Below, piece by piece: positions 1-64,000 of a DNA stretch of 64,000 nucleotides. The DNA is from Anaspis maculata (lineage: Eukaryota; Arthropoda; Insecta; Coleoptera; Scraptiidae): positions 69,747,416-69,811,415 of the forward strand of contig OX421966.1 of NCBI GenBank assembly GCA_949128115.1. The letters run 5' to 3'. Below the pieces are notes generated by a model. That model was given only the letters and a program-made list of their open reading frames with translations, did no database searches and had not been told where the DNA came from. Every line of letters begins with the position of its first letter. Position 1 is the stretch's first letter. The position numbers and the translations under genes were made by a program.

Positions 1-640
1 TCAGTCGTTCATAATCCGATAATACATCGTCGTAGTGTAGTTCGAGGAACTCTAGCATGCATGAAACTTTTTCATTAGATTTGAAACCAGCCAAAATCTG
101 TTTGAGAACTTTATACATAGAAACGTTCGAGTTCGATACATCGCTCGTTATTTTAAAGGAGCTTGATAATAAATCAGTATAAAATTTTTTAAAATTCATT
201 GATTCTAGAGCCTCTAATCTATAGCTAATGATATCTCTCATTCGTGCAATTTGTTGTAGAAAATTTTCATGCAGATAGACGGTCTGGGCCCTGCTATGTA
301 GATGTCCGATGCCTGCAGATGAACCCAATTTTAGAGTATAGTTCTCGAAAATTTTCATATCACCATTCGGAACGTTCGAAGTTGATGCAGTCGAAGAGGG
401 CAAGAGCTCTATTAATTCACTCCATTCCCGCATGGTGAAAGATATTCGGCTCGAATTTGCATGCGATATGATGATGATTGCTGGTGAGAGTCCTCTGGCG
501 ATGCTAAGCCCAACTCGTATCCTTGCAGCTGATCCGTTCAGAGTTGTTTGATATAGTAATTCGGTCTCTTGAACGATGGCTTCGTCATAATACCGTAACA
601 TTTTTTCGATAGACTGCCAGGGGCTGAACAAGGTGGGCAT
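1..640 (-). CDS. Polinton uncharacterised protein (remnant element, runs off left edge)
   Basis: The minus-strand frame opens at an ATG at 640 and stays open to the window edge, giving about 213 residues. It is clearly homologous to the 202-aa protein at 54,392-55,000. Both have a VGLSI segment in the N-terminal third, a W-E-I/L-E-pattern helix in the middle, and a C-terminal block beginning DII...RL followed by FY.DLL. It lies downstream of an integrase C-terminus (1,123-1,410) on the same strand, which is the same gene order as in E2. I do not recognise a known domain and infer an alpha-helical protein. The frame shows no stop in the visible part, although the neighbouring integrase is truncated. 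The last few codons are outside the window; the inverted copy at 2,077-2,233 suggests that only about seven residues are missing. Confidence 0.65.
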   Translation of the reverse strand, partial: MPTLFSPWQSIEKMLRYYDEAIVQETELLYQTTLNGSAARIRVGLSIARGLSPAIIIISHANSSRISFTMREWSELIELLPSSTASTSNVPNGDMKIFENYTLKLGSSAGIGHLHSRAQTVYLHENFLQQIARMRDIISYRLEALESMNFKKFYTDLLSSSFKITSDVSNSNVSMYKVLKQILAGFKSNEKVSCMLEFLELHYDDVLSDYERL

Positions 641-699
641 CTCTCTTTGTTTGACGTTGGTGCTGGCGATGCTATGAAGATGTTTACGATGCTTATAAT

Positions 700-1010
700 G
701 CTAGCTGCTTATCTCGATATGCCGGTGATGATCCTTACGTTGATATGACGATAGAGGTGATGATGCTTGCGATGATATGACGATAGCGAGGGTGATGAAT
801 ATGATAATATGACGTTGTTTTATGATGAAATGACGTTAGCGGTGATGATGCTTGTGATGATATGGCGATAGCGGTGATGATCCTTACGTTGATATGACGA
901 TAGAGATGATGATGCTTGCGATGATATGACGATAACAGTGATGATGCTTTATGATGATATGGAGTTGCTGGTGATGATATCACGTTGTTGGTGATGATGG
1001 CTACGTTGCT
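700..1010. repeat. GATGAT-rich minisatellite
   Basis: Degenerate tandem units built on GATGATGCTTGCGATGATAT and GACGATAG, roughly 60 bp each, repeat about five times. The open frame across it (735-983, minus) is a low-complexity product of the repeat and is not called as a gene. It lies between the remnant integrase and the following Polinton gene, where E2 has only about 200 bp of spacer. Confidence 0.7.
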
Positions 1011-1122
1011 TATGGCGATAGCGCCGATGGAGTTTATGACGGCTGTGATCGGGACGTTTTTGCTCCAGACACCTTATTTCACCGGCTCTCTGACGTTAAG
1101 TGTGATCGACGAGGTTGCTGGT

Positions 1123-1410
1123 TCAAACAACGTCTGCTCTCGCAATCCACCCTCGATCGGGCATGCCCAAATATTTAACGTAAAGCCTCGAACCGGTTTT
1201 TTTCAAAACTTTTTCCACCAGATAGATCTCGGGATGTTTAGTTTTCTGTAGTTCTCGTTCGTAAAAACATCCCATGATCGGCGAACCCTTTAGATCTTCA
1301 ATAAGATATGTAGGTGGATTGCTGTTCGGTTTCACTTGTCTGATGCGAAACAGCTCCGTCGTCCAGTTGGGGGTATAACCTTTTTCAAAAAGTACTTTGT
1401 ATTTACCCAG
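1123..1410 (-). pseudogene. Polinton integrase, C-terminal fragment
   Basis: The minus-strand translation carries the C-terminal chromodomain-like module of Polinton integrases. It has a GY.PNW.TE.F stretch, then a G.FY..EL segment, then KHPEIYLVEKVL and a final V.YLG....WI motif. The E2 integrase (53,638-54,186) has the same order of motifs (G-FYSSEL, KHPDAYLVERIL, VKWLG...SWI). The catalytic DDE core is absent: the similarity stops at about 1,410, where the 59-bp satellite begins. It is a truncated relic of a third Polinton in this window. Confidence 0.75.
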
Positions 1411-1429
1411 ACGCGCTAGCAGCCCATGC

Positions 1430-2076
1430 CGACTCGGCGCTTAAATGATTCTATTAATCTATCCATCTATAATATGCCTCATTAGATCAGCCGGCTGAAC
1501 CATGCCTAATTCCACATGGTCGTCGGTTAAAACATCACGAGCTGATTATGGCATGACGAGCTGCCAGTTAAATCATGACGTCACTGTTGACAGCTCATGC
1601 CGACTTATGGCATGACGCGCTGGTGGTTAAAGCATGACGTCACTGTTGACAGCTCATGCCGACTTATGGCATGACGCGGTGGTGGTTAAAGCATGACGTC
1701 ACTGTTGACAGCTCATGCCGACTTATGGCATGACGCGGTGGTGGTTAAAGCATGACGTCACTGCTGACAACTCATGCCGACTTATGGCATGACGTGCTGA
1801 TGGTTAAAGCATGACGCCACTGTTGGCAGCTCATGCCGACTTATGGCATGACGTGCTGATGGTTAAAGCATGACGCCACTGCTGGCAACTCATGCCGACT
1901 TATGGCATGACGTGCTGATGGTTAAAGCATGACGCCACTGCTGACAACTCATGCCGACTTATGGCATGACGTGCTGATGGTTAAAGCATGACGCCACTGC
2001 TGACAACTCATGCCGACTTAAGGCATGACGTGCTGCTGGTTAAAGCATGACGCCACTGCTGACAACTCATGCCGAC
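1430..2076. repeat. 59-bp satellite array with hairpin and CRE-like palindrome
   Basis: A unit containing CATGCCGACTTATGGCATG and GGTTAAAGCATGACGTCACT repeats with a period of 59 bp; the pattern shifts by one base per 60-base line. There are about nine copies from around 1,540, with degenerate units before that. Each unit can fold on CATGCC/GGCATG. The first copies contain the palindrome TGACGTCA, which becomes TGACGCCA in later copies. The array separates the integrase fragment from the inverted gene tail. Confidence 0.9.
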
Positions 2077-2233
2077 ATCGAACTCGAACGTTTCTATGTA
2101 TAAAGTTCTCAAACAGATTTTGGCTGGTTTCAAATCTAATGAAAAAGTTTCATGCATGCTAGAGTTCCTCGAACTACACTACGACGATGTATTATCGGAT
2201 TATGAACGACTGAAGACATGTATTAATTTTTGA
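2077..2233 (+). pseudogene. Inverted copy of the tail of the gene at 1-640
   Basis: Bases 2,077-2,213 are the reverse complement of bases 1-137 by direct reading. The copy continues past the left-edge limit to an in-frame TGA at 2,231-2,233. It begins abruptly at the end of the satellite array, so only the last 50 or so codons are present. The two copies form a large inverted repeat around the satellite. Confidence 0.85.
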
Positions 2234-4779
2234 ATAAAACTCTTGAAAAAAAGATTGCCTATTTTTTTTTTCAACGGCTACTGCTAATTAACGCATGCCG
2301 AACTGTCTCATACCTCACAACATCTTTACAGCTAAACCATGCGATTCCAGGTAAACGGTGCTCATTATGCTCATTCACAGCTGGGTTTATAAAAAAAAAA
2401 GCGAGTGCACTCGTAGTTTTCATTCAAGTGGCACTGCTTCCCACATGCTTTAGAAAGTGGTATAGAAGCCGTGTCGATGTGTTGCTATATGGTTTTTCCA
2501 AAGTGCTCGTAGAAATTTCTCCATACACCACCATCATATCATCATATTCCTCGAAACTATGATGGCACATATTTCTATAATATACCCCGAGCTTTGAGAG
2601 CATGAATTTTTTAAAGAGCAGGTAACCGGCCTTTAATTATTGTGAGAAATGACTGCAAATATTTTCGAACATGTGAATGAAAATTCTTAGAGTCTTGTTA
2701 GTACATAGATAGATACAATAAAATCTTTCATATCTAAGGTAAGGATAGGAGTATGGAACTGTTTAAAAATCTGAAATGAACAAAGCTGTAACCAATAACT
2801 AGTGCGTATTTTTATTTGCACAAACTTCTCCCATAGGTACATCCTGAAAGGGCCGAGTTAAGTATTAAGATGCACCATTCTGATACTACGCATATGGCTT
2901 GGTACATATTTGATCCGGAGATATTTGTAGCTTGAAGAGCACTCGTCAGCGGGTGGGCAATGCTGCAAAACTCTCTTGTTAATTTCTTCGGTCGCGCTAC
3001 CTACACTACTGGCTACCTCTCGTATTCATTCGTTCTTTCTCAACCTGGTAATCAAAGGGTATTTATTGAAAATTCAAGGTCGGTCAAGTAGAAAATTCTT
3101 ATAAAATGCTGGCTTGCTAGAGTCGTTTATATTAGGCCCTCAGGTACTTGAAAAATTTCAGTAGGCAGGTGTACTCAATGCAATCGATAATCGCTAACAT
3201 TTTAGGCTAATACCTTTGAGCATTGAAAAACATTAGGTATTTTTATGTAAATTTGTCCATATGTTAATAGTTTTTATTAAAACATCTTTCCAACACATTG
3301 AGCTCCTAAATACTTATATCTTTTATATTTTTTTATTTTCACATTGCCGTACTGGACTGACAAAATTCAGCGCTGATATTTTTCAAGTCGGAGCATTATG
3401 TGATAAGCACAAAGTAATTTTTAAATAAAGTTTCTATTTATATAATAATTATTGATTATCTGGTGGCTCCGTGGATATGTGCATATGATACTAAAAATTC
3501 CTGTTCAGACACGATCTTTCAGGTAAAAAATAAATAAATAGCTCAGGGCTTTTCAGGTAAGAAGTTACGAACAACCACCCAGTCGACAGGTGGTGGTGGT
3601 GGTGCGTTTGCATTCGTTATCTAGCAGCCTCATGGGTTGGTGCTGTGCCGTGTTTGTGTTTTTCGTGTAAGTTTAATTTTCACTATGTTTATGCGGACAA
3701 TTCATTTATTTAAGTACATATTCTTATGGAAACACATTACTATATGTACGGGTTATATTTAGAAAAAAATTTAACTTTCTTTTGACAAAAAAATTCTATT
3801 TCGATACAGGCCCCTGGTCGCTAGTTCCGGATTTTTGGAAACGACTGCAAAGCCGCGGCTCGCTGTATATTATACCTACCCCACGCAAAGCTAAGCCAAT
3901 TCCATCGATCTTTTTCAATGTAATGTCTCATGCTTTTGCAAAAAAAAAAAAAATCACCCACAGATTCGATGGTCAAACTTTATTGAAAAAAAAATCAATC
4001 TCTTGTTAAAACTCTGTGGAATGACTACAGTTGATGGAAAAAAGACTGGTTACGCGGATAAACAGTATAGATTGTTCAAATTCAAACTTATTACCACGGT
4101 TTACATGGTGGATATTGTCACGCCACTCACGACCTTAAGGGCCTTGCGACAATTAGCATGTTTTATTTTCAATAATTATGCTCCCGTAATACTGTCATAA
4201 CCTTATAAATTATAAGAAAAAAGGCCTTCAACCAATTACCTGTTGGTAAGAGCCGTTATTTTGGGTGCGACTTCTCAGGTAGTTGAAATGCATATACCTA
4301 CAAACAATAAGCCTCACGGTCGTGGAGGCATATTCACTCGTTCATTTTCCGTACCCCCCAACAATACTATGTCTTATGAAACTTGTATTATAATATCCTG
4401 TTAGACATAACATACAATTTTTGATTTTTTTTTTTTGTAGTACTCACCTGGAATGTTCTCATCACAACTACAATAACTAGAATTATACTGTCAACCTGAT
4501 CCAGTTACTGAATTCACACTATCAACGATTCTCTCTAAGAGCCAACAGTGGGCCCTTCGCCTTCCCAGCACCCGAGAATAGAAGTGATGTCGTTTGCAAA
4601 GTGAAAATAATAAAACTGAGCTATAAGAATTTCAAGCTACTCAATTTTGGCTCCATGAAGGAGTTAATTGTTGTCAATAATGATGATGATTCCAACAATT
4701 TGCCTCGCGACCGGCACATCAGAACTGCCGACCATCAAGTTGTCGTGTTAAGTGTACTTCGACTTTGGGTGAATGATGT
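2234..4779. other. Non-coding stretch, no gene supported
   Basis: A-T rich sequence with homopolymer runs, a short GGT run near 3,590 and scattered open frames of at most 110 codons. None of these frames shows a recognisable domain. I see no splice-linked coding pattern. Confidence 0.5.
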
Positions 4780-5740
4780 TTGTACTGAGAAATTGTATTA
4801 AAAATGTACCTCGATTTCAGGTCATTGATATTTGTGTGATCAACCCTATAAATTCGTTTATTATAATTTGTTTGTGCCTTAATTCAAATTTCAAATAATT
4901 TTATATGGTATAATCAACTAAGAAATTGTATTAAAAGTACCTACTCCTATTTTAAAGTATTCAATGTTTGTGTAATCAGCTATAAAAATCGCTCATGAAC
5001 ACCTGTTTTGGCCTTATTTGAATTTCGCGTAATTGCCTATGTAAGTAACTAAGAAATTGTATTGAATGTACCTACTTCGATTTTGAGTAATTCAAGTTTG
5101 TATTATTCAACACTGTAAATTTGTTTATGATCACCTCTCCGTGCCCTATTTTGAATTTCATGTAATTGTATATTATGTAATCAACTAAAAAATAGTCAAA
5201 TGTACTTCGATTTTATGTTCGTGTGCATATCTTCTATGTATAATCAACTATGTAAATTTGTTTATTATCACCTGTTTGTGCCTTATTTCAAATTTTATGT
5301 AATGGTATGCGGTAATCAGCTGGGAAATTGTATCAAATGTACTTCGATTTCAAGTGAATAATGTCTGTATACTTAGCTATGAAAAGTCATTCATGCTCAC
5401 CTGTTTGTACCTTATTTTAAGTTTCACGTAATTGTCTATGTAAGCAACTAAGAACATGTATTAGATGTTTTTCGATTATAGGTAGTTGATGCCTGTATAC
5501 TCAGCTATGAAAAATCGTTCACGATCACCTCCTGTTTGTGCCTTATTTCAATTTGACGTAATTGTCTATGTAAGCAACTAAGAAATTTTATCGAACGTAC
5601 TTCGATTTCAAGTAATTTTAGTAATCAATGTTTTTATGTATAATCAATACTGTAAATTTGTTTATGATCACCTGTTTGTGCTTTATTTTGAATTTAATAT
5701 AATTGTCTATGTAAGCAGTTATGTGAATTAAACTACGAAT
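4780..5740. repeat. About 132-bp tandem repeat, seven to eight units
   Basis: A unit containing AACTAAGAAATTGTATT, then TGTACTTCGATTT, then TTTGTTTATGATCACCTGTT recurs at about 4,783, 4,919, 5,050, 5,184, 5,319, 5,449 and 5,578, a spacing near 132 bp. The copies are diverged, so the array is old. No coding potential is visible. Confidence 0.8.
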
Positions 5741-6034
5741 AAATCATGATGTTGAGGTCTTACCCTGAACTGTATGTAATTATTGTCCATGTAACTAGCA
5801 CAGTATATTGGTCTGTCAATAAAATGGTTCTATTTGCTTGCGTTTATATACCAAAAATAACTATTGAAACCAAACCACTTGAGAGTTTGCAAGGGTTAAG
5901 ATACAATGAGGAGTGCTTCAGTGGGTATAGGGAATTCAAACATCCCGCGCTTTCAAGCTAACAAATGTCTCCTGCCAAACACAATCTGTGACCCAACCTG
6001 TCAAATCCAAATTCCACGTACTTTTCAAATTTCC

Positions 6035-6275
6035 CGCACGTTAAAATCCGCCACATGTCAAATGCCGGTAATACAGAATAAATGCTTGACGACCAGTCAA
6101 AAAAGTCACTAGATTCAGTGATAATAACCAAAAGTCACCAGATAAACTGAAAACTTTTCAAATTTCCCGCGCCACCTGTCAAATGCCGGTAATGCAGATC
6201 CAATGCTTAACGACCTGTCAAAAAAGTCACTAGATTCAGTGTTGCCAACCAAAAGTCACCAGATAAAAGTCCCTA
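6035..6275. repeat. Two-copy tandem duplication (about 120 bp)
   Basis: A block running from TTTCAAATTTCCCGC through CAAATGCCGGTAAT to AACCAAAAGTCACCAGATAA occurs twice in succession with few differences. No gene is seen in the block. Confidence 0.7.
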
Positions 6276-6939
6276 GAAACGTCTGCCTCAACTGCCGCCA
6301 TACCTACTTTTCAATATCCCTTTCACTCCTTCAATTTTTTTTTTAAATATTTTTTTTATTGAAGTGAATAAAGTACCTACTCATTTTTCCAATTTCTTTC
6401 CCATATCTCCTCATTTTTCAATGTTCATTTCCTCAAAGAAATAAAAAAAATCCGTTGTGTAACTCCAAAACATCCCCGACGAGTAGCAATGAATGGATGG
6501 AAATTTTATTATAAGACGTCCCTTCGGCTGGGAAGTTAGAATTTGAGAAAAAGATTAAAGAATTGAGATATTTTCTCTAATGAAGAATTCATTTTGAGCT
6601 CCACTATTTGTGTCTGGTCTCGATAAGCTAGGCCGATTACTCATTCCAAAGTGGAAAACTCTCGGAAAACTTGGAGAATTTTTAGAGAAATTGCCTGAAA
6701 GTGTTCTAGAACCACATACCCTTTGTTTAAAAAAAGTTGGTATAAATCTGTCCACAAGCTAAAAAGTTGAAGACTTGCAGTTCTTCATTAGGAACCAAAT
6801 TATGTACAAAGAAAAGCGAGTGAGGCAGTCAGACGCATTGGTATATGGATGAAGGTGAACGATCTGAAACTGGTACCACAGAAAAATTGAAAATAATTTG
6901 TAGGAAATTGGAAATTTTGAAGAGGTTTCAAAAGAGGGG

Positions 6940-7295
6940 GGGAGGGAGTGTAAACACAAACGTCGAAAATAGCTAAACAAACAATAAACAAACGATTCCC
7001 ATAGAGGAATCACTCATTTTCTACTTTAGGTCGATCTATCGTGAAATTATGGAGTCCACAAAAATTGGTAAAGGGGGTGTAAACAAACGTCGGAAATAGC
7101 GAAACAAACGTGAACAAACGATACACAAACGATTCCCACAGAGAAATAACGGTTTTCCAATTTTGGGACGGGCTGTCGTGAAGTTGGCCCGACCCATATG
7201 GGGTTACACAAAAGGGGGGAAGGGGGTGTAAACAAACGTCGAAAATAGCTAAACAAACGTAAACAAACAATGAACAAACGATTCCAATAGTCATA
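6940..7295. repeat. AAACAAACG-rich repeat units
   Basis: A motif GTAAACAAACGTCG followed by AAATAGC, AAACAAACG and AACAAACGATTCC repeats three times about 120 bp apart, each preceded by a G-rich run. The overlapping minus-strand frames at 6,800-7,420 are products of these repeats. Confidence 0.65.
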
Positions 7296-7299
7296 AACG

Positions 7300-8273
7300 C
7301 GATATTGACTGTTGGCGCAGCCAACTTCACGAGGGTATGTATAGGTACCATTAAAAAAATTTGAGGGCAGATTCGAATCCTGCGTAAAAAATCATGTATG
7401 AATCGTTTTTCATTCCTCAAATTATGTCAAAGGAGAAGTTTTCAGAAGGAGATGAATTTTGGCCATTTTTGATAGTTTCAAACTTGTCTTATGGACCGAG
7501 AGCCCCCAAAAATTTTATCATATGACACGATTTTCGATTAAGGGGATGTTCCCACACAAAAGCCCGTTGGTTCCATTCATGTACCTTATGACATGAAATT
7601 TTTGACATTTTTCGGAAATTGACAAGCCTATACCAGCCTAAAGCCCCCGGTCTGACATGTAAGACAAAGTAATTTTCAACAACCTTATCAACGCACATTA
7701 GACCTATAGGGTTAAAATCATGTAACTTATGACGTCAGTTTTGAGGCACCAGCTCCCTGTCCATAAGATGACTAGCTGAGTATCTTGACCTGATTGCTTC
7801 GGGATTAGTAAGCCTCAAACTTGGCTTGAATCCGAAGTGGTAGATACAATGAGGCTTTGTTAGCAATTTTTTGTCTATAGCAAATCTTACATAACACACT
7901 GAAAGAAAAAAAAATCAAGAAGGTTATGAATCATCACTGCCAATTTCAAGATTAGGTAGGTACTTATTACTTCCAAGTTTCACTTGAAGCTCTATTTTTC
8001 TCACACATTTGAATCACTGATGCGCATTTTACCGCCAAGTATAATGTGTACACTTGTACAGGCTGGCAAAAAAAGTTGCCGAATACTAATAAGAATCAAG
8101 TAAGTAAGTATAAATAACTCATAAAAATATATTCAAATGTTGTGTTTCGTAATTAAATTATTGTGGGAAAAGCTTACGTCATAAGCACGTCGTGTCTGCA
8201 TACTTTTATTTGTACTGCTGCACATTTTTCTTGACACTTGAAGCGTGTCAGCCTTGTTCACCTAGATGCAAAA
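7300..8273. other. Intergenic region upstream of M13 copy A
   Basis: No coding pattern is seen. From about 7,890 the sequence resembles the region upstream of copies B and C (a TTTTTTTCA run, a TTGAATCACTG-like segment, GTCATAAGCACGTCGTG), so it is probably the ancestral 5' flank and promoter of the duplicated peptidase gene. Confidence 0.4.
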
Positions 8274-10877
8274 ATGAAAACACCCCTGGAACTGCCGTAA
8301 GTCAATTTTTCTGATATTCATTATTACCGGTACTTAAATTTGTTCTCGACTTTATAAATCAAGAATCACTTTTCCCATGGCGAAGATTTACTTTATAGTC
8401 GTGATCTTTGCGGTATCCACACTACCAGGTGAGTCTTTTTCACATCTAATGATAGAAACAACCACGGAAATCTTTAAAAAAAAGTTTCAGTTACCGAAAC
8501 AACGGACCTGACAGTTGATCAGAATGTCGACCCTTGCCATGATTTTTACGAATTCACTTGTGCGAAGTTCATACACGATAATCCCATACCAGAGGAGAAA
8601 TCATCCATTACTCAGTTTTCTATCGCCAAGTAAATTTATTCAGATTTACCATTTTCAAGATAATCTTCATACCTATGTTTTGTCAGTGATTTGATGGAGG
8701 AAAAATTGAGGAGTTTGCTGGAGGCACCAGTCGATGTAGGAGAGCTGCGACCTTTTCAACTAGCGAAATCCATGTACCGAGCTTGCATGAATACAAATAA
8801 CATTAGAGCGAATTCAGCAGTTGTCCTCGAAAGGATGATTAAAAACACCGGCGGTTGGCCAGTTATCGAAGGTGAAAGCTGGAATGTCAATGACGTGTTT
8901 AACTGGCAAACAACCGCTTACCATTTATTGAAAAGTGGTTTCGAATTGGGTTATAACGCCTTCTTTCAAGTCTCTGTCGATCCTCATCCTAGAAACTCGA
9001 CCAGTTTTCTCGTTCATGTAAGCTAGGAATGATTATGGCAAAATTGATTATCGTATCACTAATTCAACCCTTCACAAACAGATATTACAGCCAATGGGAC
9101 TCGTTCCTGACAAGCTGATGAAAAAAGGATGGGAAAAACCAGTGGTGAAGGCTTATTACGAATATATGAGAAATGTTGCGAAGAAGTTCGGAGCTGATCA
9201 ACACGATTTGGATGAAGAACTAAAAGAAGTGATCGACTTGGAAATTGCGATATCCAAGGTAAATCTCTTGTTGGGAAACAGTTCATACTACATTTATTGT
9301 TGCAGATCAAAATTCCTGAAGAAGAAAAGAGAGATGTATCATTAACTATAAACTTGATGACAATTCAAGATCTGCACGAAAAATATCCTTACGTAAATTG
9401 GTTGAGCTATATTGATAACGCTATGCACCCTGACAAAAAAGGTCATCTTGATGATGTAGTCAACGTCAGAGAGCCCAAATACTTACAAGAACTGAAAGAC
9501 GTGCTTGAAGGACAAGCACAAAGGTTATGCGATTTTGGTGAAGTGTTGGAACAATTTTTATATAATTCAGTTGTTACAGAAATTTAGCTAATTACATGTA
9601 CTGGCAAGCGATTCTCTCGGTTATAGACTACATGGATGATGAAATGAGGGAATGGGAACTATCGGTAACAAAACTATTGAACGGGATAGAAAAAAGACCA
9701 CCCAGATGGCAGGACTGTACAACTACAATTGTTTCTAAGTAAGAACCAATGTTTTGAAGATACAGTACCAAGATTTTTTTTCTTATCATTACAGATTTGA
9801 CGTAGCGGTTGGAGCTTTATACGTTCGTAATTTTTTCGATGCAGACTCGAAAAAAATTATAGCCGACATGGTTCGCAACATAAAAAGTGAATTGAACAAA
9901 AACATCAATGAATTGCATTGGATGGATGACACCACCAAACAACAAGCTTTGAAAAAAAGTGACGCCATGCAATTTGCCATAGCTTACCCAGATGAACTTT
10001 TAGATGATGCAGAAATAAAGAATTATTATCAAAATGTATGTATTGCATCTGTGTTCGATGACCTCTTAGATATCTTCTGACTACTTTCAGCTGAACATAA
10101 ATGCGGAGAACTATTTAGGGTCAATGTTAAACTTGACCGCAATGCGGACCGGGTTGTCTTTGAGCATCGACCAACCTCTGAGTTCCATCTCTTGGCAAAA
10201 CTTCAATCCAGCGACCGTGGATGCTAGATACTCTTTCGATCACAACACTTTTCAAATCTTAGCTGGAGTTCTTCAGGGAGCTTTCTTCTCCAGCTCCAGA
10301 CCTCCATTCATGAACTACGGCTCCATTGGCATGGCAATCGGGCACGAGATTATGCACGGCTTCGACGATAAAGGCAGCCAGTACGACGAGTATGGCAACT
10401 TGGCCGACTGGTGGGAATCGGAAACCAAGAAAACATTCGCCGCGAAAGCGAAATGTATCGTGGATCAGTACGAAAACTTTACCGTGCCTGAAATTGATTT
10501 AAAGGTACGAAAAGAACTCGCCATGGTCGGTTACTCACAGTCGGTTTTTCTAGCTGAATGGAATCAACACTCAAGGAGAAAACATAGCGGATAACGTTGG
10601 AGTGAAGCTGGCGTATCTGGCTTACAAGAAATGGGCTGCGAGTCACGCGAATGGTCTGCCGCAGGTGGCGGATCAGCTGTTTTGGATATCTTACGGGATG
10701 AGTTGGTGCACCAATGTCAAAGAAGAAAAACTCAAAACTTATGTGCTGGACGACCCTCATTCTCCACCTCGCTATAGAGTGAACGTCCCCCTCATGAATT
10801 CCGAATATTTTGCCAAAGACTTCAACTGTCCGATTGGATCGCCCATGAACCCAAAAAATAAATGTATAGTTTGGTAG
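8274..10877 (+). pseudogene. M13 family metallopeptidase (neprilysin-like), copy A, frameshifted
   Basis: Nine exons can be placed by GT-AG sites and by comparison with copies B and C: 8274-8296, 8364-8428, 8491-8629, 8687-9017, 9082-9258, 9306-9738, 9795-10035, 10091-10504 and 10554-10877. The product would be a secreted zinc peptidase. An N-terminal hydrophobic signal segment is encoded by exon 2, and exon 3 has the CHDFYEF motif. Exon 8 has the zinc-binding HEIMH followed by GFDD, exon 9 has the third-ligand motif GENIADN, and the protein ends in CIVW. Exon 6 is 433 nt instead of 434. A 1-nt gain near 9,549 and a 2-nt loss near 9,572 shift the frame to a TAG at 9,585-9,587, before the catalytic domain. 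Exon 9 also lacks 9 nt in frame relative to the other copies. It is probably a pseudogene, or else it carries an assembly error, because the rest of the gene is well conserved. Confidence 0.8.
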
Positions 10878-10880
10878 AAC

Positions 10881-10886
10881 AATAAA
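10881..10886 (+). terminator. Polyadenylation signal of M13 copy A
   Basis: An AATAAA lies three bases after the stop codon. It is at the same place relative to the stop as in copies B and C. Confidence 0.7.
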
Positions 10887-11209
10887 GCTTGGGATACCAA
10901 CCTACAATGAGTGGCTATTGCGGATTTAAAAAAGCTATGCCACCCCAGGTTCCGTATTTTTGAAACTTGTGAATCCAGTCCTCATGTGAAAAGGATGCGG
11001 TTACTATAGCACTAGCCAATCGCAGGAGCGGAAACACACTGTTGCCATAGTATGTATAAGTAATCCCTTGAGTAATCCCATGTGAATACATCTCGCCAGT
11101 TTTAAAATACGGACCCAGGTGAACGTGTATGTAAGGCCACCGGGTCCCATCACTCAGCACCCCACTCGAGTAGTAAAGTAAAGTTTCTAGAGTAGTCCAG
11201 ATTATTCGA

Positions 11210-11700
11210 GCGTATTCGAGACCATTCCGCAACATTTATGGACGTTCCGATATGTTCTGGAATATTCAGGAATAGTCTGAACATTAGTCCAGAACGTTCG
11301 AGAGTATTCGAGATTATTCCAGAACATTTCATTTCAGTATGTTTTGTAATATTCGGGAATGGTCTGGAACGTTCGGAAACATCCCGGAACGTTCCAGATT
11401 ATTGTGTAACATTTGAGATCATTCCACAAAACTCCAGAATGCTCCGGTATGCTCTGGAATGTTCGAGAATTGTCTGGAACGTTCTAAAACATCCCGGAAC
11501 ATTCCGGATCATTGTGGAACATTCGAGATCATTCCACATTATTCCAGAATGTTTCGATATGTTCTGTAATGTTCAGGGATAGTCTGGAACGTTAGAAAAA
11601 ATCCCGAAACGTTCCAGATCATTGTGTAACATACGAGATAATTCCACAGCATTCCAGAAAGCTCTGGTGTGTTCTGGAATGTTCGGGGATAGGGACATTT
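11210..11700. repeat. GGAATGTTC repeat array, left block (heat-shock-element-like)
   Basis: Units of about 90-111 bp are made of GTTCTGGAATGTTC, GTCTGGAACGTTC, ACATCCCGGAACATTCC and GAGATCATTCCACA. The core TTCTGGAATGTTC fits the alternating nTTCnnGAAnnTTCn pattern of heat-shock-factor sites. The long open frames here are repeat products. The array continues after an inserted element at 12,896. Confidence 0.85.
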
Positions 11701-11715
11701 AAGATCATCCTACAT

Positions 11716-12895
11716 AGCCCAGGCATTTTAGGTGAAATTTTGGTCAAACCCTGAAATAAATATGTCCCTTTTCAAATTTTGCACAAATAGCCTTTGACCA
11801 ATGCTGAACAACATACTAAAAGCTCCGGTCCAACAAGTATGCGGAACATAGTTTTTTTGTGCAAGAAAGGAATAAGTGCCGCCAAATCTCGTAGCGTCTG
11901 ATTGAGAGATGACGGAATACTCTAACTGCAGACTTGATTTGACTATTTTATTCTGTTGCTGCCTGCCAAATTTGGTTTCAATCTATCAGATAAATTTTGA
12001 ACAATTGAATCGCAAAGTTTTGAATTTGGATATTTTTTAATATTCGACATATGACAGACATAGAAATACTTTCAACTGCTCTGAATACAGTTTTGCAAAG
12101 GCTTCCAAACAACATATTGCATGTTAAGTGCCGTGAGATATAGCTTCTGTCATTTTTTGACAGTGACTTTTTTGTTTGACAGTTGACAACTAAAAATTGA
12201 CGGGCTCATTCGACAGAAAAACTATGTCTGCATACCAAATTTCAAGTCGATCAGATCAACCATTTGGTCGTTATCGTGAAATATTACTGACAGACACACA
12301 CACACACAATCAGACACACAGACAGACAAACTTTCATCTAGAAATGGTAATAATCATCTCACGGGGCCTCAAAATGGATATTTCCGTATTCATCTCGAAA
12401 AATATTTTTCAGCGCCTTCACAATACTTTCCCTCCTCTTTAGTTGGTGGGTCGGGAAGGGGGAAGTCAAAGAATTCTATTCTGAAATGTGGATCAGCATT
12501 GCTTGAAAGGCATTCAGACCACCCAGGGTTCTTCAAAATTTTGAGGGAATCAAATTTTACAGAGTTACCACTGTTGCGGAACTTACTCCCTTCTTGCTCA
12601 TCAAAGACTATGACGCCCACATTTCAAGGCCTGAATCTTTCAGTACATTGATCAGCATTGCTTGAGGGACACGTTGGTCAACGTTGAGACTCACAGTACC
12701 CTCTTCTGAACTAGAGCAAGAGTTAATCTGATTTGGCGGCACTTACTCCTTTCTTGCCAAGAAAAAAAACTATGTTCCGCACACTTGTTGGACCGGAGCT
12801 TTTAGTATGTTGTTCAGCATTGGTCAAAGGCCGTTTGTGCCAAATTTCAAAAGGGACATATTTATTTCAGGGTTAAACCCTAAAATGCCTGGGCT
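11716..12895. mobile_element. Inverted-repeat element (MITE-like) inside the GGAATGTTC array
   Basis: Bases 11,716 to about 11,900 and the reverse complement of about 12,725-12,895 match over roughly 180 bp, starting AGCCCAGGCATTTTA at both ends. The internal kilobase holds a CACACA/GACAGACA run near 12,295 and no convincing coding frame. It interrupts the HSE-like array. Exact target duplication is unclear (ACA on both sides at best). It is likely a non-autonomous DNA transposon. Confidence 0.7.
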
Positions 12896-14290
12896 AACAG
12901 CATTTCAGAATGTTCCGGTATGTTCTGGGATGTTCGGGAATAATTTGGAACGTTCGGAAACATCCCGGAACGTTCAGGGTTATTGTGTAACATTCGAGAT
13001 CATCCCACAGAACTCCAGAATGCTCTGGTATGCTCTGGAATGTTCGGGAACAGTCTGGAACGTTCGGAAACATCCCGGAACATTCCAGATCATTGTGGAA
13101 CATTCAAGAGCATTCCACATCTCAGAATGCTCCGACATGTTCTGGAATACATGGGAACAGTCAAAATTCGTCCAGAACATTCGAGGGTATTCGAGATTAT
13201 TCCACAACATTCCAAAATGTTCCGGTAGGTTCTGGAATGTTCAGAAATAGTCTTGAACATTCAAAAACATCCCAGAACATTCGAGATCATTCCACAGCAT
13301 TTTAGAATGCTCGGATATGTTCTGGAATGTTCGGAAAGTCCTAGGAATTTCCAGGACAGTCTAGAACATTCGAGAGCACTCGAGATGATTCCACAACATT
13401 TCAGATCGTTCCGGTATGTTCTGGAATGTTCGGTAATAGTCTGGAACGTTCGAAAACAGCCCGGAACATCCCAGATCATTGTGAAACCTTCGAGATCATT
13501 CCACAACATTCCAGATGTTTCGACATGTTCTGGAATATTCGAAAACAGTCTGAACATTTGTTCAGAATATTCGAGAGTATTCGAGATTATTCCACAACAT
13601 TCCAGAATATTCCGGTATGTTCTGGAATGTTCAGGAATAATCTACAACATTCGGAAATATCGCGGAACATTCCAGATCATTGTGGAACATTCGAGATCAT
13701 TTCAAAACACTCAAGAATATTCCGATATGTTCTGGAATGTCCGGAAATAGTTAGAAACGATCGGAAATATTCCGGAGGATTCCAGATCATTATGAAAAAA
13801 CATCCCAGATTACATTATAAAGTTTCCTCTTATCCATGAAGAAGGTTCCCGGTTTCACCTGAAAAGCGTGTCATTAATAAAAATCTAAGGGCTGGAAGTT
13901 TCACCTCCTGAAAATTCCCAGAACCCTCCAGAACATTTGTCCAAAACATTCGAGAGCACTCGAGATAATTCCACAACATTCCAGAATGTTCCAGTAGATT
14001 CTGGAACGTTCGGAAATAGTCTGGAACGTTAGGAAACATCCCGAAACATTCCAGATGATTGTGGAACATTTGAGATCAATCTACAACATTCCAAAAGGTT
14101 TTGATATGTTCTAGAATGTTCAGGAATAGTGTGAAATGTTCAGAAACATTCCGAAATATTCCAAATATTTGTGTAACACTCGAGATCATTCCACAACATT
14201 CCAGAATGATCTGGTATGTTTGAGAATGTTCAGGAATAGTCTGAAACGTTCGGGAAGATCTCGAAACATTGCATATCATTCTTTCAATCC
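12896..14290. repeat. GGAATGTTC repeat array, right block (heat-shock-element-like)
   Basis: This continues the left block, with GTTCTGGAATGTTC-type cores at about 12,922, 13,033, 13,138, 13,229, 13,319, 13,418, 13,526, 13,619, 13,729, 13,998 and 14,108. Many stretches have four or more alternating GAA/TTC pentamers. Open frames of up to 165 codons appear on both strands only because the unit has few stops. Confidence 0.85.
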
Positions 14291-14579
14291 AGAATGTCGC
14301 CAGACTCACCCTACAACTCTGGGCAATACATGTGGGTGATTTAAATGTCAACCTATTTCGTTACATTTCATACTTCTCTTATCATCGACCGGTGCTCAAT
14401 AAACTTACTTTGAAACAATAATTCGTATTGTTCTTTCAATCGCCCCAATACTCTCTTACACATAGACGTATCCACGTAAAACTTGCAGCCGTATCTAGAT
14501 CTGTATCTACTTGCACTCTTTTTGCTTTTTTTCGATTTCGTGATCTCATCCCTGAGGTCTTGCTTGACACCCTTGTATG

Positions 14580-15302
14580 CTATCTTTAGATCTTCACGTA
14601 AAAGTGAAAGCTCCTCCTCTTCTTCTTGGCTGTCGTTGCTTTCGCTTCTATTGTTCCGGTCCTCCAGTACGGAATACCATATTGAGCATCACACCTAATT
14701 TCGGTCGTCGTTTCTTTGTATGCCGATTCCATTATTTCGACGCATTTTCTAACCTTAATAGATCGATTTGTGCTTTCAAGTATCTCTTTGAATCTCGCGT
14801 TGATGTCTCCCCTCCCCCACGGAGCCGTACTTCCAGTTGATTTTGTCTCATTCTCTATCCACTCCTTCTGCTGCTGTTTTTTTTCTCTCATCGTTGTCAA
14901 ATCAGTCGATGGTCATCCAGCGACTCTTCGCTCAGCACTTCTCGTTCAGTTTTCATTTTTGCGATAGTTTCGTCCACCATCGTAGAGCGTTGGCACTTTG
15001 CCATTGTTGGCAATGTTCATTTCAAGAGTCTGGCTCTGTTCCAAGATTTTCTCACCCCCTACATCTTTTCTTGCTTCTCGCCGCCATTGGTGTGTGGCGT
15101 TGAAGTCGCCATTGACTAAAATGGCTTTGGATGTTTTCCGTATATCGACTTCTCTTGTCGCAAGGTGTAAACTCTTCGATGAAACAATTAGGTCTGATAT
15201 GAATGCTGTGCTGTACAACGCCATGTGTTCAAGTTCAGTCTTGACTACTCTTGACAAAGGATTCTCCACGACTCCAACGGTGTACTTGCTGTCTGCCACT
15301 TG
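14580..15302 (-). pseudogene. Non-LTR retrotransposon endonuclease region, left part
   Basis: On the minus strand, 15,302 to about 14,946 encodes an endonuclease/exonuclease/phosphatase-type segment. It includes ILVNGDFNATHQ followed by a G-rich loop, and a later N.G..PT-like stretch. A second frame (14,900-14,586) has the basic linker that follows the endonuclease in such elements. Frame changes between the two make it a relic. The upstream part of the same reading frame continues at 26,777 on the far side of the inserted Polinton E1. Confidence 0.6.
15297..15302. repeat. Target-site duplication of E1, left copy (CACTTG)
   Basis: The six bases CACTTG directly precede the terminal AGTAGAGAG of E1 and are repeated exactly at 26,771-26,776. 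A 6-bp duplication is the known signature of Polinton/Maverick integrase. Confidence 0.92.
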
Positions 15303-16073
15303 AGTAGAGAGAGAAGAGGGCGACTGAATCAAGTCTCATTACCTGTAATTACAGAGGAGGTAATTACGACGTCGGTAATTAGACCGGTCCTACCGCTCTA
15401 CAGTACACTCTTTAGGGTACGACGCCGGGTGCTATAGAGACGTGATATGGGTCAGGATCCTGAAACCGAGCTCATTAATTATTGAGGTAATTACTAGAGA
15501 GGTAATAACACCCTGAGAGTATGTGCACACCAGTTTTACCGTTGCGAGCTTGAACCCGCGGTTTACCTGGACCCTCGCTTTCCTCCTCCTCCTCCTCTTC
15601 ATGCCTACCGCTGCAGGTGCAAGCAGAGGCAGTGGTAGGTGAGCGTGCCAACACGCTTTCTCAGTCGAACCTTCGTCGTTTCCATTTGTTCTGCGGTTGA
15701 AGGAGCGAGATGGAGCGTACGGGTCGCGTTCCCTCCTCGTGTACATAGCTCCACCGATGCAAGCCTCTAGAGACAATGGCAGGTGCATGTGCCATCGTGT
15801 CTTCTCAGTCGAACCTCCTCCGACACCGTTTGCGCTATATTGGTAAGAGCGAGATGAAGCGCTGCCATCCTCTTAACACAGCTCGACCAAGCGCACAGCG
15901 GTAGGTCTTCTCCTCTCGCGCTCGGTTCTACCTGCTCTGCACGGCACAAAACCGCCGGATCGTGTTTTATGGCTGCTTCCAATCGAACATGCGAAGGAGT
16001 CACAAAGGTAGGTCCTTCGCAAGGTCCTGATGGTCGGAGGTCCTTGCACATATTGGGGGCATGAGCGCTGCAT

Positions 16074-16154
<81 letters not shown>

Positions 16155-17462
16155 CTATTTCGCTCCCACATCTCTGTCTATCATCCTATGCAGTGGTGGC
16201 CCGGCCAAACGCAGAGGTTTGAGAGAGAACCGTCTGCTGTGCTCTTACTTACCTACAGAGAGGCGCACAACGTTTTAAAAAAATTAGATGAGCTACCTAA
16301 TTTTTCTGAGATGAGGTACCTAATTTTTCTATTTGCTCGCGCTTCGGTGTACGGTTTCATTTATCGACGCTCACAACATGGGAACGAAGGGATGCACGAC
16401 GCTTTAAAAAAAAAAAAAACACTGAGAGGAGATACCTAATTTTTCTATATGACCGCTACGTCGCAATGTTTTAATCATAGCAAGGAGGGAGAATATGAAA
16501 TAGATAGCTCTTACTTACCTACAGAGAGGCGCACAACGTTTTAAAAAAATTAGATGAGGTACCTAATTTTTCTGAGATGAGGTACCTAATTTTTCTATTT
16601 GCTCGCTACGTCGGAATACATTATCCATAACAAATCGAGATGCTCTGGACAGATGAGCCGATACAAAACTAGCTGTTGTACTAAACATCATGATGTTTTT
16701 GATGGTAGGGGGTAATAGATACCTCGGTACATCATCTAGATATGTTTTAACCCAGTGATTTCGAGATAGCTAAATTAGTTTCGCATGACTAGGTACGGCC
16801 ATTTCTACCTTCTTCACAATTCAAAAATTCAAATATTCAAATCCAGTATCGGCATGATATCCCCTGCCAGAGGGTGGAGGGTAGGGAGCGGCGGGTGGCA
16901 ACCGGGATTGTTCGATAAGGTGAACGAAACTGATGGTTAGATATTACTCGTTTATGGTTTTGTAAATCGCCTAATTAAAGACCTTTTCTCGCAAGAGGAC
17001 CGTGGGAGATGGCCACTACCCACCTGCCTCCGAGCTATGCAGAGCGGCCGCATATACATGCCCGAATTATTAAGGGTCTTATAAAACGCAGTCTATCGCT
17101 GCAAGTGTTTTCGTCGAGTTTCTAAGGGTATCTGTGATGTAAGACCAGCCCTCCCTAACATCGTTTCCATGCTCCAGCATTCCTACATATGAATCTCCGA
17201 ATTAGGAAATTTTTATTGCTAGAGGACCGTGGGACTTAATTAAAACCTACCTGACCGTTCGATGTGCCAGAGGCGGTCAGGACGACGGAGGAAAAAAAAA
17301 ACCATTCTCCGACGTTAGCTGCCAGGCCACGAAGGAAATAATTTTTATCTTCGCGGGGGCCTGAAGGGTTGGACTCAGTAACACGGCGACCAATCGGGTT
17401 TAAACACAAAACCCTTTCTCTCGATATGCATATGGGAAAAACATCGTCCAGCAGGCGTTCGT
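15303..17462. repeat. E1 left terminal inverted repeat
   Basis: It pairs with 25,200-26,770 in inverse orientation. Bases 15,303-16,612 match 25,487-26,770, and bases 17,176-17,462 match 25,200-25,486. The stretch 16,613-17,175 has no partner in the right arm. It holds a (GA)n run at 16,076-16,154 and a repeated block of about 100 bp (near 16,240 and 16,506). Open frames such as 15,432-15,788 recur identically in the other arm but have no recognisable domain. Confidence 0.9.
16613..17175. other. Left-arm-only segment of the E1 terminal repeat
   Basis: This 563-bp stretch is present in the left terminal repeat and missing from the right, where the flanks are joined directly at about 25,486. 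It contains an AGAGGACCGTGGGA motif that also occurs in the shared part (17,220), so a deletion in the right arm between short matches is more likely than an insertion in the left. No gene is seen. Confidence 0.7.
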
Positions 17463-17665
17463 GATCTAGCAGGCGATCGGGCCCCAACCAATCAGATAAT
17501 TTTTCCCAAATTTCATGCATAGAAGGGATGGAGCGACTCGTCTGAAGGGTTAATCCGGAAATTTCATATAGCTAGTTTTCTACCGTACTCGCATCAGTAA
17601 AGTTCGGCTCTGAAATCCTCCCGGCTAAATTTTTTGCTAGTGAGTATCTTACATTTTAAAAAATA

Positions 17666-18010
17666 ATGGAATTAGTAAACCAGCTGAATAATATTGCGCG
17701 GGGTGCTGCTTATAAGCCTCTCATTAAGGCTAAAGAGCTAACAGTCGGAGAGTCCAATAAAATAATTGATATAAAAAGTGTGACGACACGGTACGGTGAA
17801 AGGCGTGTGTGTCATCTTGAAAACGTCCAATTCTTCTTGCCCACGCGGTTTAACGCGTTTTTCACACCGCAAAAAATTGCGGAAACGATCGAGCTGGATA
17901 TGTCGATCATATTCAGAGGCATGAAAGGCTCTGGAGCCATGGAGACGCCGGTCTTCGAATTTGCCTCAGCGCAAGGTGAGATAGCGATCTCTCGAAAGTA
18001 TGACACCTAG
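17666..18010 (+). CDS. Small E1 protein, OB-fold-like pattern (possible ssDNA-binding protein)
   Basis: This 114-aa frame lies just inside the left terminal repeat. After an N-terminal helix, a beta-rich pattern begins near residue 24 (KELTVGESNKI, then a short strand pair with TRYGERRVCHL). It continues with FFLPTRFNAFF at about 51-61 and a strand-rich C-terminus. This alternation of strands around an R-G turn and an LP-R segment resembles small OB-fold single-strand-binding proteins, which would suit a protein-primed polymerase element. The assignment is pattern-based inference only. No homologue is present in the visible part of E2. The start is the first ATG after a stop and follows an A/T-rich leader. 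Confidence 0.6.
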   Translation: MELVNQLNNIARGAAYKPLIKAKELTVGESNKIIDIKSVTTRYGERRVCHLENVQFFLPTRFNAFFTPQKIAETIELDMSIIFRGMKGSGAMETPVFEFASAQGEIAISRKYDT

Positions 18011-18049
18011 ATCATGTAATAACATTTTTTTTTATTCCAGTATAGAGAA

Positions 18050-18245
18050 GGTTGATCATCATTACCATCACCAGTATCATCATCACCATCGTCAATCATC
18101 ATCGTTATCAACCCCCCGATCATAGATGTTAACGTTCGCAATCGTCGTCTCATCTCCTTTTATCATCGTGATCATCGTCAAACATCATCACCATCAACCC
18201 GATCATAGATGCTAATGTTCGCATTCATCATCTCAACTCTTTCAT
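18050..18245. repeat. ATCATC/ACCATC-rich low-complexity stretch in E1
   Basis: Short imperfect runs of CATCATCACC and ATCATCGTCA lie between the 114-aa gene and the helical protein gene. A second-order duplication (CCCGATCATAGATG) is visible. It probably lies in untranslated sequence. Confidence 0.6.
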
Positions 18246-18413
18246 CATCGAACTAGGATCCCGAGAACTAGAAGAGTTCGCACCCTCCATACCTAAAGCA
18301 ATCGCTCTTTACTAAAGCAGATGTAAAAACATCACCCGCGAGCGAGCACAATCATCGTCAGGTCGATCCCTACGAGTCAAGTACTGTGGAGCTTCAATAC
18401 CATCTCTGCAAAC

Positions 18414-18479
18414 GTAAGCTATTTTCTCCTCAAAAATAATTTCAAATCATCCGCTAACTTGGCTTCTCTCTCTCATTAG
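18414..18479 (+). other. Predicted 5'-UTR intron of the E1 helical protein gene
   Basis: The stretch begins GTAAGC and ends CTCTCATTAG after a pyrimidine-rich tract, one base before the ATG at 18,481. It has good consensus at both ends and a typical short length (66 bp). Upstream exon limits are not known. Confidence 0.5.
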
Positions 18480-18480
18480 C

Positions 18481-18792
18481 ATGTGGCAACTTCGACGTGA
18501 TCCCCCAACAGACGTTAAAGAGAGTGTGAAGAGCATGCAACGGTACCTAGACGAAGAAGAGCTGGAGGCCGACAGGGCGCTGAACCGTGTATATTGTCCG
18601 GACAAGTTGGCAAGATACGAAAACCTTTCGAACACGGCTCGCGCGGGTGGAGAAATCTGTGAACGTTTCATACAATCACAGATTTCTCTGGATCATTTTT
18701 GCGAACTAATTCAAGATATAGGGCTGGGGCCCCGATTAAAGCGGCTTAGGCCGTTTATCAGCGAAGAGCTGTTGCAGAAATATTGCAACTAG
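18481..18792 (+). CDS. Small helical protein, member of a Polinton family (E1)
   Basis: This 103-aa, predicted all-alpha protein is similar to three E2 proteins (54,978-55,274; 59,483-59,833; 59,824-60,128). The shared pattern is an N-terminal VKE.V helix and a DAL/RAL.R helix, then a G-E-x-C segment (here GGEICERFIQSQISL, about residues 60-74). An L..LI..I.L helix and a terminal PFI.E segment follow. Size and helix count (five to six in about 90 residues) fit the death-fold superfamily (CARD/DED), but I see no diagnostic residue and this is inference. The start follows the predicted UTR intron directly. Confidence 0.7.
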   Translation: MWQLRRDPPTDVKESVKSMQRYLDEEELEADRALNRVYCPDKLARYENLSNTARAGGEICERFIQSQISLDHFCELIQDIGLGPRLKRLRPFISEELLQKYCN

Positions 18793-18849
18793 TGTCCCCG
18801 GCGCAGGATATTTCTACAGCATTATTGTACCCGAACCTGTTAAATTAGA

Positions 18850-19488
18850 TAAGTTTATAATGTAATATCATATTTTTCAATAGTCAAATTCATCCATATT
18901 TAGGTTAGCCTAATTAGAGCATAGCAGTGCTGATGATTTTAATTTTAATGATAATGTAATGATGGTAATGATGGAATAAAAATGAGAAAAAAATTCTTGC
19001 ATTTTCAATAAAAAAGAAAAAACTTTTCATCATATGAATCGTAAAAGCATGGATATGAGATTTTAGAAACAGTCTCAAAATAAGATATAAAAAAAAAACC
19101 CCCGCTGGATGTGGGAATATAGGAAAAAATATTTAACCAATGGCAGGAGAGCCATCCCCCCGGTCCGGCACATCTGTGCAGGTATACGACCAATGGATGC
19201 GTCTTGCAAATTTAGAGATTTTAATTTCAGGAGGGGGTGGTTTTGCCATATAGCATCGAGCGGAATTTCTTCGATCCAGTTCACCGTCAAACCTTGCAAA
19301 GTTTCGTTCAGTGTTTTCTCGACTTTTAAGCAGAAAAAAAAAAAGATGTGTTCGAGCGGTCCTTCCCAGGAAAACCGGCACATTGGGTGCGAAATTAACG
19401 GTATGTTTTCACTTAATTTAAAATCTATCCGGGGTCATATCATATCCGGAGACTCGATACGAGCTTCTAGATCGCTCTATTTATTGTT
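18850..19488. other. E1 internal stretch, no gene supported
   Basis: A/T-rich from 18,800 to 19,100, with a possible AATAAA at about 18,975. Frames on both strands at 19,075-19,480 give up to 153 codons with a CR/CP-type cysteine pair, but no domain is convincing. This could hold a decayed gene or the 5' exon of the following gene. Confidence 0.35.
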
Positions 19489-19980
19489 ATGTCCATTAAA
19501 ACAGCTGAGGAATCGTGGGATGCTGAGGACTCCCCCACATATGTACCAAGAAGTGGGCCAGGCCTCGTGAGATTGCTCCCCCCACGTCTCGTAGAAGCTC
19601 TGAAGAAATCGTGGCGAGACAGTGAACGCACCCGTCAGCATGAATGCCCAGCAGGATCGGGAGAGTATCCCGACAGCCGGCCGGCGCATGAGCTCGAAGG
19701 CTCACCTATCGAGGAAGTTGGGAGCAGTGGTATGTAAATAATCATAGCATTATTAATTCTCCTCGCTACCCTAATTTTTTCTCATCACTAAAAAACAGGA
19801 AACAAGGATCCCGAGTCCTGGGATGCTGAGGACTCCCCGTCATACATCCCTAAACCGCGGCACGGGATTATCCGACAACCTCCGCCGCGGATGACGAAAG
19901 CTCAGAAAAAAAAATGGCGTGCCCAGGAACGTATCTGGCAACAGCAACCAGCATCCAGCGTGCGTCATGAACATGAATAA
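19489..19980 (+). CDS. W-EDS family protein with internal duplication (E1, two exons)
   Basis: The predicted exons are 19,489-19,729 and 19,799-19,980, joined across a 69-bp intron (GTATGT...AACAG). Phase is preserved and the product is 140 aa. Each exon encodes one copy of the same module: ESWDAEDSP, then Y(V/I)P.., then a PPR stretch and a K-rich W-R helix. E2 has a single-copy relative at 48,250-48,662 (CWSEDS, TYTPQP, IPPRI), and its intron lies at the same place, directly before the module. I recognise no known domain. Basic residues after PPR suggest nucleic-acid or protein binding, but nothing firmer can be said. Exon 1 could extend upstream. Confidence 0.65.
19730..19798 (+). other. 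Intron in the E1 W-EDS gene
   Basis: It starts GTATGT, ends CTAAAAAACAG, is 69 bp long, and preserves the frame. An in-frame TAA directly after the donor supports splicing. Confidence 0.6.
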
Positions 19981-19989
19981 ATATAGGTT

Positions 19990-20644
19990 AGCAGAGCATT
20001 TATTTTAATTAGATTTGTATTTTTTTTGAGGTTAATAAAATCGTATTAAGAACCTATCGCAGCACTGCTTTCATCCAGGGCTTCCTAGCTAATCATAGTA
20101 ATCTCTCTCTCCGACGAATTTTTGCGATCCATGATCGTATGATATAGAAAACTCTATATCTTAGAGAAAATCTTTATCCGGAAAAATAGAGTTCCGGGTT
20201 ATGTGGTGATCGGCCGTCTACGATGCAGCTCTGCTAAGAGAAATATTCATATCGGTATCTGGTATAAACAAAACAAACACAAGGTTGGTTCCATAATATT
20301 TTTATTACTAAAAAGTTCTGAAAATTGTCGGAATAGTGAATATATATTCACTATTATATTATTTCTAGCTCTTATTCTAAAACACTGGACTCGAATATAA
20401 TGCACTCTATTAAATTTTAGCTGAATTACATGCTTTGGTTTATGCGGTGATAGTATTTATAAAGCATATGCGCGTATTACACTTCCTGGCTATAAACAAT
20501 TCAAAAACATGAACTCGATTAGCGACACACAGTGTTTTGGCATGATAATTACGTACTATGATTTGCATTTTAAACAATGTGAACGTGTAAGATATCTTCA
20601 GGGTGATTTTATTAACGGGAAAGCTGGGAAGATGCTGTAGGTAG
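19990..20644. other. E1 stretch between convergent genes
   Basis: AATAAAA at about 20,034 could serve the W-EDS gene. The remaining sequence holds only short frames without domains and is followed by the polymerase stop codon. Confidence 0.4.
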
Positions 20645-23600
20645 TTAACGAGTGGATTCTAACATGAGTTCCTCATCATCGTAACACTCGATTAAATGAT
20701 CGTCATATTCGATTTCGGGGCGACTGTCTGACGAGAGCACGCAATTCCCCAGACTCACTGTTTCATAGCTATTTCTCACAAGACATCGTTTATCATCAAA
20801 ATGCGAAAGTGCGATTTTTCTCTGTAAATTCGTATAAACTGTGTGTAATTCCGAACGGAATGACTGCATATTACGATGGATTAATCGTCCCTTTATAGCT
20901 GCTGCTTCATCATAATCATCTTTTGAGAGTTCTTTCTCAATCACACACTTCTTCACCCCTTTCGCTCGCTTCATTAAATTGTCTCCGGTATCGACTAGGT
21001 ACGCTTTAGCACCTGTTCCCACATAGCTATGGATATTCCCCGCTGGGATTTCGTTTTTAAAAAGGCCTATGGTAGGTTTTCCCGGTATGATATTATGTAT
21101 ATTCCCTGGTAAATAATTTGACGTATCGTATTTTCCTGGCTCAAGTCGCATGTCTTCATAAAAGTTCGGAGTTTCAATTTTGAGAATAAACGAGTCGGTA
21201 TCCATATATAGCAGACGTGCTTTTGGACCATATTTTTTCTTGATATGATTATAGAAAAAATCATACATGATATACTTCGAGATCTCCAAAATCACAAACC
21301 CTGCATATATGGGTTTATCGTAAATAATTTTACCCTTATGCATCTCAATCGCCGCAAAGTTTTCGCTGAAAATTGCAACGTTTTTGAAATTCGGCTTGGC
21401 AATTAAAGTACCCGCGCCGAGTTTGCGCCCCAAATTTTCCCAATGGGTTGCAAGTCGTATGTCCGACTTGTTTTCGACATTTTCCAAAGATTTCCCATAA
21501 TTCGCGTTTATTTGCAGCTTATAATAATCCTTCTCCGTTTTGGAGGTTGCGGAGCTTCTTTTCTCGCTGTTTAGATCGATGTATGATTTCATCCATGGCT
21601 TCTGCCTGAATTTCAAAACTCTATGAATTTTCCCCAGCGTCAACCCGTTTTTCAACGCCTGCTGCAGGTTCATATAGTAAATGACATATTTTTTTTTATC
21701 AAATAGATTCGTGATCAGCTTTTGGTGGTTAGATTTCGAATTGGCGGGGGTGATTTTCTCAACGCAGAACGGTAGTTCATCGTGCTCTGGATGTAAATAA
21801 TGAGGTACAATGAGATCTAGTTCAAAGATATATCCGATCTCTTGCTCGAATTTGAAGCCCATAATTGTTTCAACAGTTATTTCGGAGATATCATCCATAA
21901 AGCAGAACCCTGCGTAAGGCAAGGAATATGACATCGTTGCTCCGTACAGGCTAGTTACATCTAAATAAATTATGTAGGACGTTGGCAATTCCGGATTGTA
22001 ATTATCCATAAATTTATTGTTGGCCTCCGCTCTGCGAACATTACACTGACATATTCCGCCCCGTATTCCTTTTTTGATGAACGCTAGGATGTCGACATCC
22101 GTTATCAGCTCTAGCTCCACACCTGTGTATTTCATCATTGCATCCCATGAAAAAGACGGTGCTGTGAGATAGTGACACGGGTCCAGCTCATAGGTTTCTA
22201 GCGAAATTTTGCGGAGCTCTTCAAAAACATCTGTTAAAATGAGGCAGTCGCTTTTTAAATATAATGTACTGTAGTCTGCGAGAGTCTTACATTTAAAGTG
22301 TATCCAAAATTCTTGAGCTCTTGAATAATCGGCGTCGGAAATATCTTCCATGATCAGCTCATTATAAAACTCTGATTTGCTCGGCAGCGATGTCTGAGAT
22401 AATTTCTCGAATGATGTAATGTAATTATAGGGGAATACACCCTTCTGCCTAATAAGTTTGAACGCGGGTTCGCTTGGGAAATATTTCCGAACATCCACAC
22501 ATTGCTCATCATTCAAATTTTGCGCGAGTTTATCTAGTGATGCCGAGAGGAATCGAAATGAGTCTATAAATCTCAACTCCATTTTAATAGCTCTTCCCTC
22601 GATCGTATCGACTTTTATGAATTTTGAAAAACTTATATAGGTCTCTTTTGTCGAACCTATGGCTTTGATTTCGCTCCCAAACCCTGCGAGCTCACGCATG
22701 AAGAGATGAGCGTCATATTTACTCAAATTATGGCATATAACCGGAATGAATTTCGGGATTTGAAAATTCAAGTTGCATCGTTGGTGGGCCGGTGCTATAT
22801 AATTCCCTGTTAAATGGCAGTGGTCCCGAACTCTTATATCATCAACTCGGAACGGTTTCCTGCAAATATGACAATCTTCTGCGCGATTGAATGCTAAATC
22901 CTGCTCTGGTGTTAAAGGTTTCATCGGAACTATATTTTTATAGTGCTCGTTATATATTCTGACGACGTCCGCCTCCAACGATTCTACAAAAACCGCGGAA
23001 CAATCTCTCCCGAGATATGTTCTGTAGTCGCTCAAGCTCTCGTCAAATGAACATTTGATATTATAGCCGAAACTATATGGGATATGTATTGACTTTCGCA
23101 GCGTGAATGAGTCAGTTTCCTCGGGCAGACAAGTATCGAAAGGTAGTAAAATACTTTCAAAATCCATATAAATCACAAAAGGCGTTTTGTATTTTTTCCA
23201 GGGTTTTTCGAATTTCAATATATTTCTCGGCACCATATCCCCATATAGATCCTTCTTTTCACCAATAGGAAGCTCGGTTATGATTTTAAAACAACCGTTT
23301 TCTACATGAGCGTCGAGTTTCGATTGAGTATAAAAATGTGAAATGCAAGAGTCGCAAACGAATTTGCGTTCCTTTCTTTTCGATACCTGCATACCCACAA
23401 GCTTAGAGAGGTTCTTAATGAGACAATAGTGCGAAACACCGTTTTTTTCAAACAAGAGGAGGTTTATATGACACGCACGTCTACAGCCCGTGTGGTACAG
23501 CGGCCCAATCAATTCGTGTCTGCCGTTCCTATCCTCTAAACCGAAAACGTTTATCGAAATCGTAGGATTCTGTCGTTCAAACTGTCTTATCTGCTTAAGT

Positions 23601-24929
23601 TTCACGGGGAATTCAATGCCTTTACAGTTGAGTTCGCTTTTAAATTGTTTATAATGCCTCACCCTATTCGGAGACTTGGTCGTACTGTGTGTGAAAGCCA
23701 GCACGCTCCACAAAAAACAGAGATTATCATTAGACCTGACGTTCACACACGCATGTTTTGTCTCGATCTCTCTAGGTAGCTTGATGTATGACGATCCTCG
23801 GATTGGTACGTATCGAGAAATGTCCAGCTCCATATGCGAGCAGGTAATCAGAGCCCAGCCTGAAATTAAGAAGGAGCAGGATAAGCACAACATTCAACAT
23901 TCGGTGCATGGTGTAAAAATAGGCAGAATATATATGTTTTTTATATTTACCACTATCTTTTACTTCGAAATTCCACATTTCCACGACGATATCGGCGAGA
24001 AGAGATTTGATTAGCGCATCTAGGTCTGTGCTGGAGTAGACATTTTTTGATTTCAGGTTATGACATTTGAGATCCACATTATTCGAAGTCTGATTGATAT
24101 ACTTTGCAAGGAGCGAGAGATTTATTTTTATACTCCCGTGAACGTTTAGCTCACGTTCCAAAAGCTCGCGAAGTTTGACGATGCTTTTCTCAAAAAATGT
24201 TTTGTAAATATCCCCGCTTTCATTATCTATGCGGTATGAAATAATCCTGTTTTTGAAGCATGTATTGATCACATGACAACCATCTTTCAGAGGGGTGAGA
24301 GATCCTTCTTTGTGCATGGTTGTACGAATATGACTTGCAAATGATTTCAGAGGTACTGTGATATTACACGTGCCACAATGTCTAAATAGCACGGCTCTTT
24401 CCACGTTTCCATCGGCTATCGAATCATTGGAACGTTTCCCGCTCGGCGGGGTCATACTTCGAAGATCTGGTTGAGTTTTCCCATCACTTCCGGGCAGCCT
24501 CTGTGGTGCAGGTGTTTTGCGGCACGCTGTCGACATCGTCTGCGTCAAAGCAGGTATTGTCGGATGGGTTCCTTGTTCCGTGTGTTGTACCCGAAGCGGT
24601 GATTGATACGCCATCGATGATAAAGGCATTGGTATCGACGATTGCGAAGGCTGGTGTGCTGTTTCAAGTATCGCGGCCGCCGACTTCGTCGAGGACAATT
24701 GAAATGGTACAGCCGTGGTTCTCGTTTGGCGATCCCTCTCGTGGTATTTCGATATAGCACCTGCGGCGAGAAGCTCACTCCTTTGCGCCCCACATAACGG
24801 CAGCTGTACGATCTTGACTGGTGTACGATCGGTTTTATTCGCATCCTGCTTCTTGGAACACGTTTTCATGTGTCGTTTTAAATTATCACCCCTCGTGAAA
24901 GTTTTCCGACAGCGCTCGCATCGTATCAT
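20645..24929 (-). CDS. Protein-primed type B DNA polymerase of E1 (spliced)
   Basis: Predicted exons on the minus strand are 24,929-23,951 and 23,859-20,645, joined across a 91-bp intron (GTAAAT...TTTCAG), for about 1,397 aa. The N-terminus has a C2H2-type finger (CERCRKTF...H..TC) and a basic, low-complexity region. A second CxxC...H..C finger follows near residues 495-516. Exonuclease motifs are MDFES (D at about 559), CHNLSKYDAHLF and YLKSDCLILTD. Polymerase motifs are A (DVTSLYGATMSYSLP), B (QINANYGK) and C (YMDTDS, about 1,211). No internal stop is seen, so it may be functional. The gene is convergent with the plus-strand E1 genes. A possible 3' splice site just upstream of the ATG suggests a further 5' exon. 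Confidence 0.88.
23860..23950 (-). other. Intron in the E1 DNA polymerase gene
   Basis: On the minus strand it begins GTAAATATAAAAAAC and ends CTTAATTTCAG. Joining restores a continuous DSG-WAL stretch that is conserved in Polinton polymerases; the unspliced frame runs into non-homologous sequence. Without splicing, the zinc-finger half and the catalytic half lie in different frames. Confidence 0.75.
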
Positions 24930-25199
24930 TTTTCTGATTCTGTGGAAAAAAATAGATCCTGATATTATAAAGTCTAAGTTGATGGTGAAATTAGCACAAG
25001 GCATATCCTGATTATACCATAATTGAAATATGTACTTACGTTTGAAAATTATCACACCTTCCGATCAACGGGAAAACTCTATACGAAATTTCCGTTTCAG
25101 TCCTTCAAACCAACCCGCGACCCACCCCTCCCACCTCTTTCTGACGATGGAATTTAAAATAAACTGTGCGACTGTATAGATCTCGAGCGACTACACCGC

Positions 25200-25942
25200 G
25201 TACGCCTGCTGGACGATGTTTTTCCCATATGCATATCGAGAGAAAGGGGTATGATTAAACCCGATTGGTCGCCGTGTTACTGAGTCCAACCCTTCAGGCC
25301 CCCGCGAAGATAAAAATTATTTCCTTCGTGGCCTGGGAGCTAACGTCGGAGAGTGGATTTTTTTTTTCCTCCGTCGTCCTGACCGCCTCTGGCACATCGA
25401 ACGGTCAGGTAGGTTTTAATTAAGTCCCACGGTCCTCTAGCAATAAAAATTTCCTAATTCGGAGATTCATATGCAGGAATGCTGTGACGTAGCGAGCAAA
25501 TAGAAAAATTAGGTACCTCATCTCAGAAAAATTAGGTACCTCATCTAATTTTTTTAAAACGTTGTGCGCCTCTCTGTAGGTAAGTAAGAGCTATCTATTT
25601 CATATTCTCCCTCCTTGCTATGATTAAAACATTGCGACGTAGCGGTCATATAGAAAAATTAGGTATCTCCTCTCAGTGTTTTTTTTTTTTTAAAGCGTCG
25701 TGCATCCCTTCGTTCCCATGTTGTGAGCGTCGATAAATGAAACCGTACACCGAAGCGCGAGCAAATAGAAAAATTAGGTACCTCATCTCAGAAAAATTAG
25801 GTAGCTCATCTAATTTTTTTAAAACGTTGTGCGCCTCTCTGTAGGTAAGTAAGAGCACAGCAGACGGTTCTCTCTCAAACCTCTGCGTTTGGCCGGGCCA
25901 CCACTGCATAGGATGATAGACAGAGATGTGGGAGCGAAATAG

Positions 25943-25999
<57 letters not shown>

Positions 26000-26770
26000 A
26001 TGCAGCGCTCATGCCCCCAATATGTGCAAGGACCTCCGACCATCAGGACCTTGCGAAGGACCTACCTTTGTGACTCCTTCGCATGTTCGATTGGAAGCAG
26101 CCATAAAACACGATCCGGCGGTTTTGTGCCGTGCAGAGCAGGTAGAACCGAGCGCGAGAGGAGAAGACCTACCGCTGTGCGCTTGGTCGAGCTGTGTTAA
26201 GAGGATGGCAGCGCTTCATCTCGCTCTTACCAATATAGCGCAAACGGTGTCGGAGGAGGTTCGACTGAGAAGACACGATGGCACATGCACCTGCCATTGT
26301 CTCTAGAGGCTTGCATCGGTGGAGCTATGTACACGAGGAGGGAACGCGACCCGTACGCTCCATCTCGCTCCTTCAACCGCAGAACAAATGGAAACGACGA
26401 AGGTTCGACTGAGAAAGCGTGTTGGCACGCTCACCTACCACTGCCTCTGCTTGCACCTGCAGCGGTAGGCATGAAGAGGAGGAGGAGGAGGAAAGCGAGG
26501 GTCCAGGTAAACCGCGGGTTCAAGCTCGCAACGGTAAAACTGGTGTGCACATACTCTCAGGGTGTTATTACCTCTCTAGTAATTACCTCAATAATTAATG
26601 AGCTCGGTTTCAGGATCCTGACCCATATCACGTCTCTATAGCACCCGGCGTCGTACCCTAAAGAGTGTACTGTAGAGCGGTAGGACCGGTCTAATTACCG
26701 ACGTCGTAATTACCTCCTCTGTAATTACAGGTAATGAGACTTGATTCAGTCGCCCTCTTCTCTCTCTACT
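25200..26770. repeat. E1 right terminal inverted repeat
   Basis: This is the inverse of 15,303-17,462 without the 563-bp left-only segment. The terminal 130 bases match the left end base for base by eye, and frames of 118 and 77 codons are the same in both arms. The (CT)n run at 25,943-25,998 is shorter than the left (GA)n run. Near-identity suggests recent insertion or arm-to-arm conversion. Confidence 0.9.
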
Positions 26771-26776
26771 CACTTG
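26771..26776. repeat. Target-site duplication of E1, right copy (CACTTG)
   Basis: An exact repeat of 15,297-15,302, directly following the terminal ...CTCTCTACT of E1. Confidence 0.92.
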
Positions 26777-27130
26777 CTTTGACGATGCTGATTGTTGGTG
26801 AGCGTTCGGCTCTTCTTGCTTCTGTGTCTCTTTCTTTTGTGTCGTCTTCACTGGGTCTTTGACTTTTTTTTTAAATTGGTTTTTGGTGTATGAGCCTCCT
26901 TTTGTTCCTTGACCGCTTTGCAACCTCCATATGTTACTCCGTGATGTTTACACCTCGAGAACCACGGAGGAGCTCATACTTTCCCACGTGATGACTGATG
27001 ACCCTCTTCGCTGCAGTTGGGGCGGAGATTTGACCTGTTGGTGCCTCTGCAATCATGTGCCATGTGGCCTTTCTTCCAACAACGGAAGCATCTGTTGCTT
27101 CTTATCTATTCGGCAGTTGCTCCAGCCTGA
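26777..27130 (-). pseudogene. Non-LTR retrotransposon zinc-knuckle region, right part
   Basis: The minus-strand translation carries a CCHC zinc knuckle (CFRCWKKGHMAHDC, about 27,100-27,055), a second cysteine pair and a lysine-rich tail. The tail frame (26,923-26,777) continues in phase into the endonuclease-like frame at 15,302 once E1 and one CACTTG are left out. The two parts are therefore one retroelement split by E1. In-frame stops upstream of the knuckle mark it as decayed. Confidence 0.6.
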
Positions 27131-27329
27131 TTCAATTCTCCCATTAGCTTGAGCAACTTTGTGGAAAGATTCTCTTTCCACTTAATAGTGGCGACTTGTG
27201 TATCAGCTTTGTGATTTCCATGGTCAATTCTTCGATCCTTCTGTATACGATGATGGGCTACAGCCAGTAGAATCAATGCGTCAGGTATTAGATCGAATTG
27301 AGGATGCATGGAGGACGTTTACACAATGA

Positions 27330-27560
27330 GTTCGGTTATTCAGCTACACGTTCGAATAAAGCAGAGAAATTTGTTTGCAGTTTTTGTAGATTTTGAGCCT
27401 GCCTTTGGCAGCGTGAATCACTCAATCCTCTGGCAAAAAATTGTGTAATGAAGGAGTTACCTCGAGAACTCCTCGAGTTATGAAAAGTCTACATGATCGC
27501 GCAATCGTGAACATCAAGGTGACGGATTGAACTTCCCAAGGACAGGGTCCCTGAATTGGT
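27330..27560 (+). pseudogene. Non-LTR reverse transcriptase fragment
   Basis: The plus-strand translation includes LFAVFVDFEPAFGSVNH, the well-known RT motif around the first catalytic aspartate. A weaker MKSLHDRAIVNIKV segment in another frame fits the following helix. Stops at about 27,447 and later, plus a frame change, show it is dead. It is oriented opposite to the retroelement at 26,777-27,130. Confidence 0.6.
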
Positions 27561-27869
27561 GAGATCTTGACTAACGGAAAGTGAGACCCTGGTGAGTTGG
27601 GACTGGTGTTTCCAACTGAACCTTGTCGATGAAAATATTCGATGGAGTTTCTGCGCCTGTGTTCTAAATCTCCCTACCTGCGCTGGTGAATGCTTCATCA
27701 CTGAGACACAAAGCCTTTTGTTGGGCATCTTTGGCAGCTGCAACGTCTTGTCTGTGAGCTACGGCTCTCTGAAGATGCGTTCCGGCTTCTTTCGGGTGTG
27801 GACTTAGAACCCCCAAAAGACAGAGACGAAACAAAAGAGATCCGAGCCCTTGGGCCTCGCCTTGATATT

Positions 27870-28200
27870 GCTACGAGCGACGATTCGCCTGCATTCTGGT
27901 GGACACGCGATATTTCTAGGCTCTGCCACGGTCGCAGTGGACAAATGCGCGGAGCCCTGGACATTTCTAGAGTGTGCGAGGTGGCATTGAGATGCATGGA
28001 GACTCAAACGCCCGATCAAGACACATCTGTCCATTTGGCGGCGGCGCCGGCTCTAGAGCACGGCAGAATCATGCGCGAGATGTGTGGGATTGTTCGGGAG
28101 TCGAGTCGCTTAGAAAATCGTATGCCGGGTCACTGTCGAGTTTGCTGGAAGATGATGGAAAGTTCGGGAACACTAATCGGAGGCCTATATGAGGCATCAA
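27870..28200 (+). repeat. LTR-like repeat, copy 1
   Basis: This stretch and 32,209-32,520 are diverged copies in the same orientation. Shared blocks include CTACGAGCG, GCATTC.GGT, ACACGCGAT.TTTCTAG, GATCAAGACACATCT and CTAGAGCACGGCAGAAT. The second copy starts TGTTACGAGCG, a start typical of insect LTRs. The two copies flank M13 copy B. They may be solo LTRs. Confidence 0.55.
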
Positions 28201-28807
28201 CCGTCAGCTCACGAGCAGTATTGAATTGGAATGCGAAGTGGTAGCGAGTGGATAAAAGCGAAGCACCTGCGATATTTCCAAGTGCATAGTTGCTGGCGTG
28301 TATTTATTGTAGCACACAGTGATCAACAGTGTGTGTTTTAAAACGATCGACTCAATTATATCCGAGCCCGTACGCGAAATACGTAACAGTACAAAATACA
28401 ATACCCCACTGCCTTCTATTTTGTGTACTGAGGCATTGCTGACAATTTTTTTCTTGCTGCATATCTTGCGTAACACATTGAAAAAACAAATAAAACAGTG
28501 ATCAGTCATCATCGCCACTTTCAGGATTAGGTGTAGGTACTTATCACTTTCAAATTTTACTTGAAGCTCTTTTTTTCCTCCAACATTTGTATCACTGCGC
28601 ATATTATTATTGAGTATAATTTATACCCACAGACAATAGCAATGACAAATAATCGAATACCAAAAAAAAAATTAGTACTTGGGTACTTAAAAACTCATAA
28701 AAAAAATGTTCAGATGTCGCGTCTCGTAATTACCTACACTGTTGTGGAAAACCTCATAAGCACATCGTGTCCTCACTCGTGTCAGCTTTGTTCATCTAGG
28801 TGCCAAA

Positions 28808-31419
28808 ATGAAAACACTACTGAAACTGGCGTAAGTAAATTTTTCTAATATTTACCATTGCTGGTAATTAATTTTGTTCTCGACCTTATGAATCAAGAAC
28901 CACTTTTCCCATTGCGAAGATTTACTTTATCGTCGTGATCTCTGCTAAGTCCATACTACCAGGTGAGTGTTTTCTATAATATGTTAGGATACAAACAACC
29001 ACAAAGACCTTTGAAAAAGTTCCAGTTGCTGAAACAACGGACTTACCAGTTGATCGGAATGTTGACCCCTGCGATAATTTTTACGAATTTGCTTGTGCAA
29101 GGTTCATACGCGATAATCCCATACCAGAAGAGAAATCCTTCATAAGTCAGTTTTCTATCATCGAGTAAATTTACTCATATTCACCATTTTCAAGTTAATC
29201 CTTATAATAATTATGTGTTGTCAGTGATTTGATGGTGGAAAAATTGAGGAGTTTGCTAGAGGCACCAGTCGATGTAGAAGAGCTGCGACCTTTTCAGCTA
29301 ACAAAATCCATGTACCAAGCTTGCATGAATACAAATAACATCAAAGCGAATTCAGCAGTTGCCCTCAAAAGGATAATCAAAAACATCGGCGGTTGGCCAG
29401 TGATCGAAGGTGAAAACTGGAATGTTGGAGACGTGTTCAATTGGCAAATAACCGCCTACCAGCTATCGAAAAGTGGTTTTGAGTTGGGTTATAACGCATT
29501 TTTCCAAGTCTTTGTCGATTCTCATCCTAGAAACTCGACCAGTTTTCTCGTTCATGTAAGCTAGATGGCAAAACTGATCATTTTATCGATGATTTGACTT
29601 TTCACAAACAGATTATGCAGCCAACTGGAATCATTCCCGACAAGTTGATGAAAAAAGGGTGGGAAGAACCAGTGGTTGAGGCTTATTACGAATATATGAA
29701 AAAGGTTGCGAAAAAGCTCGGAGCTGATCAACACGATTTGGATGAAGAAATGAAGGCGGTGATCGAATTGGAAATTTCGATATCCAAAGTAAATCTCTTG
29801 CTAGAAAACCGTTCATACTACATATTTATTGTTGCAGATTAAAATTCCTGAAGAACAAAAGAGAGATTTATCGACAACTGTAAACTTGATGACAATTCAA
29901 GATATGCACGAGAAATATCCTTATGTAGATTGGTTGAGCTATATTGACAACGTTATGCACCCTGAGATGAAAGGTCACCTTGATGATGTGGTCAACGTCA
30001 GAGAGCCCAAATACTTACAAGAATTGAAAAACGTACTTGAAGGACAAGCACAAAGGTTATGTGATTTTGGTGAAGTTTTGAACAGTTTCTATATCATCCA
30101 GTTATGTTACAGAAACCTAGCTAATTACATGCACTGGCAAGCGATTCTTTCTGTAGTAGCTTATATGGATGAAGAAATGAGAGAATGGGAATTATCGGTA
30201 ACAGAACTATTGAATGGGATGGAGAAAAGACCACCAAGGTGGCAGGAATGTACAACTACCCTTATTTCTAAGTATGGACCAATTTTCTGAAGATACAGTA
30301 CCAAAAGTAATTTTTGATTATTACAGATTTGAAGTAGCAGTTGGAGCTTTATACGTTCGTAACTTTTTTGATGCCGAGTCAAAAGTGGTTGTAGCCGACA
30401 TGGTTCACAACATAAAAAGAGAATTGGAAGAAAACATCAATGGATTGCGTTGGATGGACGATGCCACCAAGGAACAAGCATTGAAAAAAAATGAGGCCAT
30501 GCAATTTGCCATAGCTTACCCAGATGAACTTTTAGATGATACAAAAATAGAAAATTATTATCAAAAAGTACGAAATGCTTTTGTGCGTAATAACCTCATT
30601 GGTATCTTTCAATTATTCCCAGCTCAACATCAATCCTGAAAACTATTTGGAATCAATGTTGAACGTATCCGTAATGAGAACTGGGTTAGTTTTGAACATC
30701 GACCAACCTCTGAGCTCCATTTCTTGGCAAAACTTCAATCCAGTGGATGTTGATGCTAGATACTTGTTCGATCGCAACACTTTTCAAATGTTTGCCGGAG
30801 CTCTTCAAGGAGTTTTTTTCTCCAGCTCCAGACCTTCATGCATGAACTACGGCTCCATGGGCATGGCAATCGGGCATGAGATGATGCATGGGTTCGACGA
30901 CCAAGGCAGCCAGTACGACGAGAATGGCAACTTGTCCGACTGGTGGGAATCAGAAACCAAAAAAACATTTGCTGCGAAAGCGAAATGTTTTATAGATCAA
31001 TACGGGAACTTTACCGTACCAGAAATTGATTTAAAGGTCCGAAAAGAACTCACTGAATTCAGTTACTCACAGTCTGTTTTTTCCAGCTGAATGGAATCAA
31101 CACTCAAGGAGAAAACATAGCGGATAACGCTGGAGTGAAGCTGGCGTATCTGGCCTACAAGGAATGGGCTGCGAAACACGAGGAGGGTCTTCCGCAAGTG
31201 AACTACACACCGGAACAGCTTTTTTGGATGTCCTACGGAATGGCTTGGTGCATCAATGACAAAGCGGAACAACTCAAAATTGATGTGCTGGACGACACTC
31301 ACTCTCCACACCGCTATAGAGTGAACGTCCCTCTCATGAATTCCGAATATTTCGCCAAGGATTTCAACTGTCCGATTGGATCCTTCATGAATCCAAAAAA
31401 TAAATGTATTGTTTGGTAG
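28808..31419 (+). CDS. M13 family metallopeptidase (neprilysin-like), copy B
   Basis: Nine exons: 28808-28830, 28898-28962, 29026-29164, 29225-29555, 29612-29788, 29838-30271, 30327-30567, 30623-31036 and 31087-31419. They total 2,157 nt with consistent phases, giving 718 aa, near the family norm of about 750. The product is a zinc endopeptidase expected to cleave small peptides outside the cell. A hydrophobic [17 protein letters not shown] segment at about 13-29 acts as signal or anchor, and a CDNFYEF motif follows. The zinc site is HEMMH at 555-559, with E617 and D621 in GENIADN; the C-terminus is CIVW. The usual NAYY substrate-binding motif reads DARY here. The ATG is set by exon 1; the ATG used in copy A exon 2 is ATT here, so the upstream start is preferred. 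Confidence 0.88.
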
Positions 31420-31422
31420 AAC

Positions 31423-31428
31423 AATAAA
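31423..31428 (+). terminator. Polyadenylation signal of M13 copy B
   Basis: An AATAAA lies four bases after the stop codon, conserved in all three copies. Confidence 0.7.
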
Positions 31429-32208
31429 GCTCAGAATACCAACCAACAATGATTAAATCATATTTGAAAAAGTTATGCCGTCCCAAGATGAGAGTAGTGG
31501 AACCGCAAGAAGAAAAACAACACTGACAACCGACTAGTATCAAGTAGAAGTAGAACCTCAACATTCATGATCGCGACAGATACTCTGCAAGAAAAATTGA
31601 TATCGATTTTTTTTTAGCTTAACTGAAAGAAAGCAGTTCGCTGCGGAACACGCCGTTCATCAATACTGTAAAATCGACCGATAAACTCTCAGAGTTGCCC
31701 ATTAATTTTGAAATGATCGCACAAAAGACAGCGAATGGTCCAATACCAACTGAAGTTTATTATTATTGTAAAACGAATGGCTCCACAAATGCGGTTCTAA
31801 GAACTTTAATCGTATTTCCAACGTAGACTTAAATGAACTGCATTTAGAACAAGGATGATTGTATTGTGTGGGGTGTACGAGTATTCTGTAAAAAACAACA
31901 TTCCATAAACGCTTTGGTAGGCGAAAATTCCTGACAGCCATTGGCTGCTGCCTAGGTAATAAAAGCGCAACAGAGCCTTTATGGAATGTAATTTTTTTAG
32001 AGAGTCGCACCATAAATAATCCAACTTCACCGTCCAATTTGCGCTGAAATTTTTCAAAATCAATGGCATTGCTATTGCTTATTATTGGTGAGGTTATTAG
32101 ACCTCATTGTCATCGTGATATTGAACAGATGTGTGGGAATTGTAAGATGTGAAGAATTCTTAAAAATAATATTCAGGACCATTGCTCTCCATGGAAATAA
32201 TTCATATT

Positions 32209-32520
32209 GTTACGAGCGGCGATCCCGTGCATTCCGGTAAACACGCGATCTTTCTAGATTCTTCCATCCATTAGGTCGCGGTGTAGATACAAGTGCGGAG
32301 CTCTGGGTATTTTTTCCGTTCCGTATTTTGGGTATACGCGATGGCTTGGCATTGGGAACCTTCAACGCTCGATCAAGACACATCTATTCATTTTGGCGGA
32401 GGCGCCGGTTCTAGAGCACGGCAGAATTACACGGGTATGGAAACAGTACGTTGGGTCGCTGTGTAAACTGCTGGAGAATGCATGGAACATTCAAGATGAA
32501 TTAGTCGGACCTGTAGGAAA
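32209..32520 (+). repeat. LTR-like repeat, copy 2
   Basis: A diverged copy of 27,870-28,200 starting TGTTACGAGCGGCGATCC. No internal retroelement genes lie between the two copies, only M13 copy B, so they are better read as separate solo LTRs than as the two ends of one element. Confidence 0.5.
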
Positions 32521-32599
32521 CATGTGTAATTTTGTGCGGGTGTATGTAATTTTTGCTTCTTTTATTGACGCGTTTTACCACTTTTGGTCTTTCAGTTGA

Positions 32600-35500
32600 A
32601 AGTTCATTTCGCATAATTTATGCGGTCTCTTGAAAAATATGTCTTTTTATTGTATTAATTAGAAAAAAAACACGAGTTCTTTATATTTTGTGGGCTGAAT
32701 TCAACCGTACGGTGTGTGTCGCCCCTTGATTCACTTTCAGGACCGGACTCAAATTATTTGATTGATGACTCTTTGAATATTTCAACTCATATTTTGTCAA
32801 ATATGTACTTTCAAATCAGGCACGTGACTAGAGTTGATTTTGAATATTTCTTTTTGTCGGTACGAGATTATCTGCGCTATTTAATTGTTTTAGTTTTTCA
32901 TGTGTAACCGAGTGTGTAACTATGATTATGAGACTATTTTGATTTGTTTGACATGGATGTACCTACCTACAATTGATTAGTGTAAAAATTTGGTTTCCAA
33001 CGCCATATGCGTACCTGATATGTCATAATCTTTGTGTCAATATCAGAGCCCTCCATCTGTTTTGGTTCTCAAATATTTCTCCTTTCGTTTGTTTGATTAT
33101 AATGACGCACTGTTACTTTGCAAATGGCGCTTGCGAGTATGATTGAGCCTTGATGTACCCATTTTATTAACATTTTCTTGAATACCGTGAAAGTCCTATT
33201 TCGTGTCATCACCCGCTTCCGCTCAACCTAATTTGACTGTTTTCAATGTTTTGTTCTTGCTTGCACATGTGTCATTGGGTCCTACCGTCCAAGCAGCGGA
33301 CACACTAGAAAGCTCAATGATCATTAAGCACGGAACGTAATTGAGTTTATTCACTACCATTATGGTTATAGACTCATTAGTATTACTGACTTTCAAAAAG
33401 TTGAAAAAAGACGCTTTGTTGATGATTTTTTTCCGCCTCCGAAATCACTTTCCGCCCCGGTTAGAGGACGGAATCATATTTCATTTGTGAGTTTTCATGA
33501 AATAAGATCGTATATGTCCGAACATACGATTATATTTTACTCAGTTCTCGTGACGAACAAATCGTATCTTAAGATACGATTTTATTGAGCTCAATTAAGA
33601 GTTACGATCTTCAAAAAAGTTCCAATTTTTTTTTTGCTCTATGAACACAACCAGTCGTTAGAGCATATATTCTTTAGTGGGTCTGCATATAAATCTCAAA
33701 ATAGCTAAAAATGAAGTTACGATGCTATAAGATGCGCAGATGGATGACGGAATGACAGGTGTGGAGGGGCTCGAATCGAAAATTCAAACGCAGTTTTATG
33801 AGGTGAGGGTGCCAGTTATTATCATGGTATGGTGTTTATGATATGATTACTATTATTATTGATGATTCTAATAGCCTTATTGACTTTTTAAACTCAGAAT
33901 CTTCATCTAACCATTCTAAATGGTTGTGAATAAAATAGTATACATACTCTCGGCGGTAATTGCTTCACTCCTGCTTCGAGCGTATCTTGCTCTCAGCAGT
34001 AATGAAGCACTTCCCGCCTCGGTATGTAATATACTATTCCCGTGCTGTCACCAAGACAGTGTTATAAACAGGATGATAAATGTGTGATAAGAAACTATAA
34101 GGGGATGGAGGGGGTTGCATGGTAATATAAAAGGATTTTCCATTAGTCGAAAAGATCCCACCGTTTGCCACAATTGTAACAAATAGGATAATTAAATATT
34201 GAAGATAACTTTGAAAGAAGGGGTTGAGGGTTAAATATGAATAATAATAAAAGTGAATTCAGTTTTATGTACTGGGGGAACATCCCACTGTATGTAACCA
34301 TTGTAATAAATCGAGTAAAAATTATACAAGATAAGGGGGTATTTTCAAATATGAAATTGCGGTTTACGATCGACGCAATTGAAATATGTCAAAGACATTT
34401 CCAAAGTAATAATTGATATGAAAATACCACCAACTGCAAAACTGGGGGTGGTTGGTGTTCAAATAAACTAAACAACGTAAACACAATAAAGTAGGTATGT
34501 ATGATAATAAGTATTACAGGTTCCTGTACTTTATGTACTGCTTGGGGGAACTATAGTAGGTCGATGACCCTATGTGGTCGTTCAGAATAGGGGTTGCTTA
34601 AATCTAAGGGTAGTAACGTGACTGCCACCACTGTACTCACTTACTTCAGATGGAGAGACAGATCCATAGGGGGAGGGGAACAGACCATCTGGGTGCATCT
34701 TGCGGGTTTAATCTGGGTTGGGATAGCGTGCGTCTATTTCTCTATTTTTGGCTTTAACTCTTCGGGTAGGCGTTTATCTTGAGTCCGGCAGACGAGGCAT
34801 TTAGATCGAGTAGGAACCTCCAGCTCAACTATCTGTCTACGTAAGGGGTGGTCAGGCAAACAAAGACTTTCAAAACAAACATTATATATTCAAATAAGCA
34901 AAATTGAAAAGTACAAATACTGCATAGATTTACTATCAAAACTAGCATTAGAAAATATTCACAAAAGCAGCCATCCACGTGGCTTAAAAAGATTAGGTAG
35001 TAAACAAAACAAACTCAGCTGACGCTGTGACGTTTGAATGACGTAATTGACATTTAGTGACAGTGTCGGCAAAGCAGAGTTCCGCGCTCTAGCTCGCGCT
35101 CACACGAGCAGAGGGCGTTACCCACTGCTTTACACTACGCTACAATTTCCATGGTCAAACGATTCATTTAGAACGAACGTGAGAGAGTAATGCAACAACT
35201 ATCGCGATGCCGTTTTGGCGTTTATCCGACATGGCTCGGGCACATGACGTAAGTGGGGATACGACAAAGAGAGAGGGAGAGAGAGATTTCAGAGCATGAG
35301 AGAACGAGTTATAGCAGATGATCATTTCTTCGTCCGTGAGAATACAAGTTTAGATAGATTTCACCTTATATGGTGACATCACACTACAAAAAGAACTCTA
35401 ATTTTACGATCCACTCTGGGACGGATACCATCAGAGAATCGCTCGCGAGAACACGGGGTAGTATTCTTTAGGGCAACGCGTCCAGTTCATGTGTAGTACA

Positions 35501-36360
35501 GGAAAAAAAATTCAATTGATTACTCGCGCGTGATTTTACAGTAGAATTGTGAAACTTTGACCACTCGAAATTCGGGAATTTTACGGGGTGGAACCGCAAA
35601 ACTTTGGCGGTTCCGCCGACAACATCCGAGGCTCAGAAATTTAAGTGACTTCAGTTAATTACCCAATTAATTAGTAATTGAATTTACCGCGTACGCGCCC
35701 TGCCCCGGAGTGCAGCTTGATTGAGAGTTGGATCGAAAGTCCATTATCGCGAGTCGGTTTGTCCCATATATAGACTTCGTTTATCTCTTTGCCGCGTGGT
35801 CTTGCGGACCAATAGGAGCGGACCTTCCTTGGTGGTCGAGCTTCCTTTCGCGACGCTAAAATCTGCACGTAGCCGTTTTGAAATGTTTAGTCTGGGGTGT
35901 TTGAGAAGCTTCGAGTTTTTCAAGGAACGAATTCTGCCGTCCGGTTGATTTATTCAGTAACCTTGGGACGTTGGAATAATATAATAATTTTAACAGGGAA
36001 AAAAGCTGTCGTAGTCTGGTTCCGAATCTCTTTCATGATTCGAATTAACTATAGAAAAATAGCAGTTGGGCTACAAGAAAAAAAAAAGCTTCAGCAATTA
36101 TTCAAAGAACTCCTGAGTAAGGGAAACCAAGCAAATAAGGCCCGGTTTGCTACAACAGCAAGGCAAGTTTGATGACGATTCATCGTTGATGATTATTGAG
36201 CTTTCTAGTGTCTAGTTCTAGCTTTCTAGTTCTTTCGGCAACACATTGCCTGAGCAAAAATTTACTGTGACATCGAAATGTATACCTTTGTACTGATTGA
36301 TGAACCGAACTAATAAAATGTTACAAACTCCTATAACCAGAAGAAGGTTGAGAAGGAGGA
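32600..36360. other. Long non-coding stretch
   Basis: No domain-bearing frame is seen on either strand. The content is A/T-rich to 35,000, then more CpG-containing from 35,030 to 35,900, with a TATATA at about 35,766. A regulatory or LTR-like nature is possible there but not shown. Confidence 0.4.
33559..33582. repeat. 24-bp perfect palindrome
   Basis: AAATCGTATCTT is followed directly by its reverse complement. A related interrupted hairpin (ATCGTAT...ATACGAT) lies about 40 bp upstream at 33,507-33,530. Confidence 0.85.
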
Positions 36361-36366
36361 GAACAA

Positions 36367-36393
36367 TTATTATTATTATTATTATTATTATTG
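36367..36393. repeat. (TTA)n microsatellite
   Basis: About nine uninterrupted ATT/TTA units. Confidence 0.9.
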
Positions 36394-36399
36394 AGCTTT

Positions 36400-37430
36400 C
36401 TAGTGTGTCCAGGGTATCAGCTCCTTATGCTTTTTCATGGCTATCAGAATTCCAGTAAGCCCCCTGTTGCATTCTCGCATACTGTTGCATCCAGAGGTCC
36501 ATTGGGCCCCCTCATTTCTTTAATGTCTTTTGAAGCCCTGCTGAGCCCCCTTACATTTTTCCGAGACTTTTGGAGCATAAGTAAGCGCCTTGTGTTTTGA
36601 TGTGATATTCGGAGCCCTATCGGTCCCCCATGTGTCCTCAGGTGTAGTTCAGAGCCCGAGATGAAGCTCAATTGGCCAACTTACGTTTTTATTGGCTTCC
36701 AGAATACCAGTAAGTCCCCTTTTCTCTTCATTGTTACGTAAAGCTCCATTAAGCCCCCTTGTGTCTTCAGTAGGCATCGTTTGAGGCCTCACTGCCTTGC
36801 ATTTTTCCGTGGCATTTGGATCTCTATCGAGCCCCCATGTGTCTTCATGTGTCGTCTGGAGCCCTAATAACTCGTCTGTGTTTTTTCGTGGCATTCAGAG
36901 CTCCAGTGACAGTGAGCTTGGAAACCTTAGTGTAAATCCCTTGTGCCTTCACGAGACATACAGAGCCCTATTGGGCCTCTATGTGTACGCAAGTGTAGTT
37001 TGAAGCTCTTACTAGCCCCCTTGTGATTTTTCAAGACTCTCAGATTTCCAGTGAGCTCCCTCGTAAGCTCCCCCCTGCCTTCTTGTGTTACACATGGTTC
37101 CATTTGGCTCCCTTATTTCTTTTACGTCTTTTGAAGCCCTGCTGAGTGCTGAGCCCCCTAGCATCTTTCTGAGACTTCCGGAGCATGAGTAAGCACCGAG
37201 GTAAGTACCTTGGGCCTTAATGTGATCTCGGAGCCCTATCGGGCGCCCTTGTATCCTCAAGTATAGTATGGAGTTCTAATTAGCTCACTTAGCCTTTTAT
37301 TGGCTTTCAGAGTACCAGTAAGCCCCCCTTTTTCCTTCATGTTCAAGCTATGAAAGCTATGAAACTTCACTGGGCCCCCTTGTGTCTTCGATATCGTTTG
37401 AAGCCCTGCTTGGCACACGCATGAAGGACA
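36400..37430. repeat. GAGCCCC-rich degenerate minisatellite
   Basis: Irregular units of about 60-65 bp combine GGAGCCCTAT(C)GGGCC-type, CTTGTGTCTTC-type and TTTTGGCTTTCAGA-type blocks. They repeat across about 1 kb. The short frames on both strands here are repeat products. Confidence 0.7.
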
Positions 37431-37509
37431 CAAGAGACAGTCTCCACTGGAGCCTCGAAAGTAATATGACGACACAAAGAAGCTCATCAGAGTGAGTATC
37501 CAGAGTAAT

Positions 37510-37970
37510 CCAGAAGGGAGACGTATTTTTCCAGGGACGTCTCTTCCGGGGGACTTTTTTACCGAGGACTATTTCCCTGAGGATGTATTTTCCCTAAGAC
37601 GTCTTTTTCCTGAGACGTCTTTTTCCGGAAACGTGATTTTCACGGGACGTATTGTCGAGGACATTTTTTCCGGGGACGTTTTGCGGGGGATATTTTTTTC
37701 TCTTAGATCCGGTGGCTGAAGAGCTGTTTGTTACCTCCTTACGATATTTTCAGACTGTGAAATTTTGTCGAGGGAATATTTTTGGATGGGGTCTTTTTGG
37801 CAGGAATTTTTGGCCTGCGATATTTTGTCACGGGGATATTCTTGGCCGGGAAATCATTGGCGGGGCTATTTTTGACATGGGATATTTTGTCGCGGGGATA
37901 TTTTTGGTTGGGATATTATTGCCGGGATTTTTGTGGCGGGATATTTTTGACTTGGATAATCTGTTGACCG
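37510..37970. repeat. Two adjoining short minisatellites
   Basis: From 37,520 to 37,690 a unit like GAGACGTCTTTTTCC repeats. From 37,745 to 37,960 a unit like CGGGGATATTTTTGG repeats at about 20-30 bp spacing. No gene is supported. Confidence 0.75.
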
Positions 37971-38099
37971 ACCAAATGGAGACCTTCACAAGCGTTTTTA
38001 TGACACCGAAATGCGCCCCTCTGACCTTCCTTTTGTAATTGAAAGTGCTCATTCTGGAACATCACTGACTTAACGGAGTTTTGTAGGTATGAACTTGTA

Positions 38100-38745
38100 A
38101 ATCAAATTGTCACAAATCCTGGGTTCTCCAGAACCTGTTTGAAGGTTTACTTGAGAGTCCTCTGCTTCTATCCGGGACAAGGCGTCCGGTACCGCGTTTA
38201 GCTTCCCTTTCTTGTGCTCTAAAGCTATGTGAAACTATCCAGAGTTCACACTCCACCTAGCCAATCTACCGGTTGGGCCTTTTATTTCAAACCGCTACAA
38301 CAAAGAGTGATTTGATGGTCTTTTATGACCCAAAATAAGTGCCTTCGACAATAGGCCGGAATTTGTCCACGCCAAATAAGACAGCTAAGCATTCGCGCTC
38401 GGTCACGCTAAAATTCCTTTGACTTTTTGATAAAGTCCGACTTTGGTAAGCAATTACTAATTCTTCTTCTCCATGGTTCCGAGTGAAAACGACACTCGGT
38501 TCCGTGTTCGATGCATCGCACTGCACTAGGGAATGGTTTGGTATGAACATGAACAGGACCTGACAATATGGGGGCTGAAATTGAAGCTTCTTCAACTGTG
38601 ACCAAAGCTGTTTTCGCATCGTCAGTACAGGCTATGCCCTGACCCTTTTCTATACCCTTCACCTTTATTTTCTTTATAATACCTGTTTCTTTGAGAGAGA
38701 GCATTCCTCCTAATAGCTGGTTCACAGAAACTTGACAGAACATCC
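38100..38745 (-). pseudogene. Ty3/gypsy-type retrotransposon, RNase H fragment
   Basis: The minus-strand frame 38,619-38,323 includes QCDASNTE, SRTLSKSQRNFSVTERECL and GVDKFRP. These are the RNase H core of gypsy-type pol, and the overlapping frame adds upstream sequence. Downstream, in other frames, come GRLARW and HKKGKLNAVPDALSR, which normally follow RNase H in these elements. Several frame changes show it is inactive. Confidence 0.8.
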
Positions 38746-39889
38746 TGGATTGAGCTCAGCTGCTACTGTTGCTGGTAGATTTTCTATGGGAGGATATTTA
38801 TCTATCAATGAGTCTATCAATTTTTGTCTGGAATCCACCGATAATCCATTTTCAACACGTTCGTCTACCCCACGACAATATCGTTATGGATTGGCTCTGG
38901 GAATTTCGTCTCCTTTTATCTGTAAAACATATGGGTCAGAATGCATTTCTCAAGTGAGGTCCAAAAAAGAAACATCTGGAACTTCAATGAGTTTTTATTG
39001 CTTGGATGAATAGCTACCTATTCATCTGATTATTCGTCTGATTATTCAAGTGGCAACCTGAATACCTACTCAACTCACTCATGTGAGAAAAAAAAGTAAT
39101 TCTTCACTAATTTCAATTTTTAAAATTTTACTGTTGATCTGATTTGTCAATTTAGCCGGGTTGATATTTCCACACGCAAAGAAAATTGGTAAAAGAACTA
39201 CCTATATGAACAATTTAGCCAATAATTTGTGTCTCCAGCGAGCCACCAGTCATTTCTAAAAAAAGATTACTTTAAAACATATAGATTATGTTGATCACTC
39301 GTTTTCGTAAACTTCGAGTTTGATATCGAAAACTGCTTCGTCGTGAATAATTTCGAGTGTTTCGGGAATTTGGGGACGCACATTCTGTTAATTTATCCCA
39401 ATTTCTCGTTCCAACATTTCGAGAGACAATTTCTGGAGCTGATTTTTCAGACACTATTCTCTTGCTTTCAAGGCCTTGGACTCCTCGTCCCCTGAACTAC
39501 TGGATGATGAGAACCTGAATCGCTTTTTGTTTCATGACATGCTGTCAATTTTCCAGTTAAATTTCCCGTTTTAACACTTTTTTAGCGCACTAATGACCGT
39601 TCAACCTGGAACTGGCTCACACGTGCTATTGTCCGTTCCAGGACTGAGTTACCATCAAGGTCCGACTTCTTGAAGATGGGGTCTGGTTCCATTCGGGTGT
39701 TGAGCTGACGAAAAGAACGGAATTCGAGCCTTTGGGTCCTTTGAACGATTGCATGGTAGTCCTGGTAAGCAGAGACTGCAGAGAGCCAGACCTGGAGGAT
39801 CAAGCCTAAAAGCTTACGACTGAGCTCCATTCACGTCAATGAACATTCATTCGTAACGTGTTGAATTTTGAGAATGTAGGTATGTACAG
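38746..39889. other. Stretch without a supported gene
   Basis: The minus strand at 38,950-38,760 reads like further retroelement protein (a LIDSLIDKYPP-type segment) in a broken frame, possibly continuing the gypsy relic. 39,582-39,830 gives an 82-codon minus frame with no recognisable domain. Confidence 0.35.
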
Positions 39890-41178
39890 AAAAATGATAG
39901 TGGGGTTTGCACCAAATAGTATATTGGAAATAGAATATCTGCTGGAATTAATTCAAACAAAAACGATTTTTTTACCATGGCTAGCTTTCAGTTCCCTCTT
40001 CAACATATCAAAAGTCCTCAACTCTGGGACAGCTACAAATTAGTATACAGGGTGAAAGTTCATTATTTTTCCTTACTTTCTTTCTTTCTTGAAAAACTGA
40101 TGACTGAAAAAAACGGTTTTAGGCTAGTTTGATAGGCCATAGTCATACTATGAACAAATAAAAAATATACCACCCAGCCACTCCTGTGTATCGAGTTACA
40201 GGGTGGAAACTATTTTTCATCTTTAATTTTTTTTCTTGGTGGAACTGATCTAGATTGAAGCCGGTTCAAGTTCTTTTGCAAGCTTATAATGTCATACTGA
40301 ACATATGAAAGAGATACATCTCTACAACTGCTGCTTTTCAATTTACAGGGTGAAAAGTCATTTTCACGTTTTAATTTTTTTCTTGGTGAAATTGGCTCAC
40401 ACAACAATTGCGACTGATTTTTCTGTAAACTTGAAGTTTCTAGTCAAACATATCAAAATAATACATTTCTGCTACAACTAAGTTTTTTTTATAAATTTAA
40501 ATGTTTGGGTATATTTGGGTAAATTGCATCAAAAATTCAAAAAATCTTGGAACGCAACCGATCATTTAAATTTGTAAATAAAAACGTAGCTGTAGCAAAA
40601 ATGTATAATTTTGATATATTTGACTAGAAACCTCAAATTTTCAGGAAAACCAGTCGCAATTGTTGTGTGAGCCGAAATCATCAAGAAAAAAATTGAAACG
40701 TGAAAATGACTTTTCACCCTGTAAATTGAAAAGCAGCAGATGTAGAGATGTGTCATTTTTATATGTTCAGTATGACATTATGAGCTTGCAAAAAAACTGG
40801 AACCGGCTTCAATCTAGATCAGTTCCACCAAGAAAAAAAATTGAAGATGAAAAATAGTTTTCACCCTGTAACTTGATACGCAGCAGTTGCTGGGTGCTAT
40901 ATTTTTTATATGTTTATTGGAAGACTATGGCTTATCAAACTAGCCTAAAACCGTTATTTTCGGTCATCAGTTTTCCAAGGAAAAAAAAAAGTAGAGAAAA
41001 ATAATAAACTTTCACCCTGTATACTGATTTGTAGCAGACCCAGAGTTGAGGACTTTTGATATGTTGAAGAAGGGACTGTAAGCTTGCATTGGTAAAAAAA
41101 TCGTTTTTGTTTGATTTAATTCCAGCAAAGCACCTATTTTTTTCCATTTCCAATATACTAAAAGGGTATACCACCTCA
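39890..41178. mobile_element. 1.3-kb palindromic (fold-back) element
   Basis: Two arms of about 640 bp are inverse copies around about 40,535. The outer ends share AGTATATTGGAAATAG/G, then CAAACAAAAACGATTTTTTT and CATATCAAAAGTCCTCAACT. Each arm holds three units about 150 bp apart, each with TACAGGGTG (left arm 40,043, 40,197, 40,345) or its complement (right arm 40,719, 40,860, 41,011). It sits at the left edge of the copy C duplication. A transcript would form a long hairpin. No coding frame is supported. Confidence 0.8.
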
Positions 41179-41585
41179 ATGTAGCCCTCTGCCTTCTATT
41201 TATGTATTGAGGCATTGCTGGCCATTTTTTTCCTGCTGCATATCTTGCATAACACATTAAAAAAACAAATAAAAAAAGTTATCAATCATCAATGCGACTT
41301 CCAAGATTAGGTGTACTTATCACTTTTGAATTTTACTTGAAGCTCTTTTTTTCATCAAACATTTGAATCACTGCGCATATTATAATTAAGTATAATTATT
41401 TATACCTACAGACGTAACAATGACAAATTATCGAATACCTGAAAGAAATAGTAGGTACTTAGGTACTTAAGAACTCATAACAAAAATGTTCAGATGTCGC
41501 GTCTCGTAATTACACTGTTGTGGAAAACCTTATAAGCACATCCTGTATCCTCACTCGTGTAAGCTTTGTTCATCTAGGTGCCAAA

Positions 41586-44193
41586 ATGAAAACACTCCTA
41601 AAACTGCCGTAAGTAAATTTTTCTTATATTTACCATTGCTGGTAATCAATTTTGTTCTCGACCTTATGAATCAAGAACCACTTTTCCCATTGCGAAGATT
41701 TACTTCATCGTCGTGATCTTTGCTGAGTCCATACTACCAGGTGAGTGTTTTCTTTAATATGTAAGGATACAAACAACCACAAAAACCTTTAAAAAAAGTT
41801 CCAGTTGCTGAAACAACAGACTTACCAGTTGATCGGAATGTTGACCCTTGCGATAATTTTTACGAATTTGCTTGTGCAAGGTTCATACGCGATAATCCCG
41901 TACCAGAAGAGAAATCCTCTCTAAGTCAGATTTCTATCATCAAGTAAGTTTAGTCAGATTTACCATCCTCAAGTTAATCCTTATCTTAATTTTTTGTCAG
42001 TGATTTGATGGTGGAAAAATTGAGGACTTTGCTAGAGGCACCAGTCAATGGAGAAGAGCTGCGACCTTTCCAACTAGCAAAATCCTTGTACCAAGCTTGC
42101 ATGAATACAAATAACATCAAAGCAAACTCAGCAGTTGCCCTCGAAAGGATGATTAAAAACACCGGCGGTTGGCCAGTTATCGAAGGTGAGAACTGGAATG
42201 TTGGAGACGTGTTCAACTGGCAAATAACCGCTTACCAGCTATTGAAAAGTGGTTTTGAGTTGGGTTATAACGCATTTTTCCAAGTCTCCGTCAATTCTCA
42301 TCCTAGAAACTCGACCAGTTTTCTCGTTCATGTAAGCTAGATGGCAAAACTGACTATCATATCGATAATTTAACCTTTCACAAACAGATCATGCAGCCGA
42401 CTGGATTCATTCCTGACAAGTTGATGAAAAAAGGATGGGAAGAACCAGCGGTGAAGGCTTATTACGAATATATGAAAAAGGTTGCGAAGAAGCTCGGAGC
42501 TGATCAACACGATTTGGATGAAGAAATGAAAGCGGTGATCGAATTGGAAATCGCGATATCCAAAGTAAATCCCTTGCTAGAAAACCGTTCATACTACATT
42601 CATTTTTGCAGATTAAAGTTCCTGAAGAAGAAAAGAGAGATTTCTCGACAACTGTAAACTTGATGACAATTCAAGATATGCACGAAAAATATCCTTATGT
42701 AGATTGGTTGAGCTATATTGACAACGTTATGCACCCTGGGAGAAAAGGTCACCTTGATGATGTAGTCAACGTCAGAGAGCCCAAATACTTACAAGAATTG
42801 GAAAACGTACTTGAAGGACAAGCACAAAGGTTATGCGATTTTGGTGGGGTTTTGAACAGTTTTTATACCATCCAGTTATGTTACAGAAATCTAGCTAATT
42901 ACATGCACTGGCAAGCGATTCACTCTGTAGTAGCTTATATGGATGAAGAAATGAGAGAATGGGAATTATCGGTTAAAAAACTATTGAATGGGATGGAGAA
43001 AAGACCACCAAGGTGGCAGGAATGTACAACCACCCTTATTTCTAAGTATGAACCAATTTTCTAAAGATACAGTACCAAATCTAATTTTTCAATTATTATA
43101 GATTTGAAGTAGCAATTGGAGCTTTATACGTTCGTAATTTTTTTGATGCAGAGTCGAAAACAGTTGTAGCCGACATGGTTCACAACATAAAAAGTGTATT
43201 GAAAAAAAACATCAATGATTCGCATTGGCTGGATGATGCCACCAAAGAACAAGCCTTGGAAAAAAGTGAGGCCATGCAATTCGCCATAGCTTACCCAGAT
43301 GAACTTTTAGAGGATGCAAAAATAGAAAATTATTATCAAAAAGTACGGATTGCTTTTGTACGTGATAATCTCTTTGATATCTTTCGATTATTCCAGCTCA
43401 ACATCAATCCTCAGAACTATTTAGGATCAATGTTGAACGTTTCCGCAGTGAGACCCGGGTCACTTTTGAACATCGACCGACCTCTGAGTTCCATTTCTTG
43501 GCAGAAATTCAATCCAGTGAGCGTGGATGCTAAATTCTGGTTCGATCGCAACACTTTTCAAATGTTAGCTGGAATTCTTCAAGGAGCTTTCTACTCAAGC
43601 TCCAGACCTACACGCATGAACTACGGCTCCATAGGCATGGTAATCGGGCATGAGATGATGCACGGGTTTGAAGACCAAGGCAGCCAGTACGACAAGAACG
43701 GCAACTTGGCGGACTGGTGGGAATCGGAAACCAAAAAGACATTTGCCGCGAAAGCGAAATGTATCGTAGATCAATACGGAAACTTTACTGTACCTGAAAT
43801 TGATATAAAGGTCCGAAAAGAGCTCACTAAATTCAGTTACTCACAGTCCGTTTTTTCCAGCTGAATGGAATCAACACTCAAGGAGAAAACATAGCGGATA
43901 ACGCTGGAGTGAAGCTGGCGTATCTGGCCTACAAGGAATGGGCTGCGAAACACGAGGAGGGTCTTCCGCAAGTGAACTACACACCGGAACAGCTTTTCTG
44001 GATATCCTACGGAATGGCTTGGTGCATCAATGACAAAGCGGAACAACTCAGAATTGATGTGCTAGATGACACTCATTCCATACACCGATACAGAGTGAAC
44101 GTCCCTCTCATGAATTCCGAATATTTCGCCAAGGATTTCAACTGTCCGACTGGATCCTTCATGAATCCAAAGAATAAATGTATTGTTTGGTAG
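41586..44193 (+). CDS. M13 family metallopeptidase (neprilysin-like), copy C
   Basis: Nine exons: 41586-41608, 41676-41740, 41805-41943, 42001-42331, 42388-42564, 42612-43045, 43102-43342, 43397-43810 and 43861-44193. Every exon has the same length as in copy B, again 718 aa with no stop. The protein has the hydrophobic [17 protein letters not shown] segment, the CDNFYEF motif, the zinc site HEMMH (555-559), GENIADN (E617, D621) and terminal CIVW. HGFD is followed by EDQ (GFEDQ) where copies A and B have GFDD. The NAYY position reads DAKF. The predicted role is extracellular peptide cleavage. As a recent copy of B it may have diverged in substrate or expression. Confidence 0.88.
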
Positions 44194-44196
44194 AAC

Positions 44197-44202
44197 AATA
44201 AA
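44197..44202 (+). terminator. Polyadenylation signal of M13 copy C
   Basis: An AATAAA just after the stop codon, as in copies A and B. Confidence 0.7.
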
Positions 44203-45484
44203 GCTCAGAATACCAACCAACAATGATTAAATCGTATTTGAAAAAGTTATGCCATCACTAGATGGGAGTAGTGGAACCGCAAGAAGAAAAACAACACTGA
44301 CAACCGACTAGTATCAAGTAGGAGTGGAACCTCGACATTCATGGTCGCGACAGTTACTCAGCAAGAAAATTTGATTGAGTTTTTTTTTCAAGCTGAATTG
44401 AAACAAAGCAGTTAGCTGCGGAACACGCCGTCCATCAATACTGTTAAATCGACCGATAAACTCTCAGAGTTGCCCATTAATTTTGAAATGATTGCACAAA
44501 AGACAGCGAATGATCCGATGCCAACTGAAGTTTATTATCATTGTTAAACGGATGGCTTCACAAATGCGGTTCTGAGAACTTTAATCACATTTCCAACGTA
44601 TACTTAAATAAACTGCATCATCTGCGTAACAAACGGTCATCTTGATATGAAAGGCTCTAATGTTTTTGCGCTGCTACAGGAATAATAAACAGTATTCACA
44701 ATAAAAAATCACATTTTGGCTGTTTCGACTGGGATCCCGAAAATTCAAAAACCGTTTCGAGGGAACACATCATTCTTCATAAATTTGGTGTTGATACTCC
44801 CGAAAAAAAATTTAAACGAAAACGGGGGTATGTTGAACTTTCATCAATTTTGCACTGCTCTGTTCATCACCCTGTAGAAGTTTTATGAGGGGCTCTATGG
44901 ATTCCATATTGACAAGAAAGATGGCCAAAAGATTGGTCTCTTCAGTACTTGAAACAGAATCAGAATCGTTCGTGCCAATCAAAAGTTACAGCGGTTCAAA
45001 ATTAGGTGAATATTTGCTTTGTAACACTTTCATTGTTGAGCAGTTTAGTTGTTAATATGTTACCTCAAACATTTGGAAACTTGAAGCCACCCGCATTTGG
45101 CGGGCTGGAAATAATCCGAAGGAAAATAAATCGAAGCCGTGAAATCGAGGTATATGTGATCATTCAGAGTCAAAGCAACATTAAAAGATGTCGCTAGTTA
45201 TTTAATTCATCCGTGTAAATCCCGCGAAGTTCTGCAACATGATCCACTTGCTACACCTCGATGTTCAACAGCCGTCCGTACCCAACGTCCGAGAAAATGG
45301 TGAAAACATTATGCGGTAGCATCCCGGCACCCGCGAATAGATGGTCCGCTCGCCGCCCAGTTCCATCGACGTGACCTCATCCGATTTTCCCGTGCTAGCA
45401 CCCGGCGTGCTATATCAAATTACCCATTGTAATTTTCACGACTATACGCCGTTCGCGGTCGTTTCGGATGCGATAAAATATTCC

Positions 45485-45667
45485 GACTCTCCCAGACTAC
45501 AACCTTATCTACACAGACGACTCAAAGACTGAAAACAAAGTGGCTTCCGCCCTATTCACACCGTCATCTAAACAGGCCTTCAGACTCCAGAATCACAACA
45601 GCATTTACACAGCCGAACTTCACGCAATTCTACAAGCACTTTATTACGGTTTATTTTTCATCCTATA
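45485..45667 (+). pseudogene. Non-LTR retrotransposon RNase H fragment
   Basis: The translation gives LIYTDDSK, then a variable loop, then SIYTAELHAILQAL, the two hallmark strands of the RNase H domain carried by jockey/R1-type elements. The frame starts mid-domain and stops at about 45,667. It is a small relic. Confidence 0.65.
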
Positions 45668-46929
45668 ATTCGTCGGCAAAAATTGAAATAGAGCGCTATT
45701 TCTTATACCATCCGAACTTTGATAACGCCTTAGGTACCTACGAGCTTATCGCATTCTGCTCGAACAATTGAATAAAATCGACACCAATTAGCTTCGCAAA
45801 TTTTACGTGATTTTTCGGCTGGGTGAAACTCCAGGTGTATGAAAAGTGCTGTGTGCCAATCTTCCGAGTGAAGGAAAAGTCACCTCGTGAGTTTCCAATA
45901 ATTGGATCTGGTGAAAAGTGATCCATATCGACCTTGTGTCGGATTAAAAACCCACCGATAAATTTCCACTTCAAAGGCACCTACCAACTCGTAAGTTTTT
46001 CGCTCTTTCTGCTCTTTTGGTTTTTTTCTTTTTCTCTTAGACGACCCTTTCTTTTGTTTGCAGGTTTTTTTCTTTTTGGTTTTGACTTTGGCTGTTAGTG
46101 GTCTTATTTTCTCCTTTGTGAACGATTTCCACCCGTAATCCGAAATTTTACCACACCACCACAACTGTAATCATTTTGAAATCTGCTGGTATTCGTCGGA
46201 ATTTGACGTGGACTCCAGGATTTATTTCGACAACTGCTTGCTTCACCGTTTTGGACCCAGCGACTTGGATCTGCACAGTCCTGTGGGAACCCAGGACTAA
46301 AGTTAAGCCTTCTGTATTTTCTCTGCTGCTGATCGTCCAGTGAAATTTCGTGCGAAACACCACCTTATTATCTTACCGCAAATGTTTCCGAATTTGTAAA
46401 ATAAGCGCCTAAAAGAATTAATGCTTATCGGTCTCCAGTGAATCAAAGTTGATTTGTAGTAGTATCAACTTATTGTCATTATAATTAAATATTTTCTAGC
46501 CGTTTTTGTTTAAAGAAAAAGTAAAATTCGATATTCTCCTTTTTTTACGGCTTGCCTGAACAGGACCGGAGTCAGTGCGAATTTTGACCCGCGGCAATCA
46601 GGCTAGAACAATCAAAATTAGGAATCGCGCGACGCCGACTTTTTGTGCACAAAAACTAGGGATACGCGACTTTGATTCTTGTTTCAACAAAAAACCTAAA
46701 CCTCGGTTGCGCCTGCGCTCAAAATTTTAGCCTTAAGTATTTTTCTCTTTTCTTGTTTGATCGATTTTATTTCACCGCGAACTTTTTAAATGAAAACGCC
46801 GACTTGAATTTTTATTAGCGCTGTTAGTCAATAATTAACTTCTTGTTCCATTTTCTTTCTGCTTGATGTCAACAATTTGACATTCTGCGTTACTGACACA
46901 ATCTTAACTTAGTAATTTGATATTTTTTT
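45668..46929. other. Stretch without an identified gene
   Basis: Minus-strand frames of 71-94 codons at 45,738-46,363 overlap and include a lysine-rich segment, but no domain is recognised. They may be one decayed retroelement frame. Confidence 0.35.
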
Positions 46930-47330
46930 AAGTGCACAAAATTCTTAAAACAACCTGGTGTTTAATTTCTTTGATTTTAATTTCGTATTTAATCTTTTTT
47001 TTTGCGTGTGAGTGTCGAGTTGACCTACTGTCGAATAGGTCCTTCGACAGCGAAAACGCTGGTAGCCAATCCGGACCTTGGCGCCCATAAAAATAAAACG
47101 CTCTAGATCTCGAACCATACGGTCCACGTCCGAGATCTTGTCGAACCCACGACTCGACTGAGCAAGTTTGGCACTTTTGTCGAATCACCTGGACCAACTC
47201 AAATCTCAAGTTCTTTTTTTTAACATCAAGATTTTCATGATGTAGTGTATCCTGCTCTCGACATCATCCTGGTCACGGCACCATTCTGTAGTGTACCAAG
47301 GTCTCGGCCCCATTTTGTAATGTAACCCTT
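46930..47330 (-). pseudogene. Possible 5' part of an LTR retroelement
   Basis: Minus-strand sequence near 47,275-47,300 reads TGGTGCCGTGACCAGGAT, resembling the leader and primer-site region of BEL/Pao-type elements. It is followed by a broken frame (47,209-46,928) with basic, charged sequence. The call rests on this resemblance alone. It directly abuts the proposed left end of E2. Confidence 0.3.
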
Positions 47331-47409
47331 TTTTCGATGTTCGGCTGTGATCGTCGTTGTCCCTTAGTAGATAAAATAGGGGCGTGCAAACAGGAGTGGG
47401 GGGAGCAAC

Positions 47410-48080
47410 CTTGAAAGGTCATTGACCCCCGACCTTGACCTTGACCTTGAAAGGTCATTGACCCTTGACCTTGACCTCGACAGGTCATTGACCCCTGACC
47501 TTGACCTTGAATTTGACCTTGACCTTGAATTTGACCTTGACCTCGAATTTGACCTTGACAGGTCATTGACCTTGACGGGTCATTCACCTGACCTTGACGG
47601 GTCGTTCACCTGACCTTGACGGGTCATTCACCTGACCTTGACGGGTCATTCACCTGACCTTGACAGTTCATTCAGCTCAAAAGGTCGTTCACCTTGACCT
47701 TGACAGAGGTCATTCATCTCAACCTTAACAGGCCGGAGGTGGGGGGAGTGACCTTGACAGATCATTGAACTCTGACCATGAACGTGTCTGAACGTGTCTG
47801 AACTTGTCTGAACGTGTCTGAACTTGTCTGAACTTGTCTGAACTTGCATACTGAAGGAACGACCTCAGGGGGTCGTTAACCTCGATTTGACCGTGACCTT
47901 GACCTTGAAAATTTTGGGCCCGGGCCCCCCCTTGGAAGTTTCCCCAACTTGAGCTGGAGCGTACCTCGACGGGAACATAGGAAGGTAAGGTGACCTTGAA
48001 TTTGACCTTGACCTTGAAAGGTCATTGACCTTAATCGCATGGAGTGGGGGGAGCAACCTTGAAGAAACATGTCTAGACTT
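47410..48080. repeat. TGACCTTGA-type array (nuclear-receptor half-site-like)
   Basis: Short units GACCTTGACC, AGGTCATTGACC and TTGACCTTGAATT recur dozens of times. A block of a 10-bp unit (TGAACTTGTC/TGAACGTGTC) lies at 47,778-47,846. TGACCTTGA is the complement of TCAAGGTCA, the monomer site of FTZ-F1/ERR-type receptors. Frames across it are repeat products. It lies between the proposed end of E2 and its first gene. Confidence 0.8.
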
Positions 48081-48249
48081 GTCTGAGCGGATCAGGTGTA
48101 GAAGTGGGAGGAGCGGTATAGTTATAAGCTTGATTTCTAATATCATCATCAATCTAGACCAAAAGCAATGGAAATTGGTGGGGGTATTGTACATATATTA
48201 CAGATTGTCGGCGGTTAGGTTCAGTCGTCAGCATAGATTCAATAACAAC

Positions 48250-48662
48250 ATGTCAACCGAAACGAACAAAGTTTCTACTCCAGTGTCGGATTCTATCCCA
48301 CAACACTCTGAAGGAACAATAGATGAAACGCCAAAAAAGCTAACTGCTCGAAAAATGACTCATCATCATTTGAATTTTGATTCTGATGCGGAAGGTAAGC
48401 GAAATGTAATTTTGAAGAAAGCATAATTTGATATTGTTGTATTTTCCAAGAACAATCTGGTGATGAAGAATGCTGGAGCGAGGACAGCTTTGACACCTAC
48501 ACCCCACAACCAAATTTGCGGATAATCCGTAAAATTCCTCCCAGGATTGCAAAGAAGCAGAAGCTGAGGAAACTCTTCCAAGAAGAGCAGATGGCTCTTC
48601 ACCGTCTATTTCTGGAGCTCAATAATTTGCTTTCAGTAAAAATACGTCAAGCATTGGAATGA
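48250..48662 (+). CDS. W-EDS family protein (E2, two exons)
   Basis: Exons 48,250-48,394 and 48,451-48,662 join across a 56-bp intron (GTAAGC...TTTTCCAAG) to give 118 aa. Exon 1 is polar and S/T/E-rich. Exon 2 carries ECWSEDS, TYTPQP and IIRKIPPRI, then a K/R-rich helix and a leucine-rich C-terminus. It aligns with both repeats of the E1 gene at 19,489-19,980, and the intron lies at the same point just before the W-EDS module. It is the first gene of E2. The function is unknown. Conservation in two otherwise different elements argues for a real role. Confidence 0.7.
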
Positions 48663-48777
48663 ATTGTTGAAAAAATAAAATAACTATTCGGAATCTGTCT
48701 TTTTATATACACCTTATTTCAACCTGAAAATCACATATAAATATAAAAAACACCAAGAATTTCACTTAGTTGAGAAT

Positions 48778-49470
48778 ATGAAACTGGAAAAGCAAAAGCA
48801 CGCACTGCCTGTTACAAACTATGATGAGGTTGTTTCAGATATGCAAAATTTCTACACGCACGGTGCGTTATTGAGAGGTTGCAAACGGGGTTTGATAGTT
48901 GGCGGAAGCGGTTGCGGTAAAACAAATTTGATGTTGAGTTTGTTAGAGCACCCGAATGGCTTGCGATTTCGAAATATTTATTTATACTGCAAAACCCTTC
49001 TCCAACCAAAATATTTACACTTGAAAAAAATTCTAAAACCAATCAAAGAAATCGGATTTTTTGAATTTCAAGATGGAGCAGACGTCATACCACCAAATCA
49101 AGCAAATGAGAATTCAGTTATAATTTTTGATGATGTTATATCTTGCAATCAAAATATTATCAGAGACTACTTTAGTTTTGGCAGACATAGAAATATTGAT
49201 TGTTTCTATTTAGCACAAACATATTCCTCAATACCAAAGCAATTGGTGAGAGACAATGCAAATTTTCTAATCCTTTCCAAACAAGACACATTGAATTTGG
49301 ATCACATATTAAACAATCATGTCGCACCGGACATGAGCAGAGAACAATTCAGAGATATTTGTGCACAGTGTTGGCGGGAACCTCACGGCTTTTTAACGAT
49401 AGACAAAGATTCACCTATAAATAACGGGAGATACCGCAGAGGACTTGATTGTTTTATAACAGACATCTAA
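48778..49470 (+). CDS. FtsK/HerA-type genome-packaging ATPase (A32-like)
   Basis: This 230-aa protein has Walker A GGSGCGKT at residues 42-49 and Walker B VIIFDDV at 114-120. A following polar motif region (AQTYSSIPKQL, about 153-163) is typical of the packaging ATPases of Polintons, adintoviruses and large DNA viruses. It would pump the element's DNA into capsids. The length is normal for the family. No stop or frame shift is seen. The gene is on the plus strand, followed 18 bp later by the next frame, in the same direction as the integrase. Confidence 0.92.
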   Translation: MKLEKQKHALPVTNYDEVVSDMQNFYTHGALLRGCKRGLIVGGSGCGKTNLMLSLLEHPNGLRFRNIYLYCKTLLQPKYLHLKKILKPIKEIGFFEFQDGADVIPPNQANENSVIIFDDVISCNQNIIRDYFSFGRHRNIDCFYLAQTYSSIPKQLVRDNANFLILSKQDTLNLDHILNNHVAPDMSREQFRDICAQCWREPHGFLTIDKDSPINNGRYRRGLDCFITDI

Positions 49471-49488
49471 GAAGCAAGATCATTACCA

Positions 49489-50499
49489 ATGAATGAACGG
49501 ATAGCACGACAGTTGATTAAGAGCCGAGCGGCCGTCAGAAAGAAACTTGAAGGTTTACGCTCTGATATAACCCGTATGAGTTTTGAACGTGAAAAAAATT
49601 TGGCACCTATCACAAAACCGTTGAAGGATTTATTGAGTAATATCAAATCAGAAGTGAAAACCCCTCCAACCCCCATAAAAAATGAAATAAAAAATGAAAT
49701 AAAAAGTGAAATTAGTTACAAAGAAAAGTTCCCCGGTCGCAAAAGTGCTCCTTCATTCTCGGAAGATGTTTTTACCAACGATGATGATGATGATGCTGTT
49801 GGCAGCGATATGGAAACTCAGGAAGATGATCAATATGTGTCATTGCATGAAATATCCAAACATGAAGAAGTAATGAATGAATATTTAGAGCAGTATAGTG
49901 GTTTAGCTAAAGAATATATCAGGAATATGATTGGAGATACTGAAAATCAATTTGATCATCAATATGGAATTCGACTAGATCGCTCTACAGAAAAATTCTC
50001 TATTGGTAACAAAATAGTACAGTTTATTGGTGATGATGTTAAAATTGATGGTGTGACATATAAAGGAACACCCGGTCTGTATGAGTTCCTTTTTAAGAAG
50101 GAACCTGGAAACTATACACTCGAAGACGAAAGAAATTATAAAGCAATTATGGAAGTCTCTAGTGCGGCAAGACAACACTATGATCCTACACATCGCCTAG
50201 CCGGAAACGGTGGAAGAAAGTATTCCATAGTAAAACGAATTTTATCTCAACCAGACATGACACCACGACGTTTCACAACACCCACATCTCTAAACAAACG
50301 CTCACGTACCAAGTCAGGTGCAGGAGCATTTCTTCATTTGAATAATAAAGAAGTAGAATTCATCCCATGGAAAAACCCGAATAAATTGGTCAACAGATTG
50401 AGATTGCTGATTGCTGCACAGCACGCTGGCAATACAGCAGTGGATAATGAAATATTACATATAGTGCAAGAACTCAAACAATCACGCATTATAAAATGA
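49489..50499 (+). CDS. DUF8207-like Polinton protein
   Basis: This 336-aa protein has an N-terminal coiled-coil-like basic helix (about 1-40), then a K-N-E repeated segment (KNEIKNEIKSEI). An acidic linker with a DDDDD run follows, and then the conserved core. The core includes a GTPGLYEFLFKKEP segment, YTLEDERNYK, and a basic Y.P.HR segment before the C-terminus. This core pattern is common in insect Polinton-type elements next to ATPase and integrase, and I match it from memory to DUF8207. The role is unknown; a structural or DNA-binding part is plausible. The frame is intact. Confidence 0.6.
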   Translation: MNERIARQLIKSRAAVRKKLEGLRSDITRMSFEREKNLAPITKPLKDLLSNIKSEVKTPPTPIKNEIKNEIKSEISYKEKFPGRKSAPSFSEDVFTNDDDDDAVGSDMETQEDDQYVSLHEISKHEEVMNEYLEQYSGLAKEYIRNMIGDTENQFDHQYGIRLDRSTEKFSIGNKIVQFIGDDVKIDGVTYKGTPGLYEFLFKKEPGNYTLEDERNYKAIMEVSSAARQHYDPTHRLAGNGGRKYSIVKRILSQPDMTPRRFTTPTSLNKRSRTKSGAGAFLHLNNKEVEFIPWKNPNKLVNRLRLLIAAQHAGNTAVDNEILHIVQELKQSRIIK

Positions 50500-50543
50500 A
50501 GTGAAAGCTCAATCAACACGCAGTTATATCAGAGACAGTTAAC

Positions 50544-50978
50544 ATGATTGACAAGTTTGGCAGATCACTGGTGCATAAGAAAAAGAGTGATGACTCAGAA
50601 AAAGCAATGAAAAACTTAGAACAAAAGATATCACATCACCAAACTACTACAGATCAATATTTTTATGTAACACTGAATTTCTTTAGTAATACCCTAGGAT
50701 TTACGGATCCAGACAAAAAATACTTTTTATATAAATTATACAATATTCCTGGTTTCAACCATTATGAAATTCCTTTTGAAGTGGTTGAGCTCGTTGACGC
50801 AAGCATAACTGCAAAGGTAGGAGTTGCAACGCTCAATCCAATAACCAACACAATAAGTTTTTACGAAGATATCAAAAAGGTTCCGTACGAAAGACGATTC
50901 AAATTTTCATTCTATTCTACTAGTGTTAAAAGTCCACCAACGCTAGTTGCAACTCTTGTATTTAAATGTAAAAAATAA
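50544..50978 (+). CDS. Uncharacterised E2 protein, 144 aa, beta-rich
   Basis: The short basic N-terminus is followed by a region alternating strands and turns (QYFYVTLNFFSN, IPFEVVELVDASITAKVGVATL, FKFSFYST). It could be a small jelly-roll-like or fibre-like virion protein. The stop overlaps the start of the integrase frame by one base (ATG at 50,978), a compact arrangement typical of these elements. I do not recognise a family. Confidence 0.6.
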   Translation: MIDKFGRSLVHKKKSDDSEKAMKNLEQKISHHQTTTDQYFYVTLNFFSNTLGFTDPDKKYFLYKLYNIPGFNHYEIPFEVVELVDASITAKVGVATLNPITNTISFYEDIKKVPYERRFKFSFYSTSVKSPPTLVATLVFKCKK

Positions 50979-53900
50979 TGTCGGTGAAAAAAGACATTGT
51001 TGATGAATTGCATAGACCAGCTCGAAAAAACTTTAAACGCAGACGAGTGATAGTGAAGGGATTAAGTGATTTACTACAATGCGATCTCGTGGAAATGATA
51101 CCGTATGCAAGAGTCAACAAGGGTTATAGATATACAGGGTGTTTCATGACTTATACGACATAGCTTAAGGATAGATCCAGTTTTTTGAGGCAGATCCGGA
51201 TCTGGCTTCGAAATTTTTCTAAGATCCTGCGTTTCAAAGTTACAGGGTGATTCATGTATTTTGGTCAAAACTTTGATAGGTCATAACTTTGGAACAAATG
51301 GATGGAATCGAATGAAATTTGACAGGAGAAGTTTCTTACTAAGAACAATCACAATGACCAACGAGGCATGAAAAAATCCAGGGCCGGACTAAAAAAAAAT
51401 GGCCCCCATTAATTTTTGGGCAAAAAAGTCCTTTTCGCATCGGATTCCTAAAAAAATAACATTGTATTTGGAAAGTTCAGAAAAAATGCTACAGAATCAG
51501 CTATCCAATATAAACGGCACACCTCAGTAGGTTTAGTAAAAAAAAATAAAAAAAAAATTAAAATTTAAATAGCGATATTTTCTGAATGATTTGAGATAAT
51601 TCATTGCATTCACTACTTTTCAAACAGGAAACGAGCAAAATTTTCAATAAAAAAAATTCAATACTCCTAATAATAGGTGATAAATACATTACATGTTATT
51701 TACAAATGGTTTTCAAAATGCCCTCCCCCAACTTCGACGCATTTTCTACATCTCGTCAATAAATGTCTAGTGGCTTTTCGAATGGTTGGTCTATTGTTCC
51801 ACGTTTCATGAGCATCTGCAATGATCTTTCCTCTCCAATCCTTCCTGGTGTTCATTTCCGTCTTGTAGACCTCTAGATCTTTCATGTGGCTCCATACATA
51901 GTAATCTAGGACTGTGAGATCAGGAGATCTGGGAGCCAGGAATGAGGACCCCCGCGACCAATCCAGCGATGGGGGTATTCTGCATCCAAGTATTCTCTGA
52001 CGTTTCATGAAAAATTAGACGGTGCCCCAATTGCATCCTGATGTAGAATTGTTCTTTCTGCTAATCCTGCTGCCATATTTTGGGAAGTAGAGCAGCTGCA
52101 GACACCGGCACCTCTCTAGCTCTAGCTTCTGATTGAAGCTTACATTTAGGGCTTAATTTTACAAAAAAGAAGAATTGTATTGGGTAAACGGTTTCTAAGA
52201 GAATCACGCCAAGATGTTTTAGCTGGGTTACACTGTCTTAAGTATTGAAGTAAAAAATTAAAAAGGACCTACCTTGTGACGTCCGGCACTGTGAGATGGA
52301 GAGAGCGCTCCATGTGGTCCACTGATGTCCAGCGCGTTACGATAGGGGAGGTTGTGGGTTGAAAAATGGAGTGATACACAATAACAATAATGAGAAGTCC
52401 GGAATTGCCTTCGTACAACGCGGGCGGCAAAAACGGAACCGAAGAGAAACGAAAAAATAAAGAGAACCTTCAAAACTGAAACTGAAAAATTCGCACATAT
52501 GGGCATACGAAAACCTTATGCCGCGGTACTAAAGAACTCTCAGCAGAGGTTTTCACTGAATTTGTGGTGCGGAGTGGTTGACGACACTTTGATTGGGCCA
52601 CATTTCTTTGAGGACGGCTGACGAGGGAAGGCTATCTAAACTTCCTCCAAAATGTTTTGCCTGGGTTGTTAGAGACGCACAGGCGAGGTCTACAAGACGG
52701 AAATAAACACCAGGAAGGATTGGAGAGGAAAGATCATTGCAGATGCTAATGAAATGCAGAACAATAGACCAACCATTCGAAAAGCCACTAGACATTTATT
52801 GACGAGATGTAGAAAATGCGTCGAAGTTGGGGGAGGGCATTTTGAAAACCATTTGTAAATAACATGTAATGTATTTATCACCTATTATTAGGAGTTTTGA
52901 ATTTTTTTGATTGGAAATTTTGCTCGTTTCCTGTTTGAAAAGTAGAATGTGCAATGAATTATCTCAAATCATTCAGAAAATATCGCTATTTAAATTTTAA
53001 TTTTTTTTTAATTTTTTTTTCACTAAACCCACTGAGGTGTGCCGTTCGTATTGGATGACTGATTCTGTAGCATTTTTTCTGAACTTTCCAAATACAATGT
53101 TATTTTTTTAGGAATCCGATGCGAAAAGGGCTTTTTTGCCCAAAAATTAATGAGGGCCATTTTTTTCAGTCCAGCCCTGGATTTTTTCATGCCTCGTTGG
53201 TCATTGTGATTGTTCTTAGTAAGAAACTTTTCCTGTCAAATTTCATTCGATTCCATCCATTTGTTCCAAAGTTATGACCTATCAAAGTTTTGACCAAAAT
53301 ACATAAATCACCCTGTAACTTTGAAACGCAGGATCTTAGAAAAATTTCGAATCCAGATCCGGATCCGCCTCAAAAAACTGGATCTATCCTTAAGCTATGT
53401 CGTATAAGTCATGAAACACCCTGTATACTCGTTGCAATCAATGTGTTCTCTAAATATGTGTGGGCTATACCTGTTGAACGAAAAAGAGGTGAAGATATCT
53501 CTGAAGCGTTGAAAACAATTTTTAAGAGATTCATCCCACAAAATTTACATACAGATATGGGGTAAGAATTCTACAATCAAAGTGTAAAAGAGTTATTAAA
53601 AAAACACGGTATCAATCATTACAACACCTATTCAACAATGAAAGCTTCCGTTGTGGAAAGGGTAAATAGGACCCTCAAGAGCCTTATGTGGAAACAGTTC
53701 AGTTTACAAGGCAATTACAAGTGGCTTGATCTATTACCGAAAGTTGTTAAAAAATATAATGAAACGAAACATAGAACAACTGGCTTCAAACCAAAGGATG
53801 TCAATAAAAGCAACGAGAAGAAAATTTTGAATGATTCATATAGTTTCATAAAGACTGTGGATGTTAGAAAACCTGAGTTTCGAGTTGGAGATAAAGTACG

Positions 53901-54186
53901 AATAAGCAAGCATAGGGAAGCCTTTTCTAAAGGATATCGTCCAAACTGGTCTAATGAAATATTCACTGTTGTTAAGATTAAGGAGACTAACCCCCGACAC
54001 TATATGTTGAAAGACGAGAAGGATGAAGAAATATTAGGAGGATTTTACTCATCAGAACTTCAATTAGTGAAACATCCAGACGCATATTTAGTTGAACGCA
54101 TCCTCCATCGCAAAGGTCCTAATATTTTTGTAAAGTGGCTAGGAATCAAACAACCCAGCTGGATTGATAAAAAAAACCTTGTATAG
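50978..54186 (+). pseudogene. Polinton DDE integrase, interrupted by transposon and one stop
   Basis: The N-terminal part (50,978-51,134) has the RPARKNF...RVIVKG and DLVEM segments, including the first catalytic aspartate. The remainder (53,424-54,186) has VFSKYVWAIP, the second aspartate in LHTDMG, and the glutamate in KASVVERVNRTLK. It ends with a chromodomain-like C-terminus (GFYSSEL, VKWLG). A mariner-type element lies between the parts; leaving it out with one TA puts both parts in one frame of 305 codons. A separate in-frame TAA at 53,563-53,565 follows the second aspartate. The integrase would join element ends to host DNA with 6-bp duplication. This copy is dead. Confidence 0.88.
51135..53423. 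mobile_element. Mariner-type fold-back insertion in the E2 integrase
   Basis: It begins CAGGGTGTTTCATGACTT and ends with the reverse complement, flanked by TA on both sides (51,133-51,134 and 53,424-53,425). The inverted arms are unusually long, about 740 bp (51,135-51,875 and 52,683-53,423). Each arm carries the 3' end of a transposase frame. The left arm frame (52,008-51,700, minus) has APRSPDLTVLDYYVWSHMKDLEVYKTE and a GGHFE end, as in Tc1/mariner superfamily enzymes. The middle (51,876-52,682) has no full transposase. It is non-autonomous. Confidence 0.88.
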
Positions 54187-54391
54187 TTTGAATAAATATT
54201 TTTTTTTAACAAAGCTGTTTTAATTGAAATAAGGAAAGAGAGTTCACTAAACTTGTATGATTACCTTGAAAATGTGGGAGGGAGGGGGGAGCAAACTTGA
54301 CCTTGAGCTATAACAAGTCCTCAAATAGGGAGGTATGGTGGGGGAAAGTCGATATAATGGCGAATGGGATTAGATAGGTTTAGTTCTCATC

Positions 54392-55000
54392 ATGGCACAG
54401 TCCGGTAATAACAAACCTCTGGGTTATTTACCTCTGTTGAATGAAACAGCACATTTTTTGACTAAAACAAAACAAAAGTATATCTGCGTTGGTTTAAGCA
54501 TCCAACATGAATTTGTGCCGTTAGTGAGATTGTGCAGCAGCAGTCAGCATATCGATTTTGAACCGGAAGATTGGATTGAATTCTTGGAAATTTTCGATAT
54601 ACTTATCGATTATCTACAAACCACATCAAATAAACCGATACCTCTACATCTGAAAAACTGCAGTATTCACTTCAGTGAAATCAAAACAGTTCGAGTTATA
54701 CAAATTATCAAGGACCATCAACATGTGTTTTTGGGGAGAGAAACTGCTGAAGAATGGCGTGCCCTATGTGACATCATCGATAATCGTCTGAACATCCTCA
54801 AACATCAGGAGTTTAGAAATTTTTACTTTGACTTGTTAAGAGGCATGCGAAAGCTAAGTGGCGATTTAATTTCAAATGTATACTGCGTGTTGACTCCATT
54901 GCTGCAGACTCATTCTGAAAACGCAAATTGTTTGTTGTTCATGCTACATCACTGTCCAGTTATAGTACGTATGGATTATGAAAACCTTAAATTTCAATAG
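54392..55000 (+). CDS. Uncharacterised Polinton protein (relative of the gene at 1-640)
   Basis: This 202-aa, predicted mainly helical protein has a near-N-terminal CVGLSI segment, an EDWIEFLEIFDIL helix (about 58-70) and a RALCDIIDNRLNI helix. A FYFDLLRGMRKL block and a C-terminal cysteine-containing helix follow. The remnant on the minus strand at 640-1 aligns along its whole length and occupies the same place after an integrase, so this is a conserved Polinton gene. No known domain is recognised. The 3' end overlaps the next frame by 23 nt. Confidence 0.7.
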   Translation: MAQSGNNKPLGYLPLLNETAHFLTKTKQKYICVGLSIQHEFVPLVRLCSSSQHIDFEPEDWIEFLEIFDILIDYLQTTSNKPIPLHLKNCSIHFSEIKTVRVIQIIKDHQHVFLGRETAEEWRALCDIIDNRLNILKHQEFRNFYFDLLRGMRKLSGDLISNVYCVLTPLLQTHSENANCLLFMLHHCPVIVRMDYENLKFQ

Positions 55001-55274
55001 TTTGAATGATGTAAAAAGAATTGTTATCGAGATAAGCGAAGAATGTGAATATCTGTTATTCGACGCATCTCACAGCATCAACAAACAGAATGAAATAATA
55101 GTTTATACTCTAGCTTATAACTTGTGTTTAGCTTATCTTAAATCTAGAATAGGAATAGAATATCTTTGTGAGCAGTTCAACTGTGATAGTTATAGGAAAT
55201 ATTTATACAAGTTAAAACCATATCTATCTTGTAATCTAATTTTACTTCATAAGTTGTATCAATACTTGAAATAA
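54978..55274 (+). CDS. Small helical protein, Polinton family member (E2, first copy)
   Basis: This 98-aa all-helical protein overlaps the preceding gene by 23 nt. It fits the family seen at 18,481, 59,483 and 59,824: NDVKRIVIEI helix, central helix, YNLCLAYLKSRIGIEYLCEQF, then KPYLS in place of PFI. It is the most diverged member. A death-fold-like structure is possible but unproven. Confidence 0.55.
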   Translation: MKTLNFNSLNDVKRIVIEISEECEYLLFDASHSINKQNEIIVYTLAYNLCLAYLKSRIGIEYLCEQFNCDSYRKYLYKLKPYLSCNLILLHKLYQYLK

Positions 55275-55369
55275 ATGAATTGAAAAAGAATCTTTATTTG
55301 TTTATTTACACAAAGTTTCCCGCAATGAGTGAATAAATCCTTATATTATTGTAAACTAGGAACAGTGCA

Positions 55370-55786
55370 ATGTTGAGCGTTGCAGGAGCTGGTTTGGTGA
55401 ACGGTATAATAAACCGTTTACCATTTGAACTACACGTCCCAGGATATCAATATCTTGGACCTGGCACCAAGTTACATGAACGGTTACAACGTGGGGATTC
55501 CGGTATAAACAAATTGGATCAGGCTGCTAGGGAACATGATGAAGCCTACTCGAAATCAAAAAATCTAAGCTCTCGTCATATAGCGGATAAGATTCTAGAG
55601 AATCGGGCTTGGGAAAGAGTAAAAGCGAAAGATGCGTCACTCGGTGAGAAAACAACTGCATGGTTCGTCACCAACATCATGAAAGCCAAACGCAAATTGG
55701 GTATGGGGTTGGAAAAGAGACGAAGCGAGAAGAAAAAGAAGAAGAAAAAGAGGAAGAAAAAGAGGGAGATGAAAAAACGACGCTGA
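55370..55786 (+). CDS. Phospholipase A2-like protein (parvovirus-type PLA2)
   Basis: This 138-aa protein has the calcium-loop motif YLGPGT at 28-33 and the catalytic-helix pattern D..A..HDEAY at 50-60, with the histidine-aspartate pair at 56-57. These are the features of the PLA2 domain of parvovirus VP1 and of adintovirus or Polinton PLA2 proteins. Such domains alter endosomal membranes during particle entry. The C-terminus is a K/R-rich tail of low complexity (RKKK runs), perhaps a nuclear signal. The gene is intact, and its 3' end faces the capsid gene. Confidence 0.9.
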   Translation: MLSVAGAGLVNGIINRLPFELHVPGYQYLGPGTKLHERLQRGDSGINKLDQAAREHDEAYSKSKNLSSRHIADKILENRAWERVKAKDASLGEKTTAWFVTNIMKAKRKLGMGLEKRRSEKKKKKKKRKKKREMKKRR

Positions 55787-55952
55787 AGATTCTAGTAGAC
55801 CCTCTAAAATAACGCATAGAGCGCCAGAATTAATAGAGATTATAAAACTTCTATAAAGTGTATTATTTGAAATAAAAAAATCAAAATTTTTTTCAAAAAA
55901 GTATATTTATTCAACATTATTCAGTGGTTACACAGTATTTTCTTCTGCAAAC

Positions 55953-57146
55953 TTAAATTTGCTTGATTTGTTTCGTAAACGCGTTGTAGGTAAATCTTCG
56001 ATCATGTAGAATTAGAGCATAAGCTGCTGTATTTGCTGGAACTGCGTCTTTGGTCTCGAATTCTATCCGAAGAACTACGGAATTGGAAAGACTTTCTCTC
56101 TGATTCGAAAAATCAATGACGACCATGGGAGCATCCTTGAATTCATCGGTATCCAGGGCAGGGTGTGATGATTCGTGATAATAATAGGACTTTTGGAAAT
56201 TTAGATATAATTGAGACAATGCAGCATAACACTGGTTTGCAAAATCAATATTCAGATTTGAGTACGGTTTGCGTTGCGAATTCAAATAAACTCGTATATT
56301 TTGGAAAGTTATATGATCAAATTTACTCATATCCTTATCAAACTTTTTTTCGCGGTCTGTTTGGAATATTAAGATAACGTATCTGGGAGCTTCGCTTGCA
56401 GTGGTTGTTTTGATAGGCCATGTATGACTTCTGGTTGTTGGCACTGATGGTAAATAGTGTAATTCCCATGAACGGAAAGCAACTGAGGTGTCAACATTTT
56501 TACCGATGTATTTTGTCAGGGCTAATTCTCGAGCAAGATTAGGTATGATGTGGGGCACATTCCAGTAAATTTTATTGAATACAATCCTAGGCTCAGCATT
56601 ATTGGTCACATTTAAAACTGCATCATGATCGGTATTGCTCCTTATTAGTACGAGTTCCTGCCTCACATTTAACATAATTTTCTTGTAATCCTCTGCAAAT
56701 CCCAGCAATGTATTGAGTGGTACGCAAACATTGAACTTTCCATGGAATTTATCAGTAAACGATTTACCCCACCCCGCATTTTCTAATCCCTTGATATCAT
56801 TTCCCGAAAATGAGCAGTATCCTTTAATAGTCGACGCCAGTCCTGGTTTTATAGTGGAGTCCACCGGTATACCGTTAACCTCATAACGAATTTCACTTAA
56901 ACAGTGTGCGAAAAAGTTATCCACCAATTTAGTAGTCTTACTAACACTGCCATCTTTATCTTGGACACTACCTTCTACGTAAATAAAGCTTTGAGACGGT
57001 AAAGTGCATAAGTCTTCGGGAATTGGAATTCGTATTTCATCATTATTGTTAAATTTTTGGGTGTACGGTTGATGCTCATGATAATCCCATGAAATAATGG
57101 AATCATCGTAAGCCACTTTTTGTGTTATGTCTAGTACATCAACCAT
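55953..57146 (-). CDS. Major capsid protein, double jelly-roll (hexon-like)
   Basis: This 397-aa protein is in the usual Polinton place next to penton and protease. It is strand-rich throughout. It has conserved-looking segments such as SQSFIYVEGSVQDKDGS, FAHCLSEIRYEVNGIP and SWELHYLPSVP, which I match to the double-jelly-roll proteins of insect Polinton-type elements. The predicted role is to form the pseudo-hexameric capsomers of an icosahedral shell. It is shorter than many Polinton hexons but shows no stop or frame shift. Confidence 0.8.
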   Translation of the reverse strand: MVDVLDITQKVAYDDSIISWDYHEHQPYTQKFNNNDEIRIPIPEDLCTLPSQSFIYVEGSVQDKDGSVSKTTKLVDNFFAHCLSEIRYEVNGIPVDSTIKPGLASTIKGYCSFSGNDIKGLENAGWGKSFTDKFHGKFNVCVPLNTLLGFAEDYKKIMLNVRQELVLIRSNTDHDAVLNVTNNAEPRIVFNKIYWNVPHIIPNLARELALTKYIGKNVDTSVAFRSWELHYLPSVPTTRSHTWPIKTTTASEAPRYVILIFQTDREKKFDKDMSKFDHITFQNIRVYLNSQRKPYSNLNIDFANQCYAALSQLYLNFQKSYYYHESSHPALDTDEFKDAPMVVIDFSNQRESLSNSVVLRIEFETKDAVPANTAAYALILHDRRFTYNAFTKQIKQI

Positions 57147-57291
57147 TTTGCTCGACTGACTGTATCCAACTAACGTTATTCACGATTTATTCTATATTAA
57201 TACTACATATCCTAAAGATCTTAAAAATCTACGATTCACTTGTGTTAAAGTATGCGTTTGAAAACACTGTTTAGGTCGGCGTGAAATTGTC

Positions 57292-58023
57292 TTAAAAATT
57301 ATACCCATCACGTTTTAGGTGTAGTCCTACACTAACGACTTCCTTTCCAAAACTGACCAAATCACCATCTTGATCTAATATTTTAATAGATATTTCATTA
57401 ATTATGTTGGTTGTGATTGGTAAATAAATGATATTTTTTGGCACTTCGATTATTTTATATCCCGGAGGAACTCGAGGGAAAAATTGGTGAATGTAGTGAA
57501 CAACTTGACCGTTGTGATAGGAGCCTGTGGCAATGTTGCAATCTACACATAAGGAATTAATCTTCAAAATATTGCTTTGATGCGGTGATTGATGACTAAT
57601 GTTGGATGAATCAAGTTTTTCACGATTAAACCCCAATAGAGGCGCAATTGAGTTTTCCACGTTAAAATCTACGGTTTCCGAGCATTGCAAATGTGTTTTC
57701 ATCGTATTGTTGTTACCGACTAATTCAAAATGAGGATTAACAAATTTCTTCCCCCTCATACTGCTATTCACAAAATCTGATATAGCGCTTATTTCGTATG
57801 CTCCAATGGGTATGGTAATTTTTTCCTTGCCAATTTTAATAACATTATTGTTTGCGGTAACGTTAGCGATAGAATTAAAAGACTCAAAATCAGTTAAACC
57901 TATTACATATGTCACGTTTTTCGGTAATACGATGGGCGGGGTGAACTTTGAAGTCAAAATGGAACTTTTCCCAGACAGAGTGAAAAATGATGACATTTTG
58001 TTCACACCAGAGCTACCACTCAA
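57292..58023 (-). CDS. Minor capsid protein, penton-like single jelly-roll
   Basis: This 243-aa protein is encoded directly upstream of the major capsid gene on the same strand. It is beta-rich with a proline-rich start (FTPPIVLPKNVTYVIGL), a central LLGF segment and a C-terminal strand region. It matches the penton proteins of Polintons in size, order and general pattern. Predicted to form the pentameric vertices. It starts 10 bp after the protease stop, so the two are probably transcribed together. Confidence 0.75.
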   Translation of the reverse strand: MSGSSGVNKMSSFFTLSGKSSILTSKFTPPIVLPKNVTYVIGLTDFESFNSIANVTANNNVIKIGKEKITIPIGAYEISAISDFVNSSMRGKKFVNPHFELVGNNNTMKTHLQCSETVDFNVENSIAPLLGFNREKLDSSNISHQSPHQSNILKINSLCVDCNIATGSYHNGQVVHYIHQFFPRVPPGYKIIEVPKNIIYLPITTNIINEISIKILDQDGDLVSFGKEVVSVGLHLKRDGYNF

Positions 58024-58033
58024 CTGACAAGAT

Positions 58034-58378
58034 TCACTGATGTGAATTCAAATATAAAAATTTTAGACACAAATTACCACATTCATAAGAGTTGAAATTT
58101 TGGTATCTGTTATAGTTATAAATTATGTTAGGGCTACCAACACTCCGAAAATATTTTATCACCTCCAAGGGAGGTTTCAAATTGCCCATACTATCGAAAT
58201 ATTTGATGCTTTTCCCGTTTATGACAAAGGCTGTCCAATGCGTACCAGGATTATTTTTATCATCCAAATTGAGGATCGCACACTCGTTTTCAAATGGTTT
58301 TGATGGAAGATTGTTGCGCATGTAGACACCACGGAAATGGGGAATTTTTAGTATTTTTGCATAATATTTCAAGTCCAC
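58034..58378 (-). CDS. Adenain-type cysteine protease
   Basis: This 114-aa protein shows the adenovirus-protease triad pattern: GTHWTAF (H47), YFDSMG (D62) and SYECGNLCLKFL (C100), with a glutamine (Q93) upstream of the cysteine. Polinton and adintovirus proteases process capsid precursors during particle maturation. It is somewhat short at the N-terminus compared with adenain (about 200 aa), but similar to other Polinton proteases. Intact. Confidence 0.9.
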   Translation of the reverse strand: MDLKYYAKILKIPHFRGVYMRNNLPSKPFENECAILNLDDKNNPGTHWTAFVINGKSIKYFDSMGNLKPPLEVIKYFRSVGSPNIIYNYNRYQNFNSYECGNLCLKFLYLNSHQ

Positions 58379-58404
58379 ATCTGTTAGAGCACGTGTTGGT
58401 AGCT

Positions 58405-58878
58405 TTATTGGTAGTTTTTTTTATATGGCGCAAGGTATAGTCCTAATCCTTTCTGATGTGCTTTCAAACGGAAACCTTTCCCCAGCGCTATAGACTCCAT
58501 GGTTTGATTATGTCTGTGGGATTCTTTGAGTTGCTCGGCAGCACTTTTCGCATCGTTGACCGCCTTGGCAATTCCTGCAGCTCCACCACTTAAAGCTCCC
58601 AAGGCAGATAATGCAGCAAAAATTGGAATGAGTGGGAGGAAGCCGCCAACTTTTGGTATAGGGATGATGCGTTGCGTTGGGTGTAAGACTTGTTTGTTTT
58701 TTATAGAACGCAGTGCGTCTTGAATTGAACCTTGCAAATTAGGGTTTGGTTTTCCTCGGAGACGTTTCCGAATTGCAGCAACAGCTTTCTTGAAGCTAAA
58801 AACACCACCAATACGTTTTTTTCCATGGTGTTTTCTCCGTCTTGGTTTAGCTCTGCTACTAATCCTTACAGTTCCCAT
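58405..58878 (-). CDS. Basic membrane-active core protein (adenovirus pVI/pX-like)
   Basis: This 157-aa protein begins with a very basic segment (RAKPRRRKHHGKKR, about 9-22). A glycine/alanine-rich hydrophobic stretch follows (GGFLPLIPIFAALSALGALS, about 78-97), then an amphipathic helix. The order fits adintovirus proteins that combine a DNA-condensing core part with a membrane-disrupting helix as in adenovirus pVI and pX. It lies next to the protease that would cleave it. The function is inferred from composition and position. Confidence 0.7.
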   Translation of the reverse strand: MGTVRISSRAKPRRRKHHGKKRIGGVFSFKKAVAAIRKRLRGKPNPNLQGSIQDALRSIKNKQVLHPTQRIIPIPKVGGFLPLIPIFAALSALGALSGGAAGIAKAVNDAKSAAEQLKESHRHNQTMESIALGKGFRLKAHQKGLGLYLAPYKKNYQ

Positions 58879-59039
58879 CTCGGCAAATCAGCAACGTAAC
58901 AATTTGTGTGAATAAGATGCGTTCGATACCTTTTATACTTTTTTGAAATGTGAGAGTTATGTAGTATGTGTGAGCGGGAGATGACTGTAACACCATCTCC
59001 TGTGAGAAAGTAAAACCAACATAAACCATGCACATGTCT

Positions 59040-59363
59040 TTATTGCAACTTTTTCTTCATAGCCACAACAAATTTACAATCTTTAGAGTATTTTTCATGC
59101 TCCTTCAGAGGTGAGTCATCATGCCTCCACTTGAATACTTCAATTCGACAGAAAGGACAAGCCACCATATCTCCCCATTTTGTGTAGAAGAATCCCGCAA
59201 ACGCCAACGATTCAGGTGTTAGCACTCCTTGCCAGTTGTTGAAGGTTTTCAGGCGAATGCGGTATGAATACAGCTCAGTAGTGTGGTCTTCAAGACACAT
59301 GGTAGATAAAGTGATGCCTCTATGGAAATGACTTTGTTGTACTTTTATACATGCTCCACACAT
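59040..59363 (-). CDS. Single-BIR IAP-like protein
   Basis: This 107-aa protein has one BIR zinc-binding domain: R.KTFNNW at about 37-44, LAFAGFFYTKWGD at 53-65, then C69-x2-C72-x16-H89-x6-C96, exactly the BIR spacing. No RING or second BIR is present. BIR proteins of insect viruses bind caspases or their regulators and delay cell death; a similar role is inferred here. It lies between the virion genes and two small helical protein genes. Upstream CxxC (C2, C5) is unusual and may reflect a further metal site. Confidence 0.88.
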   Translation of the reverse strand: MCGACIKVQQSHFHRGITLSTMCLEDHTTELYSYRIRLKTFNNWQGVLTPESLAFAGFFYTKWGDMVACPFCRIEVFKWRHDDSPLKEHEKYSKDCKFVVAMKKKLQ

Positions 59364-59482
59364 GTTTCTATTAAACCGGTTACCTTCACTCTTGGCCTTG
59401 GAGTGGGTAGTAGGGATTTTTTGAATTAGAGTGGGGATAGGATGATATAAAGCTACAAGTACTCTGCTGTTTAAAAGACATC

Positions 59483-59833
59483 ATGTGTGAGGTAGAGTGG
59501 AAGATTGTGAGAGAGTGTGTGAAAGCTGCACGTTCCCTGCTGTATGACCTGCGGTTACAATTTCTGGAGGATGCCCTTATTAGATACTGCGACGTTGATG
59601 ACCAGCAACTATATTTCGATGAATGCATAAGATATCGACAAGGAGAAGAGTACTGCACCCAATATCTTGCAAATGAGATATCTATTCGGCGTTTATACAG
59701 ATTGCTGTCTGGAATAAAGTTATCATCATTTTTGAAGCAAGTGGAACCGTTCATACTTGAAGACTACGACGAGGAAGAAGAAGAAGAAGAAGAAGAAGAA
59801 GAAGAAGAGGAAGGAGCAGAAGATGACTCCTAA
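59483..59833 (+). CDS. Small helical protein, Polinton family member (E2, second copy)
   Basis: This 116-aa protein has a helical part of about 92 residues followed by a run of some 17 glutamates. It aligns with the E1 protein at 18,481: VRECVKAA helix, LEDALIRY helix, G-E-x-C segment, ISIRRLYRLLSGI, then VEPFILEDY. The acidic tail is encoded by a GAA repeat, so its length is probably unstable. The gene is divergent from the BIR gene, with the two starts 119 bp apart. Confidence 0.7.
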   Translation: MCEVEWKIVRECVKAARSLLYDLRLQFLEDALIRYCDVDDQQLYFDECIRYRQGEEYCTQYLANEISIRRLYRLLSGIKLSSFLKQVEPFILEDYDEEEEEEEEEEEEEEGAEDDS

Positions 59834-60128
59834 ACCGCAAGAAACCACAACCTCATCAACCTGCGAAGAACTATTGAAACTTATTGAAAGTGTACATTCA
59901 GAATTGGTACATATGGAACTAAATTATATGCATGAAGCCGTTTATAGGATGGATGAAGTGAATTCTCACTATTATTATGAACAAGCCCTCACGTTCGGAA
60001 GAGCGGCAAAATTGTGTGAATTATATATTGATAATCAGATATGTTTGATTTGTTTATATGAACAAATGCGTATACTTGACTTGGTAGAATATTTACCACA
60101 AAATGTATTACCTGATAATAATTCTTGA
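59824..60128 (+). CDS. Small helical protein, Polinton family member (E2, third copy)
   Basis: A longer frame opens at 59,757, but that start would encode a lysine run inside the previous gene's GAA repeat. ATG 59,824 is preferred and overlaps the previous gene's end by 10 nt. This gives about 101 aa. Family features are the EELLKLIESV helix, a HEAVYRMDEV helix, AAKLCELYIDNQICLICLYE and a terminal LP..VLP. It is likely a tandem duplicate of the preceding gene, now diverged. Confidence 0.65.
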
Positions 60129-60165
60129 TACCAGAAATAAAAAACCTGTATGAATATTATTTCTT

Positions 60166-60609
60166 TTATTCCATTTTAAAATAATCATGTAAAAAAAATA
60201 CATTTGCCAAGGCGCAAACGGACGGTGTACTTGTGTGATAGAAACAAGCAGGTTCACAAGCTGTGATGTTTGGTTGTTCAGGTAGTTGTACAATTGGGGT
60301 TGACGTATACTTTTGCAAATATCCAGCCTTCTCCTGCCCTTTCACATACACTGCTTCTTCAAGCTGTGTGAGTTTTTTCACTATCTCTCCAAAGCGATGC
60401 ATAGGTGTGTGACCTTCAACCCAGTCGATTGTGTGATGGTTGCTCATTACCCAGCGAGCTTCTTTCTGTTGCGCTGATGGTAGATGATCCATCGGAAAAG
60501 GTGCTTTGAAGACAAAGTGTGCAATTTTTGTTCCATCATACGCTGCCATCTCTTTAGCAATTAAATTATTTTTATCACCTTTAAAGCATTGAACATCCAG
60601 AACTAACAT
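60166..60609 (-). CDS. Uncharacterised E2 protein, 147 aa
   Basis: It begins MLVLDVQCFKG, with a hydrophobic strand ending in aspartate, continues with KEMAAYDGTKIAHFVFKAPFP and a YVKGQEKAGYL segment, and ends in a cysteine/histidine-rich part. A leading LD-x strand followed by K-G-x-E-K would fit an RNase-H-like fold. I recall similar proteins in insect mobile elements, but cannot give a function. It lies between the helical protein genes and the polymerase, on the polymerase strand. Confidence 0.6.
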   Translation of the reverse strand: MLVLDVQCFKGDKNNLIAKEMAAYDGTKIAHFVFKAPFPMDHLPSAQQKEARWVMSNHHTIDWVEGHTPMHRFGEIVKKLTQLEEAVYVKGQEKAGYLQKYTSTPIVQLPEQPNITACEPACFYHTSTPSVCALANVFFLHDYFKME

Positions 60610-60936
60610 TTTTTTTTATTTCTGATGGATATAATGCTCGTTCAACACAGTATCAACAACTAATGAGTGATACTTATGACCGTTTGAATTTATACTCCAC
60701 TGTGATGGGTAATTCATAGATAATTTCGATCTAAAATGTTTATTACAAAATCATATATTCACACATATCAAAGTAAATCAAACATATGTAACAGGTTATT
60801 ACCTAGCAATAACAACAATTATCAGTAACATTAAACAACCTATTTACATAAGTTTTCACAATATACACTTATAATATACACATTTTATTCGCTTACTGTA
60901 CAAACAGTTGATAAACAGTGGATGACTTATAAATAA
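60610..60936. other. Spacer between the polymerase and the 147-aa gene
   Basis: A/T-rich sequence of 327 bp without a supported gene. It likely holds the 3' end of the polymerase transcript and the promoter of the 147-aa gene. Confidence 0.5.
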
Positions 60937-63900
60937 TTAGCGTAGTTCTTCACACATGCGTAGCAATAAATCTAAATTTCGATCTACTACACTATCACAA
61001 TGTCCCAGTGCATATGTTTTCATGGAATCGTACCTTTTTATACGTTTATTATCACTAGTACTTAGAGCCAGCTTATACTGTAATTGGGTATACACAGTAT
61101 GTAATTTTGATTTGAAAGTAACAGCTTCACAAAATTTTGGAATTTCTTCAAACACTGCATTTTGATAATCTTGCAGCGTGATTTGTTTCTTTACAGCGGC
61201 ATAAGGAACCCCTTTTGCTTTCTTCTTGAATTTATCTTTCAACTTTAAATCTCCATCTACCACTATCATATATGTCTTTGCACAAAGACCTAAGAACTGT
61301 TTAATATACTTATTAGCATACTCGTCTTTCATCAAGCCGATTGTCGGTGGTGAAATTGGAATACCGTGAGGGTTATCTGGACTTAAATTGCTTGTGTCAA
61401 ATTTATCACAGTATTTTTTGATATCCTGGTATACGTCAGGAGTGAAAATTTCCAAAATCAAGCTGTCGGTGTCAGTATATAAAAGCTCAACATTGTCTTT
61501 GTACAAAGGTTTTATAAAATCATATAGAAAACTATATATAATTGATTTTGCGATTTCTAAAATGCAGAATCCTACATAAAGCGGACGATTATAAAAAACT
61601 TTCGTTTTCTTCATCTTGATGGCGCACAACGTTTCAGAGAAAATTGTCGCACTTTCAAAACTAGGTTTTGCTATCAAACTACCAGCCCCATATCGTTTGC
61701 GTTGGTTTTCCCAATGAGTAATAAGGTGAATTAGAACTCTTTTATCCAAATTTTCTAGAAATTTTCCAAAAATACTATTTATCATGAGCTTGAAAAAATT
61801 CTTTTCGAAAGCAGTCAAAGCTGCATTCCGAAGTTTAGTGTTCAAATCCACGTATGTTTTCAGCCATGACGATTGATCAAACATCAAAACTCTATGAACC
61901 TTTTTCAAAACCAGTCCGTGTAACAGAGCCTGTTTCAAAGTTCTATAGTGGACGATATACTTAGTTTTATCATACAAATTCGGAATTAATTTAGGTATAT
62001 TCGAGTTTTCAGGTTTCATGGTTTGTGGTAGGAAGGGTAGGCAATTATGCAAATCATGTAGCTTTTTGGGGTACTCTATGTCAATTTCAAGGACATACCC
62101 TTTATCTGACGTATCAGAAATATCTGCAATGTCCAATTTGGAAATTTCCTCCCCATTTAACCATTTGAAACCACCCGTAGGTAAAAATTCTGATTGAGCT
62201 TTCCCATACAAATTGGTTGCGTCCAAATACATGATATGTGATTCTGGTTTAGAGGTATCATAATCACTCAAGAATTTATTATTAGCAGTGGCTTCTCTTT
62301 TAGAACAAAGAGAAACCCCTCCTCTAATTGAGTTTTTAAAAAAATGGATCATTTCTAGGTCTGTTAAAAGTTCTAGTTCAATTCCGGTTTGTTTAAGCAT
62401 AGCAGCCCAACTAAGCGATGGGCTTGTAAAAAACTGACATGGATCTAGTTTATATGCCCCTAAACAAACTGTCCTGAAATTTTCAAATATATCAGTCAAC
62501 AGTAAAACATCTGATGTTAGATATAAATCTGAATAATCACCCAAGGTGTTGCATTCAAACAAATTCCAAACGGTGAGTGCTCTAGCATAATCTTTATCCT
62601 TTATTATTTCCTTAGTAAGATGATTGGTGAATTCATCTTTGCATGGTAATGTTGTATCACTCAATTTATCCAAATTATCAACATATGAATACGGAAAAAC
62701 ACCTTTTTGGCGGATTAAATCAAATTTGTCAGTATTACGGAAAAATGTTCTCACTGTTGGACATTGATCGGAATTTAAATTTTTAGATAGCTCAGCAAGT
62801 GATGATGACATGAACCGAAAAGAATCCAAAAATCGTAATTTTATATGAACGTCTTTGTTTTCGATATGATCGACTAAGATATTTTTCGAGAAACTGATAT
62901 ACTTTTCAGTATTTGTAGGGATCACGTCAACTTTTTCTTCATCGAGACATAGCGTTTTGATGAATAAATGACTGTCATACCCGCTGAGATTATGAAAGAA
63001 TACAGGTATGAACCTGGGAATTTTGTAGTTTACATTGCAAACCATATGTGCTGCCCCTCGATAACTACCACTAAGGTGGCAGTGATCTCTTGTTTTAACC
63101 TCGTTTTGACTAAACACTTTTCCGCATATGTGGCATGTTGTTGAATTTTGAAATTCTTGCTCTTGTACTGGTGTAATAACCATAGGTTTGACATGTTTTA
63201 GATGATTATGATAAATTCTAGTAACATTCGCTTCCAATTTTTCTATAAATACTCGTGGACAATTTGGACCACGATATATTTCAAATTTTGACAATGTGTC
63301 ATCAAAAGAACATTTGATATAATATGCGAAGGAATATGGAACGTGTTCCTGAATATCAACAGAGTATGATTTTTGTGTGCTTGGATGGACAGTATGGATT
63401 GGTTTGAGATACGATTCAAAGTCAGCATAAATTGTAAAAGGTACAACTAACTGTTTTTCGAAATTTTCATACTTTAAAATATTCTCAGGAATATTTTCGC
63501 CAAATTTATTAGTTTTTAGATCAGAAGTTGGCAACTGTACACAAATATGTTCACAATCATGCATCACATGCGCTCTCAATTTATCAGAGCTATAAAAGTA
63601 TTGAATGCATCCGTCACAGAAATGCTTGGTAACATGATGATTAGATATCTGAGCGGATACAAGCGCTGAAAAGTTTTTTATCCATGTATAATGCTGATGC
63701 CCCCAATCATCATTGATAAGCAAAAGATTCACATGCACAAGTCGCTTACATTCAGTATAATGCAAAGGACCCACAATCTCGTGCACAGTCTTGCCATCAC
63801 TAAAAACTTTTTCTAAACCATAGACGTTGATGGAGAGATTGTGTTTGGTTTCAAATTTCGGAATGTCGGGGAGTTTCATGGGGAATTCAAATCCCTCCAA

Positions 63901-64000
63901 GTTGAAAAAAGCAGAAAAATGTGGGTATGCATTCGTACCTGTTGGATTGCCTTTCGGGGTGACTAGTGCGGACATGATGCTCCAAAGGAAGCAATACTGG
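60937..64000 (-). CDS. Protein-primed type B DNA polymerase of E2 (partial, N-terminus outside window)
   Basis: The frame is open past its first in-window ATG at 63,975 to the right edge. The extra codons read FLWSI, matching the FLWSV in the E1 enzyme, so the true start lies outside. The roughly 1,020 visible residues contain a CDGCIQYFY...H.MHDC finger and the exonuclease motifs YADFES, FFHNLSGYDSHLF and YLTSDVLLLTD. Polymerase motifs are A (DATNLYGKAQSEFLP), B (MINSIFGK) and C (YTDTDSLIL). It is the replicative enzyme of the element and uses a protein primer in this family. No stop is seen. It is clearly diverged from the E1 enzyme, so E1 is not a simple deletion copy of E2. Confidence 0.93.
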   Translation of the reverse strand, partial: QYCFLWSIMSALVTPKGNPTGTNAYPHFSAFFNLEGFEFPMKLPDIPKFETKHNLSINVYGLEKVFSDGKTVHEIVGPLHYTECKRLVHVNLLLINDDWGHQHYTWIKNFSALVSAQISNHHVTKHFCDGCIQYFYSSDKLRAHVMHDCEHICVQLPTSDLKTNKFGENIPENILKYENFEKQLVVPFTIYADFESYLKPIHTVHPSTQKSYSVDIQEHVPYSFAYYIKCSFDDTLSKFEIYRGPNCPRVFIEKLEANVTRIYHNHLKHVKPMVITPVQEQEFQNSTTCHICGKVFSQNEVKTRDHCHLSGSYRGAAHMVCNVNYKIPRFIPVFFHNLSGYDSHLFIKTLCLDEEKVDVIPTNTEKYISFSKNILVDHIENKDVHIKLRFLDSFRFMSSSLAELSKNLNSDQCPTVRTFFRNTDKFDLIRQKGVFPYSYVDNLDKLSDTTLPCKDEFTNHLTKEIIKDKDYARALTVWNLFECNTLGDYSDLYLTSDVLLLTDIFENFRTVCLGAYKLDPCQFFTSPSLSWAAMLKQTGIELELLTDLEMIHFFKNSIRGGVSLCSKREATANNKFLSDYDTSKPESHIMYLDATNLYGKAQSEFLPTGGFKWLNGEEISKLDIADISDTSDKGYVLEIDIEYPKKLHDLHNCLPFLPQTMKPENSNIPKLIPNLYDKTKYIVHYRTLKQALLHGLVLKKVHRVLMFDQSSWLKTYVDLNTKLRNAALTAFEKNFFKLMINSIFGKFLENLDKRVLIHLITHWENQRKRYGAGSLIAKPSFESATIFSETLCAIKMKKTKVFYNRPLYVGFCILEIAKSIIYSFLYDFIKPLYKDNVELLYTDTDSLILEIFTPDVYQDIKKYCDKFDTSNLSPDNPHGIPISPPTIGLMKDEYANKYIKQFLGLCAKTYMIVVDGDLKLKDKFKKKAKGVPYAAVKKQITLQDYQNAVFEEIPKFCEAVTFKSKLHTVYTQLQYKLALSTSDNKRIKRYDSMKTYALGHCDSVVDRNLDLLLRMCEELR

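Follow-up and report, generated by a model that had tools for sequence, protein, structure and literature searches.

The 64,000-bp stretch of DNA analysed here (the window) holds a short, recent Polinton-type insertion, E1, and part of a second element, E2 (Table 1). The first-pass annotation had described E1 as a young element that carries its own polymerase, has long terminal repeats and is flanked by a perfect 6-bp CACTTG duplication, and our analysis confirmed each of these points. A 6-bp target duplication is typical of Polintons. The two arms had been said to look identical where compared, which is nearly true for their outer 828 bp, where a single position differs. It does not hold for the full arms, which are unequal in length (2,168 and 1,580 bp; of 1,579 aligned positions 11 are mismatched, and the alignment has 590 gap columns). 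The outer part of the left arm recurs nearly unchanged in two further types of element, named B and C below, while its inner part is diverged.

Table 1. Features of the window (positions counted from its first nucleotide).
Feature	Positions	Strand	Remark
E1 (A segment)	15303..26770		11,468 bp between the CACTTG copies
Left target-site duplication, CACTTG	15297..15302		matches 26771-26776
Right target-site duplication, CACTTG	26771..26776		matches 15297-15302
E1 left terminal inverted repeat	15303..17470	+	arm alignment; comparison with B and C
E1 right terminal inverted repeat	25191..26770	-	arm alignment
A-specific ORF ("OB-like")	17666..18010	+	ORF of 116 aa; 114 aa from Met
Helical protein	18481..18792	+	homologs in E2 (59507-59764) and at locus L065
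W-EDS protein	19489..19980	+	motif spread over ORFs 19471-19737 and 19792-19980; homolog in E2 at 48462-48584
polB exon 2	20645..23859	-	exonuclease and polymerase parts, EndoVII/HNH-like insert
polB predicted GT-AG intron	23860..23950	-	91 bp; spliced join yields SGW, a motif often found in insect PolBs
polB exon 1	23951..24929	-	N-terminal C2H2 finger; probable terminal-protein region
E2, comparator Polinton	48441..64000		continues beyond the window end
Rearranged C-segment piece	1..2624		96-98% identical to the C copies retrieved; contains an inversion around 2077

The largest gene of E1 encodes a PolB of 1,397 aa, joined from two predicted exons, with the sequences DVTSLYG, NANYG and YMDTDS, which we take to be polymerase motifs. 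It matches the DNA polymerase family phrog_1907 (E = 3.8e-17). Its nearest public relative is 60% identical over 98% of the query. We found 1,374 public homologs at E<=1e-5; there were insect proteins among the 120 best of these, and beetle proteins were frequent among the named best matches. Judging from these relatives, the enzyme is probably of the protein-primed class. The two ORFs of the W-EDS protein, read by eye, are probably two exons. The OB label given earlier to the 116-aa ORF found no support. There was no homolog at E<=0.01 (just three candidates had shared words with it) and no Pfam family, and the single-sequence structure model, with a mean pLDDT of 35, was useless for judging the fold. 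By eye, a splice-donor-like AG|GTGAG lies near the end of this ORF, and the actual protein may therefore extend beyond it.

No integrase, ATPase or capsid gene was matched by Pfam in the six E1 ORFs scanned, five ORFs had no match in NCBIfam, and no protease gene was detected. When the proteins of B and E2 were searched against E1 with tblastn, homologs were found solely for the W-EDS (3.4e-7) and helical (4.5e-5) proteins; no other protein scored below 0.11, the value for BIR, and the putative minor capsid protein reached 0.12, the ATPase 0.43 and the integrase 0.59. Neither search revealed a hidden integrase. The integrase for E1, and any capsid, must come from elsewhere.

E2 is organised differently. 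A single stretch carries W-EDS, ATPase, integrase, x239, PLA2, MCP, mCP, protease, BIR, helical, x188 and PolB (60997-63993) genes, with the integrase interrupted by a nested element (51131-53427). Homologs of genes from both the A and the B set are present in it. Four other PolB loci of the genome (L064-L067) were read for 3 kb beside polB, and all four had virion-type or integrase genes there: integrase in two, MCP/mCP in one and protease/PLA2/BIR in one. A further family, with a PolB at 60%, is present in several copies with near-identical scores.

We searched the whole genome with the 33-base end of E1, allowing up to 2 mismatches, and obtained 256 copies (128 forward and 128 reverse; a control pattern gave 0). 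Among the first 100 termini listed, 47 pairs had exact termini, and we typed every one of them; the genome has about 128 pairs in total. Six were E1-like and carried polB (type A), 14 were type B and 27 type C; most were typed from short reads, 26 by 150 bp, 5 by 2 kb and 6 by PolB position. None of the 47 joined polB with capsid or integrase genes on one element, no complete helper with the E1 termini was among them, and within the set a polymerase was recognised on A alone. At least 90% identical E1-type polB loci numbered 21 in the genome, and we fetched eight A loci, E1 included. We rejected the idea that E1 is a unique internal deletion, given the six exact-terminus A pairs and the 21 polB loci; the first-pass annotation was right that the layout is a distinct one. 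The layout recurs in an older A copy (PolB 90%), which shows signs of constraint, with dN/dS values of 0.14 (the A-specific ORF), 0.35, 0.56 and 0.23 against the E1 ORFs; few changes underlie these values and those for W-EDS are weak. The elements inserted separately: all 13 insertions checked (3 A, 6 B, 4 C) have perfect 6-bp duplications, each different. An exact capsid marker of B was found at 48 sites, the nearest E1-type polB locus (of the 21) on the same contig being 749,913 bp away.

B elements are 12.0-12.3 kb long and carry genes for a packaging ATPase, PLA2, capsid and integrase, with no E1-type polB. The matches are to DJR-like_dom (E = 2.8e-64), rve (1.7e-14) and Phospholip_A2_4 (2.7e-11), and the ATPase reached Pox_A32 at 8.7e-5, just under the family cut-off. 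By inference, B also encodes a maturation protease. Long ORFs for every gene checked were kept in all six fully read copies. PolB had no match in 20 B/C pieces or in the six fully read B copies, and a Pfam scan of ten B ORFs recognised no replication protein. One B ORF (B_100) runs antisense to a 399-aa protein. Copies with the E1 terminus that carry capsid and integrase genes, named beforehand as evidence against the first reading of E1, thus do exist, but none of the 14 typed has an E1-type polB inside.

C, the commonest type, lacks a polymerase, a capsid gene and a whole integrase. It carries a helix-turn-helix (HTH) protein, whose long ORF joins an HTH-like N-terminus to a region that is paralogous to a B protein but has diverged far from it (23% over about 310 aa, E = 8e-8). 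No homolog of the C protein was found at E<=1e-3 among 7,995 candidates scored, and its one match in PDB had an E-value of 0.24. Three of the four C copies that were read completely retain all or nearly all of the B gene x239. C has a remnant of the integrase tail, and its inner repeats are 99% like those of B in two of the four, the copies being mosaic further in.

Since the fetched elements had been chosen for 100% identity in the outer 398 bp, identity in that part is a product of selection, and the comparison was redone outside it. In terminal columns 399-750 the mean number of differences was 0.48 for A-A, 2.12 for A-B, 0.29 for A-C, 3.03 for B-B, 1.83 for B-C and 0 for C-C pairs. A, B and C have common ends and amplified recently. 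Farther inward A is 82-88% identical to the x239-side arm of B; with the ATPase-side arm it has just short inner pieces in common.

These elements are separate and their gene sets complementary, and we consider it probable that they form a multipartite Polinton. E1 would be its polymerase segment (A), B would package and integrate, and C would be either a third segment or a satellite. Segment A would provide a protein-primed DNA polymerase; segment B would provide the integrase, packaging ATPase, capsid proteins and, presumably, the maturation protease. The A polymerase would initiate at the termini of all three types, and the integrase and packaging machinery of B would act on the same ends. 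Since the outer termini are common to A and B, both could serve all segments. Every element would insert independently and make its own 6-bp duplication, and C, as a B-related element with the HTH/B-protein fusion, would be mobilised likewise. Cross-complementation, packaging and the upkeep of the set as one unit are what we infer from this arrangement. Complementary genes on separate molecules with common ends were found in integrated copies, in the 47 typed of about 128 pairs.

The first-pass annotation had taken E1 for a satellite that replicates itself and is integrated and packaged by full Polintons. The part that stands is the integrase from elsewhere; the same-ended helper that we found is B, which is not a full Polinton. 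The genome does have Polintons that join polB and integrase, and unrelated full ones could be helpers of A, for instance E2 or the family with the 60% PolB and its several near-identical-score copies. We regard this as very improbable, because B has integrase and capsid genes between A's own termini and, lacking a polymerase, needs one itself. The dependence would be mutual, since A in turn lacks integrase and capsid. As A copies are repeated and the capsid and integrase sit on a polB-free B, E1 is apparently one half of a divided genome, the half that replicates it, and no satellite in the usual sense.

Alternatively, A, B and C could be separate internal deletions of one same-ended, unsplit Polinton that is rare, extinct or outside the assembly and drove their amplification. 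In relatives within this genome polB does lie next to genes for integrase, capsid or other virion proteins, C is evidently derived from B (integrase tail remnant, x239, the 99% inner repeats), and published models reportedly treat deletion pairs as a route to multipartite genomes. Nevertheless, no such parent turned up among the 47 pairs typed. The A and B genes are intact and complementary, and the A-specific ORF and the constrained older A copy of the same layout are not expected of debris. We therefore find this origin unlikely; an unsplit parent could be among the remaining 81 or so pairs, exist as an episome or occur in other individuals.

Within the multipartite reading, we give even odds to a variant in which C is just a satellite of the A+B pair and the functional genome is bipartite; this variant is compatible with the main reading. 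In its favour, C elements outnumber the others (27 of 47) and have none of the polymerase, capsid or whole integrase genes; on the other hand, it keeps its long HTH/B-paralogue ORF, and x239 persists in most fully read copies. It is somewhat doubtful, yet plausible, that all three are stably kept as the segments of a tripartite dsDNA virus or transposon that is active and integrates in an insect. The A polymerase would then copy every segment, B capsids would package it and the B integrase would reinsert it; continual exchange of terminal repeats would keep the segments compatible, and the C HTH protein would regulate or aid packaging.

How genomes come to be divided among molecules is a long-standing question, mostly studied in RNA and ssDNA viruses. 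If the tripartite reading is true, this genome is a natural experiment on a DNA virus genome becoming segmented. Since each integrated copy records one segment, a single genome allows comparison of how many segments there are, how termini are exchanged, how selection acts on each segment and what unsplit relatives look like. Polinton copies with only polB or only capsid genes may have been misfiled as broken although they are working segments. We know of no earlier multipartite Polinton, and a tripartite set would be the first. A search of the open-access literature, with subscription journals largely outside its scope, found no segmented or bipartite Polinton among the papers listed; "bipartite" in PMC12220804 is a network-analysis term. 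No species besides this one was found with the A/B split, and IMG/VR held no relative of the A PolB and no exact terminus.

Polintons/Mavericks are described, in the excerpts of PMC4028283, as large elements (15-20 kb) that have the genes for this protein set. Like them, A and B together have a pPolB, rve integrase, A32-type ATPase, DJR capsid and long terminal inverted repeats, and the repeats and the 6-bp duplication are found in A, B and C alike. Here, in contrast, the set is divided over separate 10-12-kb elements with common ends: E1 has neither an integrase nor a DJR capsid and packaging ATPase alongside its polymerase, all of these being on B. Polinton-like viruses and Tlr elements resemble B in their DJR capsid lineage and, according to the excerpted text of PMC11071308, mostly lack pPolB, but each of these elements has its own gene for another replication protein, and none was recognised in B. 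Bracoviruses and other polydnaviriforms are, in partial accounts, dsDNA viruses with segmented genomes, proviral in insect genomes as here; unlike here, they form domesticated, replication-deficient particles, and their packaged DNA is circular (excerpts of PMC12567637). The segmented densovirus of Acheta domesticus (AdSDV) is likewise, from excerpts, a bipartite genome in a normally monopartite type of insect DNA virus, but it is an ssDNA parvovirus with unrelated genes. In Bidnaviridae (Bombyx mori bidensovirus) there are also two linear segments with a conserved terminal structure, a Polinton-derived PolB on one of them and an insect host. The excerpts of PMC4061559 describe these viruses as ssDNA, with a parvovirus-derived capsid and separate capsids per segment, and do not mention an integrase. 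The elements of A. maculata differ from them in their chromosomal insertions, their rve integrase gene and a capsid gene that is DJR-like and not of the parvovirus type.

E1, a Polinton-type element in the 757.8-Mb assembly of Anaspis maculata, carries the same 6-bp duplication on both flanks, as the first-pass annotation had reported. The window that contains it is C6:69747416-69811415. The arms (2,168 and 1,580 bp) were described there as looking identical where compared. Their outer 828 bp have 1 differing position; the whole arms are unequal in length and in alignment (1,579 positions) have 11 mismatches and 590 gap columns. Between them lies a two-exon polB of 1,397 aa that matches the DNA polymerase profile (E 3.8e-17). 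At E<=1e-5 it has 1,374 homologs, and names of beetles and other insects occur in the 120 listed. The interior also holds an orphan ORF of 116 aa, the W-EDS ORFs and a gene for a helical protein. We looked for integrase, capsid, ATPase, protease and PLA2 genes in E1 and detected none, and the reported lack of the first four is thereby confirmed. An endonuclease VII/HNH-like zinc motif is found in the PolB. In a comparison of 12 insect-type PolBs, none of its three cysteines varies and the DH is almost as constant; several relatives have a precomputed PF02945 match, while the match in E1's own PolB is below cut-off. The insert may have resolvase or nicking activity. Around E1, M13 peptidase exons occur in three similar gene copies, probably host genes.

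Features of the window and of related loci (L043 and L065, same genome)
Feature	Position	Strand	Remark
Minisatellite, 59 bp, in a C piece	1487-2135		
M13 peptidase exons, copy 1	8233-10910		
E1	15303-26770		11,468 bp; CACTTG on both flanks
PolB residues 333-375, zinc motif	20645-23893	-	C..C...DHCHLTG...C
M13 peptidase exons, copy 2	28767-31843		
Inverted repeat	39928-41139		574 nt, 64 nt between arms, 89% complementary
M13 peptidase exons, copy 3	41545-44618		
E2, comparator Polinton	48441-64000		runs off the window
Inverted-repeat element nested in E2	51131-53427		~2.3 kb
BIR domain gene of E2	59040-59480	-	E 1.8e-19
Minisatellite, 59 bp, in C	L043 ~3716-4541		
BIR domain gene of the 47%-PolB locus	L065 894-1169	-	

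E1 is not a unique internal deletion, a possibility that had been raised for it. Searching the genome with its PolB gave at least 49 matches (43 of 352 candidates scored), merged into 42 loci. Twenty-one are at least 90% identical to E1; three of these are partial, one is divided between two ORFs, and the full-length ones number 17, of which 14 are free of stops. Eight loci of this polB segment type (A) were fetched, E1 among them. At ~99-100%, the remaining seven align colinearly with E1 across most or all of 6.2 kb, and in two of them a ~390-bp end piece at 96-97% overlaps the remainder, reflecting a local rearrangement within the W-EDS part. An older copy at C3:5752483 (PolB 90% to E1, three stops) has the same gene order, namely left repeat, 116-aa ORF, helical protein, W-EDS and polB, and the A layout is thus older than the present burst. 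Between this copy and E1, dN/dS is 0.14 for the 116-aa ORF (8 synonymous, 4 other changes), 0.35 for the whole open frame of the helical protein, and 0.56 and 0.23 for W-EDS parts; two non-coding stretches are 7-10% different. The comparison shows apparent constraint on the A genes, weakest on W-EDS.

Searching with 398 bp of the E1 terminus gave at least 40 matches (40 scored of 365 candidates), all at 100%, many of them paired ~10-12 kb apart with no E1-type polB between. A 33-base terminal pattern (up to 2 mismatches) has 128 forward and 128 reverse sites in the genome, and a control pattern 0. The first 100 sites in the list, every one exact and all but a few on contigs C1-C6, yielded 47 pairs and 6 single ends. 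We typed the pairs from halves (10), 2-kb pieces (5), 150-bp midpoint reads (26) or PolB position (6). Six are A (11,432-12,042 bp), 14 are of a capsid/integrase type, B (12,009-12,318 bp), and 27 of a helix-turn-helix type, C (9,817-13,968 bp), a count over 47 of about 128 pairs. None of the 47 was found to have both gene sets, and none reaches 15 kb. One pair outside the 47, C7:61774598-61786696, contains the B marker described below. Perfect 6-bp duplications, differing between insertions, flank all 13 insertions checked, so A, B and C each insert as a unit. Full Polintons had been proposed as helpers for E1; same-terminus elements with capsid and integrase do exist, but the B elements found are not full Polintons, and the 14 typed show no E1-type polB match within them.

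Ten genes have long ORFs of expected length in the six fully read B copies. B encodes a DJR major capsid protein (E 2.8e-64), an rve integrase (E 1.7e-14; 315 aa in five copies, 331 aa in one), a PLA2-domain protein (E 2.7e-11) and an A32-type ATPase (E 8.7e-5, just under its cut-off). A protease-like ORF without Pfam match was named from its motif and its homology to E2. The putative minor capsid protein, with no Pfam family, was assigned by position and homology. A 399-aa protein, both halves open in all six copies, is a homolog of the E2 342-aa protein; ORF B_100, antisense to its gene, was left out of the gene count. The labels of the small ORFs x188, x239, fib1 and fib2 imply no function. 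Seven public insect PolBs and that of E1 had no match at E<=0.01 in 20 B and C pieces. A 36-base marker from the B capsid gene (3 mismatches allowed) has 48 sites in the genome, all exact, and the shortest distance to an E1-type polB on the same contig is 749,913 bp. A PolB of 55% identity and a marker are 24,855 bp apart (C2:120173333 and C2:120198188), probably as neighbouring insertions, and another marker has a PolB of 47% at 50,175 bp; chance alone would give 0.13 pairs at 25 kb or less.

C retains an integrase tail remnant and the x239 gene of B, whole or nearly so in three of four fully read copies and broken in the fourth. The N-terminal part of its 465-aa ORF is a helix-turn-helix whose transposase-type matches are weak and miss the cut-off (HTH_SB 6.6e-4); fused to it is a diverged paralogue of the 399-aa protein of B (23% over ~310 aa, E 8e-8). 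The copy number of a 59-bp minisatellite (L043, L060, L061) varies between insertions; the window's own C piece has it as well.

Elements entered the terminus comparison by being 100% identical throughout their outer 398 bp, so this part shows no more than that A, B and C can all carry it. We therefore took 27 arms (7 A, 12 B, 8 C) and compared their columns 399-750 (352). The differences averaged 0.48 (A-A), 3.03 (B-B) and 0 (C-C) within types and 0.29 (A-C), 2.12 (A-B) and 1.83 (B-C) between them, inside the within-type range. Further in, the B x239-side arm matches the A left arm at 82-83% over ~660 bp and the right arm at 88% over ~270 bp; the ATPase-side arm has only short pieces in common with A (85-127 bp, 91-98%). 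The C copies are mosaics, with inner repeats 99% like B's in two of four and 93-95% in one; those of the remaining copy are closer to A's (96%) than to B's (86%). The ends seem to have been exchanged or re-copied between types, which is expected if the types replicate together.

Homologs of genes from both sets stand in one stretch in E2: W-EDS, ATPase, 342-aa protein, integrase, x239, PLA2, major and minor capsid proteins, protease, helical protein, x188 and PolB. The termini of E2 were not located. A nested element interrupts its integrase gene, and E2 is therefore not an intact copy. We also read 3 kb beside four further PolBs (60, 54, 53 and 47% to E1); the relatives' gene content rests on E2 and these four, with the 57-58% and 55% PolB families outside the sample. 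Two loci (L064, L067) have an integrase within 3 kb, 66% to B's; L066 has both capsid genes, the major one 57% to B's; and L065 has protease, PLA2, BIR, helical and x188 genes. The BIR (inhibitor-of-apoptosis) gene also occurs in E2 and was not seen in E1. Loci closer to E1 by PolB also exceed E2 (integrase 46%, capsid 28% to B's) in the similarity of their integrase or capsid to B's, which agrees with A and B having a common origin.

By analogy with the roles of these protein families in Polintons and viral relatives, the A polymerase would use protein priming to copy every molecule that has the shared ends, the B ATPase and capsid proteins would package such molecules into hypothetical particles, and the B integrase would insert them. 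By its gene families the A/B/C set is a Polinton. PMC4028283 describes Polintons as large transposons of 15-20 kb that encode pPolB, integrase, ATPase and protease, and from these the set departs in organisation. No segmented Polinton appeared among the papers listed in searches of the open-access literature. Closest to the set in its proposed mode of working are the bipartite bidnaviruses; PMC4061559 traces their PolB to Polintons and proposes an origin of their second segment from the first. The A/B/C set differs from them by its DJR capsid and integrase.
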